Positions 1 through 62,583 of a stretch of DNA of 62,583 nucleotides are shown one piece after another. The DNA lies in contig JAJTCJ010000007.1 in the NCBI GenBank assembly GCA_021323165.1, positions 1 to 62,583 of the forward strand, given 5' to 3'. Positions within the stretch are counted from its first letter, which is position 1, and each line of letters opens with the position of its first letter. The DNA is from Bacteroidota bacterium. GTDB lineage: Bacteria; Bacteroidota; Bacteroidia; 2-12-FULL-35-15. Under the pieces are notes generated by a model. That model did not search any database and was not told the origin of the DNA. It saw only the letters and a list, made by a program, of their open reading frames with translations. The position numbers and the translations under genes are program-made.

Positions 1-1641
1 TTTTAAGTTGTTACCCATAACATCAGCTTTACCCTGGCGTGCACCAGCGATAGCTTTAAGGTAGAAAGATAAAGCAGCATCTTTTTCATTAGAAGCATCG
101 ATAGTTGACATAGCTCCATCAGCATTACCGTTAAGTAATTTAGCCAATGCAGCGTTGAAAGAGTTTGTGCTTCCGAAGTTAGCTACAGCAGCAGCGTAAT
201 TACCGTTCTGGATCTCGATGATTCCCATGTTGTAGTTAACATCAGGACCAGCAGCAGAAGCTGATTTGTACATTTCCATTGCAGCTTTTCTGTCGCCTTT
301 CCAGCGAGCAACAATACCTAAGTTGTTTTTAACTACAGGGTTGTTTGCAGAAAGACCATCAGCTTTTTTGAATTGAGCTTCAGCATCATTCAATTTGTTC
401 TGCATTAAGTAGATCATACCAACATTGTTAGATGTTCTCCAGTCAGAACCGTATTTTGTTTCAGCTTTTTTGTAGATATCTAATTTAGTGTTAAGATCCT
501 GAGTTAAAGTAGCAGCATAAAGAATTTCTTCAACTGATAAGCTGTCAGGAGCAGATGTAGCTAATTTAGTGATTTGCTCATCTGTGCGGCTGTTAACATC
601 AACATTCAATGTCATAACAGATCTTCTTAATTTAGGTAAGATCTTATCAGCAACTTCAGTATATGTTTTAGCAAGGTTCTTTATTTCTTTTTCACGTGTT
701 TCTCCGTCAGGATACATTGTAAGTACACGTAAGATAAGGTCTTTGTCAGCGATAGAAGAAGCTTCCATTGCTTTTTTGAAACCATCCCAATCTTCAGCAG
801 TAGTAACGATGTTATAGAACTCATCTTTCTGAGCTGCTTCAACTTTCATTTTCTTGTCTTTGAAAACTGCAGTCATTGCTTTACGTGTTTCTTTAGCACG
901 GTTTTCAGCAAGATTAGCATTCAAAGTTAATTCTCCGTCCGGAGAAGCGTAAGCAGAGATATTCATGTTTTTGAAAGCGATATTCGGGTTCGTGATAGAA
1001 CTTGCGATATAAGATTTCAAAGCTTTCATTTCAGCGCTGTTCATTTCTGATCCGCGAACCTGAGACTGATTGATCACGAAGAAGATCTGAGCTGTTTCTG
1101 TATGAGGAAGAACTTTTTTGAAATCATCTTTTCCGATGATCGCTTTATCGTCAGCTTTCACTAACAGAGGAGTGATGATAGTACCATCAGCTACTTTTTT
1201 AGCAGGAAGTTCTTTTGTTTTTTTCTTTACAGCACCACCTGCTCTGATCTCAAGTGTAGCAACTTTCATTTCAGGAGTGTAAGCAACTTTATCAGTGTAA
1301 GAAAAGCTTCCACCTTTGCTGTTGGATATAGCAGTTGAGCCTTTTGGAGCTTCAGTCACTTTCTCTCCAACTAAAATAACTTGTTTCAACGCTTTTTCAC
1401 CGCCATTATATTTAATTACAGGTGTAGTTGTAACAGTAGCCTTTTTAGGGAATACTTTTGCAGGATATGTTCCTGAAATGTTAACAGTAACACTGTCTCC
1501 GTGCATTTCCATTGGATCCGGTGTAACTTTGTAGGTAATCTTATCGGCATTCTTCACCAATTTACCTAGTCCGCTACAAGAGGTCAATGCTACTGCTGTG
1601 ATCACAGCTAAACCTAGTGTTTGTAAAGATTGATTTTTCAT
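1..1641 (-). CDS. OmpA-like / TPR lipoprotein (3' end outside window)
   Basis: The frame is open from an ATG at 1641 to the left edge, so at least 547 residues are present and the C-terminus is missing. The N-terminus is a lipoprotein signal with lipobox LTSC (Cys22), predicting anchoring to the outer membrane. A beta-rich region follows. An OmpA-like stretch comes next (FFVINQSQV, then AYASPDGE and LAENRAK), which in this family contacts peptidoglycan. The rest is helical and TPR-like, with motifs such as NNVGMIYLMQNKLNDAE and VKNNLGIVARWKGD. The combination resembles cell-envelope scaffold lipoproteins of Bacteroidota. It is not clearly PorE, whose domain order is different. A Bacteroidetes-type promoter lies about 70 nt upstream. 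Exact function is unknown. Confidence 0.8.
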   Translation of the reverse strand, partial: MKNQSLQTLGLAVITAVALTSCSGLGKLVKNADKITYKVTPDPMEMHGDSVTVNISGTYPAKVFPKKATVTTTPVIKYNGGEKALKQVILVGEKVTEAPKGSTAISNSKGGSFSYTDKVAYTPEMKVATLEIRAGGAVKKKTKELPAKKVADGTIITPLLVKADDKAIIGKDDFKKVLPHTETAQIFFVINQSQVRGSEMNSAEMKALKSYIASSITNPNIAFKNMNISAYASPDGELTLNANLAENRAKETRKAMTAVFKDKKMKVEAAQKDEFYNIVTTAEDWDGFKKAMEASSIADKDLILRVLTMYPDGETREKEIKNLAKTYTEVADKILPKLRRSVMTLNVDVNSRTDEQITKLATSAPDSLSVEEILYAATLTQDLNTKLDIYKKAETKYGSDWRTSNNVGMIYLMQNKLNDAEAQFKKADGLSANNPVVKNNLGIVARWKGDRKAAMEMYKSASAAGPDVNYNMGIIEIQNGNYAAAVANFGSTNSFNAALAKLLNGNADGAMSTIDASNEKDAALSFYLKAIAGARQGKADVMGNNLK

Positions 1642-1711
1642 TTGTTAAATTTAGTTAGTTCGTATCGGTTTTTAATTTTTGTGGTTATTAAAATATCGTA
1701 CTATATGGGTG

Positions 1712-1742
1712 CAAAAATAATTAAATTTTCAAATAATGAAAG
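1712..1742 (-). promoter_or_regulatory. Putative Bacteroidetes sigma-A promoter for the lipoprotein gene
   Basis: Read on the minus strand, TATTTTTG at 1719..1712 matches the -7 consensus TAnnTTTG. A TTTC-like -33 element sits about 19 bp upstream. Transcription would start near 1705, giving a leader of about 64 nt before the ATG at 1641. Confidence 0.4.
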
Positions 1743-1753
1743 TTTTTATTCAA

Positions 1754-2383
1754 TTATCTTGTTATTCCTGCATTGTAGGGCTTGTTTATTATTTGCGTTA
1801 TTTGGGTATAATGTTCCTCAGTCTGGGCAAAATCAAGTTGGTTCACATCAATAATAAGTATACGCTGATCCCGTAGCTGTTTCAGAAATTCAAAGTAGGA
1901 AGATTGAATCTCATTAAGATATTCAGCCGATATATTCTGTTCATAAGGCCTGCCTCTCTTTTTTATGTTTTCGAGCAGGCGTTCAACATCCTGATAAAGA
2001 TAGACAAAAAGGTCGGGTTTGGGCAAGGAGTCATTGATAATATGAAAGAGTCTTGTGTAAAGGTCATATTCAGCCGTATTCAGATTGGCTTTCGCAAATA
2101 TCAGTGACTTAAGAAAATAATAATCAGAGATGATCCCGGGCTGAAACAGATCCTTCAGGCTCAACTCATTTTTTAACTGCTGAAATCTTTCTGCAAGAAA
2201 GGACATCTCCAGTGTGAAGGCGTATTTCTCTCTGTTCTCATAGAACATCGGCAGGAAAGGGTTGTCAGCGAAGCGCTCAAGTATTAATCTTGCATTGGTA
2301 TCAGCAGCCATCCTTGTGGCAAGTGTTGTTTTACCTGCTCCTATATTGCCTTCAATCACCATAAAATCGTAAAGAGTCTTCAA
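1754..2383 (-). CDS. Deoxynucleoside kinase family protein (copy 1)
   Basis: This is a P-loop deoxynucleoside kinase of the dNK/dGK-dAK type, which phosphorylates salvaged deoxynucleosides using ATP. The Walker A motif GNIGAGKTT lies near the N-terminus. The ERF substrate-site segment, the RLFHIINDSLPKPDLFVYL strand and the KKRGRPYEQ lid with arginines are typical of the family. The proposed start is TTG at 2383, directly after the folK stop, giving 209 residues and a family-like N-terminus. An ATG at 2428 would overlap folK by about 40 nt and add residues not seen in the family; an ATG at 2362 is also possible. It is co-directional with folK and probably co-transcribed. A second paralogue is at 13340, which makes a two-enzyme salvage set plausible. 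Confidence 0.85.
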   Translation of the reverse strand: MKTLYDFMVIEGNIGAGKTTLATRMAADTNARLILERFADNPFLPMFYENREKYAFTLEMSFLAERFQQLKNELSLKDLFQPGIISDYYFLKSLIFAKANLNTAEYDLYTRLFHIINDSLPKPDLFVYLYQDVERLLENIKKRGRPYEQNISAEYLNEIQSSYFEFLKQLRDQRILIIDVNQLDFAQTEEHYTQITQIINKPYNAGITR

Positions 2384-2387
2384 AAGC

Positions 2388-2882
2388 TTATGGTATTGGT
2401 TCAAGTATTTCAATTGCAGAATGATCATTGCATTCTGTTAAAAGCTGCTCTATGGTCTTATTCAGTTCAGGATGAATAAAATCTCCTGCGATCTGCGCAA
2501 GAGGTGCCAATACAAATCTTCTATCCTGAATATGCGGATGAGGTATCTTCAGATGGGGCTCATTCACAACTTCATTATTATAAAATAAGATATCAATATC
2601 GATCGTGCGTTCAGCCCATTTTTTTTCATCCCTTATTCTGCCGTTAGCTGCTTCGATCTGAAGCAATTTTTCGAGAAGAGCCGTTGGTGATAACAATGTG
2701 TTTATCTGAATAGCCTGGTTGTAAAAATCCGGCTGATCTGTATTGCCCCAGGGAGCTGTAATGAAAACAGAAGACCGGCTGATCACAGGGCCAACAATTT
2801 CATTGATAAGCTTCTGTGAAAGTTCAAGGTTCTTAAGTCTGTTTCCTATGTTTCCCCCAAGTATCAGATATGCAAAATTCAT
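2388..2882 (-). CDS. folK: 2-amino-4-hydroxy-6-hydroxymethyldihydropteridine pyrophosphokinase (HPPK)
   Basis: HPPK transfers pyrophosphate from ATP to 6-hydroxymethyl-7,8-dihydropterin in folate biosynthesis, in the cytoplasm. The 164-residue length is normal. Signature features are the N-terminal LGGNIGNR loop, FITAPWGNTDQPDFYNQA, and the ERTIDIDILFYN motif with the magnesium-binding aspartates, followed by IPHPHIQDRRFVLAPL. The gene starts at an ATG at 2882 and is followed immediately by the deoxynucleoside kinase, so the two may form a small nucleotide/cofactor operon. It is divergent from the exported dehydrogenase-like gene at 2963. Confidence 0.95.
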   Translation of the reverse strand: MNFAYLILGGNIGNRLKNLELSQKLINEIVGPVISRSSVFITAPWGNTDQPDFYNQAIQINTLLSPTALLEKLLQIEAANGRIRDEKKWAERTIDIDILFYNNEVVNEPHLKIPHPHIQDRRFVLAPLAQIAGDFIHPELNKTIEQLLTECNDHSAIEILEPIP

Positions 2883-2912
2883 TGCTCAAATATATGGAAT
2901 TCGGGTTTGAAC

Positions 2913-2942
2913 TTGCCTGCTAAATTCATTTTATTACATTTG
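2913..2942 (+). promoter_or_regulatory. Bacteroidetes-type promoter upstream of the exported dehydrogenase-like gene
   Basis: TTG at 2913-2915 is followed after 19 bp by TACATTTG at 2935-2942, matching the TTTG-N19-TAnnTTTG consensus of the Bacteroidetes housekeeping sigma factor. The predicted start of transcription is about 15 nt before the ATG at 2963. Confidence 0.65.
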
Positions 2943-2962
2943 TTCGAACAAACAAATCCCTG

Positions 2963-4468
2963 ATGAAAAAATTCTTACTTGTATTTACATGTCTTATCGT
3001 TTCGTTAATGATGAAAGCGCAGACATTGCCAACCGGGTTCTTTAAAACCAGTATTGTAACAGGGCTTCAGTTTCCGGTTGCATTTGATGTAGCTCCTGAC
3101 GGAAGATATTTCATTACATTAAAAGGAGGCAGCACGGCAGGTTCATGTTCTAACGGAAAGATAATGGTATATAGCTCTGCAGGAACACTTCTGAGTACTT
3201 TTTATAATCTTACGGATTCTGTTCAATGTGATTTTGAAAGAGGATTATTGGGTATTGCGATAGATCCTAATTTTTCTGTCAATCATTATGTATATGCTTA
3301 TTATAATCATAAATATGCAGGAGATGAGCGTATCCGTGTAATGCGTTTTACTGAAGTGAGCAATGTTGGTACTGCTCCTGTAAAGCTTCTTGATCTTGAT
3401 GTTTCAAACACTATCCCCGGTAATCACGTTGGAGGGATCATTGAATTCAGGCCAACTGAACCAACAAAATTATACGTAACGATAGGTGACCTTGCACGCG
3501 GACAAACACTTGCACAGGATACCTCGCTTAACTATGCCGATACTAAAAATACTCCCTACGGAAAGATATTAAGAATAAATTCAGATGGAACTATTCCCAC
3601 TGATAATCCTTTTTATGATGACGGTAATCCGGCAACAGGCAACGATGATCGTATCTGGAGCTATGGCCACAGAAATATGTTCGGATTGGCATGGAGTCCG
3701 CTTACCGATACCATGTACTTAAGCGAGAATGGTTATAACAGATGGGATGAGGTGAATGTTATTCATAAAGGAAGTCATTATGGATGGATCAGCTGTGAAG
3801 GAAAATATAAATACAATTCAGCAACAGTTTTATGCAATAATCCATCATTTGTGGATCCTATAGCGGAATGGGCTGCTCCATTGCCTGCTATAACGGGCAT
3901 CATGTATTATTCCGGGTCGGTTATACCTTCACTGGATAATCACCTGCTGGTAGCAGATAATGATTACGGAAGGATCTATAATCTTACACTTGGCAATGCC
4001 CCAGCATATGATGTTGTAACGAGCAATGTGATTTGGGCCGATCTTACTTCGGGAACAGAAGGGGGACTCACAACTATTAAACAAGGGACTGATGGCTGTA
4101 TCTATGCATTGAACGGAGGATACATTTCAACAGGAAAGATCTTCAGAGTTTGTCCGGTAGGAGTAGGTATTAATTCGAACTTTAAACCGGAGAATACATT
4201 AGGCCAAAATTATCCTAATCCAATGTCGGGGAAATCGCAGATCGATTTTGGTGTGTCTGATAATTCATTTGTTACACTTGATATATTTGATGTTACCGGC
4301 AGGAAGCTTAAGATTTTAGTTAATGAAAGTGTTGAGCCAGGTAACCATACAGTAGAGATAAATGACATGGATAAATTTGCAGAAGGAAATTATTACTATA
4401 AGATCGAGATAAAACAAAACAACAAAGTGGTATTTTCTGAAACAAAGAAGATGATGCTTGTTAAGTAA
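2963..4468 (+). CDS. Exported PQQ-dependent sugar-dehydrogenase-like protein with T9SS sorting domain
   Basis: The 501-residue protein has a Sec signal peptide ending in MKAQ (about residues 1-20). A six-bladed beta-propeller of the glucose/sorbosone dehydrogenase (GSDH) family follows. Recognisable elements are the ERGLLGIAIDPNF segment, NTPYGKILRINSDG, WSYGHRNMFGLAWSP and NRWDEVNVIHKGSHYGW; these are the conserved calcium/PQQ-site regions of the family. The last ~75 residues form a T9SS type A sorting domain, with NYPNPMSG, FDVTGRKL and a terminal YYYKIEIK...KKMMLVK pattern. This predicts transport across the outer membrane by the gliding-associated secretion system and surface attachment or release. 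A strong hairpin terminator follows. Whether it truly binds PQQ or oxidises a sugar cannot be settled here. Confidence 0.88.
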   Translation: MKKFLLVFTCLIVSLMMKAQTLPTGFFKTSIVTGLQFPVAFDVAPDGRYFITLKGGSTAGSCSNGKIMVYSSAGTLLSTFYNLTDSVQCDFERGLLGIAIDPNFSVNHYVYAYYNHKYAGDERIRVMRFTEVSNVGTAPVKLLDLDVSNTIPGNHVGGIIEFRPTEPTKLYVTIGDLARGQTLAQDTSLNYADTKNTPYGKILRINSDGTIPTDNPFYDDGNPATGNDDRIWSYGHRNMFGLAWSPLTDTMYLSENGYNRWDEVNVIHKGSHYGWISCEGKYKYNSATVLCNNPSFVDPIAEWAAPLPAITGIMYYSGSVIPSLDNHLLVADNDYGRIYNLTLGNAPAYDVVTSNVIWADLTSGTEGGLTTIKQGTDGCIYALNGGYISTGKIFRVCPVGVGINSNFKPENTLGQNYPNPMSGKSQIDFGVSDNSFVTLDIFDVTGRKLKILVNESVEPGNHTVEINDMDKFAEGNYYYKIEIKQNNKVVFSETKKMMLVK

Positions 4469-4485
4469 TTAATGAAACTTTAAAC

Positions 4486-4525
4486 TGCCCTGCTTTTATT
4501 CATATAAAGGCAGGGCATTTTTTTA
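4486..4525 (+). terminator. Rho-independent terminator
   Basis: An 8-bp perfect stem (TGCCCTGC at 4486-4493 with GCAGGGCA at 4510-4517) is extended by T/A pairs and followed by a run of T. It ends the exported dehydrogenase-like transcript. Confidence 0.85.
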
Positions 4526-4565
4526 TCTTAGAAAAATATTGTTTCTTTGAGAATATAATTGATAA

Positions 4566-5111
4566 TTGGCAATAAAGCTTAAATATAGTGAGGAACAATT
4601 GATTGAAATGCTCGCCCAGGGCAATCGACAGGCATTTTCTGTACTGTACGACAATTATTCAAGAGCCCTGCTTGGTGTGGTCAAAAAAAACATACCTGAT
4701 GATGAAATTTCCGAAGACGTATTGCAGGATTCGTTTATAAAGATCTGGAATAACAGGTTGATGTATGATGAATCAAAAGGCAGATTGTACACCTGGATGC
4801 TGAATATTGTGAGGAATACAAGTATTGATTACCTGCGCTCGAAACAGAATAAAATGGATGAAAAGATCCAGCGTAATGATGGAAATGTGCAGGAGATAAA
4901 CAGATCAGTTAACGTTCAGCAGAATATTGATAACATCGGTATCAAAACTATTGTAGATACTTTGAAGGAAGACCAGCGCATTCTCATCGATATGGCCTAC
5001 TTCAAAGGCTACACACAGGAAGAGCTTGCAAAAGAGCTTGATATGCCGCTCGGTACAGTTAAAACAAGAATGCGGGCAGCTTTAACCGTTTTGCGAAAAT
5101 TGATCAGATAA
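4566..5111 (+). CDS. ECF-type RNA polymerase sigma factor
   Basis: The 181-residue protein has the two-domain ECF layout. Region 2 spans about residues 25-95, with the DVLQDSFIKIW core-binding helix and the YTWMLNIVRNTSIDYLR segment that contacts the -10 element. Region 4 spans about 125-180, with a helix-turn-helix YTQEELAKELDMPLGTVKTR. The only sensible start is a TTG at 4566, in the context MAIKLKYSEEQ. The stop codon is followed with no gap by the GTG start of a RskA-like anti-sigma factor, so the two are translationally coupled. By analogy with SigK/RskA pairs, activity would be held off at the membrane by the partner. The regulon is unknown. Confidence 0.92.
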   Translation: MAIKLKYSEEQLIEMLAQGNRQAFSVLYDNYSRALLGVVKKNIPDDEISEDVLQDSFIKIWNNRLMYDESKGRLYTWMLNIVRNTSIDYLRSKQNKMDEKIQRNDGNVQEINRSVNVQQNIDNIGIKTIVDTLKEDQRILIDMAYFKGYTQEELAKELDMPLGTVKTRMRAALTVLRKLIR

Positions 5112-5924
5112 GTGGAACTAAAAGAATTCATATCGTCAGGAGTGCTCGAAAGCTATGTGTTAGGAACAGCCTCCGCAGAGGAGATCCGTCAGGTGATCGA
5201 AATGGAAAAGTTATATCCGGAACTGAAAGCAGAGATTGAAGCGATAGAAGAATCGATGATGCGTTATGCAGAAGCAGATGTAATTCCTTCCGATAAATTA
5301 AAAGAAAAAATTGAAGGCCGTGTTTTTGAGAAAAAGCAGGTTCCTAAAAAACAAGCAACTGTGGTTAACATACGTTCATTGAATACAAGCTCAATAAAAT
5401 ATCTTCGTTTCGCTGTTGCCGCATCTGTTGGTTTACTCATAGGTGTTTCATATTTTACATATACATTGTATGAGAAAATAAATAAGGCACAGTTTGAACT
5501 GTCATCACTCAGAGCAGAGAATGCAGTTCTTGCTGAAGAGATCGGTATTCAGCAGATGGAACTGTATGATAACCGCACTCAGCTTTCGATAATACAACAG
5601 CCGGAAACAAAAGTAGTTTCATTGGCAGGTGTATCATCTGCCCCGGATGCTTCCGCAAAGCTTCTATGGAATCCAGAAGAAAAGAAACTTTATATCAATG
5701 CCGCATCATTACCCATGCCTCCTGAAGGCAAGCAATATCAGCTTTGGGCAATAGTTAATGGGAAACCGGTAGATGCGGGAGTGTTTACAATGCCGCATGG
5801 AGACTTTGTAATGCAGAAGATGAAAGTCATCACAGAAGCAGAAGCTTTTGCTGTAACACTTGAAAAAGAAGGCGGAAGTGAATCTCCTACTATGGATGCG
5901 ATGTTGGTGATGGGGAAGGTATAG
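5112..5924 (+). CDS. Membrane anti-sigma factor, RskA-like
   Basis: The 270-residue protein starts at a GTG that abuts the TAA of the ECF sigma gene. The N-terminal ~90 residues are cytoplasmic and contain a zinc-less anti-sigma domain (SGVLESYVLGTASAEE). One transmembrane helix lies at about residues 98-118 (FAVAASVGLLIGVSYFTY). A short coiled coil follows. The C-terminal RskA domain is extracytoplasmic, with LLWNPEEKKLYI, PPEGKQYQLWAI and the FAVTLEKEGGS block typical of anti-sigma-K factors. It is expected to sequester the upstream sigma factor until released by proteolysis. Confidence 0.92.
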   Translation: MELKEFISSGVLESYVLGTASAEEIRQVIEMEKLYPELKAEIEAIEESMMRYAEADVIPSDKLKEKIEGRVFEKKQVPKKQATVVNIRSLNTSSIKYLRFAVAASVGLLIGVSYFTYTLYEKINKAQFELSSLRAENAVLAEEIGIQQMELYDNRTQLSIIQQPETKVVSLAGVSSAPDASAKLLWNPEEKKLYINAASLPMPPEGKQYQLWAIVNGKPVDAGVFTMPHGDFVMQKMKVITEAEAFAVTLEKEGGSESPTMDAMLVMGKV

Positions 5925-5940
5925 GCGGTTGGTAATTGAT

Positions 5941-6128
5941 CAGTAGGCAATTATTGGAATTCATTGGGCTTTCGCCCGAAGCAATCTTATTACAGTAGCA
6001 ATTAATCAATAAGCAGTAGGCAATAATTCAATAAGCAATTATCCTTCTGTACAACCTCTGCGAACTTTGCATCTTTGCGAGACAGTAAAACTTAGTGTGT
6101 TTTTAAGTGTACTTAGTGCCTTAGTGGT
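5941..6128. repeat. Intergenic short repeats, including a copy of the CTCTGCGA / CTTAGTG dispersed element
   Basis: The gap between the anti-sigma gene and the Kelch-like gene holds two copies of CAGTAGGCAAT (5941-5951 and 6014-6024) and a small GGGCTTTCGCCC hairpin at 5966-5977. A block at about 6053-6128, rich in CTCTGCGA, TTTGCGAG and ACTTAGTG words, is also present. A related block sits at about 25900-25966. Each copy directly abuts the stop codon of a minus-strand gene. No coding capacity is evident. Confidence 0.6.
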
Positions 6129-6134
6129 GAGAAA

Positions 6135-7730
6135 TCATCTTACCACCAGCTTCAAAACCTTCTTTCCAAAAGCCCCCTGAAGACTGCAGACATAAATACC
6201 AGCAGGTATTTTAGAAATATTGATATTTAACTGTTGCTTTCCTTTTGTCATTAATTCTTCAGTTATCAGCTGAATTTCTTTTCCGGTTATATCTGACAGG
6301 CTGATCCTTACTTTTTGAGTTTCAGATAAATTAAACATCAATGTCGTGCTTTGCAATGCAGGATTCGGGAAAATAATCGCGTTCTCAACTATGCTTGTTT
6401 CATCCATTCCAACCAGCGAATTATTCGGAGTGAGGTAAATCCTGTAAACAGTATCGTTTGCTGCACTGGCTCCGAAGTTTCCTTGTTCTGCCCGTATTCC
6501 TCCAAACATATAACCTGCAAGGATTCTTGTGTTTGACAGATCACGCAATTTGATAACCTCATTCGAATAATGAGCAACATCTTTGTTTAAAACAAATTTG
6601 GCATTCGATCCAAGGAGGTCGGGAAGAGGAACCGGAAGAACTGCTTCTTCCACTATGCCATTGGCAAAGGTTGTCATTGTAGTGATATCGTCAATGAAAG
6701 GGATCAGAGAATCGGGCACAGCGAAATTTATAGCGTGAGAATATCTGTAAAGACTTATTCCTCCGAAAAATGTACTGTACATGTTTCCTGTTAAAGAATC
6801 AAAGATTGGAATGTTGGCGCATGTATAGTGACTCATTACCTGCTGGTAAGCCATGTTTACATTTGTTCCGGATGGTGTGATTGTGATAGGTTCTCTGAAT
6901 GGCATATTCTCTGTTTTTTTAAACACGCCTCCATAAGCTTCAAGTGCAAAGCTTCCATCAGGTAATACAACAGGACCAACATTCAGATCTCTCCGGTGAA
7001 AATTATTGGTGTCAGTCAGATAATTGAAATTACTTAAAGTGATATTTGTTCCATCATCTGTTAAATTAAATTTCCTGATCTGTTCTGTATATTCCTGAGT
7101 AAACAATGGAGTTGGAGGATCAGTATATCGTCCTCCGAAATTATGTCCGAAGCATAAATAATAATCGCTGCCCAATTTACCAAGCTCGCCTCCGCAAACC
7201 GCAAAGTTTGTATCGCTTACCTGTCGTATGTGTGATGCGATTGGTTGAGCATTGATCACTGCATCTATCATGTTATCGATGTGAACGGCAGTAAGTTTAG
7301 GAAATGTAACATACATACTTGCAATACTATCGTAACCGAATCCGCCTATCATATATAGATAATTTCCATCCTGAATGTATTCCATATTTGTTGAACGCAT
7401 AGGATCAGAAATGTTTAAGGGCAGCTGATCTAGACTTGCAGAATAAAAAGACCAGGTGCTGGTATCAATAACAATTACATTATTGTTTTTGGATTCAGGA
7501 GGGAAACCATCATTGCTGTTTATTCCGTGCAGTCCATTGGTTCTTCCGCCAATGATCAGCCATTTATCTCCTGATTGCGCAAAAGCATAGGAATGAACCC
7601 CGGGTAGAGGGTTTCCAATCACAGCTTCCAGGCTAATCGTGAATGGAGGCAAGGTTCCGTATTGAGCATAAGCGGGACAGGTGAAAAAGAATACCAGTAA
7701 AAGATTTAATATGATTCTAATCCTATTCAT
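6135..7730 (-). CDS. Exported Kelch-like beta-propeller protein with T9SS sorting domain
   Basis: The 531-residue protein has a signal peptide ending in CPAYAQ. Propeller-like repeats with GG-containing strands follow (WLIIGGRTNG, YLYMIGGFGYD, GG before ELGKLGSDYY, GGRYTDPP, FFGGISLYRYS), interrupted by Trp/Tyr-rich segments as in Kelch domains. The C-terminal ~80 residues carry a T9SS type A sorting domain (IIFPNPALQSTT, LSDITGKEIQ, IPAGIYVCSLQG, ending KKVLKLVVR). It is therefore predicted to be secreted to the cell surface. No catalytic motif is visible; binding or structural roles are possible. Confidence 0.82.
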   Translation of the reverse strand: MNRIRIILNLLLVFFFTCPAYAQYGTLPPFTISLEAVIGNPLPGVHSYAFAQSGDKWLIIGGRTNGLHGINSNDGFPPESKNNNVIVIDTSTWSFYSASLDQLPLNISDPMRSTNMEYIQDGNYLYMIGGFGYDSIASMYVTFPKLTAVHIDNMIDAVINAQPIASHIRQVSDTNFAVCGGELGKLGSDYYLCFGHNFGGRYTDPPTPLFTQEYTEQIRKFNLTDDGTNITLSNFNYLTDTNNFHRRDLNVGPVVLPDGSFALEAYGGVFKKTENMPFREPITITPSGTNVNMAYQQVMSHYTCANIPIFDSLTGNMYSTFFGGISLYRYSHAINFAVPDSLIPFIDDITTMTTFANGIVEEAVLPVPLPDLLGSNAKFVLNKDVAHYSNEVIKLRDLSNTRILAGYMFGGIRAEQGNFGASAANDTVYRIYLTPNNSLVGMDETSIVENAIIFPNPALQSTTLMFNLSETQKVRISLSDITGKEIQLITEELMTKGKQQLNINISKIPAGIYVCSLQGAFGKKVLKLVVR

Positions 7731-7851
7731 TGATGAAATTATTAAGGTCAGTATTTGAGGATCAATACCCGAAATGACAGGCAGCGAACGATTTCAAATT
7801 TACAGAATTAATTTGTAATTTCACTCTCAGCACTTAGGCTTATATAATTAA

Positions 7852-9462
7852 ATGACAACAGAAGAAATAGCAGATGCACTGAAGCTTACGGCACAGCTGA
7901 TGGAATTGCACGAAGAGAATCCTTTTAAAGTTAAATCGATCGCGAACGCTGCATTCAAACTTGATAAAACGGATATTCAGTTAGAAGGAAAATCACTGAA
8001 GGAGCTGGAAGAAATAGAAGGCATAGGTAAAAGTATTGCCGGAAAGATACATGAGCTGCAGACAACTCAGAGTTTAAAAGAGCTGAGTGCAATGTTGGAA
8101 AGAACTCCTCTGGGGGTTATTGAGATGCTAAGGATAAAAGGTATCGGTCCCAAAAAAGTAGGACAATTATGGCGTGAGCTTGAGATCGAGAGCACAGGAG
8201 AATTATTATATGCATGCACCGAAAACAGGCTTGTAACATTAAAAGGCTTTGGCGCAAAAACACAGGAAGCAGTTAAAAAGCAAATTGAATTCTTTCAATC
8301 CAATGTTGGGAAATTTCATTACGCTTCGGTGGAGAAATTTGCAAACGATCTTGTACAGGAATTGAAAAAGCAGTATGGAACCGACCTGGTCTCTTTGACC
8401 GGAGCAATGCGTAGAAAATCGGAGATTATTGATGTCATTGAGATCCTGGTCGGAACAGATAAATCGGAGAGTAATTCTGAAACAGAGAATGTAAGAAATG
8501 TAAAAGTGAGATTGATCTTCTGTGCTCCGGATGAATTTGATATTAAGTTATTTGAAACAACAGGAACACAGGAACATTTTTCAAAATTTGAAGTTTCTGA
8601 ATTCAAATTTGAGAATATGAGATCCGAAGTACAAATATATGAATCACTCGGTATGCAGTACATTGAACCTGAATTGCGTGAAGGTTTTAATGAAGTAGAT
8701 CTTGCAAAGGAAAATAAAATTCCTAAGCTGGTTGAAATGACTGACCTGAAAGGTATTCTTCATAATCACAGTACCTGGAGCGATGGCTTGAACACGTTGA
8801 AAGAAATGGCGATTTACTGTAAAGAAATGGGATATGAATATCTTGGTATCTGCGACCATTCTCAATCTGCTTTTTATGCAAACGGTTTAAAAGCCGACAG
8901 AGTTTTAGAGCAGCAAAAAGAAATTGATCAGCTGAACAAAGAGCTGGCACCATTCAAAATTTTTAAAGGAATAGAGAGTGATATCCTGAATGACGGGTCG
9001 TTGGATTATCCTGAAGAGATCCTTAAAACATTTGATTTTATTGTTGCTTCAGTACATTCTAATTTAAAGATGTCAGAAGAAAAAGCGACCGCGCGTTTAT
9101 TAAAAGCAATTGAGAACCCATATACAACAATTCTTGGCCATCCTACCGGACGGTTATTGTTATCACGTCCGGGTTATCCAATCGATCATAAAAGAGTGAT
9201 TGACGCCTGTGCTGCGAATAAAGTAATTGTGGAACTGAATGCACATCCTTACCGTTTAGATATCGACTGGCGCTGGATTCAATATTGTATTGAAAAGGGT
9301 GTGAAGATCTCTATCAATCCGGATGCTCATGCTACTGCAGGTTATCACGATATGCATTTTGGAGTATGTGCAGCAAGAAAAGGAATGCTTACCAAGGAGA
9401 TGTGTTTTAATACGTTGTCTTTTACGGAGATGGATTTATATTTTAAAATTAGGAAGAGGTAA
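7852..9462 (+). CDS. PolX-like protein: helix-hairpin-helix, degenerate family-X polymerase and intact PHP domain
   Basis: The 536-residue protein has the bacterial PolX layout. An 8-kDa/HhH region at about 1-145 contains IEGIGKSIAGKI and IKGIGPKKV. A family-X nucleotidyltransferase-like region spans about 150-285, and a C-terminal PHP phosphoesterase about 298-536. The PHP metal ligands look complete: HNHSTWSDG (H304, H306, D311), CDHS (D335, H336), GIESD (E375), VHS (H402), GHPTG (H430) and NPDAH (D491, H493). In the polymerase palm, the usual GDxD pair aligns with V195 and E197, so two of three catalytic aspartates appear to be missing; D230 is kept. It may act as a 3'-5' exonuclease or phosphoesterase in repair rather than as a polymerase. 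Confidence 0.88.
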   Translation: MTTEEIADALKLTAQLMELHEENPFKVKSIANAAFKLDKTDIQLEGKSLKELEEIEGIGKSIAGKIHELQTTQSLKELSAMLERTPLGVIEMLRIKGIGPKKVGQLWRELEIESTGELLYACTENRLVTLKGFGAKTQEAVKKQIEFFQSNVGKFHYASVEKFANDLVQELKKQYGTDLVSLTGAMRRKSEIIDVIEILVGTDKSESNSETENVRNVKVRLIFCAPDEFDIKLFETTGTQEHFSKFEVSEFKFENMRSEVQIYESLGMQYIEPELREGFNEVDLAKENKIPKLVEMTDLKGILHNHSTWSDGLNTLKEMAIYCKEMGYEYLGICDHSQSAFYANGLKADRVLEQQKEIDQLNKELAPFKIFKGIESDILNDGSLDYPEEILKTFDFIVASVHSNLKMSEEKATARLLKAIENPYTTILGHPTGRLLLSRPGYPIDHKRVIDACAANKVIVELNAHPYRLDIDWRWIQYCIEKGVKISINPDAHATAGYHDMHFGVCAARKGMLTKEMCFNTLSFTEMDLYFKIRKR

Positions 9463-9550
9463 TCAGGTTAAATAAGTTATTGAGTCAATTAAGGCTGGAA
9501 CGTAATTGACTAATCAACAAATAACTAATAAACGAATCAACCAAAAATAG

Positions 9551-11083
9551 ATGGCGATAATAAATACGATAGCAAGTTGGTGGATGAAAAAGCGGATGCA
9601 TCAGATCGAGCTTTTTATGAAGTATCCTTCTGATGTGCAGAATGAATGGTTAAAAAAGCTTATTGATTCTGCTGAACATACGGAATGGGGAATAAAGCAC
9701 GATTATGAGAACATCAGTAATTATGAACAGTTTAAACGAAGTGTGCCTCTGCAGGATTATGATTCCCTTAAACCGTATATCGATCGTATCCGAAAGGGTG
9801 AACAAAATATATTATGGAATTCGGATATAAAATTCTTTGCTAAATCTTCCGGTACTACAAATGATAAAAGTAAATTCATTCCTGTAAGTTCCGAATCTCT
9901 TGATAATTGTCATTATAATGGCGGCCGTGATATGATCGCAATTCATTGCTCGCTTCATCCCGAAACACAGTTATTCACAGGGAAAAATCTGGCTCTTGCT
10001 GGCAGCCTGGTTACAGATCATTATAACGGTTACGAATCACAGAATGGGGATCTTTCTGCTATTGTAATAAATAATCTTCCTGTCTGGGCCGAATTCTTTC
10101 GCGCTCCGGATATGTCTATTGCACTGATGGATCGTTGGGATGAGAAGTTAGATAAGATCGCGGAAGCCACAGCTAATGAGAATATGGTGAGTCTTGCAGG
10201 TGTTCCTTCATGGATGCTGCTGATCATGAAAAAAGTGTTGGAGAGAACAGGTAAATCATCTATCGCGGAAGTATGGCCAAACCTGGAAGTGTACTTTCAT
10301 GGAGGAGTGAACTTTACTCCATACCGTGATCAGTTCAAGGACATCTTTAATAAATCAGACCTGAGCTACCTGGAATTATACAATGCCACTGAAGGTTTTT
10401 TTGGCATACAGGATCAGCGAAATTCTGGTGAGCTCTTGCTGATGCTTGATTATGGGATCTTTTATGAATTTATTCCTGTTGATTCGCTGAATGATAATAA
10501 TTCAATACCAATAACATTATCACTTGATGAGGTGAAGACAGGAATTAATTACGAAATGGTGATATCCACGAATGCCGGTTTGTGGCGTTATCGTTTGGGA
10601 GATACGATCATGTTCACTTCAGTATATCCTTTCAGGTTTAAAATTACGGGGCGAACAAAACATTTTATGAATGCTTTTGGTGAAGAAGTGATAGTAGATA
10701 ATGCAGATAAGGCTCTTGCTATTGCATGTGAAAAGACCGGTGCTCAAATCCGTGAATACACTGCGGCTCCGGTTTATATGCAGGGTAATGAGAGTGGGGC
10801 TCACGAATGGCTGATAGAATTTGAAAAGCAGCCTGATACTATTGAATACTTTACTGAGATGCTGGACAACGCCCTGAAATCTATCAATTCCGATTATGAA
10901 GCAAAGCGATATCAGAATCTTGCATTAAGATTACCAATTGTTAAGAGTCTGCCACAAGGGACATTTTATAAATGGCTTGAAGGGAAGAATAAATTAGGAG
11001 GACAGCATAAAGTGCCAAGGCTTTCTAATGAAAGAAAGTTTGTTGAGGATATAATAGCAATATCTAAAGAAGCGATCATCTGA
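9551..11083 (+). CDS. GH3-family acyl-adenylate/amidosynthetase-like protein
   Basis: The 510-residue protein matches the GH3 (plant auxin-responsive) family, members of the ANL adenylating superfamily that join amino acids to acyl acids via an acyl-AMP. The P-loop-like motif KSSGTTNDKSKFIPVS lies near residues 97-112. Further family elements are YNATEGFFGIQ (acyl/AMP site) and LWRYRLGDTIMF, with FKITGRTKHFMNAFGEE in the hinge and C-terminal domain. Bacterial GH3 substrates are mostly unknown, so only the chemistry type can be suggested. It lies just upstream of an SDR-like gene in the same direction (46-bp gap). Confidence 0.88.
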   Translation: MAIINTIASWWMKKRMHQIELFMKYPSDVQNEWLKKLIDSAEHTEWGIKHDYENISNYEQFKRSVPLQDYDSLKPYIDRIRKGEQNILWNSDIKFFAKSSGTTNDKSKFIPVSSESLDNCHYNGGRDMIAIHCSLHPETQLFTGKNLALAGSLVTDHYNGYESQNGDLSAIVINNLPVWAEFFRAPDMSIALMDRWDEKLDKIAEATANENMVSLAGVPSWMLLIMKKVLERTGKSSIAEVWPNLEVYFHGGVNFTPYRDQFKDIFNKSDLSYLELYNATEGFFGIQDQRNSGELLLMLDYGIFYEFIPVDSLNDNNSIPITLSLDEVKTGINYEMVISTNAGLWRYRLGDTIMFTSVYPFRFKITGRTKHFMNAFGEEVIVDNADKALAIACEKTGAQIREYTAAPVYMQGNESGAHEWLIEFEKQPDTIEYFTEMLDNALKSINSDYEAKRYQNLALRLPIVKSLPQGTFYKWLEGKNKLGGQHKVPRLSNERKFVEDIIAISKEAII

Positions 11084-11129
11084 TCCATATTTTATCAGTC
11101 TTAAATAGATTTAAACATAAACCAGTTCA

Positions 11130-11987
11130 ATGACAAAAGTTTTATTATTCGGAGGTACAGGTAATTTAGGGAAAGAAATTGCCAGGGAAACTAAGCGTCA
11201 AGGTTATGACCTTACTGTTGTCGTCCGCAATAAGCAAAAAGGAGAGGATCTGTCTTCCATTACTTCAGGCTTTATTATTGCAGATATCACAGATGCAGAA
11301 GCAATAAAGGATGTTTGCAAAGGTTTTGATATTGTCATCTCTTGTCTTGGGAAAAGTGTTTCACCTAATGATAAAAGCAAACCAACCTTTTATGATATAG
11401 ATCTGGTTGCAAATTCAAATATACTTAATGATGCCAAAAAGCATGGTGTAAAGAAGTTTGTATATGTCTCAGCTTTTCAATCAGAAAAATATTTACATCT
11501 GGAATATTTTAAAGTTCACCACGATTTTTCAGAAAAATTAAAATATTCAGGAATTGATTATTCTATTATTAAGCCTCCTGCTATAATGAGTGCTTTTATT
11601 GACATGATAGGAATGGCAGCAAAAGGACAGTTAATGAATATCGGATTGGGTGATAAAAAAACGAATCCTATTTATGAGGGTGATCTTGCAAAGATCTGTG
11701 TGAGTTCTATAAAAGAGAGGAATGTCTCAATTGAAGCTGGAGGAAAATATATTTACACGAGAAAAAAACTCAATGAAATCATTCAGGCTGAAGTAGATTC
11801 AAATAAAAAAGTCAGAAATATTCCTGCCGGGCTGATCAGGTTTTCTCTTCCTATAATGAAAGTATTTAATAAAAACATGTACGATAAATTTTCATTCTTT
11901 AATGAAGTGATGCAGCACGATACAATTGCACCCCAGATCGGAGAAATGAAATTTGAGGATTATATTAAAATGAAAGTGAAGAATTAG
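11130..11987 (+). CDS. NAD(P)-binding atypical short-chain dehydrogenase/reductase
   Basis: The 285-residue protein begins with a Rossmann nucleotide-binding motif, LLFGGTGNLGKEIAR (GxxGxxG). Other markers are the VVRN loop after strand beta-2, ADITDAEAI, VISCLGKS and KKFVYVSAF. This is the atypical or extended SDR layout (NAD(P)H-binding family, NmrA/complex-I-assembly-like), without a clear YxxxK catalytic pair at the usual spacing. Substrate is unknown. It follows the GH3 gene and precedes an exported propeller-like gene on the same strand. Confidence 0.82.
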   Translation: MTKVLLFGGTGNLGKEIARETKRQGYDLTVVVRNKQKGEDLSSITSGFIIADITDAEAIKDVCKGFDIVISCLGKSVSPNDKSKPTFYDIDLVANSNILNDAKKHGVKKFVYVSAFQSEKYLHLEYFKVHHDFSEKLKYSGIDYSIIKPPAIMSAFIDMIGMAAKGQLMNIGLGDKKTNPIYEGDLAKICVSSIKERNVSIEAGGKYIYTRKKLNEIIQAEVDSNKKVRNIPAGLIRFSLPIMKVFNKNMYDKFSFFNEVMQHDTIAPQIGEMKFEDYIKMKVKN

Positions 11988-12041
11988 ATATAGAATATGT
12001 TACCTTTAATTTAATTAGAATTAAAACCTGGCTGTTAAACC

Positions 12042-12833
12042 ATGAGGTATATTTTTATTTGTTTGATATTTATTTCTTTCAAAACGTTCTCTCAGGGCAA
12101 ATTCAAGCTATTCACAACAATTGAAACTGAAGCGGATTTCTTCACAACTGATAATCAGAGTAATGTCTATGTTGTGAAAAAAGATGAATTGATAAAATAT
12201 AATAAGTCGGGTAAGCTGCTTTATAAATTCAGTAATAAAAATTTCGGTGATATCAGTTATGTTGATGCTTCCAATATGCTTAGACTGCTGGTTTACTATA
12301 AAGATTTTTCTCAGGCTGTTTTTCTTGACAATACGTTAAGTCTGAACGGTGAGCCTATAAGTTTTGACAAAATCGGCTTTCAACAGGTAGGACTTGTATG
12401 CACATCATTCAACAATGGAATGTGGATCTTTAATCAGCAGAACTTTTCCCTTACACAGCTCAATACAAGTTATGAGGTTTCGCATCAGACAGATAACCTC
12501 CATAATCTTTTGAATATTGAATTGCAGCCTACTATTATAATGGAGAAGGATAACAGGGTTTATATAAATAATCCGGCTACCGGTATCCTTATTTTTGACA
12601 TTTACGGAACATATTACAAAACCATCCCGGTGAAGAATACAAAAGAATTCCAGGTAATCGGTGATTGGGTGTATTACAGGATAGAAAATAATATAAAAGC
12701 TTACAATATTAAGACGACTGAAGAATCGGAGTTTAATGTTCCAACATCAGATTTTAGCGGTTTCAGGCTCGAAGTTGAATTTCTTTTTCTCCACACACCC
12801 AAAGGAATCAGTGTATACGCTGCTGAATCATAA
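12042..12833 (+). CDS. Exported beta-propeller-like protein of unknown function
   Basis: The 263-residue protein has a signal peptide (MRYIFICLIFISFKTFSQ). The mature part is made of short beta-strand repeats with the pattern DNQSNVYVVKKDELIKYNKSG, LLYKFSN, VYINNPATGILIFD and VYYRIENNIKAYN, resembling NHL/YVTN-type propeller blades. No catalytic residues or sorting domain are seen, so it is probably periplasmic. The product is a common Bacteroidota hypothetical family member; a partner or ligand cannot be named. Confidence 0.72.
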   Translation: MRYIFICLIFISFKTFSQGKFKLFTTIETEADFFTTDNQSNVYVVKKDELIKYNKSGKLLYKFSNKNFGDISYVDASNMLRLLVYYKDFSQAVFLDNTLSLNGEPISFDKIGFQQVGLVCTSFNNGMWIFNQQNFSLTQLNTSYEVSHQTDNLHNLLNIELQPTIIMEKDNRVYINNPATGILIFDIYGTYYKTIPVKNTKEFQVIGDWVYYRIENNIKAYNIKTTEESEFNVPTSDFSGFRLEVEFLFLHTPKGISVYAAES

Positions 12834-12962
12834 CTACAAGCTTGGTTAATATTTCCAGACAAATAGAAGGTTAGTTCTCTTCTGTAAAAAAAGGAAATAC
12901 TTTTTATCACGAAGTTTGATTTTGATATCGTTATCTCTAAAAGAATGCAATGGCTACAAGGC

Positions 12963-13142
12963 TGTCATCCCGAGCTTGCCCGACCGCATGTCGCCTTAGC
13001 TTTAGCGGTGGCGCAAGGATCTATTCCAAACAAAGTTTTCAAAATAATAGCTCATAAGCTATAATCGAAGCAAGCATTAAACTAGTCTTTAATATATAGT
13101 TTTCGCGCAGAGTAGGATTCCTCGGGCAAGCTCGGAATGACA
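12963..13142. repeat. Inverted-repeat-bounded intergenic element A
   Basis: TGTCATCCCGAGCTTGCCCGA at 12963-12983 recurs almost exactly as its reverse complement at 13122-13142 (one mismatch), enclosing about 140 bp that shows no coding capacity. The gap between the propeller-like gene and the second deoxynucleoside kinase (about 500 bp) consists largely of this element. A similar pair lies downstream of the kinase. Confidence 0.75.
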
Positions 13143-13339
13143 ATCACTTCGAAAATAAGTAAATTGAAAGTACTTGTTCGCTTCTGCATTAGATTTCATA
13201 GGATTAACGCCTTTTTCCATTTATCCGGAGTCCTTAAAAACTTATCCACAATTCCCACTTTTTTCCTTGCATGGCACCTTAGAATTTGTATTTTCGTTTT
13301 CGGTTTTTAGGTACATCAAATTATTTATTCTACTCATAT

Positions 13340-13966
13340 ATGCACATAGCAATAGCAGGCAACATTGGTTCTGGGAAAACAACACTTACAACTCTTTTAG
13401 CGAAGCATTATAAATGGCAACCACATTTTGAAGATGTTGATGATAATCCTTATCTGAATGACTTCTATGATGATATGCAGCGCTGGTCTTTTAATCTTCA
13501 GGTGTATTTCCTTAATAGTCGTTTCGGACAAATACAGACGATCCGCAATAGCGGAAAAACTGTGGTTCAGGACAGAACGATTTATGAGGATGCATATATT
13601 TTCGCGCCTAATCTTCATGCGATGGGATTAATGACCACGCGTGATTTTGAAAACTATTTTGCATTATTCAAATTAATGGAATCATTTGTTACACCTCCTG
13701 ATCTGTTAATTTACTTACGCGCTTCTGTACCAACCTTGGTTAACCAGATCCAGAAACGCGGGCGTGATTATGAAAATGCCATCCGTATTGATTACTTAAA
13801 AAGACTAAATGAGCGCTACGAAGCATTCATTACATCATACGAGCAGGAACATAAAGATGCTAAGCTGTTAATCATTGATGTTGACAACAATAACTTCTCT
13901 GAAAAGTCAGAAGATCTTGGTGCGATCATTCATAAGATCGATGCTGAGATTAATGGATTGTTTTAG
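13340..13966 (+). CDS. Deoxynucleoside kinase family protein (copy 2)
   Basis: This is a deoxynucleoside kinase of 208 residues counted from the ATG at 13340, which gives the family N-terminus MHIAIAGNIGSGKTTL. A longer in-frame start at 13286 would add 18 unlikely residues. Walker A is GNIGSGKTT; the substrate and catalytic segments are FEDVDDNPYLNDFYDD, QDRTIYEDAYIFA (the DRS/DRT-type motif) and the lid KRGRDYE. The EDVD and ERF variants at the equivalent site of copies 1 and 2 differ, which suggests different nucleoside preference (such as a dAK/dGK split), but this is inference. It is followed by a clear terminator and flanked on both sides by inverted-repeat elements. Confidence 0.9.
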   Translation: MHIAIAGNIGSGKTTLTTLLAKHYKWQPHFEDVDDNPYLNDFYDDMQRWSFNLQVYFLNSRFGQIQTIRNSGKTVVQDRTIYEDAYIFAPNLHAMGLMTTRDFENYFALFKLMESFVTPPDLLIYLRASVPTLVNQIQKRGRDYENAIRIDYLKRLNERYEAFITSYEQEHKDAKLLIIDVDNNNFSEKSEDLGAIIHKIDAEINGLF

Positions 13967-13986
13967 AATTGATCATAATAAAAAAA

Positions 13987-14018
13987 AGCCTTCTTGTTTT
14001 TCAAGGAGGCTTTTTTTT
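13987..14018 (+). terminator. Rho-independent terminator after the deoxynucleoside kinase
   Basis: The stem AGCCTTCTTG (13987-13996) pairs with CAAGGAGGCT (14002-14011) with one G-T wobble, followed by a run of T to 14018. Confidence 0.85.
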
Positions 14019-14349
14019 GTCATCCCGACCCGTAGCGGAGGGATCTTAGCTCTGTGGGGGGATCGATCATATGAAATGGAGTTATCATTTTTATCATAAG
14101 AATAATAAGAAAACCTGCGTACTATTCCACACAGCTTAAGTCAAATTATATTTCTCCGTAGAAAGAAGTTCCATTCGGCTTCGCTCAGGATGACAAACTG
14201 CAAGCATCAATAATTTTAGTTAAATGTGTGAATCTTAAGCTATACTTCAAACACAGAATCATAATTTCATAACAATTTGTGAAAATCTGCGTACCATTCT
14301 ATATAGCTCACACACGGAATAAGATCCCTCGGGCAAGCTCGGGATGACA
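14019..14349. repeat. Inverted-repeat-bounded intergenic element B
   Basis: GTCATCCCGA...GAGGGATC at 14019-14045 is matched in inverse orientation by GATCCCTC...GGGATGAC at 14323-14349. A third related end, TTCGGCTTCGCTCAGGATGACA, lies near 14175-14196. The ends belong to the same family as element A at 12963-13142. No coding capacity is seen between the two ends. Confidence 0.7.
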
Positions 14350-14444
14350 AACTAAGCATCATCACTTTATCATAATCGCGAAGCGATCATAATCCTTTTG
14401 ATCATAAAGATCTGTGAAAATCTGTGTACCATCTACACAGCTCA
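14111..14444. repeat. Three degenerate ~30-bp direct repeats
   Basis: Copies of CTGCGTACCATT...AGCTCA lie at about 14111-14137, 14281-14311 and 14414-14444, partly inside element B and running up to the lysA stop codon. They share a core (TCTGyGTACyATTC..ACAGCTyA). Nothing indicates an RNA gene or protein here. Confidence 0.6.
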
Positions 14445-14445
14445 T

Positions 14446-15615
14446 TTACTCCGAATAAACTGCTTTCACTTTATCTCTCAGGTTATATCCATTCGCCATC
14501 ACTTCACCATAAGCACCAGCTGTTCTTAAAACAACAAGATCGCCTCTCATTGTTTCCGGAAGATCCACTGCTTTCCCAAAGCAATCGGAACTTTCGCAGA
14601 TAGGTCCGACTACATCATATTTTAGTAGATGGGAGTCAGGAGAACGGAGAATGGAGGCTTTAGACAAGTTCTCTATTTTATGATAAGCCTGGTATAGCGC
14701 AGGACGCATTAATTCTGTCATTCCGGCATCAAGGATCACGAAATTAGTGTTCACACCTTTTTTAATGTAGAGCACTCTGGAAACCAATGTTCCACACTGA
14801 GCCACAAGTGCTCTTCCTAATTCGAAATGTACTTTTTGTCCGGGGATTAATTCCAGGAAATCATTAAATAATTTAAAGTAAGGTTCAAAATCTGCGATCC
14901 TGTTAGTGTCCGGGTCATGGTAATCAACACCCAAGCCTCCGCCAACATTTATATTTTCAATGTGGACCTGATGACTGATGAACCATTTCTGGATCTCATT
15001 CACCTTTAAGCAAAGACTTTTAAAAGAGCTCATATCGGTGATCTGAGAACCGATATGAAAGTGAAGTCCGATCAGTTTTAAATTAGTTAACTCTTTCAGT
15101 TGTTTTACCACATCATCAAGCTCCCATAGGTTGATACCGAATTTGTTCTCTTCTAATCCTGTTGTGATATATTTATGAGTGTTTGCATTTACATTCGGAT
15201 TGATACGAAGCGCGATGTTTGCTATCTTGTTCTTTGCTTTTGCAAGTTCATTTATTACAGTAAGCTCTTCCTTACTTTCGCAGTTGAAGCAAAAAATGTT
15301 ATGATCAAGTGCGTAATTTATTTCATCATCATTCTTTCCAACCCCTGCAAAAACAATATGTTCAGGATGGAAAGAACATTCGATCGCTTTTTTAACTTCA
15401 TTGCCGCTTACACAATCAGCACCTATACCGGCATCACGGATCAGATCTAATATCTCATTGTTGGCATTTGCTTTCAAAGCATAATGAACAATGAAATTAT
15501 ATTTACTGCTTTCTTCTTTTACTTTCTCTAATGTCTGTTTTAAAACATTTAAGTCATAATAATAGAATGGAGTAGGGATGCCCTTAAATTTCGTTATTAT
15601 ATTTTCATTGAACAT
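14446..15615 (-). CDS. lysA: Diaminopimelate decarboxylase
   Basis: This PLP-dependent fold-type III decarboxylase converts meso-diaminopimelate to L-lysine, the last step of lysine synthesis. The PLP lysine is K48 in HYALKANAN. Other conserved parts are GLHFHIGSQI, the NVGGGLGVDY phosphate-binding loop, FELGRALV, and GPICESSD with the active-site Cys340 from the partner subunit. The 389-residue length is normal. Residues about 318-330 (SKASILRSPDSHL) are unusual and coincide with a repeat-like DNA word (14628-14658). The gene lies 111 bp downstream of the aspartate kinase gene on the same strand, consistent with a lysine operon. Confidence 0.95.
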   Translation of the reverse strand: MFNENIITKFKGIPTPFYYYDLNVLKQTLEKVKEESSKYNFIVHYALKANANNEILDLIRDAGIGADCVSGNEVKKAIECSFHPEHIVFAGVGKNDDEINYALDHNIFCFNCESKEELTVINELAKAKNKIANIALRINPNVNANTHKYITTGLEENKFGINLWELDDVVKQLKELTNLKLIGLHFHIGSQITDMSSFKSLCLKVNEIQKWFISHQVHIENINVGGGLGVDYHDPDTNRIADFEPYFKLFNDFLELIPGQKVHFELGRALVAQCGTLVSRVLYIKKGVNTNFVILDAGMTELMRPALYQAYHKIENLSKASILRSPDSHLLKYDVVGPICESSDCFGKAVDLPETMRGDLVVLRTAGAYGEVMANGYNLRDKVKAVYSE

Positions 15616-15688
15616 ATTGTTCCTTTTTATTTTTGAAACATATTAATAATCTCCGCACGTTCCCGAGACGTTTTCTGAAAAAGAAGAC

Positions 15689-15706
15689 TCCCGATAGTTA
15701 TCGGGA
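15689..15706. repeat. Palindrome between lysC and lysA
   Basis: TCCCGATA-GT-TATCGGGA is a perfect 8-bp inverted repeat with a 2-base loop, too tight for a normal terminator and lacking a T run. It sits in the 111-bp lysC-lysA gap, beside CCGAGACGTTTTCTGAAAAAG, a word also seen in near-identical form at about 25854-25875. It is probably a dispersed repeat or a site of mRNA structure. Confidence 0.6.
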
Positions 15707-15726
15707 CGAACTGACAGCACACAGAA

Positions 15727-17037
15727 TCAAAAAAGGCCTTTATTTAATGCCACCAATGCATCTTTCTTAAGTTTACTGTCAACCAGTACTGATACATTAT
15801 GCTCGCTGCCTCCATAAGAGATCATTCGAATAGGAATGTTTTTGAGTGCATCAAATATTTTCAATGCATAGCCTTCTTTTTCAGCTGTGAAGCTTCCAAC
15901 GATACAAACAATTGTCAGATCAGTATCAACTTCAACACTACAGAATTCTTTTAATTCTTTAACAATAGCATCAAGGAATTTTGTGTTATCGATCGTAAGA
16001 GAAACCGCTACCTCTGAAGTGGTGATCATGTCGATAGGCGTTTTGTAACGTTCGAAGATCTCAAACACGGAACGTAAAAAACCATGCGCTAAAAGCATTC
16101 GTCCGGATTTTATTTTGATAGCTGTAATTCCATCTTTAGCAGCAACAGCTTTGATATTATCTCCAACAGCTTTTGAATTGATCACAGTTCCTTTTGCCTC
16201 CGGCTGCATGGTGTTGAGAAGTCGGACAGGAATGTTTCTCATCTGAGCAGGAAGTATGCAGGTAGGATGTAATATTTTCGCACCGAAATAAGCAAGCTCG
16301 GCAGCTTCATCAAAAGATAATTCCGCGATAGGATGAGTTTTATCAACTATACGTGGATCATTATTATGCATTCCGTCTATATCGGTCCAGATTTGGATCT
16401 CATCCGATTTTATTGCTGCTCCGATAATGGTTGCAGTATAATCACTTCCTCCTCTTTTAAGATTGTCAATCTCTCCAAAAGCATTTCTGCAGATATAACC
16501 CTGAGTAATGAATAGATTCTTGCCCGGATATTTTGCCAGTTCTAAAGCTGCATGTGTTTCTATGTATTTCATGTCAGGCTCTTCATTGTCATCAATCCGC
16601 ATAAAATTGAGAGCAGGCAGGAGTACCGATTCTACTTTAATTTCTTCAAGATAAAAATGGAACATTGCAGTTGATAGCAGCTCACCCTGTGCAAGAATGG
16701 CGCGTTCCTCATTTACCGTAAACATATCCATTGTAAAAGAGCGGAGGTAATTGAAATGAGAAGCGATTAGCTCTTTCCCTTTATTTAAAGCGTTTTCAGT
16801 CTTATATAACTGTGAGATCACCTCTTTATATTTTGTTTCGAGATTATCGATCAGGTGCCTGGCTTTATCATTATCCTTTGCATAGAGGGCGGCTCCGATC
16901 TCAACCAGGTTGTTGGTAGTGCCGCTCATCGCAGAAAGGACCACTATCTTGGGCGTGCCATCATTGATAAGTTGTACAAGGGCATGCATGCGTTCTGCTG
17001 AACCAACGGATGTTCCTCCAAATTTTAAAACTCGCAT
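15727..17037 (-). CDS. lysC: Aspartate kinase (monofunctional)
   Basis: Aspartate kinase phosphorylates L-aspartate, the first step to lysine, threonine and methionine. The N-terminal amino-acid kinase domain starts with VLKFGGTSVGSAERM. It also carries KIVVLSAMSG, LKRGGSDYTATIIGAAI and IWTDIDGM.NNDPRIV (ATP/aspartate site). The C-terminal half holds two ACT regulatory domains (AIKIKSGRM..., LTIVCIVGSF...RMISYGGSEHNVSVLV), so feedback by lysine or threonine is expected. The length, 436 residues, fits a stand-alone kinase with no homoserine dehydrogenase fusion. The ATG at 17037 is divergent from gldF. lysA follows downstream. Confidence 0.95.
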   Translation of the reverse strand: MRVLKFGGTSVGSAERMHALVQLINDGTPKIVVLSAMSGTTNNLVEIGAALYAKDNDKARHLIDNLETKYKEVISQLYKTENALNKGKELIASHFNYLRSFTMDMFTVNEERAILAQGELLSTAMFHFYLEEIKVESVLLPALNFMRIDDNEEPDMKYIETHAALELAKYPGKNLFITQGYICRNAFGEIDNLKRGGSDYTATIIGAAIKSDEIQIWTDIDGMHNNDPRIVDKTHPIAELSFDEAAELAYFGAKILHPTCILPAQMRNIPVRLLNTMQPEAKGTVINSKAVGDNIKAVAAKDGITAIKIKSGRMLLAHGFLRSVFEIFERYKTPIDMITTSEVAVSLTIDNTKFLDAIVKELKEFCSVEVDTDLTIVCIVGSFTAEKEGYALKIFDALKNIPIRMISYGGSEHNVSVLVDSKLKKDALVALNKGLF

Positions 17038-17214
17038 ATCAGAATTCTTTTATCAGATTTTGTTAAAAATATGTAAACAAGGCTGGCAAATTTAGAATAA
17101 ATGATGCTTATAAAGTGAATTTATTTGTATTTTCGCAGTGTTCGATCCGAATATCAGGATTGGAAAAAAACATCCCCGCTATACTGTTTTAAATAGTATT
17201 TTTACGATCGCTTT

Positions 17215-17946
17215 ATGTACACATTATTTAAAAAGGAAATACGAAGCTTTCTTAGTTCTCTTATTGGCTATATCACTATAGGAGTCTTCCTACTGGTGGT
17301 AGGTTTATTTATGTGGGTGCTGCAAACCGATTCCAATATTCTTGATAACGGTTTTGCAAACATCGATCCGCTGTTTATACTTGCTCCATGGGTTTTTCTT
17401 TTCCTGATCCCGGCAATCACTATGCGATCATTTGCTGACGAAAAAAAAGCCGGGACAATTGAATTATTACTTACCCGTCCTTTAACTGATCTCCAGATCA
17501 TTCTTGCCAAATATTTTGCTGGATTTACTCTGGTGTTGTTTTCCCTGGTTCCCACATTGATCTATTATTATTCTGTTCATCGGTTGGGCAGTCCGGTTGG
17601 AAATATCGATACAGGTGGAATGTGGGGATCATATATCGGGCTTTTATTTCTTGGCGCGGCTTTCGTTTCTATAGGCATCTTCGCTTCCGCGATCACAGAC
17701 AACCAGGTTGTATCATTTATTCTTGCACTTTTTCTCTGCTTCTTTATTTATACAGGCTTTGATTTTATCGCTTCCTTTCCTCTGTTCAGTAAAGTGGATA
17801 ACATAATTTATTCATTAGGGATAAACAGCCATTATGTTTCTATGAGTCGCGGTGTGATCGATACAAGAGATATGATCTACTTTATAAGTTTGATCGCTGT
17901 ATTTGTTTTGAGTACAAGAACGGTATTGGAGAGCAGGAAATGGTAG
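17215..17946 (+). CDS. gldF: Gliding motility ABC transporter permease GldF
   Basis: The 243-residue membrane protein has about six transmembrane helices and the ABC-2 permease layout. The N-terminus MYTLFKKEIRSFLSSLIGYI and the cytoplasmic motif SFADEKKAGTIELLLTRPLTD are characteristic of GldF. In Flavobacterium, GldA, GldF and GldG form an ABC transporter needed for gliding. gldG follows on the same strand after a 164-bp gap, and no gldA is in the window. The gap is unusual for gldF-gldG and contains repeat-like sequence. Confidence 0.93.
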   Translation: MYTLFKKEIRSFLSSLIGYITIGVFLLVVGLFMWVLQTDSNILDNGFANIDPLFILAPWVFLFLIPAITMRSFADEKKAGTIELLLTRPLTDLQIILAKYFAGFTLVLFSLVPTLIYYYSVHRLGSPVGNIDTGGMWGSYIGLLFLGAAFVSIGIFASAITDNQVVSFILALFLCFFIYTGFDFIASFPLFSKVDNIIYSLGINSHYVSMSRGVIDTRDMIYFISLIAVFVLSTRTVLESRKW

Positions 17947-17950
17947 GTTA

Positions 17951-18095
17951 GTTCGGAGAACGGAATCGGGAGAAGGGAGTTGGTAAAGCTTGGTTCGTAG
18001 ACGGTTAGAATTAAAAATGAATTATTGAAGAAAATCAGAAAGTAGAGTGGAGCAGGATCAATTTCCCGGATTAGAATTTGAAACCTGAAACTTGA
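17951..18095. repeat. Repeat-like spacer between gldF and gldG
   Basis: The 164-bp gap has GGAGAACGGAATCGGGAGAAGGGAG (about 17955-17979), related to the word inside lysA at 14628-14658, then near 18079-18100 a GAAACCTGAAACTTGAAATTT run. A similar TTTCAGATTTCATGTTTCAGG run is present just upstream of the DUF4340 gene (about 19798-19818). No coding region or convincing terminator is seen. Confidence 0.5.
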
Positions 18096-18110
18096 AATTT
18101 GTAATAAAAT

Positions 18111-19790
18111 ATGAAGAATAAAAAAAGGGATCTTACAGCATTAGGTTTAGCCATACTGATTATAGTATTGCTCAACGTTGTTGCGTCCTTTATGTTTCAT
18201 CGTTTCGATCTTACATCTGAGAAACGTTATACTCTGTCGGCTGCGACCAAAGATCTATTGGCTAAGCTTGATGAAACGGTTTATGTTAAAGTATATCTCG
18301 ATGGAGAATTTCCTGCGGGATTTAAGCGTCTCAGAAATGAAACAAAGGAAATGCTGGATGAATTTCGTACATATTCAAATAACAATGTAGAATACGAATT
18401 CATAAACCCATCTGAGAATCCGGATAAGCAGCAGCAGAATGAAGTTTATAAGCAGCTTTACGACAGAGGTCTTCAGCCTACAAATCTTGAAGTAAAAGAA
18501 GAATCAGGTACGTCACAGCAGGTAATCTGGCCGGGAGCATTGGTTTCATATAAGGGGCAGGAAGCGCCCTGGCAGCTGCTGAAAACACAGTTAGGTGTTT
18601 CATCTGATGCTCAGTTGAATAATTCCATCCAGGCGCTTGAATATGAATTTGCAAGTACTATTCGAAGCCTGAGCACCACCATTACTAATCAAATCGGATT
18701 TATTGAAGGACATGGAGAGCTGGATACCCTTTATGTAGATGATATAAAAAATGCTTTGGGCCAGTTCTATGGATTGAGTAGAATAACAATAAATGGTAAG
18801 CTGGATGCTTTGAACGGACTTGCTGCTATTGTTATTGCCAAGCCTGATACAGCTTTCTCAAAAGAAGATAAATTCATAATCGATCAGTTCATCATGAATG
18901 GCGGAAAAGTTTTATGGTGCATTGATGCTCTTGAAACACGCATTGACAGTCTTGCCAGAAGCGGTCGTACACTCGCTGTTCCTTATGATCTGGGATTAGA
19001 TGAAATGTTTTTCAGATATGGAGCAAGGATAAACCCAAATCTGGTCCTGGATCTTCAGAGTTCTGCATTGCCTGTAAATACTGCTTACCAGGGACAACAG
19101 CCAAAAATAGAATTAAGGCCATGGATCTTTGCACCTGTTATTCTTCCTACACAAAAACATCCTATTGTAAAAAATCTTGACGCAATAAAGTTTGAATTCA
19201 CCTCTAATATTGATTTTGTTGATGCACCCGGAATTGAAAAAACAATTTTGCTTACAACATCAAAGAATTCTAAAACGATCAATTCTCCTGTCCGCGTGGA
19301 TATGCGTATCATGCAACTACAGCAGGATGAAGCTCAGTTTAATAATCCAAGACAACCGGTTGCTGTGCTCCTTGAAGGACAATTTGAATCAGTGTTTAAG
19401 AACAGAGCGTTTCCTCAGGAATTTTTGAAAGAATATAAATTTGTGAAAAAAGGAGTTAATAATAAAATGATCATTATTTCGGATGGTGATGTGATCAGAA
19501 ATGATGTTCAGACTTCTTCAGGAAAGCCATATCCGTTGGGATATGATAAATACACGAATCAGACTTTCGGGAACAAGGATCTGATTTTAAATTGCATCAA
19601 TTATTTGTGTGATGATACAGGATTGATCAGCGTTAGATCAAGAGAACTTACGCTGCGTTTACTTGATAAGAAGAAAAGTAAAACAGAAAGATTGAAATGG
19701 CAGATCATAAATACATGTGTACCCCTGCTGTTGGTCTTGATTTATGGTATTATTCATTTCCTGAGAAGGAGAAATAAATATGGGAAGTAG
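18111..19790 (+). CDS. gldG: Gliding motility-associated ABC transporter substrate-binding protein GldG
   Basis: The 559-residue protein has an N-terminal transmembrane helix (about 12-33), a long extracytoplasmic region and a C-terminal helix (about 534-552) followed by a basic tail. Family markers are RFDLTSEKRYTLS near the N-terminus, YVKVYLDGEFPAGFKRLR, IGFIEGHGELDT, and the C-terminal DGDVIRND...LNCINYLCDDTGLI segment. This is the ABC-transporter auxiliary (GldG) family. It works with GldF in the gliding and secretion-linked ABC transporter. It is followed by a DUF4340 gene and dnaN, a gene order common in Bacteroidota. Confidence 0.94.
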   Translation: MKNKKRDLTALGLAILIIVLLNVVASFMFHRFDLTSEKRYTLSAATKDLLAKLDETVYVKVYLDGEFPAGFKRLRNETKEMLDEFRTYSNNNVEYEFINPSENPDKQQQNEVYKQLYDRGLQPTNLEVKEESGTSQQVIWPGALVSYKGQEAPWQLLKTQLGVSSDAQLNNSIQALEYEFASTIRSLSTTITNQIGFIEGHGELDTLYVDDIKNALGQFYGLSRITINGKLDALNGLAAIVIAKPDTAFSKEDKFIIDQFIMNGGKVLWCIDALETRIDSLARSGRTLAVPYDLGLDEMFFRYGARINPNLVLDLQSSALPVNTAYQGQQPKIELRPWIFAPVILPTQKHPIVKNLDAIKFEFTSNIDFVDAPGIEKTILLTTSKNSKTINSPVRVDMRIMQLQQDEAQFNNPRQPVAVLLEGQFESVFKNRAFPQEFLKEYKFVKKGVNNKMIIISDGDVIRNDVQTSSGKPYPLGYDKYTNQTFGNKDLILNCINYLCDDTGLISVRSRELTLRLLDKKKSKTERLKWQIINTCVPLLLVLIYGIIHFLRRRNKYGK

Positions 19791-19857
19791 AAAATAATTT
19801 CAGATTTCATGTTTCAGGATTTTACAATCTGAACTTGAAAATTTTAAATATTAAAAT

Positions 19858-20916
19858 ATGAAAAGAAACAGGATAGCAATAATATTAGTGATCATTTTAG
19901 GCAGTTTGTCTTTCTGGTTCATCGTAAATAAAAGAAAAGGAACTATAAAAGAAACACTTCGCGATTTTGCGGTTAGTGATACAGCCGCAATTGATAAGAT
20001 ATTTCTTGCAGATAAAAGCGGGGATGCGGTAACGCTGGAAAGAAATCCCAACGGAACCACCTGGAGTGTGAATGGGAAATATACAGCCCGTATTGATGGT
20101 ATTCAAACATTATTGACAACAATAAAAAAAATTGATATCAAAGAACCGGTAGGGAAGAAAGCGCAGGATAATGTGGTTAAACAGCTGGCAGCAGATGCGG
20201 TACGTTGTGAGATCTATTCCAAAGGAGAATTGATCAAGGCATATTATGTGGGTTCGCATACTCAGGATATGAGAGGCACTTATATGATCCTGATGGATCT
20301 TGAAACTATGAAGCCTTCTGCAAAACCTTTTGTTACTTATATTCCTGGATTCGAAGGGTACCTTTCCACAAGGTATTTTACGAAGGAAAAGATGTGGCGT
20401 GACAGGTCAATATTTCAATATGTTCCAACTGACATAGCATCCGTTAAGCTTGAAGTACCTGATAAGCCGGAGCTTGGATATGAAGTAAAGGTGAAAGGCA
20501 ACAATGATTATGAAGTTACAATGCTTTCTGGAAAGAAGCTCAGCGATATTGATCCTCTGGCTGTAAAGCAATACTTATCCTATTTTCAGCAGGTAAATTT
20601 TGAGAGTCTTGATATGGCAATGACCGAAAAGGAGATTGATTCCACACTGAAGTCACGGCCTATTAATATTCTGACGGTAACAGATACAAAAGGAAAAGTT
20701 AATAAAGTAAAATTTTTCGCACGTAAGACTAAGAAAGAAGGTATACTTGATACCGAAGGCAAGCCACTTGAATATGATATCGACAGGATGAATGCATTGG
20801 TAGAATCTACAAATGATTTTGTTCTGGTTCAGTATTATGTATTCGGAAAAATGATGCCTCCGGCTGATTATTTCAGCAAAAAAAGCACTTCTTCAGAGAA
20901 TAAGCCTAAATCCTGA
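19858..20916 (+). CDS. DUF4340 domain-containing membrane-anchored protein
   Basis: The 352-residue protein has one N-terminal membrane helix (IAIILVIILGSLSFWFIV). The rest is a beta-rich DUF4340 region, with DFAVSDTAAIDKIFLADKSG, ARIDGIQTLLTTIKKIDIKEPV, YYVGSHTQDMRGTYM and WRDRSIFQY as family-typical blocks. DUF4340 proteins are often found beside GldG-type ABC auxiliary proteins, and here the gene follows gldG directly, so a role in the same complex is likely. A weak terminator follows. Confidence 0.85.
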   Translation: MKRNRIAIILVIILGSLSFWFIVNKRKGTIKETLRDFAVSDTAAIDKIFLADKSGDAVTLERNPNGTTWSVNGKYTARIDGIQTLLTTIKKIDIKEPVGKKAQDNVVKQLAADAVRCEIYSKGELIKAYYVGSHTQDMRGTYMILMDLETMKPSAKPFVTYIPGFEGYLSTRYFTKEKMWRDRSIFQYVPTDIASVKLEVPDKPELGYEVKVKGNNDYEVTMLSGKKLSDIDPLAVKQYLSYFQQVNFESLDMAMTEKEIDSTLKSRPINILTVTDTKGKVNKVKFFARKTKKEGILDTEGKPLEYDIDRMNALVESTNDFVLVQYYVFGKMMPPADYFSKKSTSSENKPKS

Positions 20917-20949
20917 TTCTGTTTAATGTTTTCAACCAAATACCAGCGG

Positions 20950-20975
20950 ATCCCCTGAAAACGGGGGTTTTTTTT
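20950..20975 (+). terminator. Short rho-independent terminator
   Basis: The stem ATCCCC / GGGGGT (about 6 bp with one wobble, loop TGAAAAC) is followed by eight or more T. It separates the gldG-DUF4340 unit from dnaN. Confidence 0.65.
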
Positions 20976-21022
20976 GTTAAAAAGTTACTTTTGGATGAGA
21001 CAAATACAAATCGTAAATCAGT

Positions 21023-21030
21023 TATATTTG
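21023..21030 (+). promoter_or_regulatory. Putative dnaN promoter (-7 element)
   Basis: TATATTTG at 21023-21030, followed by C, matches TAnnTTTG and lies about 26 bp before the original ATG at 21056. No clear -33 TTG is present at the usual spacing. Confidence 0.45.
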
Positions 21031-21055
21031 CTATCAATATAAAAAAGACAGAACT

Positions 21056-22095
21056 ATGAAATTTATAATTTCCTTTTTGAGATCGATAAGAATCAATTAA
21101 AGGTTTCCGCTTCAGATCTTGAAACAACAATGACAACCATCATCGCTGTTGAATCAAAGGATACCGGAAATATTGCAGTTCCTGCAAAGCTTTTGCTTGA
21201 CACATTGAAAACATTTGCTGAACAGCCATTGACTTTCAGCATCGATGATAAGAAATACGGAATAGAGATCATCTCTGATTATGGTAAATACAAGCTTACA
21301 GGCCATAACGGTGATGAATTCCCTAAGCTTCCGAACATCGAAGCAGCTTCTTCTTTAAGTCTTGAAGCAAGTGTTCTTTCTTCTGCGATCAACAAAACAA
21401 TATTTGCAACTGGTAATGACGAGCTTCGTCCTGTAATGTCAGGTGTGTATTGCCAGTTATCTCCGGAGAATATCATCTTTGTTGCTACAGATGCACATAA
21501 GCTTGTACGTTACCGCAGAAACGATGCTCATGCACAAAGTGCTTCTGCATTCATCCTTCCGAAAAAACCGTTGAACTTGCTGAAGAACATTTTGTCAAGC
21601 GTTAGCGGACAGGTGAAAGTGGAGTACAACAATACAAATGCTTTTTTCTCTTTTGAAAATACAAATCTTGTTTGCCGCCTTATCGATGGGAAATATCCAA
21701 ACTACGAAGCGGTTATTCCAAAAGAAAATCCAAACAAATTAACTGTTGACCGTGTTTCTTTTTTAAGCTCGATCAAACGTGTTTCTATCTTCTCTAACAA
21801 AACTACCCACCAGGTTCGTTTAAAGATCGCGGGAAGTGAATTAAGTATTTCTGCTGAGGATCTTGATTTTGCTAACGAAGCAAGTGAGCGTTTAACTTGT
21901 CAGTATGCAGGTGAAGACATGGAGATAGGATTCAATTCTAAGTTTCTTGCAGAGATGTTAAGCAACTTAAATTGCGAAAATGTAAATCTTGAAATGAGTG
22001 CACCTAATCGTGCTGGAATTTTATTGCCTGCTGAAAAAGAAAACGAAGCAGAAGATATTTTGATGCTGGTAATGCCGGTAATGCTTAACAGCTAA
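21056..22095 (+). pseudogene. dnaN: DNA polymerase III beta sliding clamp, broken near the N-terminus
   Basis: From 21130 onward the sequence encodes about 321 residues of a normal beta clamp, with SASDLETTM just before it, then FATGNDELRPVMSGVY, FVATDAHKLVRYRR, IDGKYPNYEAVIP and the C-terminal LLPAEKENEAEDILMLVMPVML. The clamp holds polymerase III on DNA and is essential. The true start is ATG at 21056 (MKFIIS...), but this frame stops after 14 codons. The clamp frame (NFLFEIDKNQL) is entered at about 21067 in a different phase. Compared with the usual N-terminus, about 82 bp are missing. The junction is a 9-bp word ATAATTTCC (21065-21073) that would occur at both ends of the missing piece. 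Either this is a real slippage deletion or an assembly fault; translation from 21130 would lack the first strand and helices of domain I. Confidence 0.85.
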
Positions 22096-22112
22096 TAATA
22101 TTTAATGTATGT

Positions 22113-22148
22113 AAAAAGCCGCTTCGGATTCCGGAGCGGCTTTTTTAT
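22113..22148 (+). terminator. Rho-independent terminator after dnaN
   Basis: A strong hairpin AAAAGCCGCTTCGG / CCGGAGCGGCTTTT with loop ATT (one bulged position) is followed by T6. Confidence 0.9.
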
Positions 22149-22169
22149 TTTGTTAATCGTCTTCAAAAC

Positions 22170-22410
22170 GTCATCCCGTGCTACGACACTGGATCTTCAT
22201 TAATTCTTGCAGAATCTTTAGCCGCAGATTCGCAGATTTTTATTAATTAATTTTTGGAGATTCGCTCCGCAATAAAACTATTAGAGGTTATTTTAACCGC
22301 AGATTCGCAGATTCTGTTATTAAGATTTAGATAGATTATTCCCAACCTAGGCAGCCACCGCCCCAAATTAAAACTACGCTCTTGCATCCACCGAAGCTTC
22401 AGGTAGGTGG
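22170..22410. repeat. Dispersed short repeats in the dnaN-22490 gap
   Basis: The ~390-bp gap has a GTCATCCCG...GGATCT word at 22170-22196 (same family as elements A and B). It also has two exact copies of CCGCAGATTCGCAGATT at 22222-22238 and 22297-22313, and a small TCCACC...GGTGGA hairpin near 22387-22410. No gene is apparent. Confidence 0.6.
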
Positions 22411-22489
22411 ACATCTGGCACAAAATTTTTAAGTCTAAAGCCGAACTGATACTAATTAGGTAAAAATACTAACCAATAAAAAACGAACT

Positions 22490-22945
22490 ATGAAAAAACT
22501 AGCTGTTATTTTATTATCGATTGCTGCAATGTGCGGTAAAACCTTTGCTCAACAGCCTGCTGTTGTTGTAAGCGACAAAACAGGATGGCATAAAATCGGT
22601 GAAACTATTGTCAATTTTGAAAAAGACAAAGATGAAGTTATCGTAATGTTAGCTGACAAATTTGCAAAAGTGAAATTTAAAGTTACGGATGCTCCCATTG
22701 ATCTTGTTTCTTGTGAAGTTCACTATGAGAGTGGTGATAAGCAGGATATAATGATCAACATGCCATTAAAAGCAATGGGTGAGAGTCGCGTAATTGACCT
22801 GAATGGAGGGGAGAGAAACTTAAAGAAGATTGTTTTTGTTTACAAAACTCAACCAAACAACAAAGACAAAAAAGCGCATGTTGAGATCTGGGGAATGAAA
22901 ACAAATGCTGATAAAGATTCTCATAAAGATCACAATCATAAATAA
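22490..22945 (+). CDS. Small exported protein of unknown function
   Basis: The 151-residue protein has a signal peptide (MKKLAVILLSIAAMCGKTFAQ). The mature part is a compact beta-rich domain (TGWHKIGETIVNFEKDKDEVIVML, CEVHYESGDKQDIMINM, LKKIVFVYKTQ) and ends in a His/Lys/Asp-rich tail (DKDSHKDHNHK) that could bind metal. It resembles small DUF2541-like periplasmic proteins, but I am not sure of this. It is monocistronic, with its own terminator. Confidence 0.75.
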   Translation: MKKLAVILLSIAAMCGKTFAQQPAVVVSDKTGWHKIGETIVNFEKDKDEVIVMLADKFAKVKFKVTDAPIDLVSCEVHYESGDKQDIMINMPLKAMGESRVIDLNGGERNLKKIVFVYKTQPNNKDKKAHVEIWGMKTNADKDSHKDHNHK

Positions 22946-22961
22946 ACTTTAACCTATAAAA

Positions 22962-22990
22962 AAAGGTCGCCAGTGGCGGCCTTTTTTTAT
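22962..22990 (+). terminator. Rho-independent terminator
   Basis: AAGGTCGCC-AGT-GGCGGCCTT has a 9-bp stem with one G-T pair, followed by T7. It overlaps the region where a spurious longer start for the next gene would lie, which supports the start at 23099. Confidence 0.9.
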
Positions 22991-23098
22991 ATTAATTTTC
23001 ATCGAAGTGTTTCGAAACAAACCAGATTCCGTCAAACCTATTCTCTTAAGCTTATTGATATCTCGTACTATGATTATAAAAAAATCCTAAATTTGAAT

Positions 23099-24208
23099 AT
23101 GAAACGAAAATTACTCTTCTCTCTCCTTTTGTTAAATATAGTTTTTGCAACTGCACAGGTAACAGTTATCGATAGTATCATGTCAGGTGGTGTTTATCGT
23201 AATTACCGTCTATATGTTCCAGCTGCTTATAACGGTTCAACTGCATGGCCACTGATCTTCAATATTCATGGTTATACTTCCAATGCAAGCCAGCAGCAGC
23301 TTTATACTAATTTTGGCCCCATTGCTGATACTGCACAGTTTCTGATGGTCTATCCGAATGCAACTGTTTATAACGGTCAGCCTACCTGGAACTCCGGTTT
23401 CGGAATGCCTGTAGATGATGTTGGTTTTATATCTGATCTGATTGATAGTTTAAGTATCTCATATAATATCAATCAGAATGCAGTGTATTCATGCGGAATG
23501 AGTAATGGTGGATATATGAGTCATACACTTGCCTGTGAACTAAGCAATAAGATCACAGCCGTTGCTTCTGTAACTGGAAGTATGACCACTCTTCAGAAAA
23601 GTACATGTAATTCAGGAAGACCTGTTCCTGTTATGCAGATCCATGGAACTGCCGATGGAACTGTACCATATTATGGGAATAGTTATTCTCTTGCCATTGA
23701 TACTTTAGTGAAATACTGGGTAACAAATAACTCCTGTAATTCAACTCCAATTTACAATGCGGTTCCTAATACAAACACATCCGATAATTGTACCGCTGAT
23801 CATTATGTTTATAACGGTGGAACATATGGTTCCTCAGTAGAGTTGTACAAAATAAATAATGGCGGACATACATGGCCTTATACATTCCCAATTGGTGTAA
23901 CCAATCAGGATTTTAATGCATCAGAAAAGATCTGGCTATTCTTTCGAAAGTACAGACTCAATCAGTTAGTTGGAATTAACGAATTGACGAAAGAAAATGC
24001 TGTTACAGTTTATCCGAACCCTGCAAATGATCGGGTAACAATAGAAGCTGAAGCTTATGTTAGTTTGGGAATATTTGATATTAATGGAAGAAATATTATG
24101 AGTTCCGATAAAAAACAAATAGATATTTCTGCTTTAGCGAAAGGCATCTATTCGATTATAGTTCTTACTGAAAATGGAAGAGCGGTAAAAAAACTTGTGA
24201 AGATTTAA
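23099..24208 (+). CDS. Secreted PHB-depolymerase-like / feruloyl-esterase-like alpha/beta hydrolase with T9SS sorting domain
   Basis: The start chosen is ATG 23099 because it gives a proper signal peptide (MKRKLLFSLLLLNIVFATAQ); an upstream start at 22973 would run through the preceding terminator. The 369-residue product is an alpha/beta hydrolase of the LpqC/PHB depolymerase (CE1-like) group. The likely triad is Ser135 in GMSNGGYM, Asp186 in HGTADGTVPY and His257 in NGGHTWPY; the oxyanion region is NIHGYTSN. The C-terminal ~75 residues form a T9SS type A sorting domain (VYPNPANDRVTI, IFDINGRNI, AKGIYSIIVLTENG). It probably hydrolyses ester bonds in polymers outside the cell. Confidence 0.88.
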   Translation: MKRKLLFSLLLLNIVFATAQVTVIDSIMSGGVYRNYRLYVPAAYNGSTAWPLIFNIHGYTSNASQQQLYTNFGPIADTAQFLMVYPNATVYNGQPTWNSGFGMPVDDVGFISDLIDSLSISYNINQNAVYSCGMSNGGYMSHTLACELSNKITAVASVTGSMTTLQKSTCNSGRPVPVMQIHGTADGTVPYYGNSYSLAIDTLVKYWVTNNSCNSTPIYNAVPNTNTSDNCTADHYVYNGGTYGSSVELYKINNGGHTWPYTFPIGVTNQDFNASEKIWLFFRKYRLNQLVGINELTKENAVTVYPNPANDRVTIEAEAYVSLGIFDINGRNIMSSDKKQIDISALAKGIYSIIVLTENGRAVKKLVKI

Positions 24209-24211
24209 TAT

Positions 24212-25252
24212 TTAACGATAGATAAGTATCTCTTTCTTTCCGTCACTTTTCATATAACCACGATACATTCCTGCTGAGTTAAAAGGCATAGTAATATTTC
24301 CTTTTGCATCTATTGCAATCAGTCCGCCTTCTGCGCCAAGCGAAACAAGTTTTTTCATTATGACTTCATTTGCTGCGTCTGCGAGAGATAAGCCTTTATA
24401 TTCCATGAGTGCAGAAACATCATAAGCGACTACTGAACGAATAAAAAATTCTCCATGCCCTGTGCATGATACAGCGCAGGTTTTATTATTCGCATAGGTC
24501 CCGGCTCCAATGATGGGTGAATCTCCGACACGACCATATTTTTTATTCGTCATTCCTCCGGTTGAAGTTCCTGCGGCAAGATTTCCATATTTATCTAATG
24601 CTACCAAACCAACCGTTCCGAACTTTTCATCTTTAAAAAATACTTCAGAAGGCTTAATTGAACCTGTCGTATCAAGAACAGGTTTATTTAATTCCTTTTC
24701 TTTAATTTTCTGAAATTGGTTCCAGCGCTTCTGATCAAAGAAATAAGCTGAGTCCGCAAAGTCGCACTTACACTGAACGGCAAATTGTTCTGCGCCATTG
24801 CCAACCATCATAACGTGCTGTGATTTTTCCATTACACACCTGGCAGCGGTAATGGGATTTTTGATCTTTCTTACACCCGCAACAGAACCTGCCATTAATG
24901 TTTTGCCATCCATTATAGAGGCATCCATTTCGTTTTTTCCATCAGCAGTAAAAACAGAACCTTTTCCGGCATTAAACAAGGGAGAGTCTTCGAGGATCTT
25001 AATAGAAACAATAACGGCATCAAGGCTGCTGCCGCCTTTGCTTAGTGTATCATATCCTTTTTGCAAAGCTTCATTAAGTTTATCTGTATATTCTTTTTCA
25101 AGTTCCGGAGTCATGTTCTTTTTAAGAATAGTTCCGGCACCGCCATGTATTGCAAGTGCAAAATTTACATTCTGTTTCTGAGGTTTCTGTTGTGAAAAAA
25201 CAGAATTCTGAATGAATAAGATCAGAAAAATAAAAGAAATGTTTTTAGTCAT
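24212..25252 (-). CDS. Isoaspartyl peptidase / plant-type L-asparaginase (Ntn hydrolase)
   Basis: The 346-residue protein has a signal peptide (ending VFSQ) and the plant-type asparaginase fold: AIHGGAG near the mature N-terminus, NAGKGSVFTADGKNEMDASIMDG, and the autocleavage site GTVGLVALDKYG with catalytic Thr213. It continues with STGGMTNKKYGRVGDSPIIGAGTYA. Autoprocessing would give alpha and beta chains. The enzyme removes isoaspartyl residues from damaged or degraded peptides, here in the periplasm. It is convergent with the esterase gene (3-bp gap) and lies 11 bp downstream of a glutathione peroxidase gene on the same strand, probably in one transcript. Confidence 0.92.
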   Translation of the reverse strand: MTKNISFIFLILFIQNSVFSQQKPQKQNVNFALAIHGGAGTILKKNMTPELEKEYTDKLNEALQKGYDTLSKGGSSLDAVIVSIKILEDSPLFNAGKGSVFTADGKNEMDASIMDGKTLMAGSVAGVRKIKNPITAARCVMEKSQHVMMVGNGAEQFAVQCKCDFADSAYFFDQKRWNQFQKIKEKELNKPVLDTTGSIKPSEVFFKDEKFGTVGLVALDKYGNLAAGTSTGGMTNKKYGRVGDSPIIGAGTYANNKTCAVSCTGHGEFFIRSVVAYDVSALMEYKGLSLADAANEVIMKKLVSLGAEGGLIAIDAKGNITMPFNSAGMYRGYMKSDGKKEILIYR

Positions 25253-25263
25253 GTGGATTATTA

Positions 25264-25821
25264 TTACTCCAAAACTTTTAAGATCTCATCGCTTAAAGGA
25301 GAAACAGCTGCAGAATAAAATTTCAACAATTCTCCATTTTCACTGATCAGGTATTTGCAAAAATTCCAGCTTGGTTTCTCATCATTCCAGCCATTCTCTT
25401 CTTTATGGCTTAGCCAGTTATAAACAGGATTCTGGTTTTTACCAGTTACATCCGATTTTTCAAAAAGCTGAAATGTGACACCAAAGTTTTTTTTACAAAA
25501 CGTCCCAATATCTGTATTGCTTAAAGGTTCCTGTCCTCCGAAGTTATTTGCCGGAAACCCAAGAATCACAACTTTGTCTCCCTGAGTTTCATGTAAATGC
25601 TGGAGTTCTTCGTATTGGGGCGTGAAACCGCATTCAGAAGCAGTATTAACTATCATTACTTTTTTTCCTGTGTATTTACTAAAGAGAATCTCTTCACCAT
25701 CAATAGAACGAAATTTCAAATCATAAAAAGATCTGGTTTTGTTTTCTGTTGTTCCTGTTGGCTTGCTTGAAATTCCTTTCGGAGAAAATAATTTCAGGAA
25801 CTTATATTTTAGTTTTTTCAT
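25264..25821 (-). CDS. Glutathione peroxidase family protein (Cys form)
   Basis: The 185-residue thiol peroxidase has the catalytic tetrad of the family in cysteine form: Cys64 (NTASECGFTPQY), Gln97 (NNFGGQEP), Trp152 and Asn153 (WNFCKYL). It reduces peroxides, most likely with thioredoxin rather than glutathione, as is usual for bacterial Cys-type enzymes; this is inference. The N-terminal ~30 residues are a basic extension (KYKFLKLFSPKG) before the core, which might be a poorly defined export or membrane signal. It is upstream of the isoaspartyl peptidase gene and 149 bp from the helicase stop. Confidence 0.93.
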   Translation of the reverse strand: MKKLKYKFLKLFSPKGISSKPTGTTENKTRSFYDLKFRSIDGEEILFSKYTGKKVMIVNTASECGFTPQYEELQHLHETQGDKVVILGFPANNFGGQEPLSNTDIGTFCKKNFGVTFQLFEKSDVTGKNQNPVYNWLSHKEENGWNDEKPSWNFCKYLISENGELLKFYSAAVSPLSDEILKVLE

Positions 25822-25899
25822 AATGCTCTTTCATAATGGCTCTCACACTTTCTCGATACGTTTTCCGAAAAGGAAAACACTCGAAATGACTATCACACT

Positions 25900-25966
25900 G
25901 TGCTCTGCGACCTCTTCGTCTCTGCGAGAAACTTTTTCTTAGCGACTTAGTGTCTTTGCGGTAAAA
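25900..25966. repeat. CTCTGCGA / CTTAGCGAC dispersed element next to the helicase stop
   Basis: This run with CTCTGCGAC, CTCTGCGAGAAAC, CTTAGCGACTTAGTG and CTTTGCGG resembles the block at 6053-6128. In both places it touches the 3' end of a minus-strand gene. It is probably a dispersed intergenic repeat; no coding potential. Confidence 0.55.
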
Positions 25967-25970
25967 AAAA

Positions 25971-28412
25971 TTATCCTACTATCCTCAGCTTCGCAAACTT
26001 TACCAGCAATTGTTTGGATCCAATCCCTGCTTCAAACATCACTGTGACTTTGTTGTTCGGGAAATCTCCTTCCAAAGCGGTTACTTTACCATGTCCGAAC
26101 CGATCGTGCTGAACAAGTGTTCCGATCTGAAGATCACGTAAGCTTTCTGTATCAAAATCGCTGGTGTTTTTCGAAGCGGAGTTTATCTTCACCAGTTTTT
26201 TGCCCATCACAGGCCGCTGAACAAAGGTTTCTTTTGGCTTAGTGTTGATCTGTAATTTGGGTTTGGGTGAATAATCTTCGTTAGCAAATAATCTGCCCGG
26301 ACTTTCAACCGGCATCTCCAGGTATTTCGGATCAAGCTCTTCAATGAATCTGCTTGGTTCACTGTATACTAAATTGCCCCATTTGTAGCGTGTAGTGGAG
26401 TAGGAGAGTGTCGCGCGTTTTTCCGCCCGCGTTAAAGCTACATAAAATAACCTGCGTTCTTCTTCAAGATCAACGCGGGAAGTAAGCGACATTTGTGAAG
26501 GGAAAAGATTTTCCTCCAATCCCACGATATAAACGTATTTGAATTCAAGTCCTTTTGCAGCGTGAATGGTCATCAACACAACTTTATTCTTATCCTCTTC
26601 TTTCTCTGTCTTTTTATCGGCATCGGTCATTAATGCGATGTCTTGCATAAAAATGTCAAGTGTAGGTTCCAGAGTAATAGTTGCGTTTGCTTTTTGATCA
26701 GCCTCATTAGCGAAGAGATCTGCAAACTCAGTCACTTCTTTAAATGAAGGAACAACCGCTGCTTCATTTTCATTGGTCTCTGCTATCTCATCTATATTGG
26801 CATCTCCGATAGTTTCAATTTCACTTTCGGTGAATTCTTTTAAACCATTTAACAATTCCTGGATATTCTCATGACGGCTCACACCTTCAGGCGATTTATC
26901 GGCATAAAGATCACGAAGTATCCCGCAATGGGTTGCGATCTGTTGGCCAAGATCAAATGCATTGTGCGTTTTAAGCATTGCTGAAAAGCTCTTGATCATT
27001 GTTGCGAACTCATCCACTTTTGCTTTTGATCCCGCATTAAGTCCGATATCAAATTCATTGATATTTTCTATAACGGTCCATAAGCTTACATTGTGATCAT
27101 TTGCAGCAACGATGATCTTTTCAACTGTAGTGTCACCAATACCTCTTGCCGGATAATTGATGACTCTTTTCAATGATTCTTCATCGTGATTATTTATGGT
27201 AAGGCGATAATATGAAAGCAGATCTTTTACTTCTTTGCGCTGATAAAAAGATAAACCTCCGTAAATGCGATAAGGAATGTTTTGTCTGCGAAGTGCTTCC
27301 TCCATTGCACGTGATTGTGCGTTCGTCCGGTAAAGAATTGCGAAATCTTTGTTGTGTGCCTGCTCATTCATCTTCGTTTCGAAAATAGAATTTGCCACAA
27401 AATTTCCTTCAGCATTATCACTGTCGTTCCGTTGAACCTTGATCAGTTCACCTTCATCATTTTCGGTAAAGACATTCTTCTTTAGTTGTTCTTTGTTCTT
27501 CGCTATCACATTGTTTGCCGCACCAACAATATTTTTTGTAGAGCGGTAGTTTTGTTCAAGCTTAAATGTGTGCAGTTCAGGATAATCTTTTTCGAAATTG
27601 AGAATGTTCTGAATGTTTGCTCCCCGGAAAGCGTAAATACTTTGCGCGTCATCACCAACAACACAAACATTGCGGTAAGCTGCCGCAAGCTGTTTTACTA
27701 TTACATACTGAGAAAAGTTTGTATCCTGGTACTCATCAACAAGAATGTATTTGAATTTATGTTGATATTTATGAAGTACTGCAGGAAAATCACGCAATAA
27801 TATATTTGTATTAAAAAGAAGATCATCGAAATCCATTGCACCTGCTTTGAAGCAGCGTTTGCTGTACATTTCGTAAATGATTCCCATTTTAGGTTTTGCA
27901 GCCTGACGATCTTCTTCAAGAATCGTGGCATTACTTAAGTATGCTTTGGCGGAGATAAGATTATTTTTTGCTGATGATATTCTTGATAAAACACTACCCG
28001 GCTTATAAATCTTATCATCCAGTCCCTGTTCTTTTAAAATAGTTTTAATAAGACTTTTTGAATCATCGGTATCATATATTGTAAAGTTCTGAGGATATCC
28101 TATCTTTTCAGCTTCACTTCTCAGGATACGTGCAAACACAGAGTGGAATGTACCCATCCATAAATTTTTAGCTTCACCTGCACCAACAATTTTAGCAATA
28201 CGGTCTTTCATTTCCCGTGCTGCTTTATTTGTAAATGTAAGCGAAAGTATGTTGAAAGGGTCAATACCTTTGGTCATTAAATGCGCTATGCGGTAGGTAA
28301 GAACTCTTGTTTTCCCAGAGCCTGCACCGGCAATGATCATAACCGGTCCTTCAGTACATTCAACGGCAGCTCTTTGAACCGGATTTAATTCATCTAAATA
28401 ATTCTTCGACAT
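25971..28412 (-). CDS. uvrD: UvrD/PcrA-type superfamily 1A DNA helicase
   Basis: The 813-residue ATP-dependent 3'-5' DNA helicase acts in repair and replication-fork maintenance. Motif Q/I is LNPVQRAAVECTEGPVMIIAGAGSGKT (Walker A GAGSGKT at 29-35). Further motifs are LSLTFTNKAAREMKDR (Ia), ILVDEYQDTN (Walker B/II), VVGDDAQSIYAFRGA (III), LEQNYRS (IV), TIHAAKGLEFKYVYIVGLEE (V) and RRLFYVALTRA (VI). The C-terminus (LQIGTLVQHDRFGHGKV...) is the RNAP-binding Tudor-like domain typical of PcrA/UvrD. The ATG at 28412 gives the family N-terminus. Confidence 0.96.
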   Translation of the reverse strand: MSKNYLDELNPVQRAAVECTEGPVMIIAGAGSGKTRVLTYRIAHLMTKGIDPFNILSLTFTNKAAREMKDRIAKIVGAGEAKNLWMGTFHSVFARILRSEAEKIGYPQNFTIYDTDDSKSLIKTILKEQGLDDKIYKPGSVLSRISSAKNNLISAKAYLSNATILEEDRQAAKPKMGIIYEMYSKRCFKAGAMDFDDLLFNTNILLRDFPAVLHKYQHKFKYILVDEYQDTNFSQYVIVKQLAAAYRNVCVVGDDAQSIYAFRGANIQNILNFEKDYPELHTFKLEQNYRSTKNIVGAANNVIAKNKEQLKKNVFTENDEGELIKVQRNDSDNAEGNFVANSIFETKMNEQAHNKDFAILYRTNAQSRAMEEALRRQNIPYRIYGGLSFYQRKEVKDLLSYYRLTINNHDEESLKRVINYPARGIGDTTVEKIIVAANDHNVSLWTVIENINEFDIGLNAGSKAKVDEFATMIKSFSAMLKTHNAFDLGQQIATHCGILRDLYADKSPEGVSRHENIQELLNGLKEFTESEIETIGDANIDEIAETNENEAAVVPSFKEVTEFADLFANEADQKANATITLEPTLDIFMQDIALMTDADKKTEKEEDKNKVVLMTIHAAKGLEFKYVYIVGLEENLFPSQMSLTSRVDLEEERRLFYVALTRAEKRATLSYSTTRYKWGNLVYSEPSRFIEELDPKYLEMPVESPGRLFANEDYSPKPKLQINTKPKETFVQRPVMGKKLVKINSASKNTSDFDTESLRDLQIGTLVQHDRFGHGKVTALEGDFPNNKVTVMFEAGIGSKQLLVKFAKLRIVG

Positions 28413-28609
28413 TCTTCTGTAAATTCAATTAAGCTATAAAGATAAAACTTTGCTTTTGAGGAATTAAAATTGTTGAAAAGTTAATCGGCTATTTATTCAT
28501 GTTGCCAGACTAAGATTACCGCCATCTGAAAAATGAGAAATCAGCAGGATTTTTTTAAAAGTGATATTGGGTTATAATTGCAATTAAAGAACTCCCAACT
28601 TATAACCTT

Positions 28610-31600
28610 ATGAAAAACAAAGTACTATCCTTAGCATTCTGCATTTTCTTTATTGGTTTTGCTTCGATTCAAAAGTCAGCAGCACAATGTAGTACCAACG
28701 CTTCGATTTGTACTCCCGGAGTTGCCGGACCTTTTACGTTTGTTAACTCAGGCCCGGAAGTTAGCTCTTGTTTAGATTGGATGCCACAAAGCACTACAGC
28801 ATATATCATTCTTCATATAAATACAAGCGGACCCTTAAATATGCTGATCGATGGGAATAATACAGCCGGGTATCTTGATGTTGCAGTTTTTAATATACCT
28901 CAGGGACAAGCGCCTTGTGCAGCGATTCAAAATAATGCAAATGAATTGGGATGTAACTATGCGAGTGCGTATTCCGGGTGTAATCAATTTGGTAATGCAT
29001 TCGCGTGTGGGAGTTCAGTGCCTGCTCCGATTGTTGTTGCCGGCCAGGATTTGATGATCGTTGTTGAAAACTGGCAGGATGGTTTTTCAAGCTCTTCTAC
29101 TGATTTTACACTAACTCTTGGTCCTGCACCGGGTGCTCAAACAGGGTCACCAAATGCAACAGTTATTGGAGGAACGGGTCCTTTTTGTACCACATCTCCC
29201 GCTTCCCAACTTATAGCTTCAGATAATGGTGGTACATGGAGCGGACCGGGGACTTCTGCTTCAGGAATGTTTAATCCTGGTGTTGCAGGTCCGGGAACAC
29301 ATACTATCAATTATTCTATCGGAGTTCCACCGTGTAATTCCACATCAACAACAACAATTATTGTAAATCCTCCAACAGCACTCTCTATTTCCCCATCAGC
29401 CACTTCAATATGTTCTGGGCAATCAGTTACTTTGACAGCTTCTGGTGCATCCAGCTATTCATGGGCGCCTGGTGGTCAAACAACGGGAGCTATAACCGTA
29501 TCACCTGGCGGATCAACAACCTATACCGTAACAGCTCCGGGCTGTGCAAGCTCTGCAACTCAAACCATAAATGTTACTCCTTCTTCAAATCCTGCATGGT
29601 CTCAGCCACCTGTAATGTGTGTAAATGATGCATCGATCAACCTTAATTCATTGGTTACCGGCACTGCTGGTGGAACCTGGAGCGGAACGGGTGTAAGTGG
29701 TAATATGTTTAATCCATTCGGATTATCTGGAAGTATTCCCGTAACCTATACAGTTGGAACCCCTCCTTGTAGTGGAACTTCAACATTAAATATAACTGTT
29801 AATCCAAATACTCCTCCAACAATAACAAGTGTTCCAAATCAGTGTTCAGGATCCGCACCTTTTAATCTAACAGCTGATATTACAGGTGGTACATGGAGTG
29901 GAATAGGTATTACAAATGCAGTGACAGGAACTTTTGATCCTTCACTAGCTTCAACGAGCAGTGCAAATACAATTACCTACACATTATCGGGTTCGTGCGG
30001 TGGATTGGATAATATTCAGATCACTGTTGTTGCCGGGCCTGATGCTTCATGGAGTGCAGCAACACTTTGTGCAAATAATACAGCAATCAGTTTAGATTCA
30101 TTATTAACAGGTACCAATGGTGGTACATGGAGTGGTTCAGGTGTTACAGGTAACATGTTTAATCCTGCCGGATTAAGTGGCGGTATTCCTGTTACTTATA
30201 ATGTAGGCGGAGCTTGTACAGCTACCGCAACTCATAACATTACCGTTATTCCAAATTCTGATCCTTCATGGACTACTACTTCAATCTGCGAAAGCGATGC
30301 AGCTATCAATCTTAATACGTTTATAACAGGTACAAGTGGTGGGACCTGGAGCGGAACAGGTGTAAGCGGAAATTCATTTGATCCATCCGGATTATCAGGT
30401 AACATACCTGTAACATATACCGTTGGAACTCCGCCATGTCAATCGGTATCAACTCAAAATATAAATGTTGTTCCTGTTGCAGATGCCACATGGACTACAA
30501 CTTCTTTATGTTCGGACGCGGCTGCAATAAATCTTGATGCAGCGGTTACAGGAACAGCAGGCGGTTCATGGAGCGGAAGTGGGGTTACAGGCAGTTCATT
30601 TGATCCAGCCGGATTGAATGGTTCAATTTCGGTTACATACACTGTAGGCCCTTTAGGATGTCAGGCGAGCTTATCTCAGAATATAACAATTGTTCCTGCT
30701 GCTAATGCAGCGTGGACAACCACTGCAATGTGCACTAACAGTGCACCAATAAATCTTAATGCTTTAATAACAGGAACAACAGGCGGTACATGGAGCGGAA
30801 CAGGTGTAACAGGAAATATGTTTGATCCAACAGGTTTGACAGGTAATATTGCCATTAAATATCTAGTTGGTTCATCTCCTTGTCACGATAGTCTTGTTCA
30901 ATTCATTGCAGTAACGCCATCCGCTTCTTCAGCATGGACAGCGCCTTCGTTATGTGCGGGTTCAGGCCCTGTTGATCTTAATACAACAATAACCGGCACA
31001 ACAGGCGGAACTTGGTCAGGTACGGGAGTTAACGGGAGTTCTTTTAATCCCACAGGCTTAAATGGTTCAATCGTAATTACATATACAGTAGGAACATCTC
31101 CTTGTGTTTCAACTTCCACACAGTCTATAATTGTTATTGCTGATGCGAATGCAACTATCAATCCTGTATCTCCGATGTGTCAGAATTCATCCTCTATTAC
31201 TTTAACTGCGGCAAATAGTGGTGGAGCGTGGTCTGGAAGCGGAATTACAAATACCTCTGCAGGTACATTTAATCCTACTACTGCTGGTGTAGGAACAGAC
31301 ACTGTTATTTATACAATTGGAGGAGTCTGCGGAGATATAGATACACTTCTTGTTACTGTTATCGCTAATCCTAGTTCCGCATGGTCTATGCCTTCTACAA
31401 TATGTGAAAGTGAAGACCCGGTTGACCTCAATTCATTAGTTACAGGTACTTTGGGTGGAACATTTACAGGAAATGGAGTTAGCGGTTCAACATATGATCC
31501 ACAGGGATTATCAGGTAATGGAAGCATTACTTACAGTGTAACCCAAAACGGATGCTCTTCAACTTTTACACAGTTCTGTAGTGTGGATGCTATCAACGCC

Positions 31601-32110
31601 AGCTTTACGGCTACTCCGTTATCAGGTTTAGCACCGGTTAACGTAACAACAGTTAATACAAGTTCGAATGCAGTAGGATATTTTTGGAACTTTGGAAATG
31701 GAGACACATCCACAGTTACCAATGGAACAACTAGTTATTTCAATATGGGAGATTACACGATCATTCTTACTGCTGTTAATGCAAATGGTTGTATTGATAC
31801 TGCACGAATTATGATCCATATCGATGAACTTTCAGCTTTGGTGATTCCGAATGTCTTCACTCCAAACGGAGATGGTAAAAATGATGTGTTTAAACCTGTC
31901 ATAGCTGAAGGTATTGAGGAGTACAAAGTAACTATATATGATCGCTGGGGATTGAAAATGGAGGAGTTAACGAACGAAAATATCGGTTGGGATGGAAAAA
32001 CATCTGCGGGGGGGATTGCTCCAGACGGAGTTTATTATTATGTAGTCATGGGAAAAGGTGATGATAGTAAGATTTTTGAATTTAAAGGTTTCGTGAAATT
32101 ATATAATTAA
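28610..32110 (+). CDS. Large surface repeat protein with T9SS type B (gliding motility-associated) C-terminal domain
   Basis: The 1166-residue protein has a signal peptide (ending KSAAQ) and a Cys-rich N-terminal region of about 170 residues. An Ig/PKD-like module comes next, then nine modules of about 74 residues with the pattern W....C.....INLN..TGT.GGTWSGTGV.G..F.P.GL.G.I.VTY.VG..PC. Two of the nine (about 30000 and 31160) are variant. A PKD domain follows (FWNFGNGDTST), and the end is a type B sorting domain (IPNVFTPNGDGKNDVF, YDRWGLKM, GWDGK, APDGVYYYVV). It should be exported by T9SS and displayed as an adhesin or matrix protein. No SprF/PorP partner lies next to it. Confidence 0.88.
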   Translation: MKNKVLSLAFCIFFIGFASIQKSAAQCSTNASICTPGVAGPFTFVNSGPEVSSCLDWMPQSTTAYIILHINTSGPLNMLIDGNNTAGYLDVAVFNIPQGQAPCAAIQNNANELGCNYASAYSGCNQFGNAFACGSSVPAPIVVAGQDLMIVVENWQDGFSSSSTDFTLTLGPAPGAQTGSPNATVIGGTGPFCTTSPASQLIASDNGGTWSGPGTSASGMFNPGVAGPGTHTINYSIGVPPCNSTSTTTIIVNPPTALSISPSATSICSGQSVTLTASGASSYSWAPGGQTTGAITVSPGGSTTYTVTAPGCASSATQTINVTPSSNPAWSQPPVMCVNDASINLNSLVTGTAGGTWSGTGVSGNMFNPFGLSGSIPVTYTVGTPPCSGTSTLNITVNPNTPPTITSVPNQCSGSAPFNLTADITGGTWSGIGITNAVTGTFDPSLASTSSANTITYTLSGSCGGLDNIQITVVAGPDASWSAATLCANNTAISLDSLLTGTNGGTWSGSGVTGNMFNPAGLSGGIPVTYNVGGACTATATHNITVIPNSDPSWTTTSICESDAAINLNTFITGTSGGTWSGTGVSGNSFDPSGLSGNIPVTYTVGTPPCQSVSTQNINVVPVADATWTTTSLCSDAAAINLDAAVTGTAGGSWSGSGVTGSSFDPAGLNGSISVTYTVGPLGCQASLSQNITIVPAANAAWTTTAMCTNSAPINLNALITGTTGGTWSGTGVTGNMFDPTGLTGNIAIKYLVGSSPCHDSLVQFIAVTPSASSAWTAPSLCAGSGPVDLNTTITGTTGGTWSGTGVNGSSFNPTGLNGSIVITYTVGTSPCVSTSTQSIIVIADANATINPVSPMCQNSSSITLTAANSGGAWSGSGITNTSAGTFNPTTAGVGTDTVIYTIGGVCGDIDTLLVTVIANPSSAWSMPSTICESEDPVDLNSLVTGTLGGTFTGNGVSGSTYDPQGLSGNGSITYSVTQNGCSSTFTQFCSVDAINASFTATPLSGLAPVNVTTVNTSSNAVGYFWNFGNGDTSTVTNGTTSYFNMGDYTIILTAVNANGCIDTARIMIHIDELSALVIPNVFTPNGDGKNDVFKPVIAEGIEEYKVTIYDRWGLKMEELTNENIGWDGKTSAGGIAPDGVYYYVVMGKGDDSKIFEFKGFVKLYN

Positions 32111-32151
32111 AAATATATCTTTGGTAAAAACTAATCAGCCATTCTGGCAAT

Positions 32152-32301
32152 ATGAAAAAATTAAATCTGAAATTTTCCTTCTTTTTTATTTTCTTATCAG
32201 CTGGTGTTTTTGCCCAAGGCTTTGATTGCAGTTCTGTAAAAGGTTTCTGTACAGGAACATCAGTTATTTCCCCAAATTCTAAATTAAGGTTATGTTCCTG
32301 A
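32152..32301 (+). CDS. 49-residue exported small protein or adhesin remnant
   Basis: The ATG at 32152 opens a 49-codon frame with a clear signal peptide (MKKLNLKFSFFFIFLSAGVFAQ). The mature part is about 27 residues (GFDCSSVKGFC...LRLCS) with three cysteines. It lies 41 bp after the repeat adhesin and ends 3 bp before a strong terminator, so it would be in the adhesin transcript. It may be a real secreted peptide or the leftover N-terminus of a lost repeat protein. I cannot assign a family. Confidence 0.5.
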   Translation: MKKLNLKFSFFFIFLSAGVFAQGFDCSSVKGFCTGTSVISPNSKLRLCS

Positions 32302-32303
32302 TA

Positions 32304-32346
32304 AAACACTAAGACCGGCTCCATGCAGGTCTTAGTGTTTTATTAT
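32304..32346 (+). terminator. Strong rho-independent terminator
   Basis: A perfect 13-bp stem AAACACTAAGACC (32304-32316) / GGTCTTAGTGTTT (32328-32340) with an 11-base loop precedes T-rich sequence. It closes the adhesin unit just before the sulfotransferase genes. Confidence 0.93.
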
Positions 32347-32368
32347 TCTTTAAAAGTGTATTCATGTA

Positions 32369-33454
32369 ATGGTTGATCTAGATGAGCTTAACAACATTGA
32401 AATAAACTTTATAGTCGGTCATCCTCGTAGTGGTACCACACTAATGATGGTGATCTTTAATCAATATGATAATTGTATCTCCACACCTGAGATCCATCAT
32501 TTCATTTATTTTTATAAGAAGTATAGAAGCGTTCGGGAAGTAAGTGTCCGGTTGATATCTGATTATAAAGAGTATTTAAAGATGTTCTTTCATTACAAGA
32601 ACAGTCCGTTGATTGGACCATATAACTCAAAACTTTTGGATGATCTTCAACCCGGACAAAAAATCAGTTATTCACAGCTTACCAAACTTGTGTATTTATG
32701 TCTTTATGGTGAAAAAGGTTTGAATGGAAACATACAAGTAATAGTTGATAAAAATCCTTATTATTCTTTCCATATAGATAAAATATTTGAAGTGTTTCCC
32801 AAAGCTAAAATTATTGCCGCAGTGAGGGATTACAGAGCGTATTTGTTATCGATCAGGCAAAGCAGCCACACGTTTGTATCACAAAAATCATTTTTATATT
32901 TTGCGGTTTCCTGGAATGCATATATTAAAATGATCCTGAAAGCAAAAGAAAATAATAGTGGAAGTATAACAATACTTAAGTATGAAAGTTTAGTTCATAA
33001 TAAAGAAGAAGAAGTCCGGAAGTCTGTTGAGTTTTTAGGATTGAAATATGATAGTAATTTGTTCGACTTTCATTTATATGTGCAGGAAAGAATGAGAAGT
33101 TTTGAGATGCCTAAAACAGTGCATGACCGATTGATAAAAAAAATGAACGATTTGAGTATGCCAATCAATCCGAACCGAGTGTTTGCTTGGCGAGATTCAC
33201 TTACACTGGAACAAAGAAAGCAAGCAGAAATTATTTGTGGCGAATGGGGAGTTAAATTAGGATATAAGACGGAAACCACATATAACTTAATTGATCGTTT
33301 ATTTGTAAAATTTTCAGCCTTATTTTATTACATAAGGGTAGGTATGTTCTTATGGATAAATTCACCTGATATCTTTTTTTATAATGAATTCAAAGTGACA
33401 AAAAAAAGAAAAGCTCTGGAAGAATCTGTCAAAAGAAACCGTTTAGCAGAATGA
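32369..33454 (+). CDS. PAPS-dependent sulfotransferase (1)
   Basis: The 361-residue cytosolic-type sulfotransferase has the 5'-phosphosulfate loop GHPRSGTTLM near residues 17-26. The 3'-phosphate site is AAVRDYRAYLLSIRQSS, and DKNPYYSFHIDKIF is the family segment before it. Such enzymes move sulfate from PAPS to hydroxyls or amines of sugars, lipids or small molecules. The stop overlaps the start of a second sulfotransferase by 4 bp (ATGA), so translation is coupled. No PAPS-making genes are in the window. The position beside the halopyrrole operon suggests sulfation of the same product (inference). Confidence 0.88.
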   Translation: MVDLDELNNIEINFIVGHPRSGTTLMMVIFNQYDNCISTPEIHHFIYFYKKYRSVREVSVRLISDYKEYLKMFFHYKNSPLIGPYNSKLLDDLQPGQKISYSQLTKLVYLCLYGEKGLNGNIQVIVDKNPYYSFHIDKIFEVFPKAKIIAAVRDYRAYLLSIRQSSHTFVSQKSFLYFAVSWNAYIKMILKAKENNSGSITILKYESLVHNKEEEVRKSVEFLGLKYDSNLFDFHLYVQERMRSFEMPKTVHDRLIKKMNDLSMPINPNRVFAWRDSLTLEQRKQAEIICGEWGVKLGYKTETTYNLIDRLFVKFSALFYYIRVGMFLWINSPDIFFYNEFKVTKKRKALEESVKRNRLAE

Positions 33455-34524
33455 TAGGCCAGTACAAAAATAAAAAGCAAGTTTTTATTATAGGTATAGG
33501 CCGCTCGGGAACAACCGTGCTATCAAGAGTTTTAAACACTCACCCTAAATTGCATTGTTTGCCAGAGGCTAATTTTCTTGTTTTCTTTTTAAATAGTTAT
33601 AAAAATAAAACCAGTTTCACTCGAAAAGAGATCGACCTTATTTTTGATCAGATTCGGGTCTATTCACTTTCTCATCCTTGGTTTGCGTGGTGGACTTTTG
33701 ATCAGGTTAAAGCCAAAGAGAATGTTTACAAAGCTTCTGAAAATAATCAACTCGATTATATTAGTCTCTGCAAGTTGATCTCTGTGCATTTTGAGGTTGT
33801 AAATGAAAATAAAGAATCAGCAGAGATTCTTATCGATAAGAATCCTAGTAATACTCTTTATGTTAACAAGATCAGTCAATGCATTCCTTCTGCACAATAT
33901 ATTTGGGTTGTAAGGGATTTTAGGGCTAATGTTCTATCACGTAAACAAAACACTGACCTGAAATCAGGTAATGTAGCCTTCTATGCTCAACGTTGGGTTT
34001 TATTCAATAAAATTGCTAAGAAATTTTCTCAACATAATAAAAAGAATGTTTGTTTTCTTAGATATGAGGACTTTGTAAAACAGAATGATACTGAGACGAA
34101 GAAATTGTTTGAGTTTTTGAATGTGAGTGTGGAAGAGGTGTTGAATAACAATAAGATCCACGCTATAAGACCTGATGACTTTGAGATAGCTCCGTTAATA
34201 AAAGAAAGGATTCACAAACATTATCAGAATTGGAATAAACCGTTAAATGATTCAAGACTTGATTCCTGGAAAGAGCATCTTAGTGAGAATGAGATAAGGA
34301 TCTGCGATGCTATTTGTGGCGATTTGGGGTCAGATCTGGGTTACAGTGTACACTTTCAGTTGAATCTATTACAACGTTTATGGATTAAAATAAGATATGC
34401 TATTCCAATTTTAAAGGCCCGGATCGATGTATCTAAAGATCTATTGATTTTTTATGCGTCTGCTGCTTTAAAGCTGAATCGATTGAAAAGAAGATATAAA
34501 AAACTAGGACTGCTTAACGACTGA
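33451..34524 (+). CDS. PAPS-dependent sulfotransferase (2)
   Basis: The 357-residue sulfotransferase is related to copy 1 and to copy 3 at 41497. The PAPS loop is IGIGRSGTTVLSRVLNTHPK, the middle segment is IDKNPSNTLYVNKI, and the 3'-phosphate site is WVVRDFRANVLSRKQ. Translation is coupled to copy 1 by a 4-bp overlap. It is convergent with the halogenase gene, with only 4 bp between the two stops and no visible terminator, so read-through antisense RNA is possible. Confidence 0.88.
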   Translation: MIGQYKNKKQVFIIGIGRSGTTVLSRVLNTHPKLHCLPEANFLVFFLNSYKNKTSFTRKEIDLIFDQIRVYSLSHPWFAWWTFDQVKAKENVYKASENNQLDYISLCKLISVHFEVVNENKESAEILIDKNPSNTLYVNKISQCIPSAQYIWVVRDFRANVLSRKQNTDLKSGNVAFYAQRWVLFNKIAKKFSQHNKKNVCFLRYEDFVKQNDTETKKLFEFLNVSVEEVLNNNKIHAIRPDDFEIAPLIKERIHKHYQNWNKPLNDSRLDSWKEHLSENEIRICDAICGDLGSDLGYSVHFQLNLLQRLWIKIRYAIPILKARIDVSKDLLIFYASAALKLNRLKRRYKKLGLLND

Positions 34525-34528
34525 CAGA

Positions 34529-35923
34529 TCATGAAAAAGCAGAATGGTCAAATTTTATATTTTCTGTCATTTCACCATACATTTCCTTGTAGTTCTCCCC
34601 GCATGTAGCCCCAAAGGCTTCATCTTTTGAGTGATCGATGAGGTGCTGAAACTTATTGATCATTTTAACATCTTTCATTGTGTCAATAAATTCGCTGTAT
34701 TTTTCGTGGTTTTTGAAAAAATCTCCGGCTAGTAAATAATGAAAAATAGAATAAATTGTTTCTGTTTTTTTATAGGAAAGCAATTTTTCCGGATGACCCA
34801 TCATTGCAAAATTCATGATCTCAGGTGTATAGAAAAGACGAATAAATTTTTCGAGAAGTTTTACAGCACCGTTTATCTGGCCGTATGCCTCATTAATAGC
34901 TTCATCTTTTCCTGAAATAAGTTTTTGGTGGAGTGCCTCAGAAATCAATTCGGCACTATGCATACCAACATATATACCACTTGAAAATATAGGATCAAGA
35001 AAAGCTCCTGCATCACCTATCATGGCAAAATTATTTCCGAATTTCTTTTCACAGTAATATGAATAATCTCCGTTTACCTGAACTTTATGATTCATTATTG
35101 CCTTTTTTAAAAGCACATTAACAGCAGGAGAATCCTCGATTTCTTTTAGGTAAAGATCTTTTTTCCAATCGCTGCTGCCAGAGGTAATGAGTTTTGATTT
35201 TTCTTCTTTTACAAAACTGTTGTTAACAACAACCCCAATGCTCAGATTATCACTGCTGATAGGAATTACCCAAACCCATCCTTTTTTTTCACCACCAAGA
35301 TAAACGATCTTGATCACACCCTGTTGTAAGGGAATGTCAAATTCGCTGTTGGACCAGTGTGACCATAAAGCTACCCTGTCAAGATCTTTAAATGATTTCT
35401 TTACACCAAGTTTGCTTCCCAGAAATGTGCTTTGGCCGCTTGCATCAACTATGAATCTAGACATGAATTTTTGTTCACCCAAATGTGAAGTAGCCGTAAC
35501 TTCCACAATACCATCCGGACGGTCAAGAAGGACATTTTTTACTGTAGTTTCTTCAAGTACTTCTGCTCCGCTTTTTCTGCTGTTAGTGAGCAGCATCTCA
35601 TCAAAGAGGGAACGTTTAACGTGGAATGACAGATAACTTTTATCCTTTACAACATTTTTAAAACACCATAAAGATTGTTTTTTTCCATCACTGTCAATGA
35701 AGTTAACTCCGGGTTTACGTGGAGAAATTTTTTTTAATTCTTCAAGAACACCAAGATTTTCAAGTGTATGATACGAAAGCGGAATGAGTGATTCTCCTAT
35801 GTGTTCTCTGGGAAATTTTTCTTTTTCTATTAAAAGTATTTTATGTCCCTTGCGAGCCAAAAGGGTTGCTGCAGTTGAGCCTGCTGGCCCGCCTCCGATA
35901 ATGATGACATCAAACAATTCCAT
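34529..35923 (-). CDS. Flavin-dependent halogenase, carrier-protein-bound pyrrole type (PltA/Bmp2-like)
   Basis: The 464-residue FAD enzyme starts with the dinucleotide-binding motif IIIGGGPAGSTAA. It keeps both diagnostic halogenase motifs: WxWxIP as W216-V-W218-V-I220-P221 (KKGWVWVIPIS) and FxxPxxSxG as FLDPIFSSG at 308-316. EKFPREHIGESL after the FAD region is typical of the group acting on carrier-bound substrates. These enzymes use FADH2, oxygen and halide to chlorinate or brominate an electron-rich ring. It is the last gene of the operon with a prolyl-AMP-ligase-like enzyme, carrier protein and prolyl oxidase, so pyrrolyl-carrier protein is the likely substrate. A plain FAD hydroxylase is less likely given the two motifs. 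Confidence 0.85.
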   Translation of the reverse strand: MELFDVIIIGGGPAGSTAATLLARKGHKILLIEKEKFPREHIGESLIPLSYHTLENLGVLEELKKISPRKPGVNFIDSDGKKQSLWCFKNVVKDKSYLSFHVKRSLFDEMLLTNSRKSGAEVLEETTVKNVLLDRPDGIVEVTATSHLGEQKFMSRFIVDASGQSTFLGSKLGVKKSFKDLDRVALWSHWSNSEFDIPLQQGVIKIVYLGGEKKGWVWVIPISSDNLSIGVVVNNSFVKEEKSKLITSGSSDWKKDLYLKEIEDSPAVNVLLKKAIMNHKVQVNGDYSYYCEKKFGNNFAMIGDAGAFLDPIFSSGIYVGMHSAELISEALHQKLISGKDEAINEAYGQINGAVKLLEKFIRLFYTPEIMNFAMMGHPEKLLSYKKTETIYSIFHYLLAGDFFKNHEKYSEFIDTMKDVKMINKFQHLIDHSKDEAFGATCGENYKEMYGEMTENIKFDHSAFS

Positions 35924-35959
35924 ATTCTTAATTTTATTCTAAACTAAATTTACAAAAAA

Positions 35960-37108
35960 TTAAAGTCCAAGCCATGACGAAATAATATTCCTTTGGATAT
36001 CGGATGTGCCTGAGTAAATGGTGCTGCCTATTGCATCCCTTAATGCTCTCTCGATGGGATAAGAAGACGTATAACCATTTCCTCCATGAATTGTTACTGC
36101 TTCCATAGCTGCGGCAGTGTATGCCTCAGACACAAAAAGTTTTGCAATCGAGGCATTTAAAGTATTTTCCCTACCGGTATTAAGACCATTTGCCGCTTTA
36201 TAGGTTAAAAGTCTACCTGCTTCGAGCTGCATTTTCATATTTGCTATCCGGTGTGATACAGCTTGTTTTTTTCCAATGGATTCGTTGCTGATAATTCTTG
36301 TTTGAGCATACTTAATAGACTGTTCCAATAATCTTTGCATTGATCCAATCTGGCATGCTGCCATACCGGTACGTTCCCATTCCATAGAATAATTGAAAAC
36401 AGTGGTTCCTCCACCTATTTGACCAAGAATATCAGACTCACTTACAAAAACATTATCAAAAAAAAGTTCACACATATTACAGCTGCGTAGTCCCATCTTT
36501 TCAAGTGAATTTCCTATTGAGATACCTTCAGTTTTCATATCCAGAATGAATGCCGTGATCCCACCCAGGAATCCTTTGTTTTCATCTGTAAGAGTATAAA
36601 TAAGGATAGTGTCAGCAACAGGTCCGTTAGAAGCAAAAGTCTTGCTACCGTCAATAATGAAACCATCTTTATACCTTTTTGCACTTGTCTTTAAATGGAA
36701 TGCATCTGAACCTGAAGTATTTTCAGTCATACAATTCACCATTATACTTTTTCCGGTGGAAACCGATGAGAGGTACTTTTCCTTTTGTGCATTGTTTCCA
36801 AAATGCAATAATGGTGAAACGCCAGCGAGAAAATGAGCACATATTGCAAAATTTAATCCGCCATCCGTGCATGAATATCCAAGAGCTTCCAATGCAATGA
36901 TAGCAGAAAAAGGATCCATGTTACCTCCTCCAAATAAAGAAGGAACAGTAAGCCCTGTCAGTTTCTGTTCACCTGCTTTCAGCCAAAGCTCGCGCGGGAA
37001 TAATTGATCCTTATCACGCTCTGCGGCTTTACTATTGAGTTCCTTTTCTGCGAAAGCTATAATTTGCTCTCTTATAAGTTTTTGTTCATTACTTAATGAA
37101 AAATCCAT
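35960..37108 (-). CDS. Prolyl-carrier-protein dehydrogenase (PltE/CloN3/RedW-like acyl-CoA dehydrogenase family)
   Basis: The 382-residue protein is an acyl-CoA dehydrogenase-fold flavoprotein. FAD-site elements are CMTENTSGSDAFHLKT, FIIDGSKTFASNG and IHGGNGYTSSYPIERALRDA. The probable catalytic base is Glu245 in SMEWERTGMAA, the position used by PltE/CloN3-type oxidases. In pyrrole pathways it oxidises prolyl-S-carrier protein to pyrrolyl-2-carboxyl-S-carrier protein. Its ATG shares one base with the TAA of the adenylation gene (TAATG), so the two are tightly coupled, and the halogenase follows after a 36-bp gap. Ordinary fatty-acid beta-oxidation is unlikely in this context. Confidence 0.88.
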   Translation of the reverse strand: MDFSLSNEQKLIREQIIAFAEKELNSKAAERDKDQLFPRELWLKAGEQKLTGLTVPSLFGGGNMDPFSAIIALEALGYSCTDGGLNFAICAHFLAGVSPLLHFGNNAQKEKYLSSVSTGKSIMVNCMTENTSGSDAFHLKTSAKRYKDGFIIDGSKTFASNGPVADTILIYTLTDENKGFLGGITAFILDMKTEGISIGNSLEKMGLRSCNMCELFFDNVFVSESDILGQIGGGTTVFNYSMEWERTGMAACQIGSMQRLLEQSIKYAQTRIISNESIGKKQAVSHRIANMKMQLEAGRLLTYKAANGLNTGRENTLNASIAKLFVSEAYTAAAMEAVTIHGGNGYTSSYPIERALRDAIGSTIYSGTSDIQRNIISSWLGL

Positions 37109-38580
37109 TATAGAAGTTGTTTTAAAACCTGGAGGTCAGTTTTGTTGCTTGAAGTTTGAGGAAGCTTTTCAAGAAATATAAAGGTATCTGGAATCATATA
37201 AGCAGGCAAGTGTTTTTTGCAATATTCTTTCATTTTTATTTCTGATTGAGTTTCTATGCTTTGGGTGCAAATAAAAGCAGTGATAATGATATCCTCATTT
37301 GCATCCTTTTGAGAGAGTACTGCACATTCATTGATCAGTTCATTCTTAGTTAATGCTGTTTCAATCTCCGCGAGTTCAATTCGATAACCGTTCCGTTTCA
37401 CCATTCTGTCATTTCTGTCCCTGAAAATAAAATTCCCATCTTTATCAATGCTGACTATATCACCGGTCCTGTACCATTTTGAACCTGCTTCGTCAATGAA
37501 CAAGCTGTCGGTTTCAGTTGCGTTCCAATAACCTGCAAACAAACCATCTCCGCTAATACACAGTTCTCCGGTGGTTTCATCACCTATTATCATAGCCCTG
37601 TAGTGAGAGCAACATCTTCCAATAGGAAAGTTATTTGAAAAGGAAGTGATATCGTTTGGTATTTTAAAAAAAGTGCACACGTTTGTTTCAGTAGGACCAA
37701 AGAGATTATAATATTCTGCGGTCGGCCAATGCAACTTTAAAGTCTGAAAACGCTTGACCGGATAAACTTCACCGGCAAATAAAACAAGTCGTAATTGATC
37801 ATAATCGTATTTATACATTTTACCGTAAAGAGAAAGCATGTTGAGAATGGTAGGGGTTGAATACCATATAGTTATTTTTTTTTCAGATATAAGCTGGGAA
37901 AGCAAGATGGGATTTCTTGATATCGCTTCATCGATTAGGACAAGTGAAGCACCCTGCTTTATGCTTACAAAAAGGTCAAAAACTGATAAGTCGAAATGAA
38001 AAGGGGCATGTGATGCAAACCTATCATTTTGTTTTGGGTGGAATGTTTCAACACTCCAGTTAATAAACTTAAGAGCAGCATTTTCGGTGATCATAACACC
38101 TTTTGGTTCTCCCGTTGATCCGGATGTATAAAGAATATACGCAAGATCTGGAATGGATTTTTTTGAAGGAGAATTACGGATCGCGAGAATTGATCCATTA
38201 TCAATTCGAGCCTTTATATTATAAATATCAGGAAGGATTTTTAGTTGTTCCTCATTTATTATGATTGCCTGGACATCAGAATTTTCTATAATAAATCGAT
38301 TGCGTTCATCAGGTGCAGCTTTATCTAACGGAAGATATGCTGCGCCTGCTTTAAGTATTCCAAATATGGAGGCAACAAACTCGATAGACTTTGGTAAACA
38401 TATCGCTACCCTGTTTCCTTTACCAACATTTAATGATAACAAAAGGTTTGAAAGTTGTTCAGCACGTACATTTAGTTCATGATAGGAGCAGGTGTCAACA
38501 CCGGAGATCAATGCTGTTTCATTCGGGAAAAGTAAAGCTGATGAATAAAGTAAGCGATATAATCCTGAAGTTTCAACCAT
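37108..38580 (-). CDS. L-prolyl-AMP ligase (PltF/CloN4/RedM-like adenylation enzyme)
   Basis: The 490-residue stand-alone adenylation domain activates an amino acid and loads it on the adjacent carrier protein. Core motifs are A3 YTSGSTGEPKG (151-161), A4 FHFDLSVFDLF, A5 YNLFGPTETNVC, A7 YRTGD and A8 RMVKRNGYRIELAEIE; A10 has Lys480 in SSNKTDLQVL. The WYSTPTILNML, VLFAGEVYP and FGPTETNVC segments closely resemble prolyl-AMP ligases of pyrrole pathways rather than general NRPS A-domains or DltA. The start overlaps the carrier protein gene by 8 bp. Proline specificity is inferred from this resemblance and from the neighbours; the pocket residues were not aligned. Confidence 0.88.
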   Translation of the reverse strand: MVETSGLYRLLYSSALLFPNETALISGVDTCSYHELNVRAEQLSNLLLSLNVGKGNRVAICLPKSIEFVASIFGILKAGAAYLPLDKAAPDERNRFIIENSDVQAIIINEEQLKILPDIYNIKARIDNGSILAIRNSPSKKSIPDLAYILYTSGSTGEPKGVMITENAALKFINWSVETFHPKQNDRFASHAPFHFDLSVFDLFVSIKQGASLVLIDEAISRNPILLSQLISEKKITIWYSTPTILNMLSLYGKMYKYDYDQLRLVLFAGEVYPVKRFQTLKLHWPTAEYYNLFGPTETNVCTFFKIPNDITSFSNNFPIGRCCSHYRAMIIGDETTGELCISGDGLFAGYWNATETDSLFIDEAGSKWYRTGDIVSIDKDGNFIFRDRNDRMVKRNGYRIELAEIETALTKNELINECAVLSQKDANEDIIITAFICTQSIETQSEIKMKEYCKKHLPAYMIPDTFIFLEKLPQTSSNKTDLQVLKQLL

Positions 38581-38830
38581 GAATTTTTTTCAGAACAAAG
38601 TTAGCAATGATCTCTATTGTATCCAGATTGTCACGATCCACTTCATGAGCTTCAAATTCGAATTTGTATTCCTTTTCAAGAAAGGAGATCATCTGCATGG
38701 TTGAAATAGAATCCATGATTCCTCCGCTGATAAGTGGAGTATTGTCTCTAAGATCTGCATCTGAAGAATTCTTTAAGAACCTTGAAAGAATATACTCTCT
38801 TACGGTCTTTTTGATAGGGTTTGTTTCCAT
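38573..38830 (-). CDS. Peptidyl carrier protein (PltL/CloN5-like)
   Basis: The 85-residue four-helix carrier protein has the phosphopantetheine site GGIMDSISTMQMI, with Ser41 as the attachment residue. The flanking EKEYKFEFEAHEVDRDNLDTI is the usual helix II-III region. It would carry proline, then pyrrole and halopyrrole, as thioesters between the adenylation enzyme, oxidase and halogenase. It sits between the MBOAT-SGNH gene (26-bp gap) and the adenylation gene (8-bp overlap). This position is like that of DltC in dlt operons, between the A-domain and MBOAT functions. Confidence 0.92.
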   Translation of the reverse strand: METNPIKKTVREYILSRFLKNSSDADLRDNTPLISGGIMDSISTMQMISFLEKEYKFEFEAHEVDRDNLDTIEIIANFVLKKIHG

Positions 38831-38856
38831 AGGGAGATTACTTTTATAAAAATAGT

Positions 38857-41385
38857 TTATTTATGCTTAAAAATATATCTTTTATTTTTGATGAGCTCCT
38901 GGTAGAAAATATCAGCGATGAGCATGTGACCTCTGGTATTAGGATGTGAGTTCCATTCCGAGATCCGGATCGCATTCTCATCAGTTTTGCGATATACTTT
39001 TCTCAGGTCTAGTGTCACAAATTGAAGGCTTTTCGCATATGACAAAATACTTTCATATTCCTCATTATTCTCCGGATCCCCTATAGTCGGAAGATATGCC
39101 CATACTGGAATTGCGTTGTTTTTTTTACATTCTTCAGCGATCTGCATATAGCTCCATTTTATTAACTGATCGGCAAAGGGCTGAAGTCTCAATTTGATCT
39201 CGTCTTCACTCATAGATTGTTTGGAACCGGATATTGCTTTTATTTCTTCAAGAAATGGATAATAAAGATATTTTCCCTGACGAATAAGACTAGCGACACA
39301 GATAAGCATTCTGTCTTTTTCAGAGGAGTGTGCGAAATACAAAACTATATCTGGTGAAAATCTGAATACCTTCGTTCTGCATAATTCAACATGCTGCACA
39401 AGATAAAAACCTCCATTAGCAAAATTGAGTATTTCAATATTTTTATCTTCAGTATTAGCGTTGTAACGCGTTTCGACAATATTTTCAAAAACCTCTGCGT
39501 TGCTTACTCCTGATCCCATTTCATATGAACCTCCAAGTAGCGCGATTCTCCATACTGAATCTGGTTTTGCCAACGTATATTCTTTATCCCTTAATCCAAA
39601 TGTGTTGCTTTCAAAAAGATAATTCTCATTTTTTACTTTAACATTAGGTTTAATTATCTTAGTGAGTATATCATCTGTGCGGACATAAGCTTCACCCAGT
39701 GTAGAATTATTTTTTTGTCTTTTCAATGGGATTTCCCACAATCCGCTTGGGCGATTCTCTTCTCCATCAATCAGCTTTACATAATAGTCCTGTTCTTTTT
39801 TTTCGGAATCATGACGATTTGGTTTTTCCTCAGATAATGAAACAACAAATGCGTTGACTCTTTCAGGTAAAATTCTGGCTGTAGGGCCGCAACTGAGCAA
39901 TGTCAATAGGATGATATATGGAAATGTAAGCAAAAGAGTCTTGTGAGGCTCCATGAATATAATTCTTGCCGGAAGCTTTTTACGAAGTAAGAATTGTATG
40001 GTTATTCCTGAGATGATCACTAAAAGATAAATCAAAATACAGAAGGCAAGTTCCTTCCATGTAAAAAGGGAACTTTGTATAACCAAATATAACCATTCTG
40101 AAAGGGATTCGCTTGTCCACATTCCCCACATAACGGACATGAATAAGAATATTCCTGTAATCTTGATCATTCGAATAGTATATGAAGTGAGTTCACTCTT
40201 TTCTGATTTTTTATCAGAATTCTTTTCTATCCAGACAGCATTTATTGTAATGCATGTACCAATGACCATCCAGAAAGTTATATCTGCCGAAAGTGAAGTG
40301 AAAGTACCACGCAACCAAAATAATTGATAGTCATGCAGAAGCCAAGTGAGGGCAAAAATGATCATCATGGTCACAGGTAATGCATACTGAGGCGTCTTTT
40401 TTTTAAGCTTGAAAAAAATGGGATAAAAGAAAACTTTTAAAATAAACTCTCTCCAGTAAGTATTAATTCTTTTCCAGAGATCAATGAAGTTTTCAGAAAG
40501 AAAATAATTGTTGAAAGCAGGCGGAAGATTAAATCCGAAAATACATAACAAACCAATGATTATGTGAAATAAACCGGAGATCCTTATGATAAGCGCATAA
40601 GTGCAAATGGTGAATTGAAGAAAAGAAATAAGATCATGAACTTCATAAGGAGCCGGGAGAAAGTGATAATAAATCAAACGATAACATAAAATATGGATGA
40701 TACCACGAAGGATCCACCTAATTCCTTTTTGCCATGTATGTTCATCCATAGCAGTATTGTATGTTCTTACATAAGTTTTATAATCTACGATCGGAAAAAA
40801 TAAGAAGCATATATTAGGATACATGAAAAAATACGGTAGGCTAGTCCAGAATGAAGGTTTGATCGTTTTATGTTTTATCTCATAAAGATAGATCATGAGC
40901 CTGAACATGAACATCGAAGCGATAAAAGGGACAACTAATGCCGCCCTTGGAGCATAAAACAATTCTGATCGGAGAATGAAAAGTACAGCAGCGATAATTA
41001 GTATGATGGAGATCCTGAAAAAAAATGAAATGGATAAATGACAAACAGCAACAAGTGTTAAGGATATAGTTAAAAGTGTTGTACCTGAAAATAAACCGAA
41101 AGCAAAGTAAATTACAAATACCATTAATGAAAGAAATACCAGAGGTCGGAAAGGTAAAGGCATAAAACTATTGATCGTAAAAGCAATAATTATGTAAGGA
41201 GCAAGTTCCGAAAGGCCGGAAAATTTTTCGATCTGAAATGATTGAATAATATAGAAAAGTGCAGAAAGCTGTAATAGTGAGATCAAAAAGGATTTAATCT
41301 TTCGGAGAGAATATAATTCTAAATAAGAAATATCTTGACGGAAAAATTTCTTGTGCCACGCATCTGCGCGAACCGTTAGATCCAT
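38857..41385 (-). CDS. MBOAT acyltransferase fused to a C-terminal SGNH-like domain
   Basis: The 842-residue protein has about 12-14 membrane helices in its first ~510 residues, then an extracytoplasmic SGNH/GDSL-like domain (about 600-835). The MBOAT signature is visible at 293-325 (NYFLSENFIDLWKRINTYWREF...FFYPIF), and the likely catalytic histidine is His351 in LTWLLHDYQ. The SGNH part has GGSYEMG (Ser620), NFANGGFY, LYFAHSSEKDR and SHPNTRGH (His814); the usual Asp three residues before His is replaced by Trp811. MBOAT plus SGNH pairs (DltB/DltD, AlgI/AlgJ, PatA/PatB) move acyl groups across the membrane onto polymers. Here the two are one chain, in an operon with a carrier protein, so a DltB-DltD-like role is proposed. 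Confidence 0.82.
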   Translation of the reverse strand: MDLTVRADAWHKKFFRQDISYLELYSLRKIKSFLISLLQLSALFYIIQSFQIEKFSGLSELAPYIIIAFTINSFMPLPFRPLVFLSLMVFVIYFAFGLFSGTTLLTISLTLVAVCHLSISFFFRISIILIIAAVLFILRSELFYAPRAALVVPFIASMFMFRLMIYLYEIKHKTIKPSFWTSLPYFFMYPNICFLFFPIVDYKTYVRTYNTAMDEHTWQKGIRWILRGIIHILCYRLIYYHFLPAPYEVHDLISFLQFTICTYALIIRISGLFHIIIGLLCIFGFNLPPAFNNYFLSENFIDLWKRINTYWREFILKVFFYPIFFKLKKKTPQYALPVTMMIIFALTWLLHDYQLFWLRGTFTSLSADITFWMVIGTCITINAVWIEKNSDKKSEKSELTSYTIRMIKITGIFLFMSVMWGMWTSESLSEWLYLVIQSSLFTWKELAFCILIYLLVIISGITIQFLLRKKLPARIIFMEPHKTLLLTFPYIILLTLLSCGPTARILPERVNAFVVSLSEEKPNRHDSEKKEQDYYVKLIDGEENRPSGLWEIPLKRQKNNSTLGEAYVRTDDILTKIIKPNVKVKNENYLFESNTFGLRDKEYTLAKPDSVWRIALLGGSYEMGSGVSNAEVFENIVETRYNANTEDKNIEILNFANGGFYLVQHVELCRTKVFRFSPDIVLYFAHSSEKDRMLICVASLIRQGKYLYYPFLEEIKAISGSKQSMSEDEIKLRLQPFADQLIKWSYMQIAEECKKNNAIPVWAYLPTIGDPENNEEYESILSYAKSLQFVTLDLRKVYRKTDENAIRISEWNSHPNTRGHMLIADIFYQELIKNKRYIFKHK

Positions 41386-41401
41386 AAAAATAATTGTTTA
41401 C

Positions 41402-41409
41402 CAAATATA
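41402..41409 (-). promoter_or_regulatory. Putative promoter of the halopyrrole operon
   Basis: On the minus strand TATATTTG (41409..41402) matches TAnnTTTG, with a TTG (41428..41426) 16 bp upstream. The start would be a few bases before the ATG at 41385, giving a nearly leaderless mRNA. A divergent element for the third sulfotransferase lies about 70 bp away. Confidence 0.5.
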
Positions 41410-41477
41410 AGTAAATATTTACGGACAAGTTCCCTGAGGCAAATTACAATAATAAAGACAAGTCTTGAAAAAACTGT

Positions 41478-41485
41478 TAAATTTG
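41478..41485 (+). promoter_or_regulatory. Putative promoter of sulfotransferase (3)
   Basis: TAAATTTG at 41478-41485 fits TAnnTTTG and lies 11 bp before the ATG at 41497, implying a very short leader. No TTG is seen at 19 bp; one at 41465-41467 is too close. Confidence 0.45.
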
Positions 41486-41496
41486 AGATTCATAGA

Positions 41497-42564
41497 ATGG
41501 AAAGAACAGTGCAATATGTGAAAACATCCGGGTTGGAAAATCTACCTGAAATGGCTTTTATTATTGGGATGGGAAGGTCAGGTACCACACTTCTTACCAA
41601 TATGTTCAATTCCCATCCTAATGTTGTTTCCACCCCCGAGAATGAGTTCCTTGTATTTGCTCATCAATCATATCTGGATAAAGATTTTAATGATAAGGAA
41701 ACTGTTGACTCTTTCCTGGATCTTCTTTCTTACAATTACAGCACTGTATTAAGTATATGGCAGCCTTCACCAGATTTGAAGAATGATATAGTAAAGCTAA
41801 AAGAAAAAAACTTCGCTAACGTTTGTAAGCTGGTTTATCTCAATTATCCTTTTGCTGGCAGGAATAAAGAAGAGGTACGTTTTATCGTTGATAAAAATCC
41901 TGTCTATTCACTCTATCTTGAAAAACTGCAGGAAATTTATCCTGTTGCTAAATACATTGTTCTTGTAAGGGATCACCGTGATAATGTCCTGTCGCGAAAA
42001 AAGTATGCAGACTCTGCTAAATCCGTTTTTGAATTGGCTGTTTCATGGAATTATTATTATGAAAAGATATTCCGCGATCTTAAAAAAAATGGTCTTGATC
42101 ATAAATTAGTGCGTTATGAAGACCTGGTAGCTGATCCGACTGCGATATTAAAAGAACTTTGTAGTTATCTGGATATAAATTATTCTGACAGGATGTTTGA
42201 GTTTCAGGATCTGTCGAAGAAGATAAAAGAACATGTAAAGGAGAATGCTGCAGATAAAGTTTATAACAAGATAAGCAAAATGCATTCTAACCTCGACAAC
42301 AATGTTACTCAAAAAAGAGTGAAGGCTTATGAGAAAGAGTTGAGTTCTGAGGAAATAGCTATTGTTAATTATGTGTGTTCTGATTTCGCATTAAAATTTG
42401 GTTACCTGGAACAGCAGGAAGTCAATGATATCAGGCCAAAGCGAAGTTGGAAATTCAATAAATTTAAATATGAATTAATTGTAAGTGTTTATTATTTATT
42501 GAAAGCTGCTTATTATAAACTGCCGGTTTCTTTTCGTATCAAAAGATTAAATAAAACAAAATAA
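41497..42564 (+). CDS. PAPS-dependent sulfotransferase (3)
   Basis: The 355-residue enzyme is homologous to the two at 32369 and 33451. The 5'-PAPS loop is IGMGRSGTTLLTNMFNSHPNV, the middle segment is VDKNPVYSLYLEKL, and the 3'-phosphate site is VLVRDHRDNVLSRKKYADS. It is divergent from the MBOAT-SGNH operon across a 111-bp shared region. Having three related but different copies around one operon points to several sulfation steps or acceptors; the acceptors are unknown. Confidence 0.88.
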   Translation: MERTVQYVKTSGLENLPEMAFIIGMGRSGTTLLTNMFNSHPNVVSTPENEFLVFAHQSYLDKDFNDKETVDSFLDLLSYNYSTVLSIWQPSPDLKNDIVKLKEKNFANVCKLVYLNYPFAGRNKEEVRFIVDKNPVYSLYLEKLQEIYPVAKYIVLVRDHRDNVLSRKKYADSAKSVFELAVSWNYYYEKIFRDLKKNGLDHKLVRYEDLVADPTAILKELCSYLDINYSDRMFEFQDLSKKIKEHVKENAADKVYNKISKMHSNLDNNVTQKRVKAYEKELSSEEIAIVNYVCSDFALKFGYLEQQEVNDIRPKRSWKFNKFKYELIVSVYYLLKAAYYKLPVSFRIKRLNKTK

Positions 42565-42572
42565 TTTTTCGC

Positions 42573-43319
42573 TCAATAAACTCTCAACAGATTTACAATA
42601 GCTATTGAGAGTCGTGAAAGCGGTTGTAATAAATGTGCTAAAGTATTTATCATTAAAGGTTTTGAAGTCAATAAGAGTTTGAACGATTCAGCTCTCTTTT
42701 GAAGAAAAAGTGAAGTTAGGACTGTTGAACAAACAAGCTTTTTTTTGTCCGCAAATTCATCCCGCATCACATCTATCAGAAAAATATACCGTGCTTTGTC
42801 CGTATTATTCCAGGCTTCGTGTTTATATGCATCTATGAACACAAGCCATTTCCCATTCTCCCAGGCCCGGATCTCATCCTTAACTTTAAAACCAACTTCA
42901 GGTAGACCGGCAGGTATTTCAATTCCTAAATGACATCTGTATATTGCATTTGTATCACCACAATGGGGCAATATTTTTGCAGCTGGCTCCAGCAGATTAA
43001 AGGATGCTGAAATAATATTCGGATATTTATTGATAAGGGAAGTAGTGAAAGGGAATTGTTTCTGATTTTTAAATAATTCAACGCTCCAGGTTTTTAATGC
43101 GATTGTTTTCCAGCTGCCTTTTTTATTAACCATGGACGTATTAAAGTAATTAGCTAACTTATGTTTGATCAAGTATTCCTGTAGTTCAAGTTGAATGTTT
43201 TTTGAATTGGAAGCCAATTCCTCAGCCCATGAAAAGTTTTCCGGGGAAATAAACGCAGGTTCATTTTCCGGATAGTTAAAACTAAAATCATATATGCTAA
43301 ACCATAATCTATGCATCAA
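42573..43319 (-). CDS. Aspartyl/asparaginyl beta-hydroxylase family dioxygenase (1)
   Basis: The 248-residue protein has the Asp_Arg_Hydrox fold region of 2-oxoglutarate/Fe(II) dioxygenases. It contains AAKILPHCGDTNAIYRCHLGIEIP, with a first iron His in LPHCG and the 2-OG-binding Arg before CHL, then WLVFIDAYKHEAWNNT with the second iron His. The family includes AspH and the lipid-A hydroxylase LpxO, so the substrate may be a peptide, lipid acyl chain or biosynthetic intermediate. It is divergent from a second family member at 43362 (42-bp gap). The two differ in sequence enough to suggest different substrates. Confidence 0.8.
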   Translation of the reverse strand: MMHRLWFSIYDFSFNYPENEPAFISPENFSWAEELASNSKNIQLELQEYLIKHKLANYFNTSMVNKKGSWKTIALKTWSVELFKNQKQFPFTTSLINKYPNIISASFNLLEPAAKILPHCGDTNAIYRCHLGIEIPAGLPEVGFKVKDEIRAWENGKWLVFIDAYKHEAWNNTDKARYIFLIDVMRDEFADKKKLVCSTVLTSLFLQKRAESFKLLLTSKPLMINTLAHLLQPLSRLSIAIVNLLRVY

Positions 43320-43361
43320 TGCTTTTTTTTTTAATTTTACTGTATATAAACTGTTCCGGGA

Positions 43362-44051
43362 ATGACTGAATTCGAATTTACAGATAAAAATCCTAAGTTC
43401 TTTTATGACCCTAAAGATTTTTCTTTTCTGAATCCTTTGATATCGGGCTTTGATATTATAAAAAAGGAATTACTCGAACTGATCGCAGAAGGTAAAGAAC
43501 AGCAATGGCTTAGGACTTTTCCCGATTATGTAAGATCGGAAGAATACAAAGCCTGGAAAGTTTTTTCATTTGTGTTCTTTAATATGCGGTTCCCTCAGAA
43601 TGCAAGGCTTTGCCCAAGAACAGCTGAACTCGTTTATTCAATCCCCCAGATACTTTCCTGTGATTATTCTTATCTCAATCCAGCAACCCATGTGCTTCCG
43701 CATAAAGGATATTCGCGTATGGTCCTGCGTTGTCATCTGCCTTTAATCGTTCCTGGTGAGGATCTTTGTGCTCTCCGGGTTGGCGATGAAACAACGCATT
43801 GGAAGGAAGGTGAACTGTTGATATTTGATGATTCATTCGAACATGAAGCATGGAATAAGACAAATGAGAAACGTGTAGTTTTGATGTTTGATATTCCTAA
43901 TCCTTTATGGGGATATACAGCTTATGAAATATCAAAATATAAAATCGAAAATATAGATGATCCGTTTTTATTGTCAATGGCTCCCAAAAATGCGTGGATA
44001 AAAAGTTTTGAAAAGGGTGTTTTTCCTTTAGAAAATTTTTCAGATCAATAG
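43362..44051 (+). CDS. Aspartyl/asparaginyl beta-hydroxylase family dioxygenase (2)
   Basis: The 229-residue member of the same family as 42573-43319 has THVLPHKGYSRMVLRCHLPLIVP with the first iron ligand and Arg, and GELLIFDDSFEHEAWNKT with the second iron His. The gene end overlaps the convergent GNAT gene by 12 bp. Placement between the glycan-type operon and the halopyrrole/sulfotransferase genes suggests hydroxylation of a shared product; direct evidence is lacking. Confidence 0.82.
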   Translation: MTEFEFTDKNPKFFYDPKDFSFLNPLISGFDIIKKELLELIAEGKEQQWLRTFPDYVRSEEYKAWKVFSFVFFNMRFPQNARLCPRTAELVYSIPQILSCDYSYLNPATHVLPHKGYSRMVLRCHLPLIVPGEDLCALRVGDETTHWKEGELLIFDDSFEHEAWNKTNEKRVVLMFDIPNPLWGYTAYEISKYKIENIDDPFLLSMAPKNAWIKSFEKGVFPLENFSDQ

Positions 44052-44654
44052 ATCATTAATTTCTTTTATGTTTTCAGCACAAATATTTCCGCTGTATTTT
44101 AATTCAGAGCCCTTTTCACTTAATATTGCTGCAGCTTTATTTAACTTAGCTCCACAAATTAAATAATCATCAATATGCAATTCGTATAGTTGGTTCTGCA
44201 CTTCTTCCTGATCAGGCACTAATTTGTAACCAAGCATTTTGTTATAATGGATCGCCCTTTCATTATCTCTAAGAATCCGTATTCGCGAAACTTTACAGAT
44301 GTTAAGTTTTACCAGCATAAAATTTAGAAGGCATAATGATGCAAATACTGCCGCAAAAGAATGGATGTATTCTTTATCCCAGATGAAAATTCCACCTTCT
44401 CCAAAACCCTTTGATGGATCATAGTTCTTTACGTTGATGAGACCTACCTGTTTGTTCTCGAATTCTATAATAAAATAATAATTGTATTTATTATTAATAG
44501 TTTGAAACCATTTTTTTTGAGCATCTTCTGTGATATGGGTTCTATATTCCATGTGATTGGCGATATCACTCTGATTCCGCCAATAACGAATAAGCTCAAT
44601 GTCTTTTTCCTGGATTCTTACAAGACGTACTCCATATTGTTCGAGGATTAGCAT
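44040..44654 (-). CDS. GNAT-family N-acyltransferase
   Basis: The 204-residue protein has GNAT features of the RimJ/PseH-like branch: N-terminal RLVRIQEKDIELIRYWRNQSDIANHM, and the acetyl-CoA region with ERAIHYNKMLGYKLV. The last ~40 residues extend beyond the usual fold. It may acylate an amino sugar with acetyl-CoA or with an acyl group from the nearby ACP. The gene overlaps the glycosyltransferase gene by 7 bp and is the last member of the six-gene minus-strand operon. Confidence 0.8.
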   Translation of the reverse strand: MLILEQYGVRLVRIQEKDIELIRYWRNQSDIANHMEYRTHITEDAQKKWFQTINNKYNYYFIIEFENKQVGLINVKNYDPSKGFGEGGIFIWDKEYIHSFAAVFASLCLLNFMLVKLNICKVSRIRILRDNERAIHYNKMLGYKLVPDQEEVQNQLYELHIDDYLICGAKLNKAAAILSEKGSELKYSGNICAENIKEINDLLI

Positions 44655-45565
44655 ATCACTTCATCTTCATTATAGCTGGGAGCATTGTTGATAGATTTTA
44701 ATGCCTGGCTGATATATTGGGCAATTATGCCGAGGCAAAGAATAATAATGCCTGTGGAAAACAGAATGCTTACAATTAGTGAGGTGTAACCTTCAACATC
44801 TATTTTCATGAAAAATTTTTTAAATAAGAAAATAATGCCAATTAAAAAATTTATACCTGCTAATAATATTCCGATGTTGGTAACAAACTTAAGTGGCAGG
44901 GTAGAAGAGAACATGATAATTGTGGAAGTCAGTTTAAAAAGCTCTGTCACATTATATCTTTTTTTCTCAATAAAATCCTTGTTGGCTTCAACGTTTACAA
45001 ATGAAAGTTTTTTTGTGTACCAGAGACATAACTCATCAATAAAAATGAATTGTTTATGATTATTGACAATTTTTTGTGTGATCGAGTTTTTAATTAAACG
45101 GAAGCTGCTTCCCTTTCCTTTATCAGGACCTTCAAGCTTTGAAAACATTTTGTAGACTGCTGTAAATAATCCTCTGAAAAAAGTCTGATTCTGCTTTTGG
45201 TATAAGCCATAAACAAGATCAGAGTTGGTTTTTTTCTGATTATCAATTAATTTTTGTATCTCCTTAGGATGAACTTCAAGATCATCATCCATTGTGATTA
45301 TAAAGTTTCCTTTTGCATATTTGAAACCGCAAACAGAAGCTGCATGCTGTCCAAAATTTTTGCTTAATCGTATTATCGTAGTATTAGAAGAATCTTTCTT
45401 GATGTTTTTTAATACTTCCCAGCTATGATCAGGGCTTGAATCATCTATATAAATAATTTCATAGCTGTATTTTTTGTCAAAAAATGAGATAATGCTTTCA
45501 TGCACTTTTTTCAGAGCGTTCTCCGCCCCATAAACCGGAATGATGATACTGTAATCTACATTCAT
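44648..45565 (-). CDS. GT2 glycosyltransferase, GtrB/DPM1-like, with C-terminal membrane helices
   Basis: The 305-residue protein has an N-terminal GT-A domain: DYSIIIPVYGAENALKKVHES, YIDDSSPDHSW, the DDD metal motif in ITMDDDLEVHPKEI, and KGSSFRLIKNSI. Two C-terminal membrane helices follow (about 230-250 and 265-290). This is the layout of enzymes that make polyprenyl-phosphate-linked sugars for later transfer outside the inner membrane. It lies between the SDR and GNAT genes, with a 1-bp gap to the SDR. A lipid-linked, possibly acylated sugar is the expected product. Confidence 0.88.
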   Translation of the reverse strand: MNVDYSIIIPVYGAENALKKVHESIISFFDKKYSYEIIYIDDSSPDHSWEVLKNIKKDSSNTTIIRLSKNFGQHAASVCGFKYAKGNFIITMDDDLEVHPKEIQKLIDNQKKTNSDLVYGLYQKQNQTFFRGLFTAVYKMFSKLEGPDKGKGSSFRLIKNSITQKIVNNHKQFIFIDELCLWYTKKLSFVNVEANKDFIEKKRYNVTELFKLTSTIIMFSSTLPLKFVTNIGILLAGINFLIGIIFLFKKFFMKIDVEGYTSLIVSILFSTGIIILCLGIIAQYISQALKSINNAPSYNEDEVIC

Positions 45566-45566
45566 A

Positions 45567-46307
45567 TCATTTGCTGTTTAATAATAATCCGCCATCCATG
45601 TTTAATGTTGTTCCGGTGATCCATCCTGATAAAGGACTTAATAGAAATGCAATTGCATTAGCAATGTCAATCGGTTCGCCAATACCAAACGGATAGCGAT
45701 TTTCAATTTCCGCTATTTCTTCCTTTGAATATATCTGTTCAGATTGTTCAAGAATATTTGTCCTTACAAGAGCCGGTGCAATAATATTTACACGTATTTT
45801 TTTTGCCGAGGCTTCTAAAGCAAAACCTCTGGTGAAAGCTTCGAGAGCTGCTTTTGAAGATGTATAAAGTGAACCTCCTGTATATGGATGATGTGCAGAA
45901 ACAGATGAAATAAAAACAACTGAAGCCTGAGGATTTATTTTTTTGAGTGACAGCAAACCACTGCTTAATAATACAGCAGATGAAAAGTTGATCATGAAAA
46001 TATCATCAATGTGTTTTTTTTTGATGAATTTAACAGGAAGGGGATTTATAATGCCGGCACAATGAACAAAGCCATCAATTGAAGGAATTTTTGAAAGTAA
46101 TTCATTAATGGAATCCTCTTTTGACAGATCTGCTGTTAATTGTTTACTTCTGTTCTTTAATAATAAATGAGTGTTGTTTAATTCCTCTTCATTACGGCCT
46201 GTTATTATTGTCTCTGCGCCAAGCTCATCACACAGAATCGCTACAGATCTTCCTATTCCGGAAGATGCACCTGTGATCAGAATTTTTTTATTTTTAAGAT
46301 CAATCAT
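45567..46307 (-). CDS. SDR oxidoreductase, FabG-like
   Basis: The 246-residue classical SDR has the NAD(P) motif ITGASSGIGRS, HCAGI (NNAG-like), the catalytic Ser in VVFISSVSA, YTSSK (Tyr and Lys of YxxxK) and APALVRTNI. It probably reduces a 3-oxoacyl-ACP or sugar ketone. It overlaps the upstream KAS III gene by 8 bp, so reduction of the condensation product to a 3-hydroxyacyl-ACP is a sensible role. Confidence 0.88.
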   Translation of the reverse strand: MIDLKNKKILITGASSGIGRSVAILCDELGAETIITGRNEEELNNTHLLLKNRSKQLTADLSKEDSINELLSKIPSIDGFVHCAGIINPLPVKFIKKKHIDDIFMINFSSAVLLSSGLLSLKKINPQASVVFISSVSAHHPYTGGSLYTSSKAALEAFTRGFALEASAKKIRVNIIAPALVRTNILEQSEQIYSKEEIAEIENRYPFGIGEPIDIANAIAFLLSPLSGWITGTTLNMDGGLLLNSK

Positions 46308-47352
46308 GCTCGATCAGATTTGTATAAACATTTTCAGATCTTAGAATCACACTGCCCCATGAAAAGCCAACACCAAAACCAGATAAGAGTAAAGTTAATT
46401 TTTTTTCCTGAAGCTCTTTTTTAAGCGAATAGCACATGGTGAGTGGAATAGAAGCAGAGCTTGTATTTCCGAATTTTTCTATAGAATAAGGAACTTTCTC
46501 AGATTCTATTTTTAACTTCTTTCTGACACTTTCATTGATCAATCTATTTGCCTGGTGAAGGATATAAAAATCGATATCATTTTTATCTGTTTTACTTTGT
46601 TCCGCCAGGGAATTAATATTCGGACCCACTTCTTTTAATGCGAAATTAAAAATATCCATTCCGTTTAATATAAGGTTCTTTTTTGACCTGCTGATGCCGG
46701 GCTCTATTTCAATAATATCTTCAAATGATTTGTCGAAAGGATTGCGTGAATGTCCATGTTCAATTATAATTGAATTTTTTCCTGAGCCATCACTTTGTAA
46801 ATTGAAATGCCAGTCTTTCACTCCCTTTATATATTCGATAAGTGTTGCACTTCCTGCATCACCAAATAAAGGGTAAGTACTTTTATCGCTGTAATTTGTG
46901 GACGTTGTAGATTTATCGCCAACAAGCAATAATGCTTTTTTTAATTGACCGCTTTGCAAAAGATTACTTACAACTGATAATCCGTAAACATATCCGGAGC
47001 AGCCGAGGTTAATGTCAAATGCAAGACAATCTTTACTAAGCCCCAGGCGATCCTGTAAAATAACAGCTGTAGTAGGGAGGTAGTAATCAGGGGATTGAGA
47101 TACAAAGATCACGAGATCAATTGAATCTGCACAATCAAATTTCTGCAAGATATCTTTTGCCGCAAGGAAGCAGAGATCTGAACAGGTTACATTTTTTTCA
47201 GCAACGCGTCTTTCTTTGATTCCTGTAGTCTTAATAAAAAGTTCCTGTTCTTCACTACTAATATGCTTATACTCCGAAGTTCTTTCTATTCCTTTAGGAA
47301 CACAACTGCAGATAGCCAGAATATTAGAATTGGATGTACTTAGGTAAGCCAC
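46300..47352 (-). CDS. 3-oxoacyl-ACP synthase III-like (KAS III) enzyme (1)
   Basis: The 350-residue thiolase-fold enzyme has the Cys-His-Asn triad in place: Cys118 (NLGCSGYVYG), His266 (LHQANRLI) and Asn296 (GNTSSASIP). It is FabH-like: it condenses an acyl-CoA with malonyl-ACP or moves acyl groups between carriers. It directly follows the small ACP gene (adjacent, no gap) and overlaps the SDR. KAS III homologues such as CloN2 also serve in pyrrole transfer in clorobiocin biosynthesis, so a link to the halopyrrole operon is possible. Fatty-acyl or 3-hydroxybutyryl synthesis for a glycan is the alternative. Confidence 0.88.
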   Translation of the reverse strand: MAYLSTSNSNILAICSCVPKGIERTSEYKHISSEEQELFIKTTGIKERRVAEKNVTCSDLCFLAAKDILQKFDCADSIDLVIFVSQSPDYYLPTTAVILQDRLGLSKDCLAFDINLGCSGYVYGLSVVSNLLQSGQLKKALLLVGDKSTTSTNYSDKSTYPLFGDAGSATLIEYIKGVKDWHFNLQSDGSGKNSIIIEHGHSRNPFDKSFEDIIEIEPGISRSKKNLILNGMDIFNFALKEVGPNINSLAEQSKTDKNDIDFYILHQANRLINESVRKKLKIESEKVPYSIEKFGNTSSASIPLTMCYSLKKELQEKKLTLLLSGFGVGFSWGSVILRSENVYTNLIEHD

Positions 47353-47586
47353 TTATTTGGTTTTTTCTATAACAATATTGTACAGATCGCGGATGGTTGA
47401 AGCAGATTTAAGATCTCCACCATTCAGTATGGTATCAAATTGAGCGTCCACGAATGCAATGATGATAAGAGCATGCATGCTGCTCCATCCTTTTATGCTT
47501 TTATAATGAGTATCAGGAGTTAAAGTTCCGGGTTCCACCTCTTCAAATTCAGTTTCCAGTTTTTGAGTAAACTCTTCAATGTTCAT
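47353..47586 (-). CDS. Acyl carrier protein with an altered DSL motif
   Basis: The 77-residue protein has ACP helices and the phosphopantetheine site GWSSMHALIII. The attachment serine is Ser36, but the normal Asp before it is Ser35, so DSL reads SSM. It is flanked by two KAS III genes. A role as the acyl carrier for this operon is likely, and it might also accept an acyl or pyrrolyl unit from the other carrier protein, as CloN1 does; this is inference. Confidence 0.85.
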   Translation of the reverse strand: MNIEEFTQKLETEFEEVEPGTLTPDTHYKSIKGWSSMHALIIIAFVDAQFDTILNGGDLKSASTIRDLYNIVIEKTK

Positions 47587-47643
47587 AATAAACTGATTAA
47601 ATCGTTTCGGTAAATATAAGCTATTATAGCAAATCTTTTTGAA

Positions 47644-48654
47644 TCACAAGTGGATGACAGTCGCTGCCCAGGACAAACCAACCCCGAATCCTGTTAATAC
47701 AATCCGGTCTCCGGGTTTGGCTACACCTCTTTTTATTGCTTCGTTCAATGCTATAGGAATAGAGGATGATACTGTATTTCCAACCTGGTCAATGTAATTA
47801 AAAACTTTATTCTCGGGTATTCCTGCTTTAATCCTGATAGCATCAATAAGAAATAAATTAGCCTGGTGAAATATAAAAAGATCAATATCTTTTATTGTAA
47901 GTTTTTCTTTTTTTAAGAGGTCGGCAATCACTATAGGGACTGTTTTTAAACCAAAAATGAATACTCCTGTGCCATTCATATAAAAGTTTGCATCACTTGT
48001 TATATTACCGTATTCATCAGTTCTTTCAACGAAAGATGTTTCTGTTATCTCATTTCTGGCACATCCGTCTTTCACAATGATCTTATTCTTTCCTTTTCCA
48101 TCGGTTCCGAAAATGAATTTTCCAATACCGCTTTTATCTCTTGAAGAAATAAGTGTTGCAGCTGCGCCATCACCAAAAACAAAAGTGGAACTTTTATCTT
48201 TTTTGTGGAATGTTTTGGTTAAAGTAGAAGAGGTTATTAATAATACATTTTCAACTCCAGAACTTTCTATCAATCCTTTGGCCAGTGATAATCCGTAAAC
48301 GAAACCACTGCAGCCAAGGTTGTAATCAAGAGCACCGCAATGTTTTGGAAGATTTAATCTATCCTGCATAATGCATGCAGTAGTGGGAGTAAAGTGATCA
48401 AATTCCTGGGCACAAAAAAGTAAGAAATCAATCGAGGAAGGTTCAATTTTGTTTTCTGTGAAGAGGAGTTGAGCAGCCTTTACTCCAAGGTCTGATGCTG
48501 TTTCATGTGATGAAACAATATGCCGTTCACTAACTCCGGTTTTAAGTAAATTTTCTTTATGGCCGAGCTCTTCTGGAAATGCATTAAAAAAATCTTCATT
48601 GCTGAAAACCTTCTCCGGTAAATGATAACTAATGGCTTTAATGAAAGCGTTCAC
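47644..48654 (-). CDS. 3-oxoacyl-ACP synthase III-like (KAS III) enzyme (2)
   Basis: This is the second FabH-like enzyme, with triad Cys115 (NLGCSGFVYG), His263 (FHQANLFL) and Asn293 (GNTVSSSIP), counted from the chosen start. The start taken is GTG at 48654, giving 336 residues and an FabH-like N-terminus (MNAFIKAISYHLPEK). A TTG at 48672 would lie inside a TAnnTTTG promoter element. It is about 57 bp upstream of the ACP gene and first in the operon. Two KAS III copies around one ACP suggest two condensation or transfer steps, or a heterodimer. Confidence 0.87.
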   Translation of the reverse strand: MNAFIKAISYHLPEKVFSNEDFFNAFPEELGHKENLLKTGVSERHIVSSHETASDLGVKAAQLLFTENKIEPSSIDFLLFCAQEFDHFTPTTACIMQDRLNLPKHCGALDYNLGCSGFVYGLSLAKGLIESSGVENVLLITSSTLTKTFHKKDKSSTFVFGDGAAATLISSRDKSGIGKFIFGTDGKGKNKIIVKDGCARNEITETSFVERTDEYGNITSDANFYMNGTGVFIFGLKTVPIVIADLLKKEKLTIKDIDLFIFHQANLFLIDAIRIKAGIPENKVFNYIDQVGNTVSSSIPIALNEAIKRGVAKPGDRIVLTGFGVGLSWAATVIHL

Positions 48655-48669
48655 GAAATTCTGTTTATG

Positions 48670-48677
48670 CAAATTTA
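48670..48677 (-). promoter_or_regulatory. Putative promoter of the KAS III-ACP operon
   Basis: On the minus strand TAAATTTG, followed by C, occupies 48677..48670, matching the Bacteroidetes -7 element. Transcription would begin near 48665, about 10 nt before the GTG start at 48654. Confidence 0.5.
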
Positions 48678-48727
48678 AAAAAATACCCTAATGAATTTTA
48701 TTTAATTCAGCATTACAAAGTATTTTA

Positions 48728-48735
48728 TAAATTTG
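48728..48735 (+). promoter_or_regulatory. Putative promoter upstream of the TMTC-like TPR gene
   Basis: TAAATTTG at 48728-48735 fits TAnnTTTG and lies 22 bp before the ATG at 48757. It is back-to-back with the operon promoter at 48670-48677. No convincing -33 TTG. Confidence 0.4.
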
Positions 48736-48756
48736 ACTGATTGCTAAAACCTCTTT

Positions 48757-50715
48757 ATGGCTTCTCTGATTTCGCTTCCTTCATCGATTGAAAAAAGAAC
48801 TTTTTATAAATGCACTCTTATTTTTGCTGTATTGTCTATTTTGATTTACGGTAAAAGTGTCATGAATAAATATTCGATGGATGATGAGTATGTAATTCTT
48901 AATAATAAACAAGTTCATGGAGGAATAAAAAATATTTCTCAAATTTTCAGAAGTTCTTATTCTATTGAAAGTAAAGCCAGTTATGAATATCGTCCGATCG
49001 TTAAAGCATTGTATGCCATAGAATATCAGATCTTCGGTGAAAACCCACATATTAGTCATTTCATAAATATTTTGATCTATGTTTTATGTGTTACACTTTT
49101 GTTTTACGTGTTATTGAGATTAATCCCTCAGCGGAATTACCTATTTGCTTTCTTTGTGACATTGCTTTTTTTAGTACATCCACTACATTCGGAAGTGGTT
49201 ATGAGTTTGAAAAACAGGGATGCTTTATTAAGTTTTACTGGTGCTTTGTTAAGCCTTTTGTTTTATTTGCGATTTGAAGAGAACAAAGGATTAATAAATT
49301 TGTTTGGCGGACTATTCTTTTTTTTATTTGCTATCATGTCAAAAAAAGATGCAATCCCATTCTTTGTAGTAATACCTTTTACTTTATGGTTTTTCAGGGA
49401 TATTAAATGGAAAAAAATGTTATTGGTTGTGGTTTCTTTCATACCGGTGATTCTGGTATTCAGAATCGCAGCTAAATCTGTAAAAAATGAAGTGATAAGA
49501 ACATTATTGCTTTGGGAAAACCCTCTATTCATTCAGTCAACTTTTTTTGAAAGAATTCCACAGGGCTTTTACAGTATTTATTTTTATTTAAAAATGTTTT
49601 TAATCCCTCATCCATTGATCTCTTATTATGGATACAATCAGGTTCCTATTGTAGGCTGGAATAATATAATTGTTTGGTTAGTTATTCTTTGTATGATCGT
49701 TACAACATATTTTGTTATCAGGTATAAAGCATTTAGATCCATTTGGTTTTATGGGATTCTTTTTTTTCTTATTACGATCTCAATGTTTTGCAACGTTGTA
49801 GTTCCCGTAGTTGGAATTGTTGGTGAACGCTTTGCCTTTATACCCTCAATCGGTTTATGTATTGCCGCTGTTTATGGATTAACTGTTTATTTTAAAATTC
49901 CGATTGAAAATTTGAGTTTCAAGTTCAAAACGATCAGTAATAGTTTCTGGATAACTTTCGGTTTGATCCTTTTGTTGTTTTCTGGAAAAACATTCTCAAG
50001 GAATCAGGCTTGGAAAGATGCATTCACATTATACAGTACGGATGTTAAAACAGCAACAGAATCTGCTCATACGCACTCTCTATTGGCTGCTGCTGCAATT
50101 TCTAAGGTAAGATCTGAAAAACGGCTTTCACCGAAAGAGCAAAGAGAATTAATTCTTCTTTCTAAAAAACATTATCTTGAATCAATCAGAATAATTCCTG
50201 ATTATACCTCTTCTCATAATAATCTCGGTATGGTTTATTATATGTATTTAAAAAACAATGAACAGGCGCTTAAACATCTGACAAAGGCAATTGAACTCGA
50301 TTCAGGCTATGTAGAAGCCTGTTTTAATCTTGCTACAGTATACACTACACTGATGCAATACGATAAAGCGGAGAAATATTATTTAAAAACAATTGAATTG
50401 AACCCGAAATTTACAAACAGTTATTTGTCGCTGAGTAATTTATATGCGATGAATAAAGAATACGATAAAATAATATCTCTCAATCAAAAAGCGATTGACA
50501 AAAAAATAAAAACTGATGTGATTTATATTAACATTGGAAATGTATATTTTATGAATGGAGATACTTTAAAAGCGCTGCCATACCTGGAAACAGCAATTTC
50601 TTATAATCCCAATAACCGAGGGGTAAATGCCTTTTTAGCCATGTATTACCAGGCTAAAGGTGATCAGAAAAAATATACCTACTACAAAGAGCTGGAAAAT
50701 CGCTCTGCGCGATAA
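48757..50715 (+). CDS. TMTC-like membrane protein with C-terminal TPR repeats (putative GT-C glycosyltransferase)
   Basis: The 652-residue protein has about ten membrane helices up to residue ~410 and tetratricopeptide repeats from about 440 to the end (SSHNNLGMVYYMYLKNNEQALKHL, VEACFNLATVYTTLMQYDKAEKYYLK, NSYLSLSNLYAMNKEYD, VIYINIGNVYFMNGDTLKALPYL). The first extracytoplasmic loop has YSMDDEYVILNNKQV and YRPIVKALYAIEYQIFG, reminiscent of the acidic D/E motif of GT-C protein O-mannosyltransferases and TMTC proteins. It may use polyprenyl-phosphate sugars to glycosylate exported proteins. It is divergent from the KAS III operon by about 100 bp. Confidence 0.78.
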   Translation: MASLISLPSSIEKRTFYKCTLIFAVLSILIYGKSVMNKYSMDDEYVILNNKQVHGGIKNISQIFRSSYSIESKASYEYRPIVKALYAIEYQIFGENPHISHFINILIYVLCVTLLFYVLLRLIPQRNYLFAFFVTLLFLVHPLHSEVVMSLKNRDALLSFTGALLSLLFYLRFEENKGLINLFGGLFFFLFAIMSKKDAIPFFVVIPFTLWFFRDIKWKKMLLVVVSFIPVILVFRIAAKSVKNEVIRTLLLWENPLFIQSTFFERIPQGFYSIYFYLKMFLIPHPLISYYGYNQVPIVGWNNIIVWLVILCMIVTTYFVIRYKAFRSIWFYGILFFLITISMFCNVVVPVVGIVGERFAFIPSIGLCIAAVYGLTVYFKIPIENLSFKFKTISNSFWITFGLILLLFSGKTFSRNQAWKDAFTLYSTDVKTATESAHTHSLLAAAAISKVRSEKRLSPKEQRELILLSKKHYLESIRIIPDYTSSHNNLGMVYYMYLKNNEQALKHLTKAIELDSGYVEACFNLATVYTTLMQYDKAEKYYLKTIELNPKFTNSYLSLSNLYAMNKEYDKIISLNQKAIDKKIKTDVIYINIGNVYFMNGDTLKALPYLETAISYNPNNRGVNAFLAMYYQAKGDQKKYTYYKELENRSAR

Positions 50716-50796
50716 TCTGATTTTTGATATTTCTCCGGAAAAAAAGCCGAATGCAACTATTTCAGGGTTAATACTGTCTTTTGCATAGTTGGTTTA

Positions 50797-50827
50797 TTTG
50801 CATGATATATTTTTTTTTATATCTTTA
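50797..50827 (+). promoter_or_regulatory. Bacteroidetes-type promoter upstream of the 50876 gene
   Basis: TTTG at 50797-50800, then 19 bp, then TATCTTTA at 50820-50827 (7 of 8 bases of TAnnTTTG). It would drive the small exported protein gene and probably the giant adhesin gene, which follows after 21 bp. Confidence 0.6.
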
Positions 50828-50875
50828 TCGTTATAATAATGCATTTTATAATAAGAAATCTTAATCTTATCGGAC

Positions 50876-51340
50876 ATGAAACAGATCATTACATTATTTC
50901 TAACTCTATTAACTTTCGTTGCATATTCTCAATCAAAAGAGGATGCGGTTCAGAAGCCTGTGGCTGATATTAGGGCTGGAGATGCTATTGAAATGAGGAA
51001 AGTTGTTGGAGAAGATTTTGATCAGCAAGAAGTTACCCCAGCCAATTGGGATAACATAGCTCCTTCGGCCAAAAAACTATATAGTAAAGAACAAATTTTA
51101 CATTTTTCACCAGGGAAGCTCGATGATGTAAATTTTATGTGTACCCGATCATTTAATATTCTTTCTGTTAGCAATGGTTGCGAATTTAATATAAACGAGC
51201 TTGATATGAATGATATTAACAAATCCCGCGAGCTTGACAAAAGGGTCGCTATTGATATCAAACAGAATGGATGTTTAGTTAAACTTGAACTATTGACAAT
51301 TAATGAATTGAATTCTGAGTATAAAAAAGATAAAAAATAA
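50876..51340 (+). CDS. Small exported protein of unknown function, upstream of the giant adhesin
   Basis: The 154-residue protein has a signal peptide ending VAYSQ. The mature part has three cysteines (FMCTRSFNIL, SNGCEFNI, IKQNGCLVKLE) and is mostly polar, with AIEMRKVVGEDFD and SAKKLYSKEQILHFSPGKLDD. No family is recognised. It is 21 bp upstream of the giant adhesin gene and probably in the same transcript, so an assembly or display role for the adhesin is possible. Confidence 0.7.
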   Translation: MKQIITLFLTLLTFVAYSQSKEDAVQKPVADIRAGDAIEMRKVVGEDFDQQEVTPANWDNIAPSAKKLYSKEQILHFSPGKLDDVNFMCTRSFNILSVSNGCEFNINELDMNDINKSRELDKRVAIDIKQNGCLVKLELLTINELNSEYKKDKK

Positions 51341-51361
51341 TTTACATCTTATTTTCATAAT

Positions 51362-54300
51362 ATGAAAAAATATTACTTTTTTTTAGCAGCGGTTTTAATG
51401 TCTTTAGGTTCATATGCACAGTATAATATGCGTGCAAACAACGGACAGACAATTACCACTTGTCAGGCTTCCATTGAAAGCTCTGCCTTTACCACAGATC
51501 CTCTGGGGTGTTCAGGAGGAAATGGATACTGTAATAACGAGGACTATCAGGTAACTTTTTATTCAGGCTCGCCTTCAGTTGGGATAGCAATTTTATTTGT
51601 GAATGTAAATTTTGGTGGTATTACAGGGGCAAGAAGATTTGGATCTGAAAGTGGATATGATTATTTATACGTTTATAATAATGCCACAGGAACGGGTGCT
51701 CCCATTGCTACTCTTACTGGTGTCTATACTACTCCTCTTAGTTTTCAGGGCACCTCAGGATATATAACATTGAAGTGGCATTCGGATAATATAAATAGAA
51801 ATACCGGATTTACTGCCAATGTGGGATGCCAGCCTTCAGGTTGTAATGGTAATTTGCCTGCAGGTGATCTTTGTACTAACCCAACTCAAATTTGTGATTT
51901 AAATGGTTACTGTGGAAATACTTCAGGATGGTATACTATTGATAATTCGGCAATTCAAGGTGGGAATCCCTTTTGTGGTTCTATTGAAAATAATTCCTGG
52001 ATAAGTTTTATAGCAAGTGCAACGACAGCAACTTTAAATGTTTCTTCTAATAACTGTATCGATAATAATTCAGGGATTCAGGCGGCTGTAATGGCAGGGA
52101 ATTGCGGAGGGACTTTTACTTTAAAATCAAATTGCGTTGATCAGAATACCTCGAGTGGAGCATTTACATTAAATGCCACAGGTCTAACTATAGGAACAAC
52201 ATACTATTTGATGGTGGATGGATATGCTGGAAATATTTGCGACTATTCGGTGCAGGCGATCTCAGGGGTTCAAACAGTAAATATTTCTTCAACAGCTAGT
52301 GGTGGTCTATGCCCCGGACAACCATTTACTTTAAATGCAAATGCTTCGGGTACAGGCCCTTTCACTTATTCTTGGTCTCCAGCTCCAAATAGCGGTCAAG
52401 GTACAGCTAGTGCTTCTTATACCGCAACTGCATCGGGAACTTATTCAGTTACAATTACAGGTGCATGTGGTGCAGCCCAAACAGAAACTTACTATCAGAC
52501 AGTAAGTGCACCGCCTTCAGTTTCAGTTTCTGGAACAACATCAATCTGTGCCGGAGGATCTACAACTCTTAGTGCAACAGGAACTAATACCAGTTCAACC
52601 GTTTCATTCACCAACACAACCAATTATAATATTCCTGATAATAATTCGACAGGTGTCACTTCAAACATTACAGTTTCAGGGATTCCCGGAACTGTGGGAA
52701 CGCAGTTGTTAAGTGTTTGTCTTAATATTCAGCATGGATGGGACGAAGATCTAGACATATCATTGAGATGTCCTAGCGGAACAATAATTGATCTGTCCAC
52801 TGATAATGGTGGTTCTGGAAATAATTATACTAATACTTGCTTTTCAACAGCTGGTTCTGCAATCACCTCAGGTTCTGCACCATTTACGGGCACTTTTACA
52901 CCTGAACAAGCATTTTCTTTATTAAGTGGTTGTGCTGTGAACGGTACCTGGAGTCTTATTGTGAAAGATGATACAGGTTTGGATGCAGGTATATTGCAGA
53001 ATTGGACATTAACATTTCAAAATGGATTAATATATACCTGGGCTCCGGGAACAGGCTTGTCTGGAACAACCGGTACTTCTGTTTCTGCGAATCCTACAAC
53101 CACAACAACGTATACTGTCACTGCTGCAAATTATGTAGGATGTTCAGGAACAACAACAGTAACGGTAACAGTAAATCCTTCTCCTGTTGCCACAGCTACT
53201 CCAAACAGCCAGGCAATTTGTTCTGGGGCCACTACGGGAATATCTCTTTCAAGTAATATGGGAGGAACTAGTTATTCCTGGACTGTTTCTCAAACAAACG
53301 TTTCAGGAGCCACTGCGGGAACAGGTTCTACTATTGCTCAGGCGCTTACTGCTACTTCTACAGTGGCTGGGACAGCTGTGTATACAATTACTCCCACAGC
53401 AGCAGGCTGTGCCGGAACTCCTATTACAGTTACAATTACAGTTAATCCAAGACCTGTAGTAACAGCCACACCGGCTTCACAGTCTATCTGTTCAAATTCT
53501 CCTTCATCAATAGCTTTAACAAGTAACATTGGTAGTACAACATATGCCTGGACTGTTGTTCAGACAAATGTTTCGGGTGCTTCAGCCGGCAGCGGGGCGA
53601 CAATCTCTCAGGTGCTGACAGCGACAACCGGAGCAGCAGGAACTGCAGTGTATACTGTTACCCCTACAGCGAATGGCTGTGCCGGAACCCCTATCACGGT
53701 GACTATAACTGTTAATCCTGCACCGACAGTTACTGCAACGCCTGTATCTCAAGCAATTTGTTCCGGTAATACTACCGGTATTTCATTGTCAGGAAGTATT
53801 GCCGGAACTACTTTTGCCTGGACTGTTGTTCAGACGAATGTTTCTGGAGCTTCTGCAGGTAGCGGATCTTCTATTGCACAAACATTAACGGCTACCTCAA
53901 CAACAGCCGGTACTGCTGTATATACAATTACACCTACTGCTAACGGATGTCCCGGTACACCTATCAACGTTACGATAACAGTTAATCCTAAACCGGTTGT
54001 TACTGCTACACCTGCATCTCAGACAATTTGTTCCGGAACAGCTTCTTCGGTAACATTATCAAGTAATATGGCCGGTACTACTTATGCCTGGACCGTGGTT
54101 CAGACAAATGTATCCGGTGCCTCAGCAGGTACAGGATCTAATATTGGACAAACATTGACAGCCACAACATCAGCTGCAGGAACAGCTGTTTATACAGTAA
54201 CTCCTACCGCAAATGGCTGTGCAGGTAACCCGATTACTGTTACAATTACAGTAAATCCACCACCTGTTGCAACGGCTACACCAGCATCCCAAACAATTTG

Positions 54301-57300
54301 CTCAGGAAGTGCCAGCAGTATAGCATTATCCAGTACCATTGGGGGGACAACTTATTCCTGGACTGTAGTTCAGACAAATGTTTCAGGAGCTACACCAGGC
54401 AGCGGTTCAAATATTGCGCAGACATTAACTACTACTACTACTACATCAGCCGGCACTGCAGTTTATACAATCACACCAATGGCAGGAACTTGTGGAGGAT
54501 CGCCAATAACTGTAACTATTACTGTAAATCCCAGACCTGTTGTTACAGCAACACCTTCTTCGCAAACAATTTGTTCAGGAAATAATACAGGAATTGCTTT
54601 GAGTAGTAATATGCCCGGAACAACTTATACGTGGACTGTAATTCAAACTGGGGTTTCGGGAGCATCAGCAGGTTCCGGAGCCTCAATAATTCAATCGTTG
54701 ACGACTACAGGTACTACTTCAGGTTCAGCCACATATTCTATCACACCGCTTTCGAATGGATGTGCCGGAACTCCAATAAGTGTAACAGTTACAGTTAATC
54801 CTGCTCCGGTAGCAACTGCTACTCCGAGCTCTCAGGGAATTTGTTCTGGTTCAAATACAGGAATTTCCTTATCCGGAAACGTTGTAGGAACAACCTTCTC
54901 ATGGACAGTTTCTCAAACCAATGTTTCGGGTGCATCTGCGGGATCAGGTTCAAATATCACACAAGCCCTAACTGCTACCACAGCTTCAGCTGGAACCGCA
55001 GTTTATACTATCACTCCAACCGCAAATGGATGTCCTGGTACAGCTATAAATGTAACTATTACAGTTAATCCTTCACCGGTTGTTACAGCAACTCCTGCCA
55101 CACAAACTTTCTGTACAGGTGGAACAACAGGAATTGCATTGACAAGTTCAGTTGTAGGAACTACTTTTAGCTGGACAGTGACTCAAACCGGAGTAACAGG
55201 TGGTGGTTCAGGATCTGGAACTAACATTGCACAGGTTTTAAATACAACCGGAACTTCAGCAGGAACTGCTGTTTACACAATCACTCCAACAGCAAACGGA
55301 TGTTCTGGTTCCCCTCTGAATGTTACTATAAATGTTAATCCAAGAGATAATGCTTCCTTTACATATGGTTCCTCAACTTATTGTCAGACCGGTACTAATC
55401 CCAGCCCGACTATAACAGGATTAGCGGGAGGAACATTCACTTCTTCTCCAGCAGGATTATCAATCAATTCCTCTACCGGATTAATAAATCTAGTTGGAAG
55501 TGCTTTAAATACATATACTGTTACTTATACTACAGGTGGAATATGTCCTAATACAAGCTCTGTGAACATTACTATTTCCAGTGCTCCATCTGCAAACTTT
55601 TCTTATTCAGGATCTCCATTCTGTCAGTATGGAGCGAATCCATTCCCGACTTTCGGAGCAGGGGCAAGTGCAGGAACTTTCTCTTCTTCTCCAGCAGGAT
55701 TAAATTTTGTGAATGTTAATACAGGACAGATAAATCTTACAACAAGTTCACCAGGAACTTATACGGTGACAAATGCAATAGCCGCAAGCGGAGGATGCGC
55801 TTCGGCATCGGCAACCTTTATGATAACCATATCACCTGCACCTGTCGCTACTGCTACACCGGCATCTCAAACTATATGTTCAGGTACTGCTACAGGTATT
55901 GTTCTTTCAAGTTCACTTGGAGGCACAACATATTCCTGGACAATTACACAGAGTGGTGTGACAGGAGCCTCTGCAGGAAGCGGATCTTCTATATCTCAAA
56001 CCCTGACAGCTACAGGAGCTTCGGCAGGAACTGCAATTTATACAATTACTCCTGCTTCAGGAGGCTGCGTGGGTTTACCTATATCTGTAACTATAACTGT
56101 TAATCCTACTCCAGTTGCAACTGCATCTCCGAATACTCAGACCATCTGTTCCGGAACCGCCCCTAATATCAGCTTATCTAGTACTGTTGCAGGAACAACA
56201 TTTAACTGGACTGTGGTACAAACCAATGTTACTGGTGCTTCAGCCGGATCAGGTAGTTCTATTGGACAAATCTTAACAGCTACTTCAACTACAGCGGGAA
56301 CCGCTGTTTATACAATAACTCCAATCGTTTCAGGTTGTACAGGGTCGCCAATAACAGTTACCATAACTGTTAATCCAAATCCTGTAGTAACACCTACACC
56401 TGCTGCGCAATCTATCTGTTCTGGATCTGCTACAGGAATTACACTAACAAGTAATGTCACTGGTGCTACTTTCTCCTGGACTGTTACACAATCCGGTGTT
56501 TCTGGTGCAGCAAACGGAACAGGAACATCTATCACGCAGGTTTTATCAGCTACCGGATCTGCTTCGGGAACTGCTGTATATACAATAACTCCAACTGCCA
56601 ACGGTTGTGCAGGAACGCCTGTAACCGTTACTATAACTGTTAATCCTTTACCAAGCGCTACAGCTACTCCTTCTATTCAAACTATTTGTACCGCTAATCC
56701 GGTTTCAACTTCTTTGACAAGCAGTGTTACAGGAACAACATTTTCATGGATTGTAAGTCAAACAGGAGTAATTGGCTCAACAGCAGGAAGTGGTTCTACG
56801 ATCTCTCAGAATTTAACCGCAACAGGTATGACTGCTGGTACTGCTGTTTATACCATCACTCCTCTGGCTAATGGTTGTTCAGGATCACCGGTTACATTTA
56901 CAGCAACAGTTAATCCAGCACCAAATGTGACAGCATCTCCATCTCCTCAAACTATTTGTTCAGGAACTGCTACCTCTGTTACCTTGACAAGCAATGTGAC
57001 AGGAGCCACATTCTCATGGACTGTAACTTCACAAGTAGGTGCTACCGGAGCCACGGCAGGAAGTGGAACGACTATAGCTCAAGTTTTAACGGTAACCGGT
57101 TCATCAGCCGGAACGGTGGTATACTCTGTAACCCCTTTAGCGAACGGGTGTTCGGGTGCTCCGGTATCTGTAACGGTAAATGTAAATCCAATTCCTTTTG
57201 TAACAGCAACTCCAGCAACACAAACGATCTGTTCCGGAGCATCAACTTCAATAAGCCTGACAAGCTTTACATCAGGAACAACCTTTAGCTGGACGGCTTC

Positions 57301-60300
57301 TAATGGGCCAGGGATCAGCGGAGCCAGTGCAGGTTCCGGAGCCACAATTTCTCAAATGTTATCCAATTCACAAATTACAGCCGGTCAGGCCATATATACG
57401 ATCACTCCTAATGCTGGAGGTTGTTCGGGTTCATCTGTAAATGTTACTATAAATGTGAATCCTACACCCGTTATGAATCCTGCATCACAAACGATTTGTT
57501 CCGGAGCTACCACTAACATTCCATTAACCTCGAATGTGACGGGGACAACTTACTCGTGGAGTGCTCCTGCACAAACAGGTGCTTCTGGCGGAAGCCCGGG
57601 ATCTGGTTCCCCAATTGCTCAAACTTTAACCGCTACAGGAGGAGTTTCAGGTACAGTAACCTATAATGTTACTCCTTCAGCAAATTCTTGTCCGGGAACA
57701 CCGATTGCTGTAACGGTTACAGTAGATCCTAATCCTTCAGGAACTGCAATTCCGGCTTCTTCAACAATTTGTTCCGGAGCAAATACCTCGATTCCTCTTA
57801 CAAGCAACATTGCCGGAACTACTTATACGTGGACGGCTACAGCATCGGGAGTAAGCGGACAGGCAGGTGGTTCAGGAACAAACATTAACCAGACATTGTC
57901 TGCTACGGGTTCTTCAGCAGGCACAGTAACATATAACGTAACAGCAACAAGTCCTGCAGGATGTTCTTCAGTTCTTGCACCGGTTGTCATTACAGTTAAT
58001 CCGATTCCTCTGGTAACAGCTACGGCAAGCCCTGCTACAATATGTTCTGGCTCTCCTGCTGTTATTTCGCTAACAAGTAATGTGGCAGGAACTACCTATA
58101 CATGGACAGTTTCACAGACAAATGTTACGGGTGCAACAGCTGGAAGTGGTTCCTCTATCAACCAGGTTTTAAATAATGTTCTGCCTTCTGCTGGTGTGGC
58201 TACTTATACAATTACACCTTTAGCATCGGGATGTTCAAGCAGTACTCCGATAATTGTAGATGTTAATGTTAATCCTATTCCAACAATAACTACATCCGGG
58301 GTATCACAAAATATCTGTAATGGAACAAGCACTTCAATTACAATGACAAGTGATGTTGCCGGATCAACATTTGATTGGACCGTAACTTCCACAGGCGTTA
58401 CAGGTGCATTTGCGGGGTCAGGGAATGCAATATCCCAGTCATTAAGTTTAACAGGGGCAACTGCAGGAACTGTTGTCTATAGTATCACACCAGCAGCAAA
58501 CGGATGTTCAGGAACACCGGCTGATGTTACTGTTACTATTAATCCTATTGATGATCCTTCGTTTAACTATTCAGCATCAACTTTCTGTCAGACCGGTACT
58601 GATCCTTCAGCTTCTATCACAGGAGGAGCAAGCGGTGTATTCAGTGCGAGTCCTGTGGGTCTTGTTTTCTTAGATAGCTTAACAGGCCTGATTGATGTTA
58701 GTGCTAGTGCAATAGGAAATTATGCACTAACATTCACAACAAATGGTATTTGCTCAAACAGCAATACGATTAACGTCACAATTACTACTGCACCCGATGC
58801 GAGTTTCAGCTATGCAACACCATTCTGTCAATCAGGTATGGCCTTTCCGGTTTTTGGTACAGGAGCAAGTGCTGGAGTATTCAGTGCAAATCCTGCAGGG
58901 GTTAATTTTGTTAATACTGCAAGCGGACAAATTGATTTAGCTAATAGTAGTCCAGGAACATACGTGATCACCAATTTTATTACAGCAGGTGGAGGATGTG
59001 CACCTTCAACGGATACTGCAACGATTGTTATTAATCAGGCAGCAACTGTAAATGCAAGTTTGGATAGTACGATTTGCGAAGGTGTTGTGTATACATTAAC
59101 TGGTTCAATGGGTGGTAGTTCATCCTCAATTATTTGGTCAACAAATGGTACAGGAACTTTCGGTGATTCTACAAACATAAATTCGACATACACTCCTTCT
59201 GTAGCAGATGTTGTAACGGGTATTGTAACCTTAACGATAACTTCCAATGATCCTGCAGGTGTTTGTGTGCAAAGTTCCGATAACATCGCATTAACTATAA
59301 TACCGTTGGATAATGCATCATTCAGTTACTCTGGAGGTACCTTCTGTCAATCCGGAACAGATCCTATAGCCTCTGTTGTAGGCTTATCGGGAGGCCAATT
59401 TACATACACTCCAACCGGATTGGTTATTGATAGTTCAACCGGATTAGTGGATCTCTCATCCAGCACACTTGGAACGTACGAGATATATTATACAACCAAT
59501 GGAGCTTGTCCTCATACAGATTCTGTAACCTTAACAATTACTACAGCACCTGAGGCGACATTTACATTTAATTCTTCAGCAACTGCTTTTTGTCAGTCAG
59601 AGGCTAATCCTACCCCAGTGTTTTCAGCAGGGGCAAGTGCAGGCACATTTACTGTAACTCCTTCAGGTTTAACTTTTGTGAGTGCTTCTACAGGAGAGAT
59701 TGATTTAGCCAATTCAACTCCAGGAACCTATACGTTAACAAATACAATAGTTGCGGCAGGGGGATGTGCAAGTGCAGTTGATTCACTGGTTATAACTGTT
59801 GATCAGCCAGCTATTGCTGAGGCTGGAGTCGCTGGAACCATTTGTTCAGGAAATCCTTTTATTATTTCTGGAGATACGATTGGCGGCACGGCATCTTCTT
59901 TCATTTGGTCATCTAACGGTTCCGGAGCATTTGATACAACAAATATTTTACACCCTGTATATACTCCTTCAGCAGCAGATATCAGTGCTGGAATCGTAAC
60001 TTTAATTATTACAACAAATGATCCGGCAGGAGCATGTTCTTCAGTAATGGACAGTGTTATCCTTACAATTAATCAAACACCAGTGTTACCAACAGTCATA
60101 ACCCCCGGTATATATTGTGCAGGATCATCTGTAAATCCAATTAGCTTTACCGGTTCTGGCGGAACGGTTAACTGGTATTCTGATTCAACATTGTCCACTC
60201 CTATTGGAACGGGTAATCCTTTTACACCAAGCGGAATTACGAACACCACTACGATTTGGGTAACTGAGACAGTAGGTCCTTGCGTAAGTACAGTTGCACC

Positions 60301-61102
60301 TGTAACAATTACATTTAATCCGCTTCCTGTTGCAGATACATCCAATATAGTTATCACAGGCGCAACATGTGGTAATGCAACTGGTTCTATATCGAATGTG
60401 GCAATCGTTTCAGGACAAGGTCCATTTACTTACTTATGGCAGGATTCGCTGGGGAACAATGTGGGAGACTCATTAAGTCTGATGAACGCGGGCTCGGGAG
60501 TTTATACGCTTACTATAATCGATGCGAACGGATGTACAGCCCAGGTAGGTGGTAGTTCAGGACTTTCTGTTACATCAACCAGTGGAGTTACAGCATCATT
60601 TACCTCGGATTTTACAACAGGTGAAACGCCTTTAGTTGTGAATTTTACAAATACGTGTACGGGAGGTGTCATATATTTATGGCAGTTCCCAAACAACGAC
60701 ACTGCAAGCACTTTAAATGCTAATTATACATTCACTCAATTAGGTTTAAATAGAGTATGTCTGATCGCTGATAATGGGGTTGGTTGCACTGATTCAATTT
60801 GTTCTGAGATCGATGTTTACATTAACTCTGTATTTGTAATTCCAAATATATTTACACCTAATGGTGATGATGTAAATGATGTATTTACCGTAAAGAATGT
60901 TGGCCTTGAAAAAATGGATGCTGAAATATACAACCGCTGGGGACAGAAAGAATATGAATGGCATACAACCAATGGAGGTTGGGATGGACGCACTACTTCA
61001 GGGGTATTAGTTCCTGATGGTACTTATTTCTTCATGATAAGAGCGAAAGGTTACGATGGAAAAGAATATTTTGAGAAAGGTTCTTTTGAACTAATGCGAT
61101 AA
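51362..61102 (+). CDS. Giant T9SS-exported surface adhesin (3246 residues) with CUB-like, P-domain and tandem PKD/Ig-like repeats
   Basis: A signal peptide (about 1-20) is followed by a CUB-like domain (about 25-160; CSGGNGYCNNEDYQVTF, GYDYLYVYNN) and a region of about 150 residues. A proprotein-convertase P-like domain at about 415-570 follows (GWDEDLDISLRCPSGTIID, NGTWSLIVKDDTGLDAGIL). A tandem array starts near residue 605: eight modules of about 91 residues (NP.PV.TATP.SQ.ICSG...GTT..WTV.QTNVSGASAGSG...TP.ANGC.G.P..VTI.V), a two-module spacer, then ten more. Several DxASFxY and Ig-like modules, a PKD domain and a type B sorting domain (IPNIFTPNGDDVNDVF, YNRWGQKE, PDGTYFFMIR) follow. It should be a cell-surface adhesin, possibly glycosylated; many Ser/Thr are present. 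Confidence 0.88.
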   Translation: MKKYYFFLAAVLMSLGSYAQYNMRANNGQTITTCQASIESSAFTTDPLGCSGGNGYCNNEDYQVTFYSGSPSVGIAILFVNVNFGGITGARRFGSESGYDYLYVYNNATGTGAPIATLTGVYTTPLSFQGTSGYITLKWHSDNINRNTGFTANVGCQPSGCNGNLPAGDLCTNPTQICDLNGYCGNTSGWYTIDNSAIQGGNPFCGSIENNSWISFIASATTATLNVSSNNCIDNNSGIQAAVMAGNCGGTFTLKSNCVDQNTSSGAFTLNATGLTIGTTYYLMVDGYAGNICDYSVQAISGVQTVNISSTASGGLCPGQPFTLNANASGTGPFTYSWSPAPNSGQGTASASYTATASGTYSVTITGACGAAQTETYYQTVSAPPSVSVSGTTSICAGGSTTLSATGTNTSSTVSFTNTTNYNIPDNNSTGVTSNITVSGIPGTVGTQLLSVCLNIQHGWDEDLDISLRCPSGTIIDLSTDNGGSGNNYTNTCFSTAGSAITSGSAPFTGTFTPEQAFSLLSGCAVNGTWSLIVKDDTGLDAGILQNWTLTFQNGLIYTWAPGTGLSGTTGTSVSANPTTTTTYTVTAANYVGCSGTTTVTVTVNPSPVATATPNSQAICSGATTGISLSSNMGGTSYSWTVSQTNVSGATAGTGSTIAQALTATSTVAGTAVYTITPTAAGCAGTPITVTITVNPRPVVTATPASQSICSNSPSSIALTSNIGSTTYAWTVVQTNVSGASAGSGATISQVLTATTGAAGTAVYTVTPTANGCAGTPITVTITVNPAPTVTATPVSQAICSGNTTGISLSGSIAGTTFAWTVVQTNVSGASAGSGSSIAQTLTATSTTAGTAVYTITPTANGCPGTPINVTITVNPKPVVTATPASQTICSGTASSVTLSSNMAGTTYAWTVVQTNVSGASAGTGSNIGQTLTATTSAAGTAVYTVTPTANGCAGNPITVTITVNPPPVATATPASQTICSGSASSIALSSTIGGTTYSWTVVQTNVSGATPGSGSNIAQTLTTTTTTSAGTAVYTITPMAGTCGGSPITVTITVNPRPVVTATPSSQTICSGNNTGIALSSNMPGTTYTWTVIQTGVSGASAGSGASIIQSLTTTGTTSGSATYSITPLSNGCAGTPISVTVTVNPAPVATATPSSQGICSGSNTGISLSGNVVGTTFSWTVSQTNVSGASAGSGSNITQALTATTASAGTAVYTITPTANGCPGTAINVTITVNPSPVVTATPATQTFCTGGTTGIALTSSVVGTTFSWTVTQTGVTGGGSGSGTNIAQVLNTTGTSAGTAVYTITPTANGCSGSPLNVTINVNPRDNASFTYGSSTYCQTGTNPSPTITGLAGGTFTSSPAGLSINSSTGLINLVGSALNTYTVTYTTGGICPNTSSVNITISSAPSANFSYSGSPFCQYGANPFPTFGAGASAGTFSSSPAGLNFVNVNTGQINLTTSSPGTYTVTNAIAASGGCASASATFMITISPAPVATATPASQTICSGTATGIVLSSSLGGTTYSWTITQSGVTGASAGSGSSISQTLTATGASAGTAIYTITPASGGCVGLPISVTITVNPTPVATASPNTQTICSGTAPNISLSSTVAGTTFNWTVVQTNVTGASAGSGSSIGQILTATSTTAGTAVYTITPIVSGCTGSPITVTITVNPNPVVTPTPAAQSICSGSATGITLTSNVTGATFSWTVTQSGVSGAANGTGTSITQVLSATGSASGTAVYTITPTANGCAGTPVTVTITVNPLPSATATPSIQTICTANPVSTSLTSSVTGTTFSWIVSQTGVIGSTAGSGSTISQNLTATGMTAGTAVYTITPLANGCSGSPVTFTATVNPAPNVTASPSPQTICSGTATSVTLTSNVTGATFSWTVTSQVGATGATAGSGTTIAQVLTVTGSSAGTVVYSVTPLANGCSGAPVSVTVNVNPIPFVTATPATQTICSGASTSISLTSFTSGTTFSWTASNGPGISGASAGSGATISQMLSNSQITAGQAIYTITPNAGGCSGSSVNVTINVNPTPVMNPASQTICSGATTNIPLTSNVTGTTYSWSAPAQTGASGGSPGSGSPIAQTLTATGGVSGTVTYNVTPSANSCPGTPIAVTVTVDPNPSGTAIPASSTICSGANTSIPLTSNIAGTTYTWTATASGVSGQAGGSGTNINQTLSATGSSAGTVTYNVTATSPAGCSSVLAPVVITVNPIPLVTATASPATICSGSPAVISLTSNVAGTTYTWTVSQTNVTGATAGSGSSINQVLNNVLPSAGVATYTITPLASGCSSSTPIIVDVNVNPIPTITTSGVSQNICNGTSTSITMTSDVAGSTFDWTVTSTGVTGAFAGSGNAISQSLSLTGATAGTVVYSITPAANGCSGTPADVTVTINPIDDPSFNYSASTFCQTGTDPSASITGGASGVFSASPVGLVFLDSLTGLIDVSASAIGNYALTFTTNGICSNSNTINVTITTAPDASFSYATPFCQSGMAFPVFGTGASAGVFSANPAGVNFVNTASGQIDLANSSPGTYVITNFITAGGGCAPSTDTATIVINQAATVNASLDSTICEGVVYTLTGSMGGSSSSIIWSTNGTGTFGDSTNINSTYTPSVADVVTGIVTLTITSNDPAGVCVQSSDNIALTIIPLDNASFSYSGGTFCQSGTDPIASVVGLSGGQFTYTPTGLVIDSSTGLVDLSSSTLGTYEIYYTTNGACPHTDSVTLTITTAPEATFTFNSSATAFCQSEANPTPVFSAGASAGTFTVTPSGLTFVSASTGEIDLANSTPGTYTLTNTIVAAGGCASAVDSLVITVDQPAIAEAGVAGTICSGNPFIISGDTIGGTASSFIWSSNGSGAFDTTNILHPVYTPSAADISAGIVTLIITTNDPAGACSSVMDSVILTINQTPVLPTVITPGIYCAGSSVNPISFTGSGGTVNWYSDSTLSTPIGTGNPFTPSGITNTTTIWVTETVGPCVSTVAPVTITFNPLPVADTSNIVITGATCGNATGSISNVAIVSGQGPFTYLWQDSLGNNVGDSLSLMNAGSGVYTLTIIDANGCTAQVGGSSGLSVTSTSGVTASFTSDFTTGETPLVVNFTNTCTGGVIYLWQFPNNDTASTLNANYTFTQLGLNRVCLIADNGVGCTDSICSEIDVYINSVFVIPNIFTPNGDDVNDVFTVKNVGLEKMDAEIYNRWGQKEYEWHTTNGGWDGRTTSGVLVPDGTYFFMIRAKGYDGKEYFEKGSFELMR
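53177..55336 (+). repeat. First array of the 273-bp coding repeats (8 copies)
   Basis: Eight consecutive copies of an approximately 273-bp unit encode the 91-residue NP.PV.TATP module. Copies keep the same protein pattern but differ at many third positions, so they have diverged and are not recent exact duplications. Confidence 0.85.
55831..58540 (+). repeat. Second array of the coding repeats (10 copies)
   Basis: Ten further ~91-residue modules follow the two-module spacer (DNASFTYGSSTYCQ... and SANFSYSGSPFCQ...). The later copies are more diverged in the WTV.QT segment (such as TVTSQVGATG and SAPAQTGAS). Confidence 0.82.
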
Positions 61103-61121
61103 AAAAGAAGAAAATTTATAA

Positions 61122-61159
61122 AAAAAACGGGAGGATAGTAATGTCTTCCCGTTTTTTTT
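61122..61159 (+). terminator. Rho-independent terminator after the giant adhesin
   Basis: AAAAAACGGGAGGA pairs with TCTTCCCGTTTTTT (one G-T), with an 8-base loop, followed by more T. Confidence 0.88.
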
Positions 61160-61286
61160 GGAAAAAATTCCACGGAAAAAATATTTTTTGCGTGATTTAG
61201 AAGCCTTGTTTATCTTAATTTTACTAGAATTTGGGCTTTATGATAAAAAAAATCAAAATAATTCGCACTTTTTTTTTAACTGTCTG

Positions 61287-61315
61287 TTGTTTATAATAAA
61301 TAATTATTACCTTTG
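61287..61315 (+). promoter_or_regulatory. str operon promoter
   Basis: TTG at 61287-61289, 18 bp spacer, TACCTTTG at 61308-61315, then CC: a near-consensus Bacteroidetes promoter. It lies about 70 bp before the rpsL start. A GC-rich CCCC...GGGGG hairpin (about 61319-61336) is in the leader and could have a regulatory role. Confidence 0.72.
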
Positions 61316-61383
61316 CCCTCCCCAAAAAAGCGGGGGTTTATTTTATTTGTAGTAAAAATCGATAAAAATCTAATACCAGAAAA

Positions 61384-61788
61384 ATGCCTACTATTCAGCA
61401 ATTAGTGCGTAAAGGAAGAACAAAAGCGGCTAACAAAAGCAAATCTGCTGCCCTTGAAGCAAGTCCTCAAAAACGTGGAGTATGTACTCGTGTTTATACA
61501 ACCACACCTAAAAAACCAAACTCTGCGATGAGAAAGGTTGCCCGTGTGCGTTTAACAAACAAAAAAGAGGTGAATGCATACATCCCGGGAGAAGGTCATA
61601 ATCTTCAGGAACACTCGATCGTATTGATCCGTGGTGGAAGGGTAAAAGATCTTCCTGGTGTACGTTACCATATTGTTCGTGGTGCATTGGATACTTCAGG
61701 AGTTGATGGTCGTAACCAGAGACGTTCTAAATACGGAACTAAAAAACCAAAAGCAGGAGCTAAAGCTGCACCGGCTAAAAAGAAATAA
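61384..61788 (+). CDS. rpsL: 30S ribosomal protein S12
   Basis: The 134-residue protein has the S12 signature [34 protein letters not shown] (including the loop where streptomycin-resistance changes occur), [36 protein letters not shown] and the [10 protein letters not shown] tail. It is the first gene of the str operon, followed by rpsG and fusA. The C-terminal Ala/Lys-rich extension is typical of Bacteroidota. Confidence 0.98.
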
Positions 61789-61863
61789 TATACACAATCG
61801 AGTAAGGATTTGAGTAAGGGATAAACCCTGAAGCAACAAATACGAACTCAAATAAAAATTACA

Positions 61864-62331
61864 ATGAGAAAAACCAAAGCAAAAAAGAGAATCCTTTTAC
61901 CGGATCCAAAGTTTAATGATGTGTTAGTAACACGTTTCGTTAACAACCTTATGTATGATGGCAAAAAAAGCATTTCATATGATGTATTTTATGACGCGAT
62001 GGAAATCGTTCATAAAAGAACAGAATCTGAAGGTTTAGATGTTTGGAAAAAGGCATTGGCAAATGTTACACCAGCTGTTGAGGTTCGTAGCCGCAGAGTA
62101 GGTGGAGCAACTTTCCAGATCCCTTCTGAGATCCGTCCTGAAAGAAAGGTTTCAATGGGTATCAAATGGATGATCCTTTATGCTCGTAAGCGTAATGAAA
62201 AATCAATGGCTCAGAAATTAGCCGGAGAGATCGTTGCAGCTTCTAAAGAAGAAGGTGCTGCTTTCAAAAAGAAAGAAGATGTTCACAAAATGGCAGAAGC
62301 TAACAAAGCATTCTCTCATTTCCGTTTTTAA
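61864..62331 (+). CDS. rpsG: 30S ribosomal protein S7
   Basis: The 155-residue S7 starts with MRKTKAKKR, followed by [25 protein letters not shown] and the conserved [19 protein letters not shown].. region that binds the 16S rRNA 3' domain. It lies 75 bp downstream of rpsL and 93 bp upstream of fusA, in the usual str order. Confidence 0.98.
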
Positions 62332-62424
62332 TTAATGTTTGTGTTAAAGCACTTGCATTAATTTATTTCGCTGAAAAGCGGGACCCGATCAAAAAAATAA
62401 TATTTAGAGTTTAGAATTTATAAC

Positions 62425-62583
62425 ATGTCAGATTTAAGATATACAAGAAATATTGGAATTGCAGCTCACATCGATGCAGGTAAAACTACATGTACTGAGC
62501 GTATCCTTTATTACACAGGTGTTACGCATAAAATTGGTGAGGTGCATGATGGAGCAGCTACTATGGACTGGATGGTTCAGGAG
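62425..62583 (+). CDS. fusA: Elongation factor G (5' end only)
   Basis: The ATG at 62425 opens a frame that runs to the window edge, giving 53 residues: [30 protein letters not shown]..., with the G1 GTP-binding motif [12 protein letters not shown] moves the ribosome after peptide transfer. The rest of the gene lies outside the window. Confidence 0.97.

Follow-up and report, generated by a model that had tools for sequence, protein, structure and literature searches.

In the Dlt system (DltA-DltB-DltC-DltD-DltX), teichoic acids are D-alanylated. The pathways to pyoluteorin, prodigiosin and anatoxin are built around a prolyl-carrier module, with the gene roles PltF/PigI, PltE/PigA/AnaB and PltL/PigG, plus a PltA-type halogenase. 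The halopyrrolyl-carrier pathways known to us, such as those to pyoluteorin and clorobiocin, yield small molecules. To our knowledge, and partly according to PMC12148441, Dlt and the other MBOAT-SGNH systems carry small aliphatic groups (D-alanine, acetate). PatA and PatB are two proteins with acetyl-CoA as donor, while the AT3-SGNH fusion O-acetyltransferases combine membrane acyltransferase and SGNH in one chain (both PMC12148441). A system joining the Dlt and the prolyl-carrier chemistries was not found in the open-licence literature at the level of titles and abstracts.

An operon that appears to join them lies on contig JAJTCJ010000007.1 of Bacteroidota bacterium (assembly GCA_021323165.1). 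The window, i.e. the whole stretch of DNA analysed, comprises 62,583 nt, and the operon occupies positions 34529..41385 on the minus strand:

38857..41385, minus strand: MBOAT-SGNH protein, here called MBS (842 aa; MBOAT at about 50-437, a linker, and SGNH at about 611-840)
38573..38830, minus strand: carrier protein (85 aa)
37108..38580, minus strand: A-domain of the L-proline--carrier ligase type (profile matches, pocket DLFYLALVCK)
35960..37108, minus strand: putative prolyl-carrier dehydrogenase/oxidase, acyl-CoA dehydrogenase family (profile matches)
34529..35923, minus strand: FAD-dependent halogenase (profile matches and motifs)

MBS and carrier are separated by a 26-bp gap, carrier and A-domain overlap by 8 bp, A-domain and oxidase by 1 bp, and a 36-bp gap lies between oxidase and halogenase. 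A preliminary description had reported five co-directional, nearly overlapping genes, and its coordinates and gene order were correct. The search it had called for in other genomes showed that the order recurs in other species, suggesting that the arrangement is more than chance; a chance neighbourhood was set lower as a reading.

Like Dlt, the operon has a stand-alone A-domain, a stand-alone carrier, a DltB-like MBOAT, an SGNH partner and a thioester donor. Unlike Dlt, its pocket is of the proline/pyrrole and not the D-alanine kind, an oxidase and a halogenase are added, MBOAT and SGNH are fused and no gene of the operon encodes a stand-alone SGNH protein of the DltD type, and linker tyrosines are found instead of a DltX-like gene. 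With the pyoluteorin/prodigiosin/anatoxin module it shares the A-domain pocket, the oxidase family, the stand-alone carrier and the flavin halogenase, but none of the five genes encodes a downstream PKS and the partner is a membrane acyltransferase. The MBOAT and SGNH relay with a tyrosine intermediate that we propose resembles that of PatA/PatB and other bacterial MBOAT-SGNH acyltransferases, although MBS is fused and probably carrier-fed. The AT3-SGNH fusions, in contrast, have AT3 in place of MBOAT and an acyl-CoA donor. The operon is, in our view, probably a Dlt-like one that serves acylation across the membrane, with a (halo)pyrrole-2-carboxyl group as the cargo.

MBS gave no match to any Pfam or NCBIfam model, including those for MBOAT, and only chance matches to the PDB by sequence. 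Its AlphaFold2 model (mean pLDDT 88.8, pTM 0.79), together with the structural matches of that model, supports the earlier claim that MBOAT and SGNH are fused in one chain, with a DltB-like MBOAT and a presumed catalytic His (we take PDB 6bug to be DltB). Among the structural matches of the SGNH half, GDSL/SGNH esterases, so named, rank below CgnD, presumably an SGNH protein. Four sites were invariant in the family alignment (89/89):

40333..40335, minus strand: codon of His351, presumed MBOAT catalytic His
39781..39786, minus strand: codons of Tyr534-Tyr535 in the inter-domain linker, candidate acyl-Tyr shuttle
39526..39528, minus strand: codon of Ser620, presumed SGNH nucleophile
38944..38946, minus strand: codon of His814, presumed SGNH catalytic His

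Apart from Y534 and Y535 the linker is variable (n=89), and by analogy with the systems in PMC12148441 these tyrosines are candidates for an acyl-Tyr shuttle. The FXYXXF hexapeptide was absent from the MBS family (n=89; consensus GYYxxL, DYYVKL in the window). The usual SGNH Asp was not clear in MBS, position 812 being D in 47/89 and N in 42/89, with N in the window.

The carrier scored just short of the Pfam PP-binding cut-off (19.5 against 20.8 bits) and matched the DltC models below theirs (27.3 against 68 bits). Its Ser41, the presumed phosphopantetheine site, lies in a D-S motif kept in 57/57 rows, the window counted. The A-domain matched AMP-binding of Pfam with 249.5 bits, but stayed below the cut-offs of the D-alanine--carrier ligase models (NF003417, 306.5 against 476 bits; TIGR01734, 294 against 559.85 bits). 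The pocket alignment called for in the preliminary description, with PltF reference residues taken from the PDB alignment, showed 8 of the 9 residues read to be identical to 6o6e and 7 of 9 to 7thn, which we take to be PltF and PigI, respectively. Plain D-alanylation was set lower as a reading. For the oxidase, the top NCBIfam matches, both under their cut-offs, were a PigA-type model with 381 against 500 bits and a model for prolyl-carrier dehydrogenases with 354 against 650 bits, and the top PDB match was a prolyl-ACP dehydrogenase with 302 bits (we take PDB 4irn to be AnaB).

The last gene matched Trp_halogenase of Pfam with 108 bits (cut-off 21). Its top eight PDB matches are all named or known as halogenases (we take 5buk to be Mpy16 and 3e1t to be CndH), and six halogenases of differing substrates nearly tie in profile score (217-235 bits). 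The product carries GGGPAG, Lys70, WVWVIP (216-221), in agreement with the WxWxIP reported earlier, and FLDPIFSSG (308-316). It thus has the GxGxxG, catalytic Lys and WxWxIP by which FADH2-dependent halogenases are defined in PMC5945002. These motifs and the PDB matches make it unlikely that the flavoprotein is something else, e.g. a hydroxylase, and that the cargo is a pyrrolyl or prolyl/dehydroprolyl group without halogen. Such a reading could point to the profile match to 3nix, named a flavoprotein/dehydrogenase (181 bits), and to the homologue rows (17 loci above 150 bits plus the window), where WxGxQP replaces WxWxIP in 7/18 and Pro is missing in one. It could also point to gene sets that have no halogenase. 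For the operon as we read it, the occurrence of a four-gene core without this gene in several phyla makes the halogenase an optional tailoring enzyme.

A single-protein scan of genome contigs found no relative. With an alignment as query there were 288, and the 80 best of them (77 loci) were used, so that the set leans to close relatives. After 8 duplicates were dropped there were 93 loci; searching genomes at the level of the order gave the same 36 as at the level of the family. A gene was counted as near MBS anywhere in the locus stretch if it scored at least 40 bits as a carrier, 150 as an A-domain, 100 as an oxidase or 120 as a halogenase. The system was seen in Bacteroidota, Pseudomonadota and other phyla, and MBS is rare (4/395 genomes across the phylum). 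Two cultured relatives have it at least in part: Neolewinella aurantiaca SSH13 carries homologues of all five genes in a single stretch, and in Phaeodactylibacter xiamenensis KD52 a locus with MBS and halogenase shares its contig with an A-domain that has the PltF pocket.

A PltF-type A-domain was present in 9/9 genomes with MBS and in 0/286 without (295 genomes), and the PltF-type pocket is kept in 49/51 A-domains near MBS relatives, duplicates removed; seven rows below 400 aa or at most 100 bits were left out (the incomplete L053/L082, two copies, L091, L094, L121, two, and L136). Both results support the proposed union of Dlt and proline-to-pyrrole logic. Distances for MBS correlated with those for the A-domain (r 0.87) and the oxidase (r 0.86) over 36 loci plus the window, to which shared ancestry contributes. 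These three observations leave little room for MBS using an unrelated acyl-CoA, such as acetyl-CoA, with the prolyl genes as mere neighbours, a reading we hold to be very improbable, even though acyl-CoA is reported as the donor for other pairs of MBOAT and SGNH (PMC12148441) and some MBS have no loading genes nearby. One of 12 MBS genomes (G371, 75% complete) showed no PltF-type A-domain, and 15 of 53 roomy loci show none in the examined stretch; in some of these it sits further away, and 4 of the 15 have two MBS matches.

The genes around the operon may belong to an acceptor pathway:

44040..48672, minus strand: KASIII-KASIII-SDR-GT2-GNAT block, putative acceptor pathway
42573..44051, one on each strand: two genes of the Asp/Asn beta-hydroxylase family (PF05118), candidate acceptor block
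41497..42564, plus strand: sulfotransferase-family gene, candidate acceptor block
32369-34524: two further sulfotransferase-family genes, candidate acceptor block

The acceptor here may perhaps be a glycan or glycolipid, sulfated and acylated, that the neighbouring block produces. Many of the Bacteroidota loci have the KASIII-KASIII-SDR-GT2-GNAT block next to the cassette; its KASIII-KASIII-SDR part lies near the cassette here and in several relatives, and two other readings draw on it. In one, which we regard as unlikely, the gene set would make a halopyrrole natural product, either soluble or lipid-soluble, and MBS would acylate a small molecule that is secreted, not a structural part of the envelope; the two KASIII and the SDR nearby and the precedent of pyoluteorin and clorobiocin speak for it. 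In the other, the KASIII enzymes would extend the pyrrolyl-carrier into a ketide ahead of transfer, which we hold to be very improbable. In stretches of about 10 kb, however, KAS genes occur in only 14/51 A-domain loci and 7/18 halogenase loci; the block stands without the cassette in 4/4 same-genus loci examined, and the five genes contain no PKS or NRPS module by Pfam and NCBIfam.

For the acylation operon that we favour, the pocket strongly suggests that the A-domain would load L-proline onto the carrier phosphopantetheine. The oxidase, judged by its family, would convert prolyl-S-carrier to pyrrolyl-S-carrier by two- or four-electron oxidation, and the flavin halogenase may add Cl or Br to the carrier-bound ring. 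By analogy with DltB/DltX/DltD and PatA/PatB, the MBOAT half would accept the acyl group from the carrier on the cytoplasmic side and pass it to linker Tyr535 or Tyr534, and the SGNH half, via Ser620, would attach it to an acceptor in the periplasm or at the surface, at a hydroxyl or amine group. The halogenation, the export and the ester linkage are putative steps.

Chances are about even that the system is a hitherto undescribed envelope modification of several phyla. In it, a carrier-made pyrrole-2-carboxyl group, halogenated in many Bacteroidota, would be exported onto a surface glycan or lipid by one fused MBOAT-SGNH protein that has its own tyrosine shuttle, giving a halogenated cell surface. 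If so, the relay used for small aliphatic groups would also carry an aromatic, halogenated ring, and natural-product chemistry would take part in building the cell surface. The system would then offer a one-chain, directly testable model of the acyl relay, and a role would be found for the PltF-like genes of Bacteroidota and of genomes labelled Accumulibacter, Thauera and Methylomonas, as well as for many Bacteroidota halogenases.

The full MBOAT-SGNH fusion protein (MBS) was found in nine of 295 genomes of the class (at least 250 bits; next match 59.5), and a PltF-type A-domain in the same nine (at least 522 bits; next 415), when the best three (MBS) or best five (A-domain) candidates per genome were scored. 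The chance probability of this exact agreement is 2.4e-17 for independent genomes, which these are not. Pockets in the nine read D-L-[F/L/C]-Y-L-A-L-V-C-K; the next-best A-domain (L212 in genome G202, without MBS) reads DILYLAIQCK, similar to but distinct from them, a neighbouring specificity. At the sequence level, this co-occurrence supports the proposal of the preliminary description that a Dlt design is joined to the proline/pyrrole route, and no published description of such a joined system was found among open-licence papers.

Within the genus, MBS occurs in 7/36 genomes, six of them with a PltF-type pocket (in G317 the read ends after nine positions); in the seventh, G300, MBS runs past the contig end. 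The 29 genomes without MBS had no PltF-type pocket (top A-domain 374 bits), and all 19 lower-scoring A-domains read from them had other pockets. Of twelve chosen MBS genomes, eleven had a PltF-type A-domain, two of these reading DLLYNALVCK and DLLYFALVCK, and none was seen in G371 (75% complete). MBS is rare phylum-wide (4/395 genomes), and was present in 6/12 and 8/87 genomes of two other families.

A proline-type pocket had been anticipated for the window A-domain, and comparison with PltF bore this out. Its ten pocket positions are DLFYLALVCK, and when the close relative L098 was aligned with PDB entries, PltF (6o6e) showed DLLYLALVC and PigI (7thn) DLFYIAWVC over nine positions. The pattern D[LI]xYxA[LF]V[CV] was fitted by 49 of the 51 distinct A-domains of at least 400 aa at MBS-relative loci, 20 being identical to PltF and 16 to the window over nine positions; the two exceptions (L117 at 4813, L154 at 3371) each occur in addition to a typical A-domain at the same locus. 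The family profile (15 members) scored PltF at 462 bits, PigI at 379 and the top DltA at 351; chains outscoring PltF had two matched stretches each, with the single domains shown at 350-358 bits. Methylomonas sp. SURF-2 has a second A-domain elsewhere (L237), DLFYIAFVCK, close to the PigI pocket.

MBS relatives comprised 210 proteins and 288 genome stretches, for the most part MAGs, with titles from Bacteroidota, Rhodothermales, Gemmatimonadota, Calditrichia, Pseudomonadota, Anaerolineae, Hydrogenedentota, Planctomycetota, Myxococcota and Acidobacteria. Once 8 duplicates had been discarded there were 93 loci, of which 53 had at least 6 kb downstream. At these 53, carrier was found at 37, A-domain at 38, oxidase at 37 and halogenase at 18 (L093 and L107 lacking an A-domain in the stretch fetched); the first three occurred together at 36, and all four at 16. 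Because two weak halogenase matches (L090, 30% identity; L127, 30%, other strand) sit among the 16, the well-matched sets number 14. The five-gene arrangement was confirmed, and its order recurs in other species. Among the 17 halogenase loci above 150 bits, 16 carry a Bacteroidota-type title or fall within the class, L090 being the exception.

In seven genomes the three loading genes (carrier, A-domain, oxidase) are grouped in a separate cluster away from MBS (L202-L208), on the MBS contig in G193, G726, G373 and G425 (2.9 Mb apart in G425) and including a halogenase in G193, G726 and G230. Thirteen loci (L074, L075, L087, L088, L092, L093, L096, L099, L110, L115, L122, L133, L134) hold two or three MBS matches, some possibly split frames and often with no loading genes nearby; perhaps one cargo serves several acceptors. 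In SURF-2 the carrier and A-domain genes are separated by those for a Rieske oxygenase and a radical SAM protein of the B12-binding type (L127:12787-16363). At L052:2415-8017, MBS and carrier are separated by two proteins that bear type IX secretion tails, and in Candidatus Accumulibacter an IS66 transposase and DruA-like gene adjoin the cassette (L131:15676-18320).

The nearest PDB match of the oxidase was the prolyl-ACP dehydrogenase 4irn (302 bits). E245 of its MEWER motif, which we take to be the base, is kept in 44/46 rows, the other two being gapped. A Luciferase-like monooxygenase (PF00296) lies between A-domain and oxidase at L037:7029-8048 (= L105), possibly for further cargo tailoring.

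The window halogenase has GGGPAG, Lys70, WVWVIP and FLDPIFSSG. Since its family profile scores 217-235 bits across known halogenases (8zop 235, Mpy16 235, PltA 230, ChlB4 229, CmlS 225, CndH 217), its substrate is not readable from similarity. WxWxIP is complete in 10 of 18 rows (the 17 loci above 150 bits plus the window), and one lacks Pro; seven (L083, L085, L105, L108, L129, L140, L067) have WxGxQP with Lys70 kept, and these might lack halogenase activity or halogenate differently. L083 and L108 each carry two adjacent homologues. The pyrrole cassette is the more widespread unit, and halogenation seems to have been added to it in particular lineages.

In DltX and PatA, according to PMC12148441, the acyl group is carried on the Tyr of an FXYXXF motif between MBOAT and SGNH. 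The exact motif is absent from the MBS linker, where an invariant pair, Tyr534 and Tyr535 (89/89), stands instead in GYYxxL within poorly conserved sequence; structure-model confidence is low just after it. His351, Ser620 and His814 are likewise invariant (89/89), as is Asn308, and from motif order Asn308/His351 would fit as counterparts of the DltB active residues Asn289 and His336 (PMC11035591). The likeliest mechanism would be a one-chain relay within MBS, in which Tyr534/Tyr535 would be the candidate site holding the acyl group between the MBOAT and SGNH halves.

A KASIII-SDR-GT2-GNAT-PF05118-sulfotransferase block often adjoins the cassette in Bacteroidota. In the window, a membrane protein flanks it:

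48757-50715, membrane protein whose C-terminus carries TPRs, encoded divergently from the KAS genes

This product, which may resemble TMTC-type glycosyltransferases, stands beside KAS genes in cassette-free genomes as well. The tallies cover the 18 halogenase loci and nine proteobacterial loci. At the former we found sulfotransferase 15 times (some at only 23-30% identity), PF05118 10, GT2 10, GNAT 8, KAS 7 and SDR 7; queries came from the window, L037, L041 and L050, so three loci match some at 100%. The block occurred without the cassette in 4/4 same-genus loci examined, and its KAS in 16/36 genomes of the genus. Among 85 ORFs flanking the nine proteobacterial loci, no Pfam family recurred in more than three (25 of 81 families listed; single glycan enzymes possible). 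Because the block also occurs cassette-free and no Pfam family was frequent in the proteobacterial flanks, gene neighbourhood indicates an acceptor that is either general or different by lineage.
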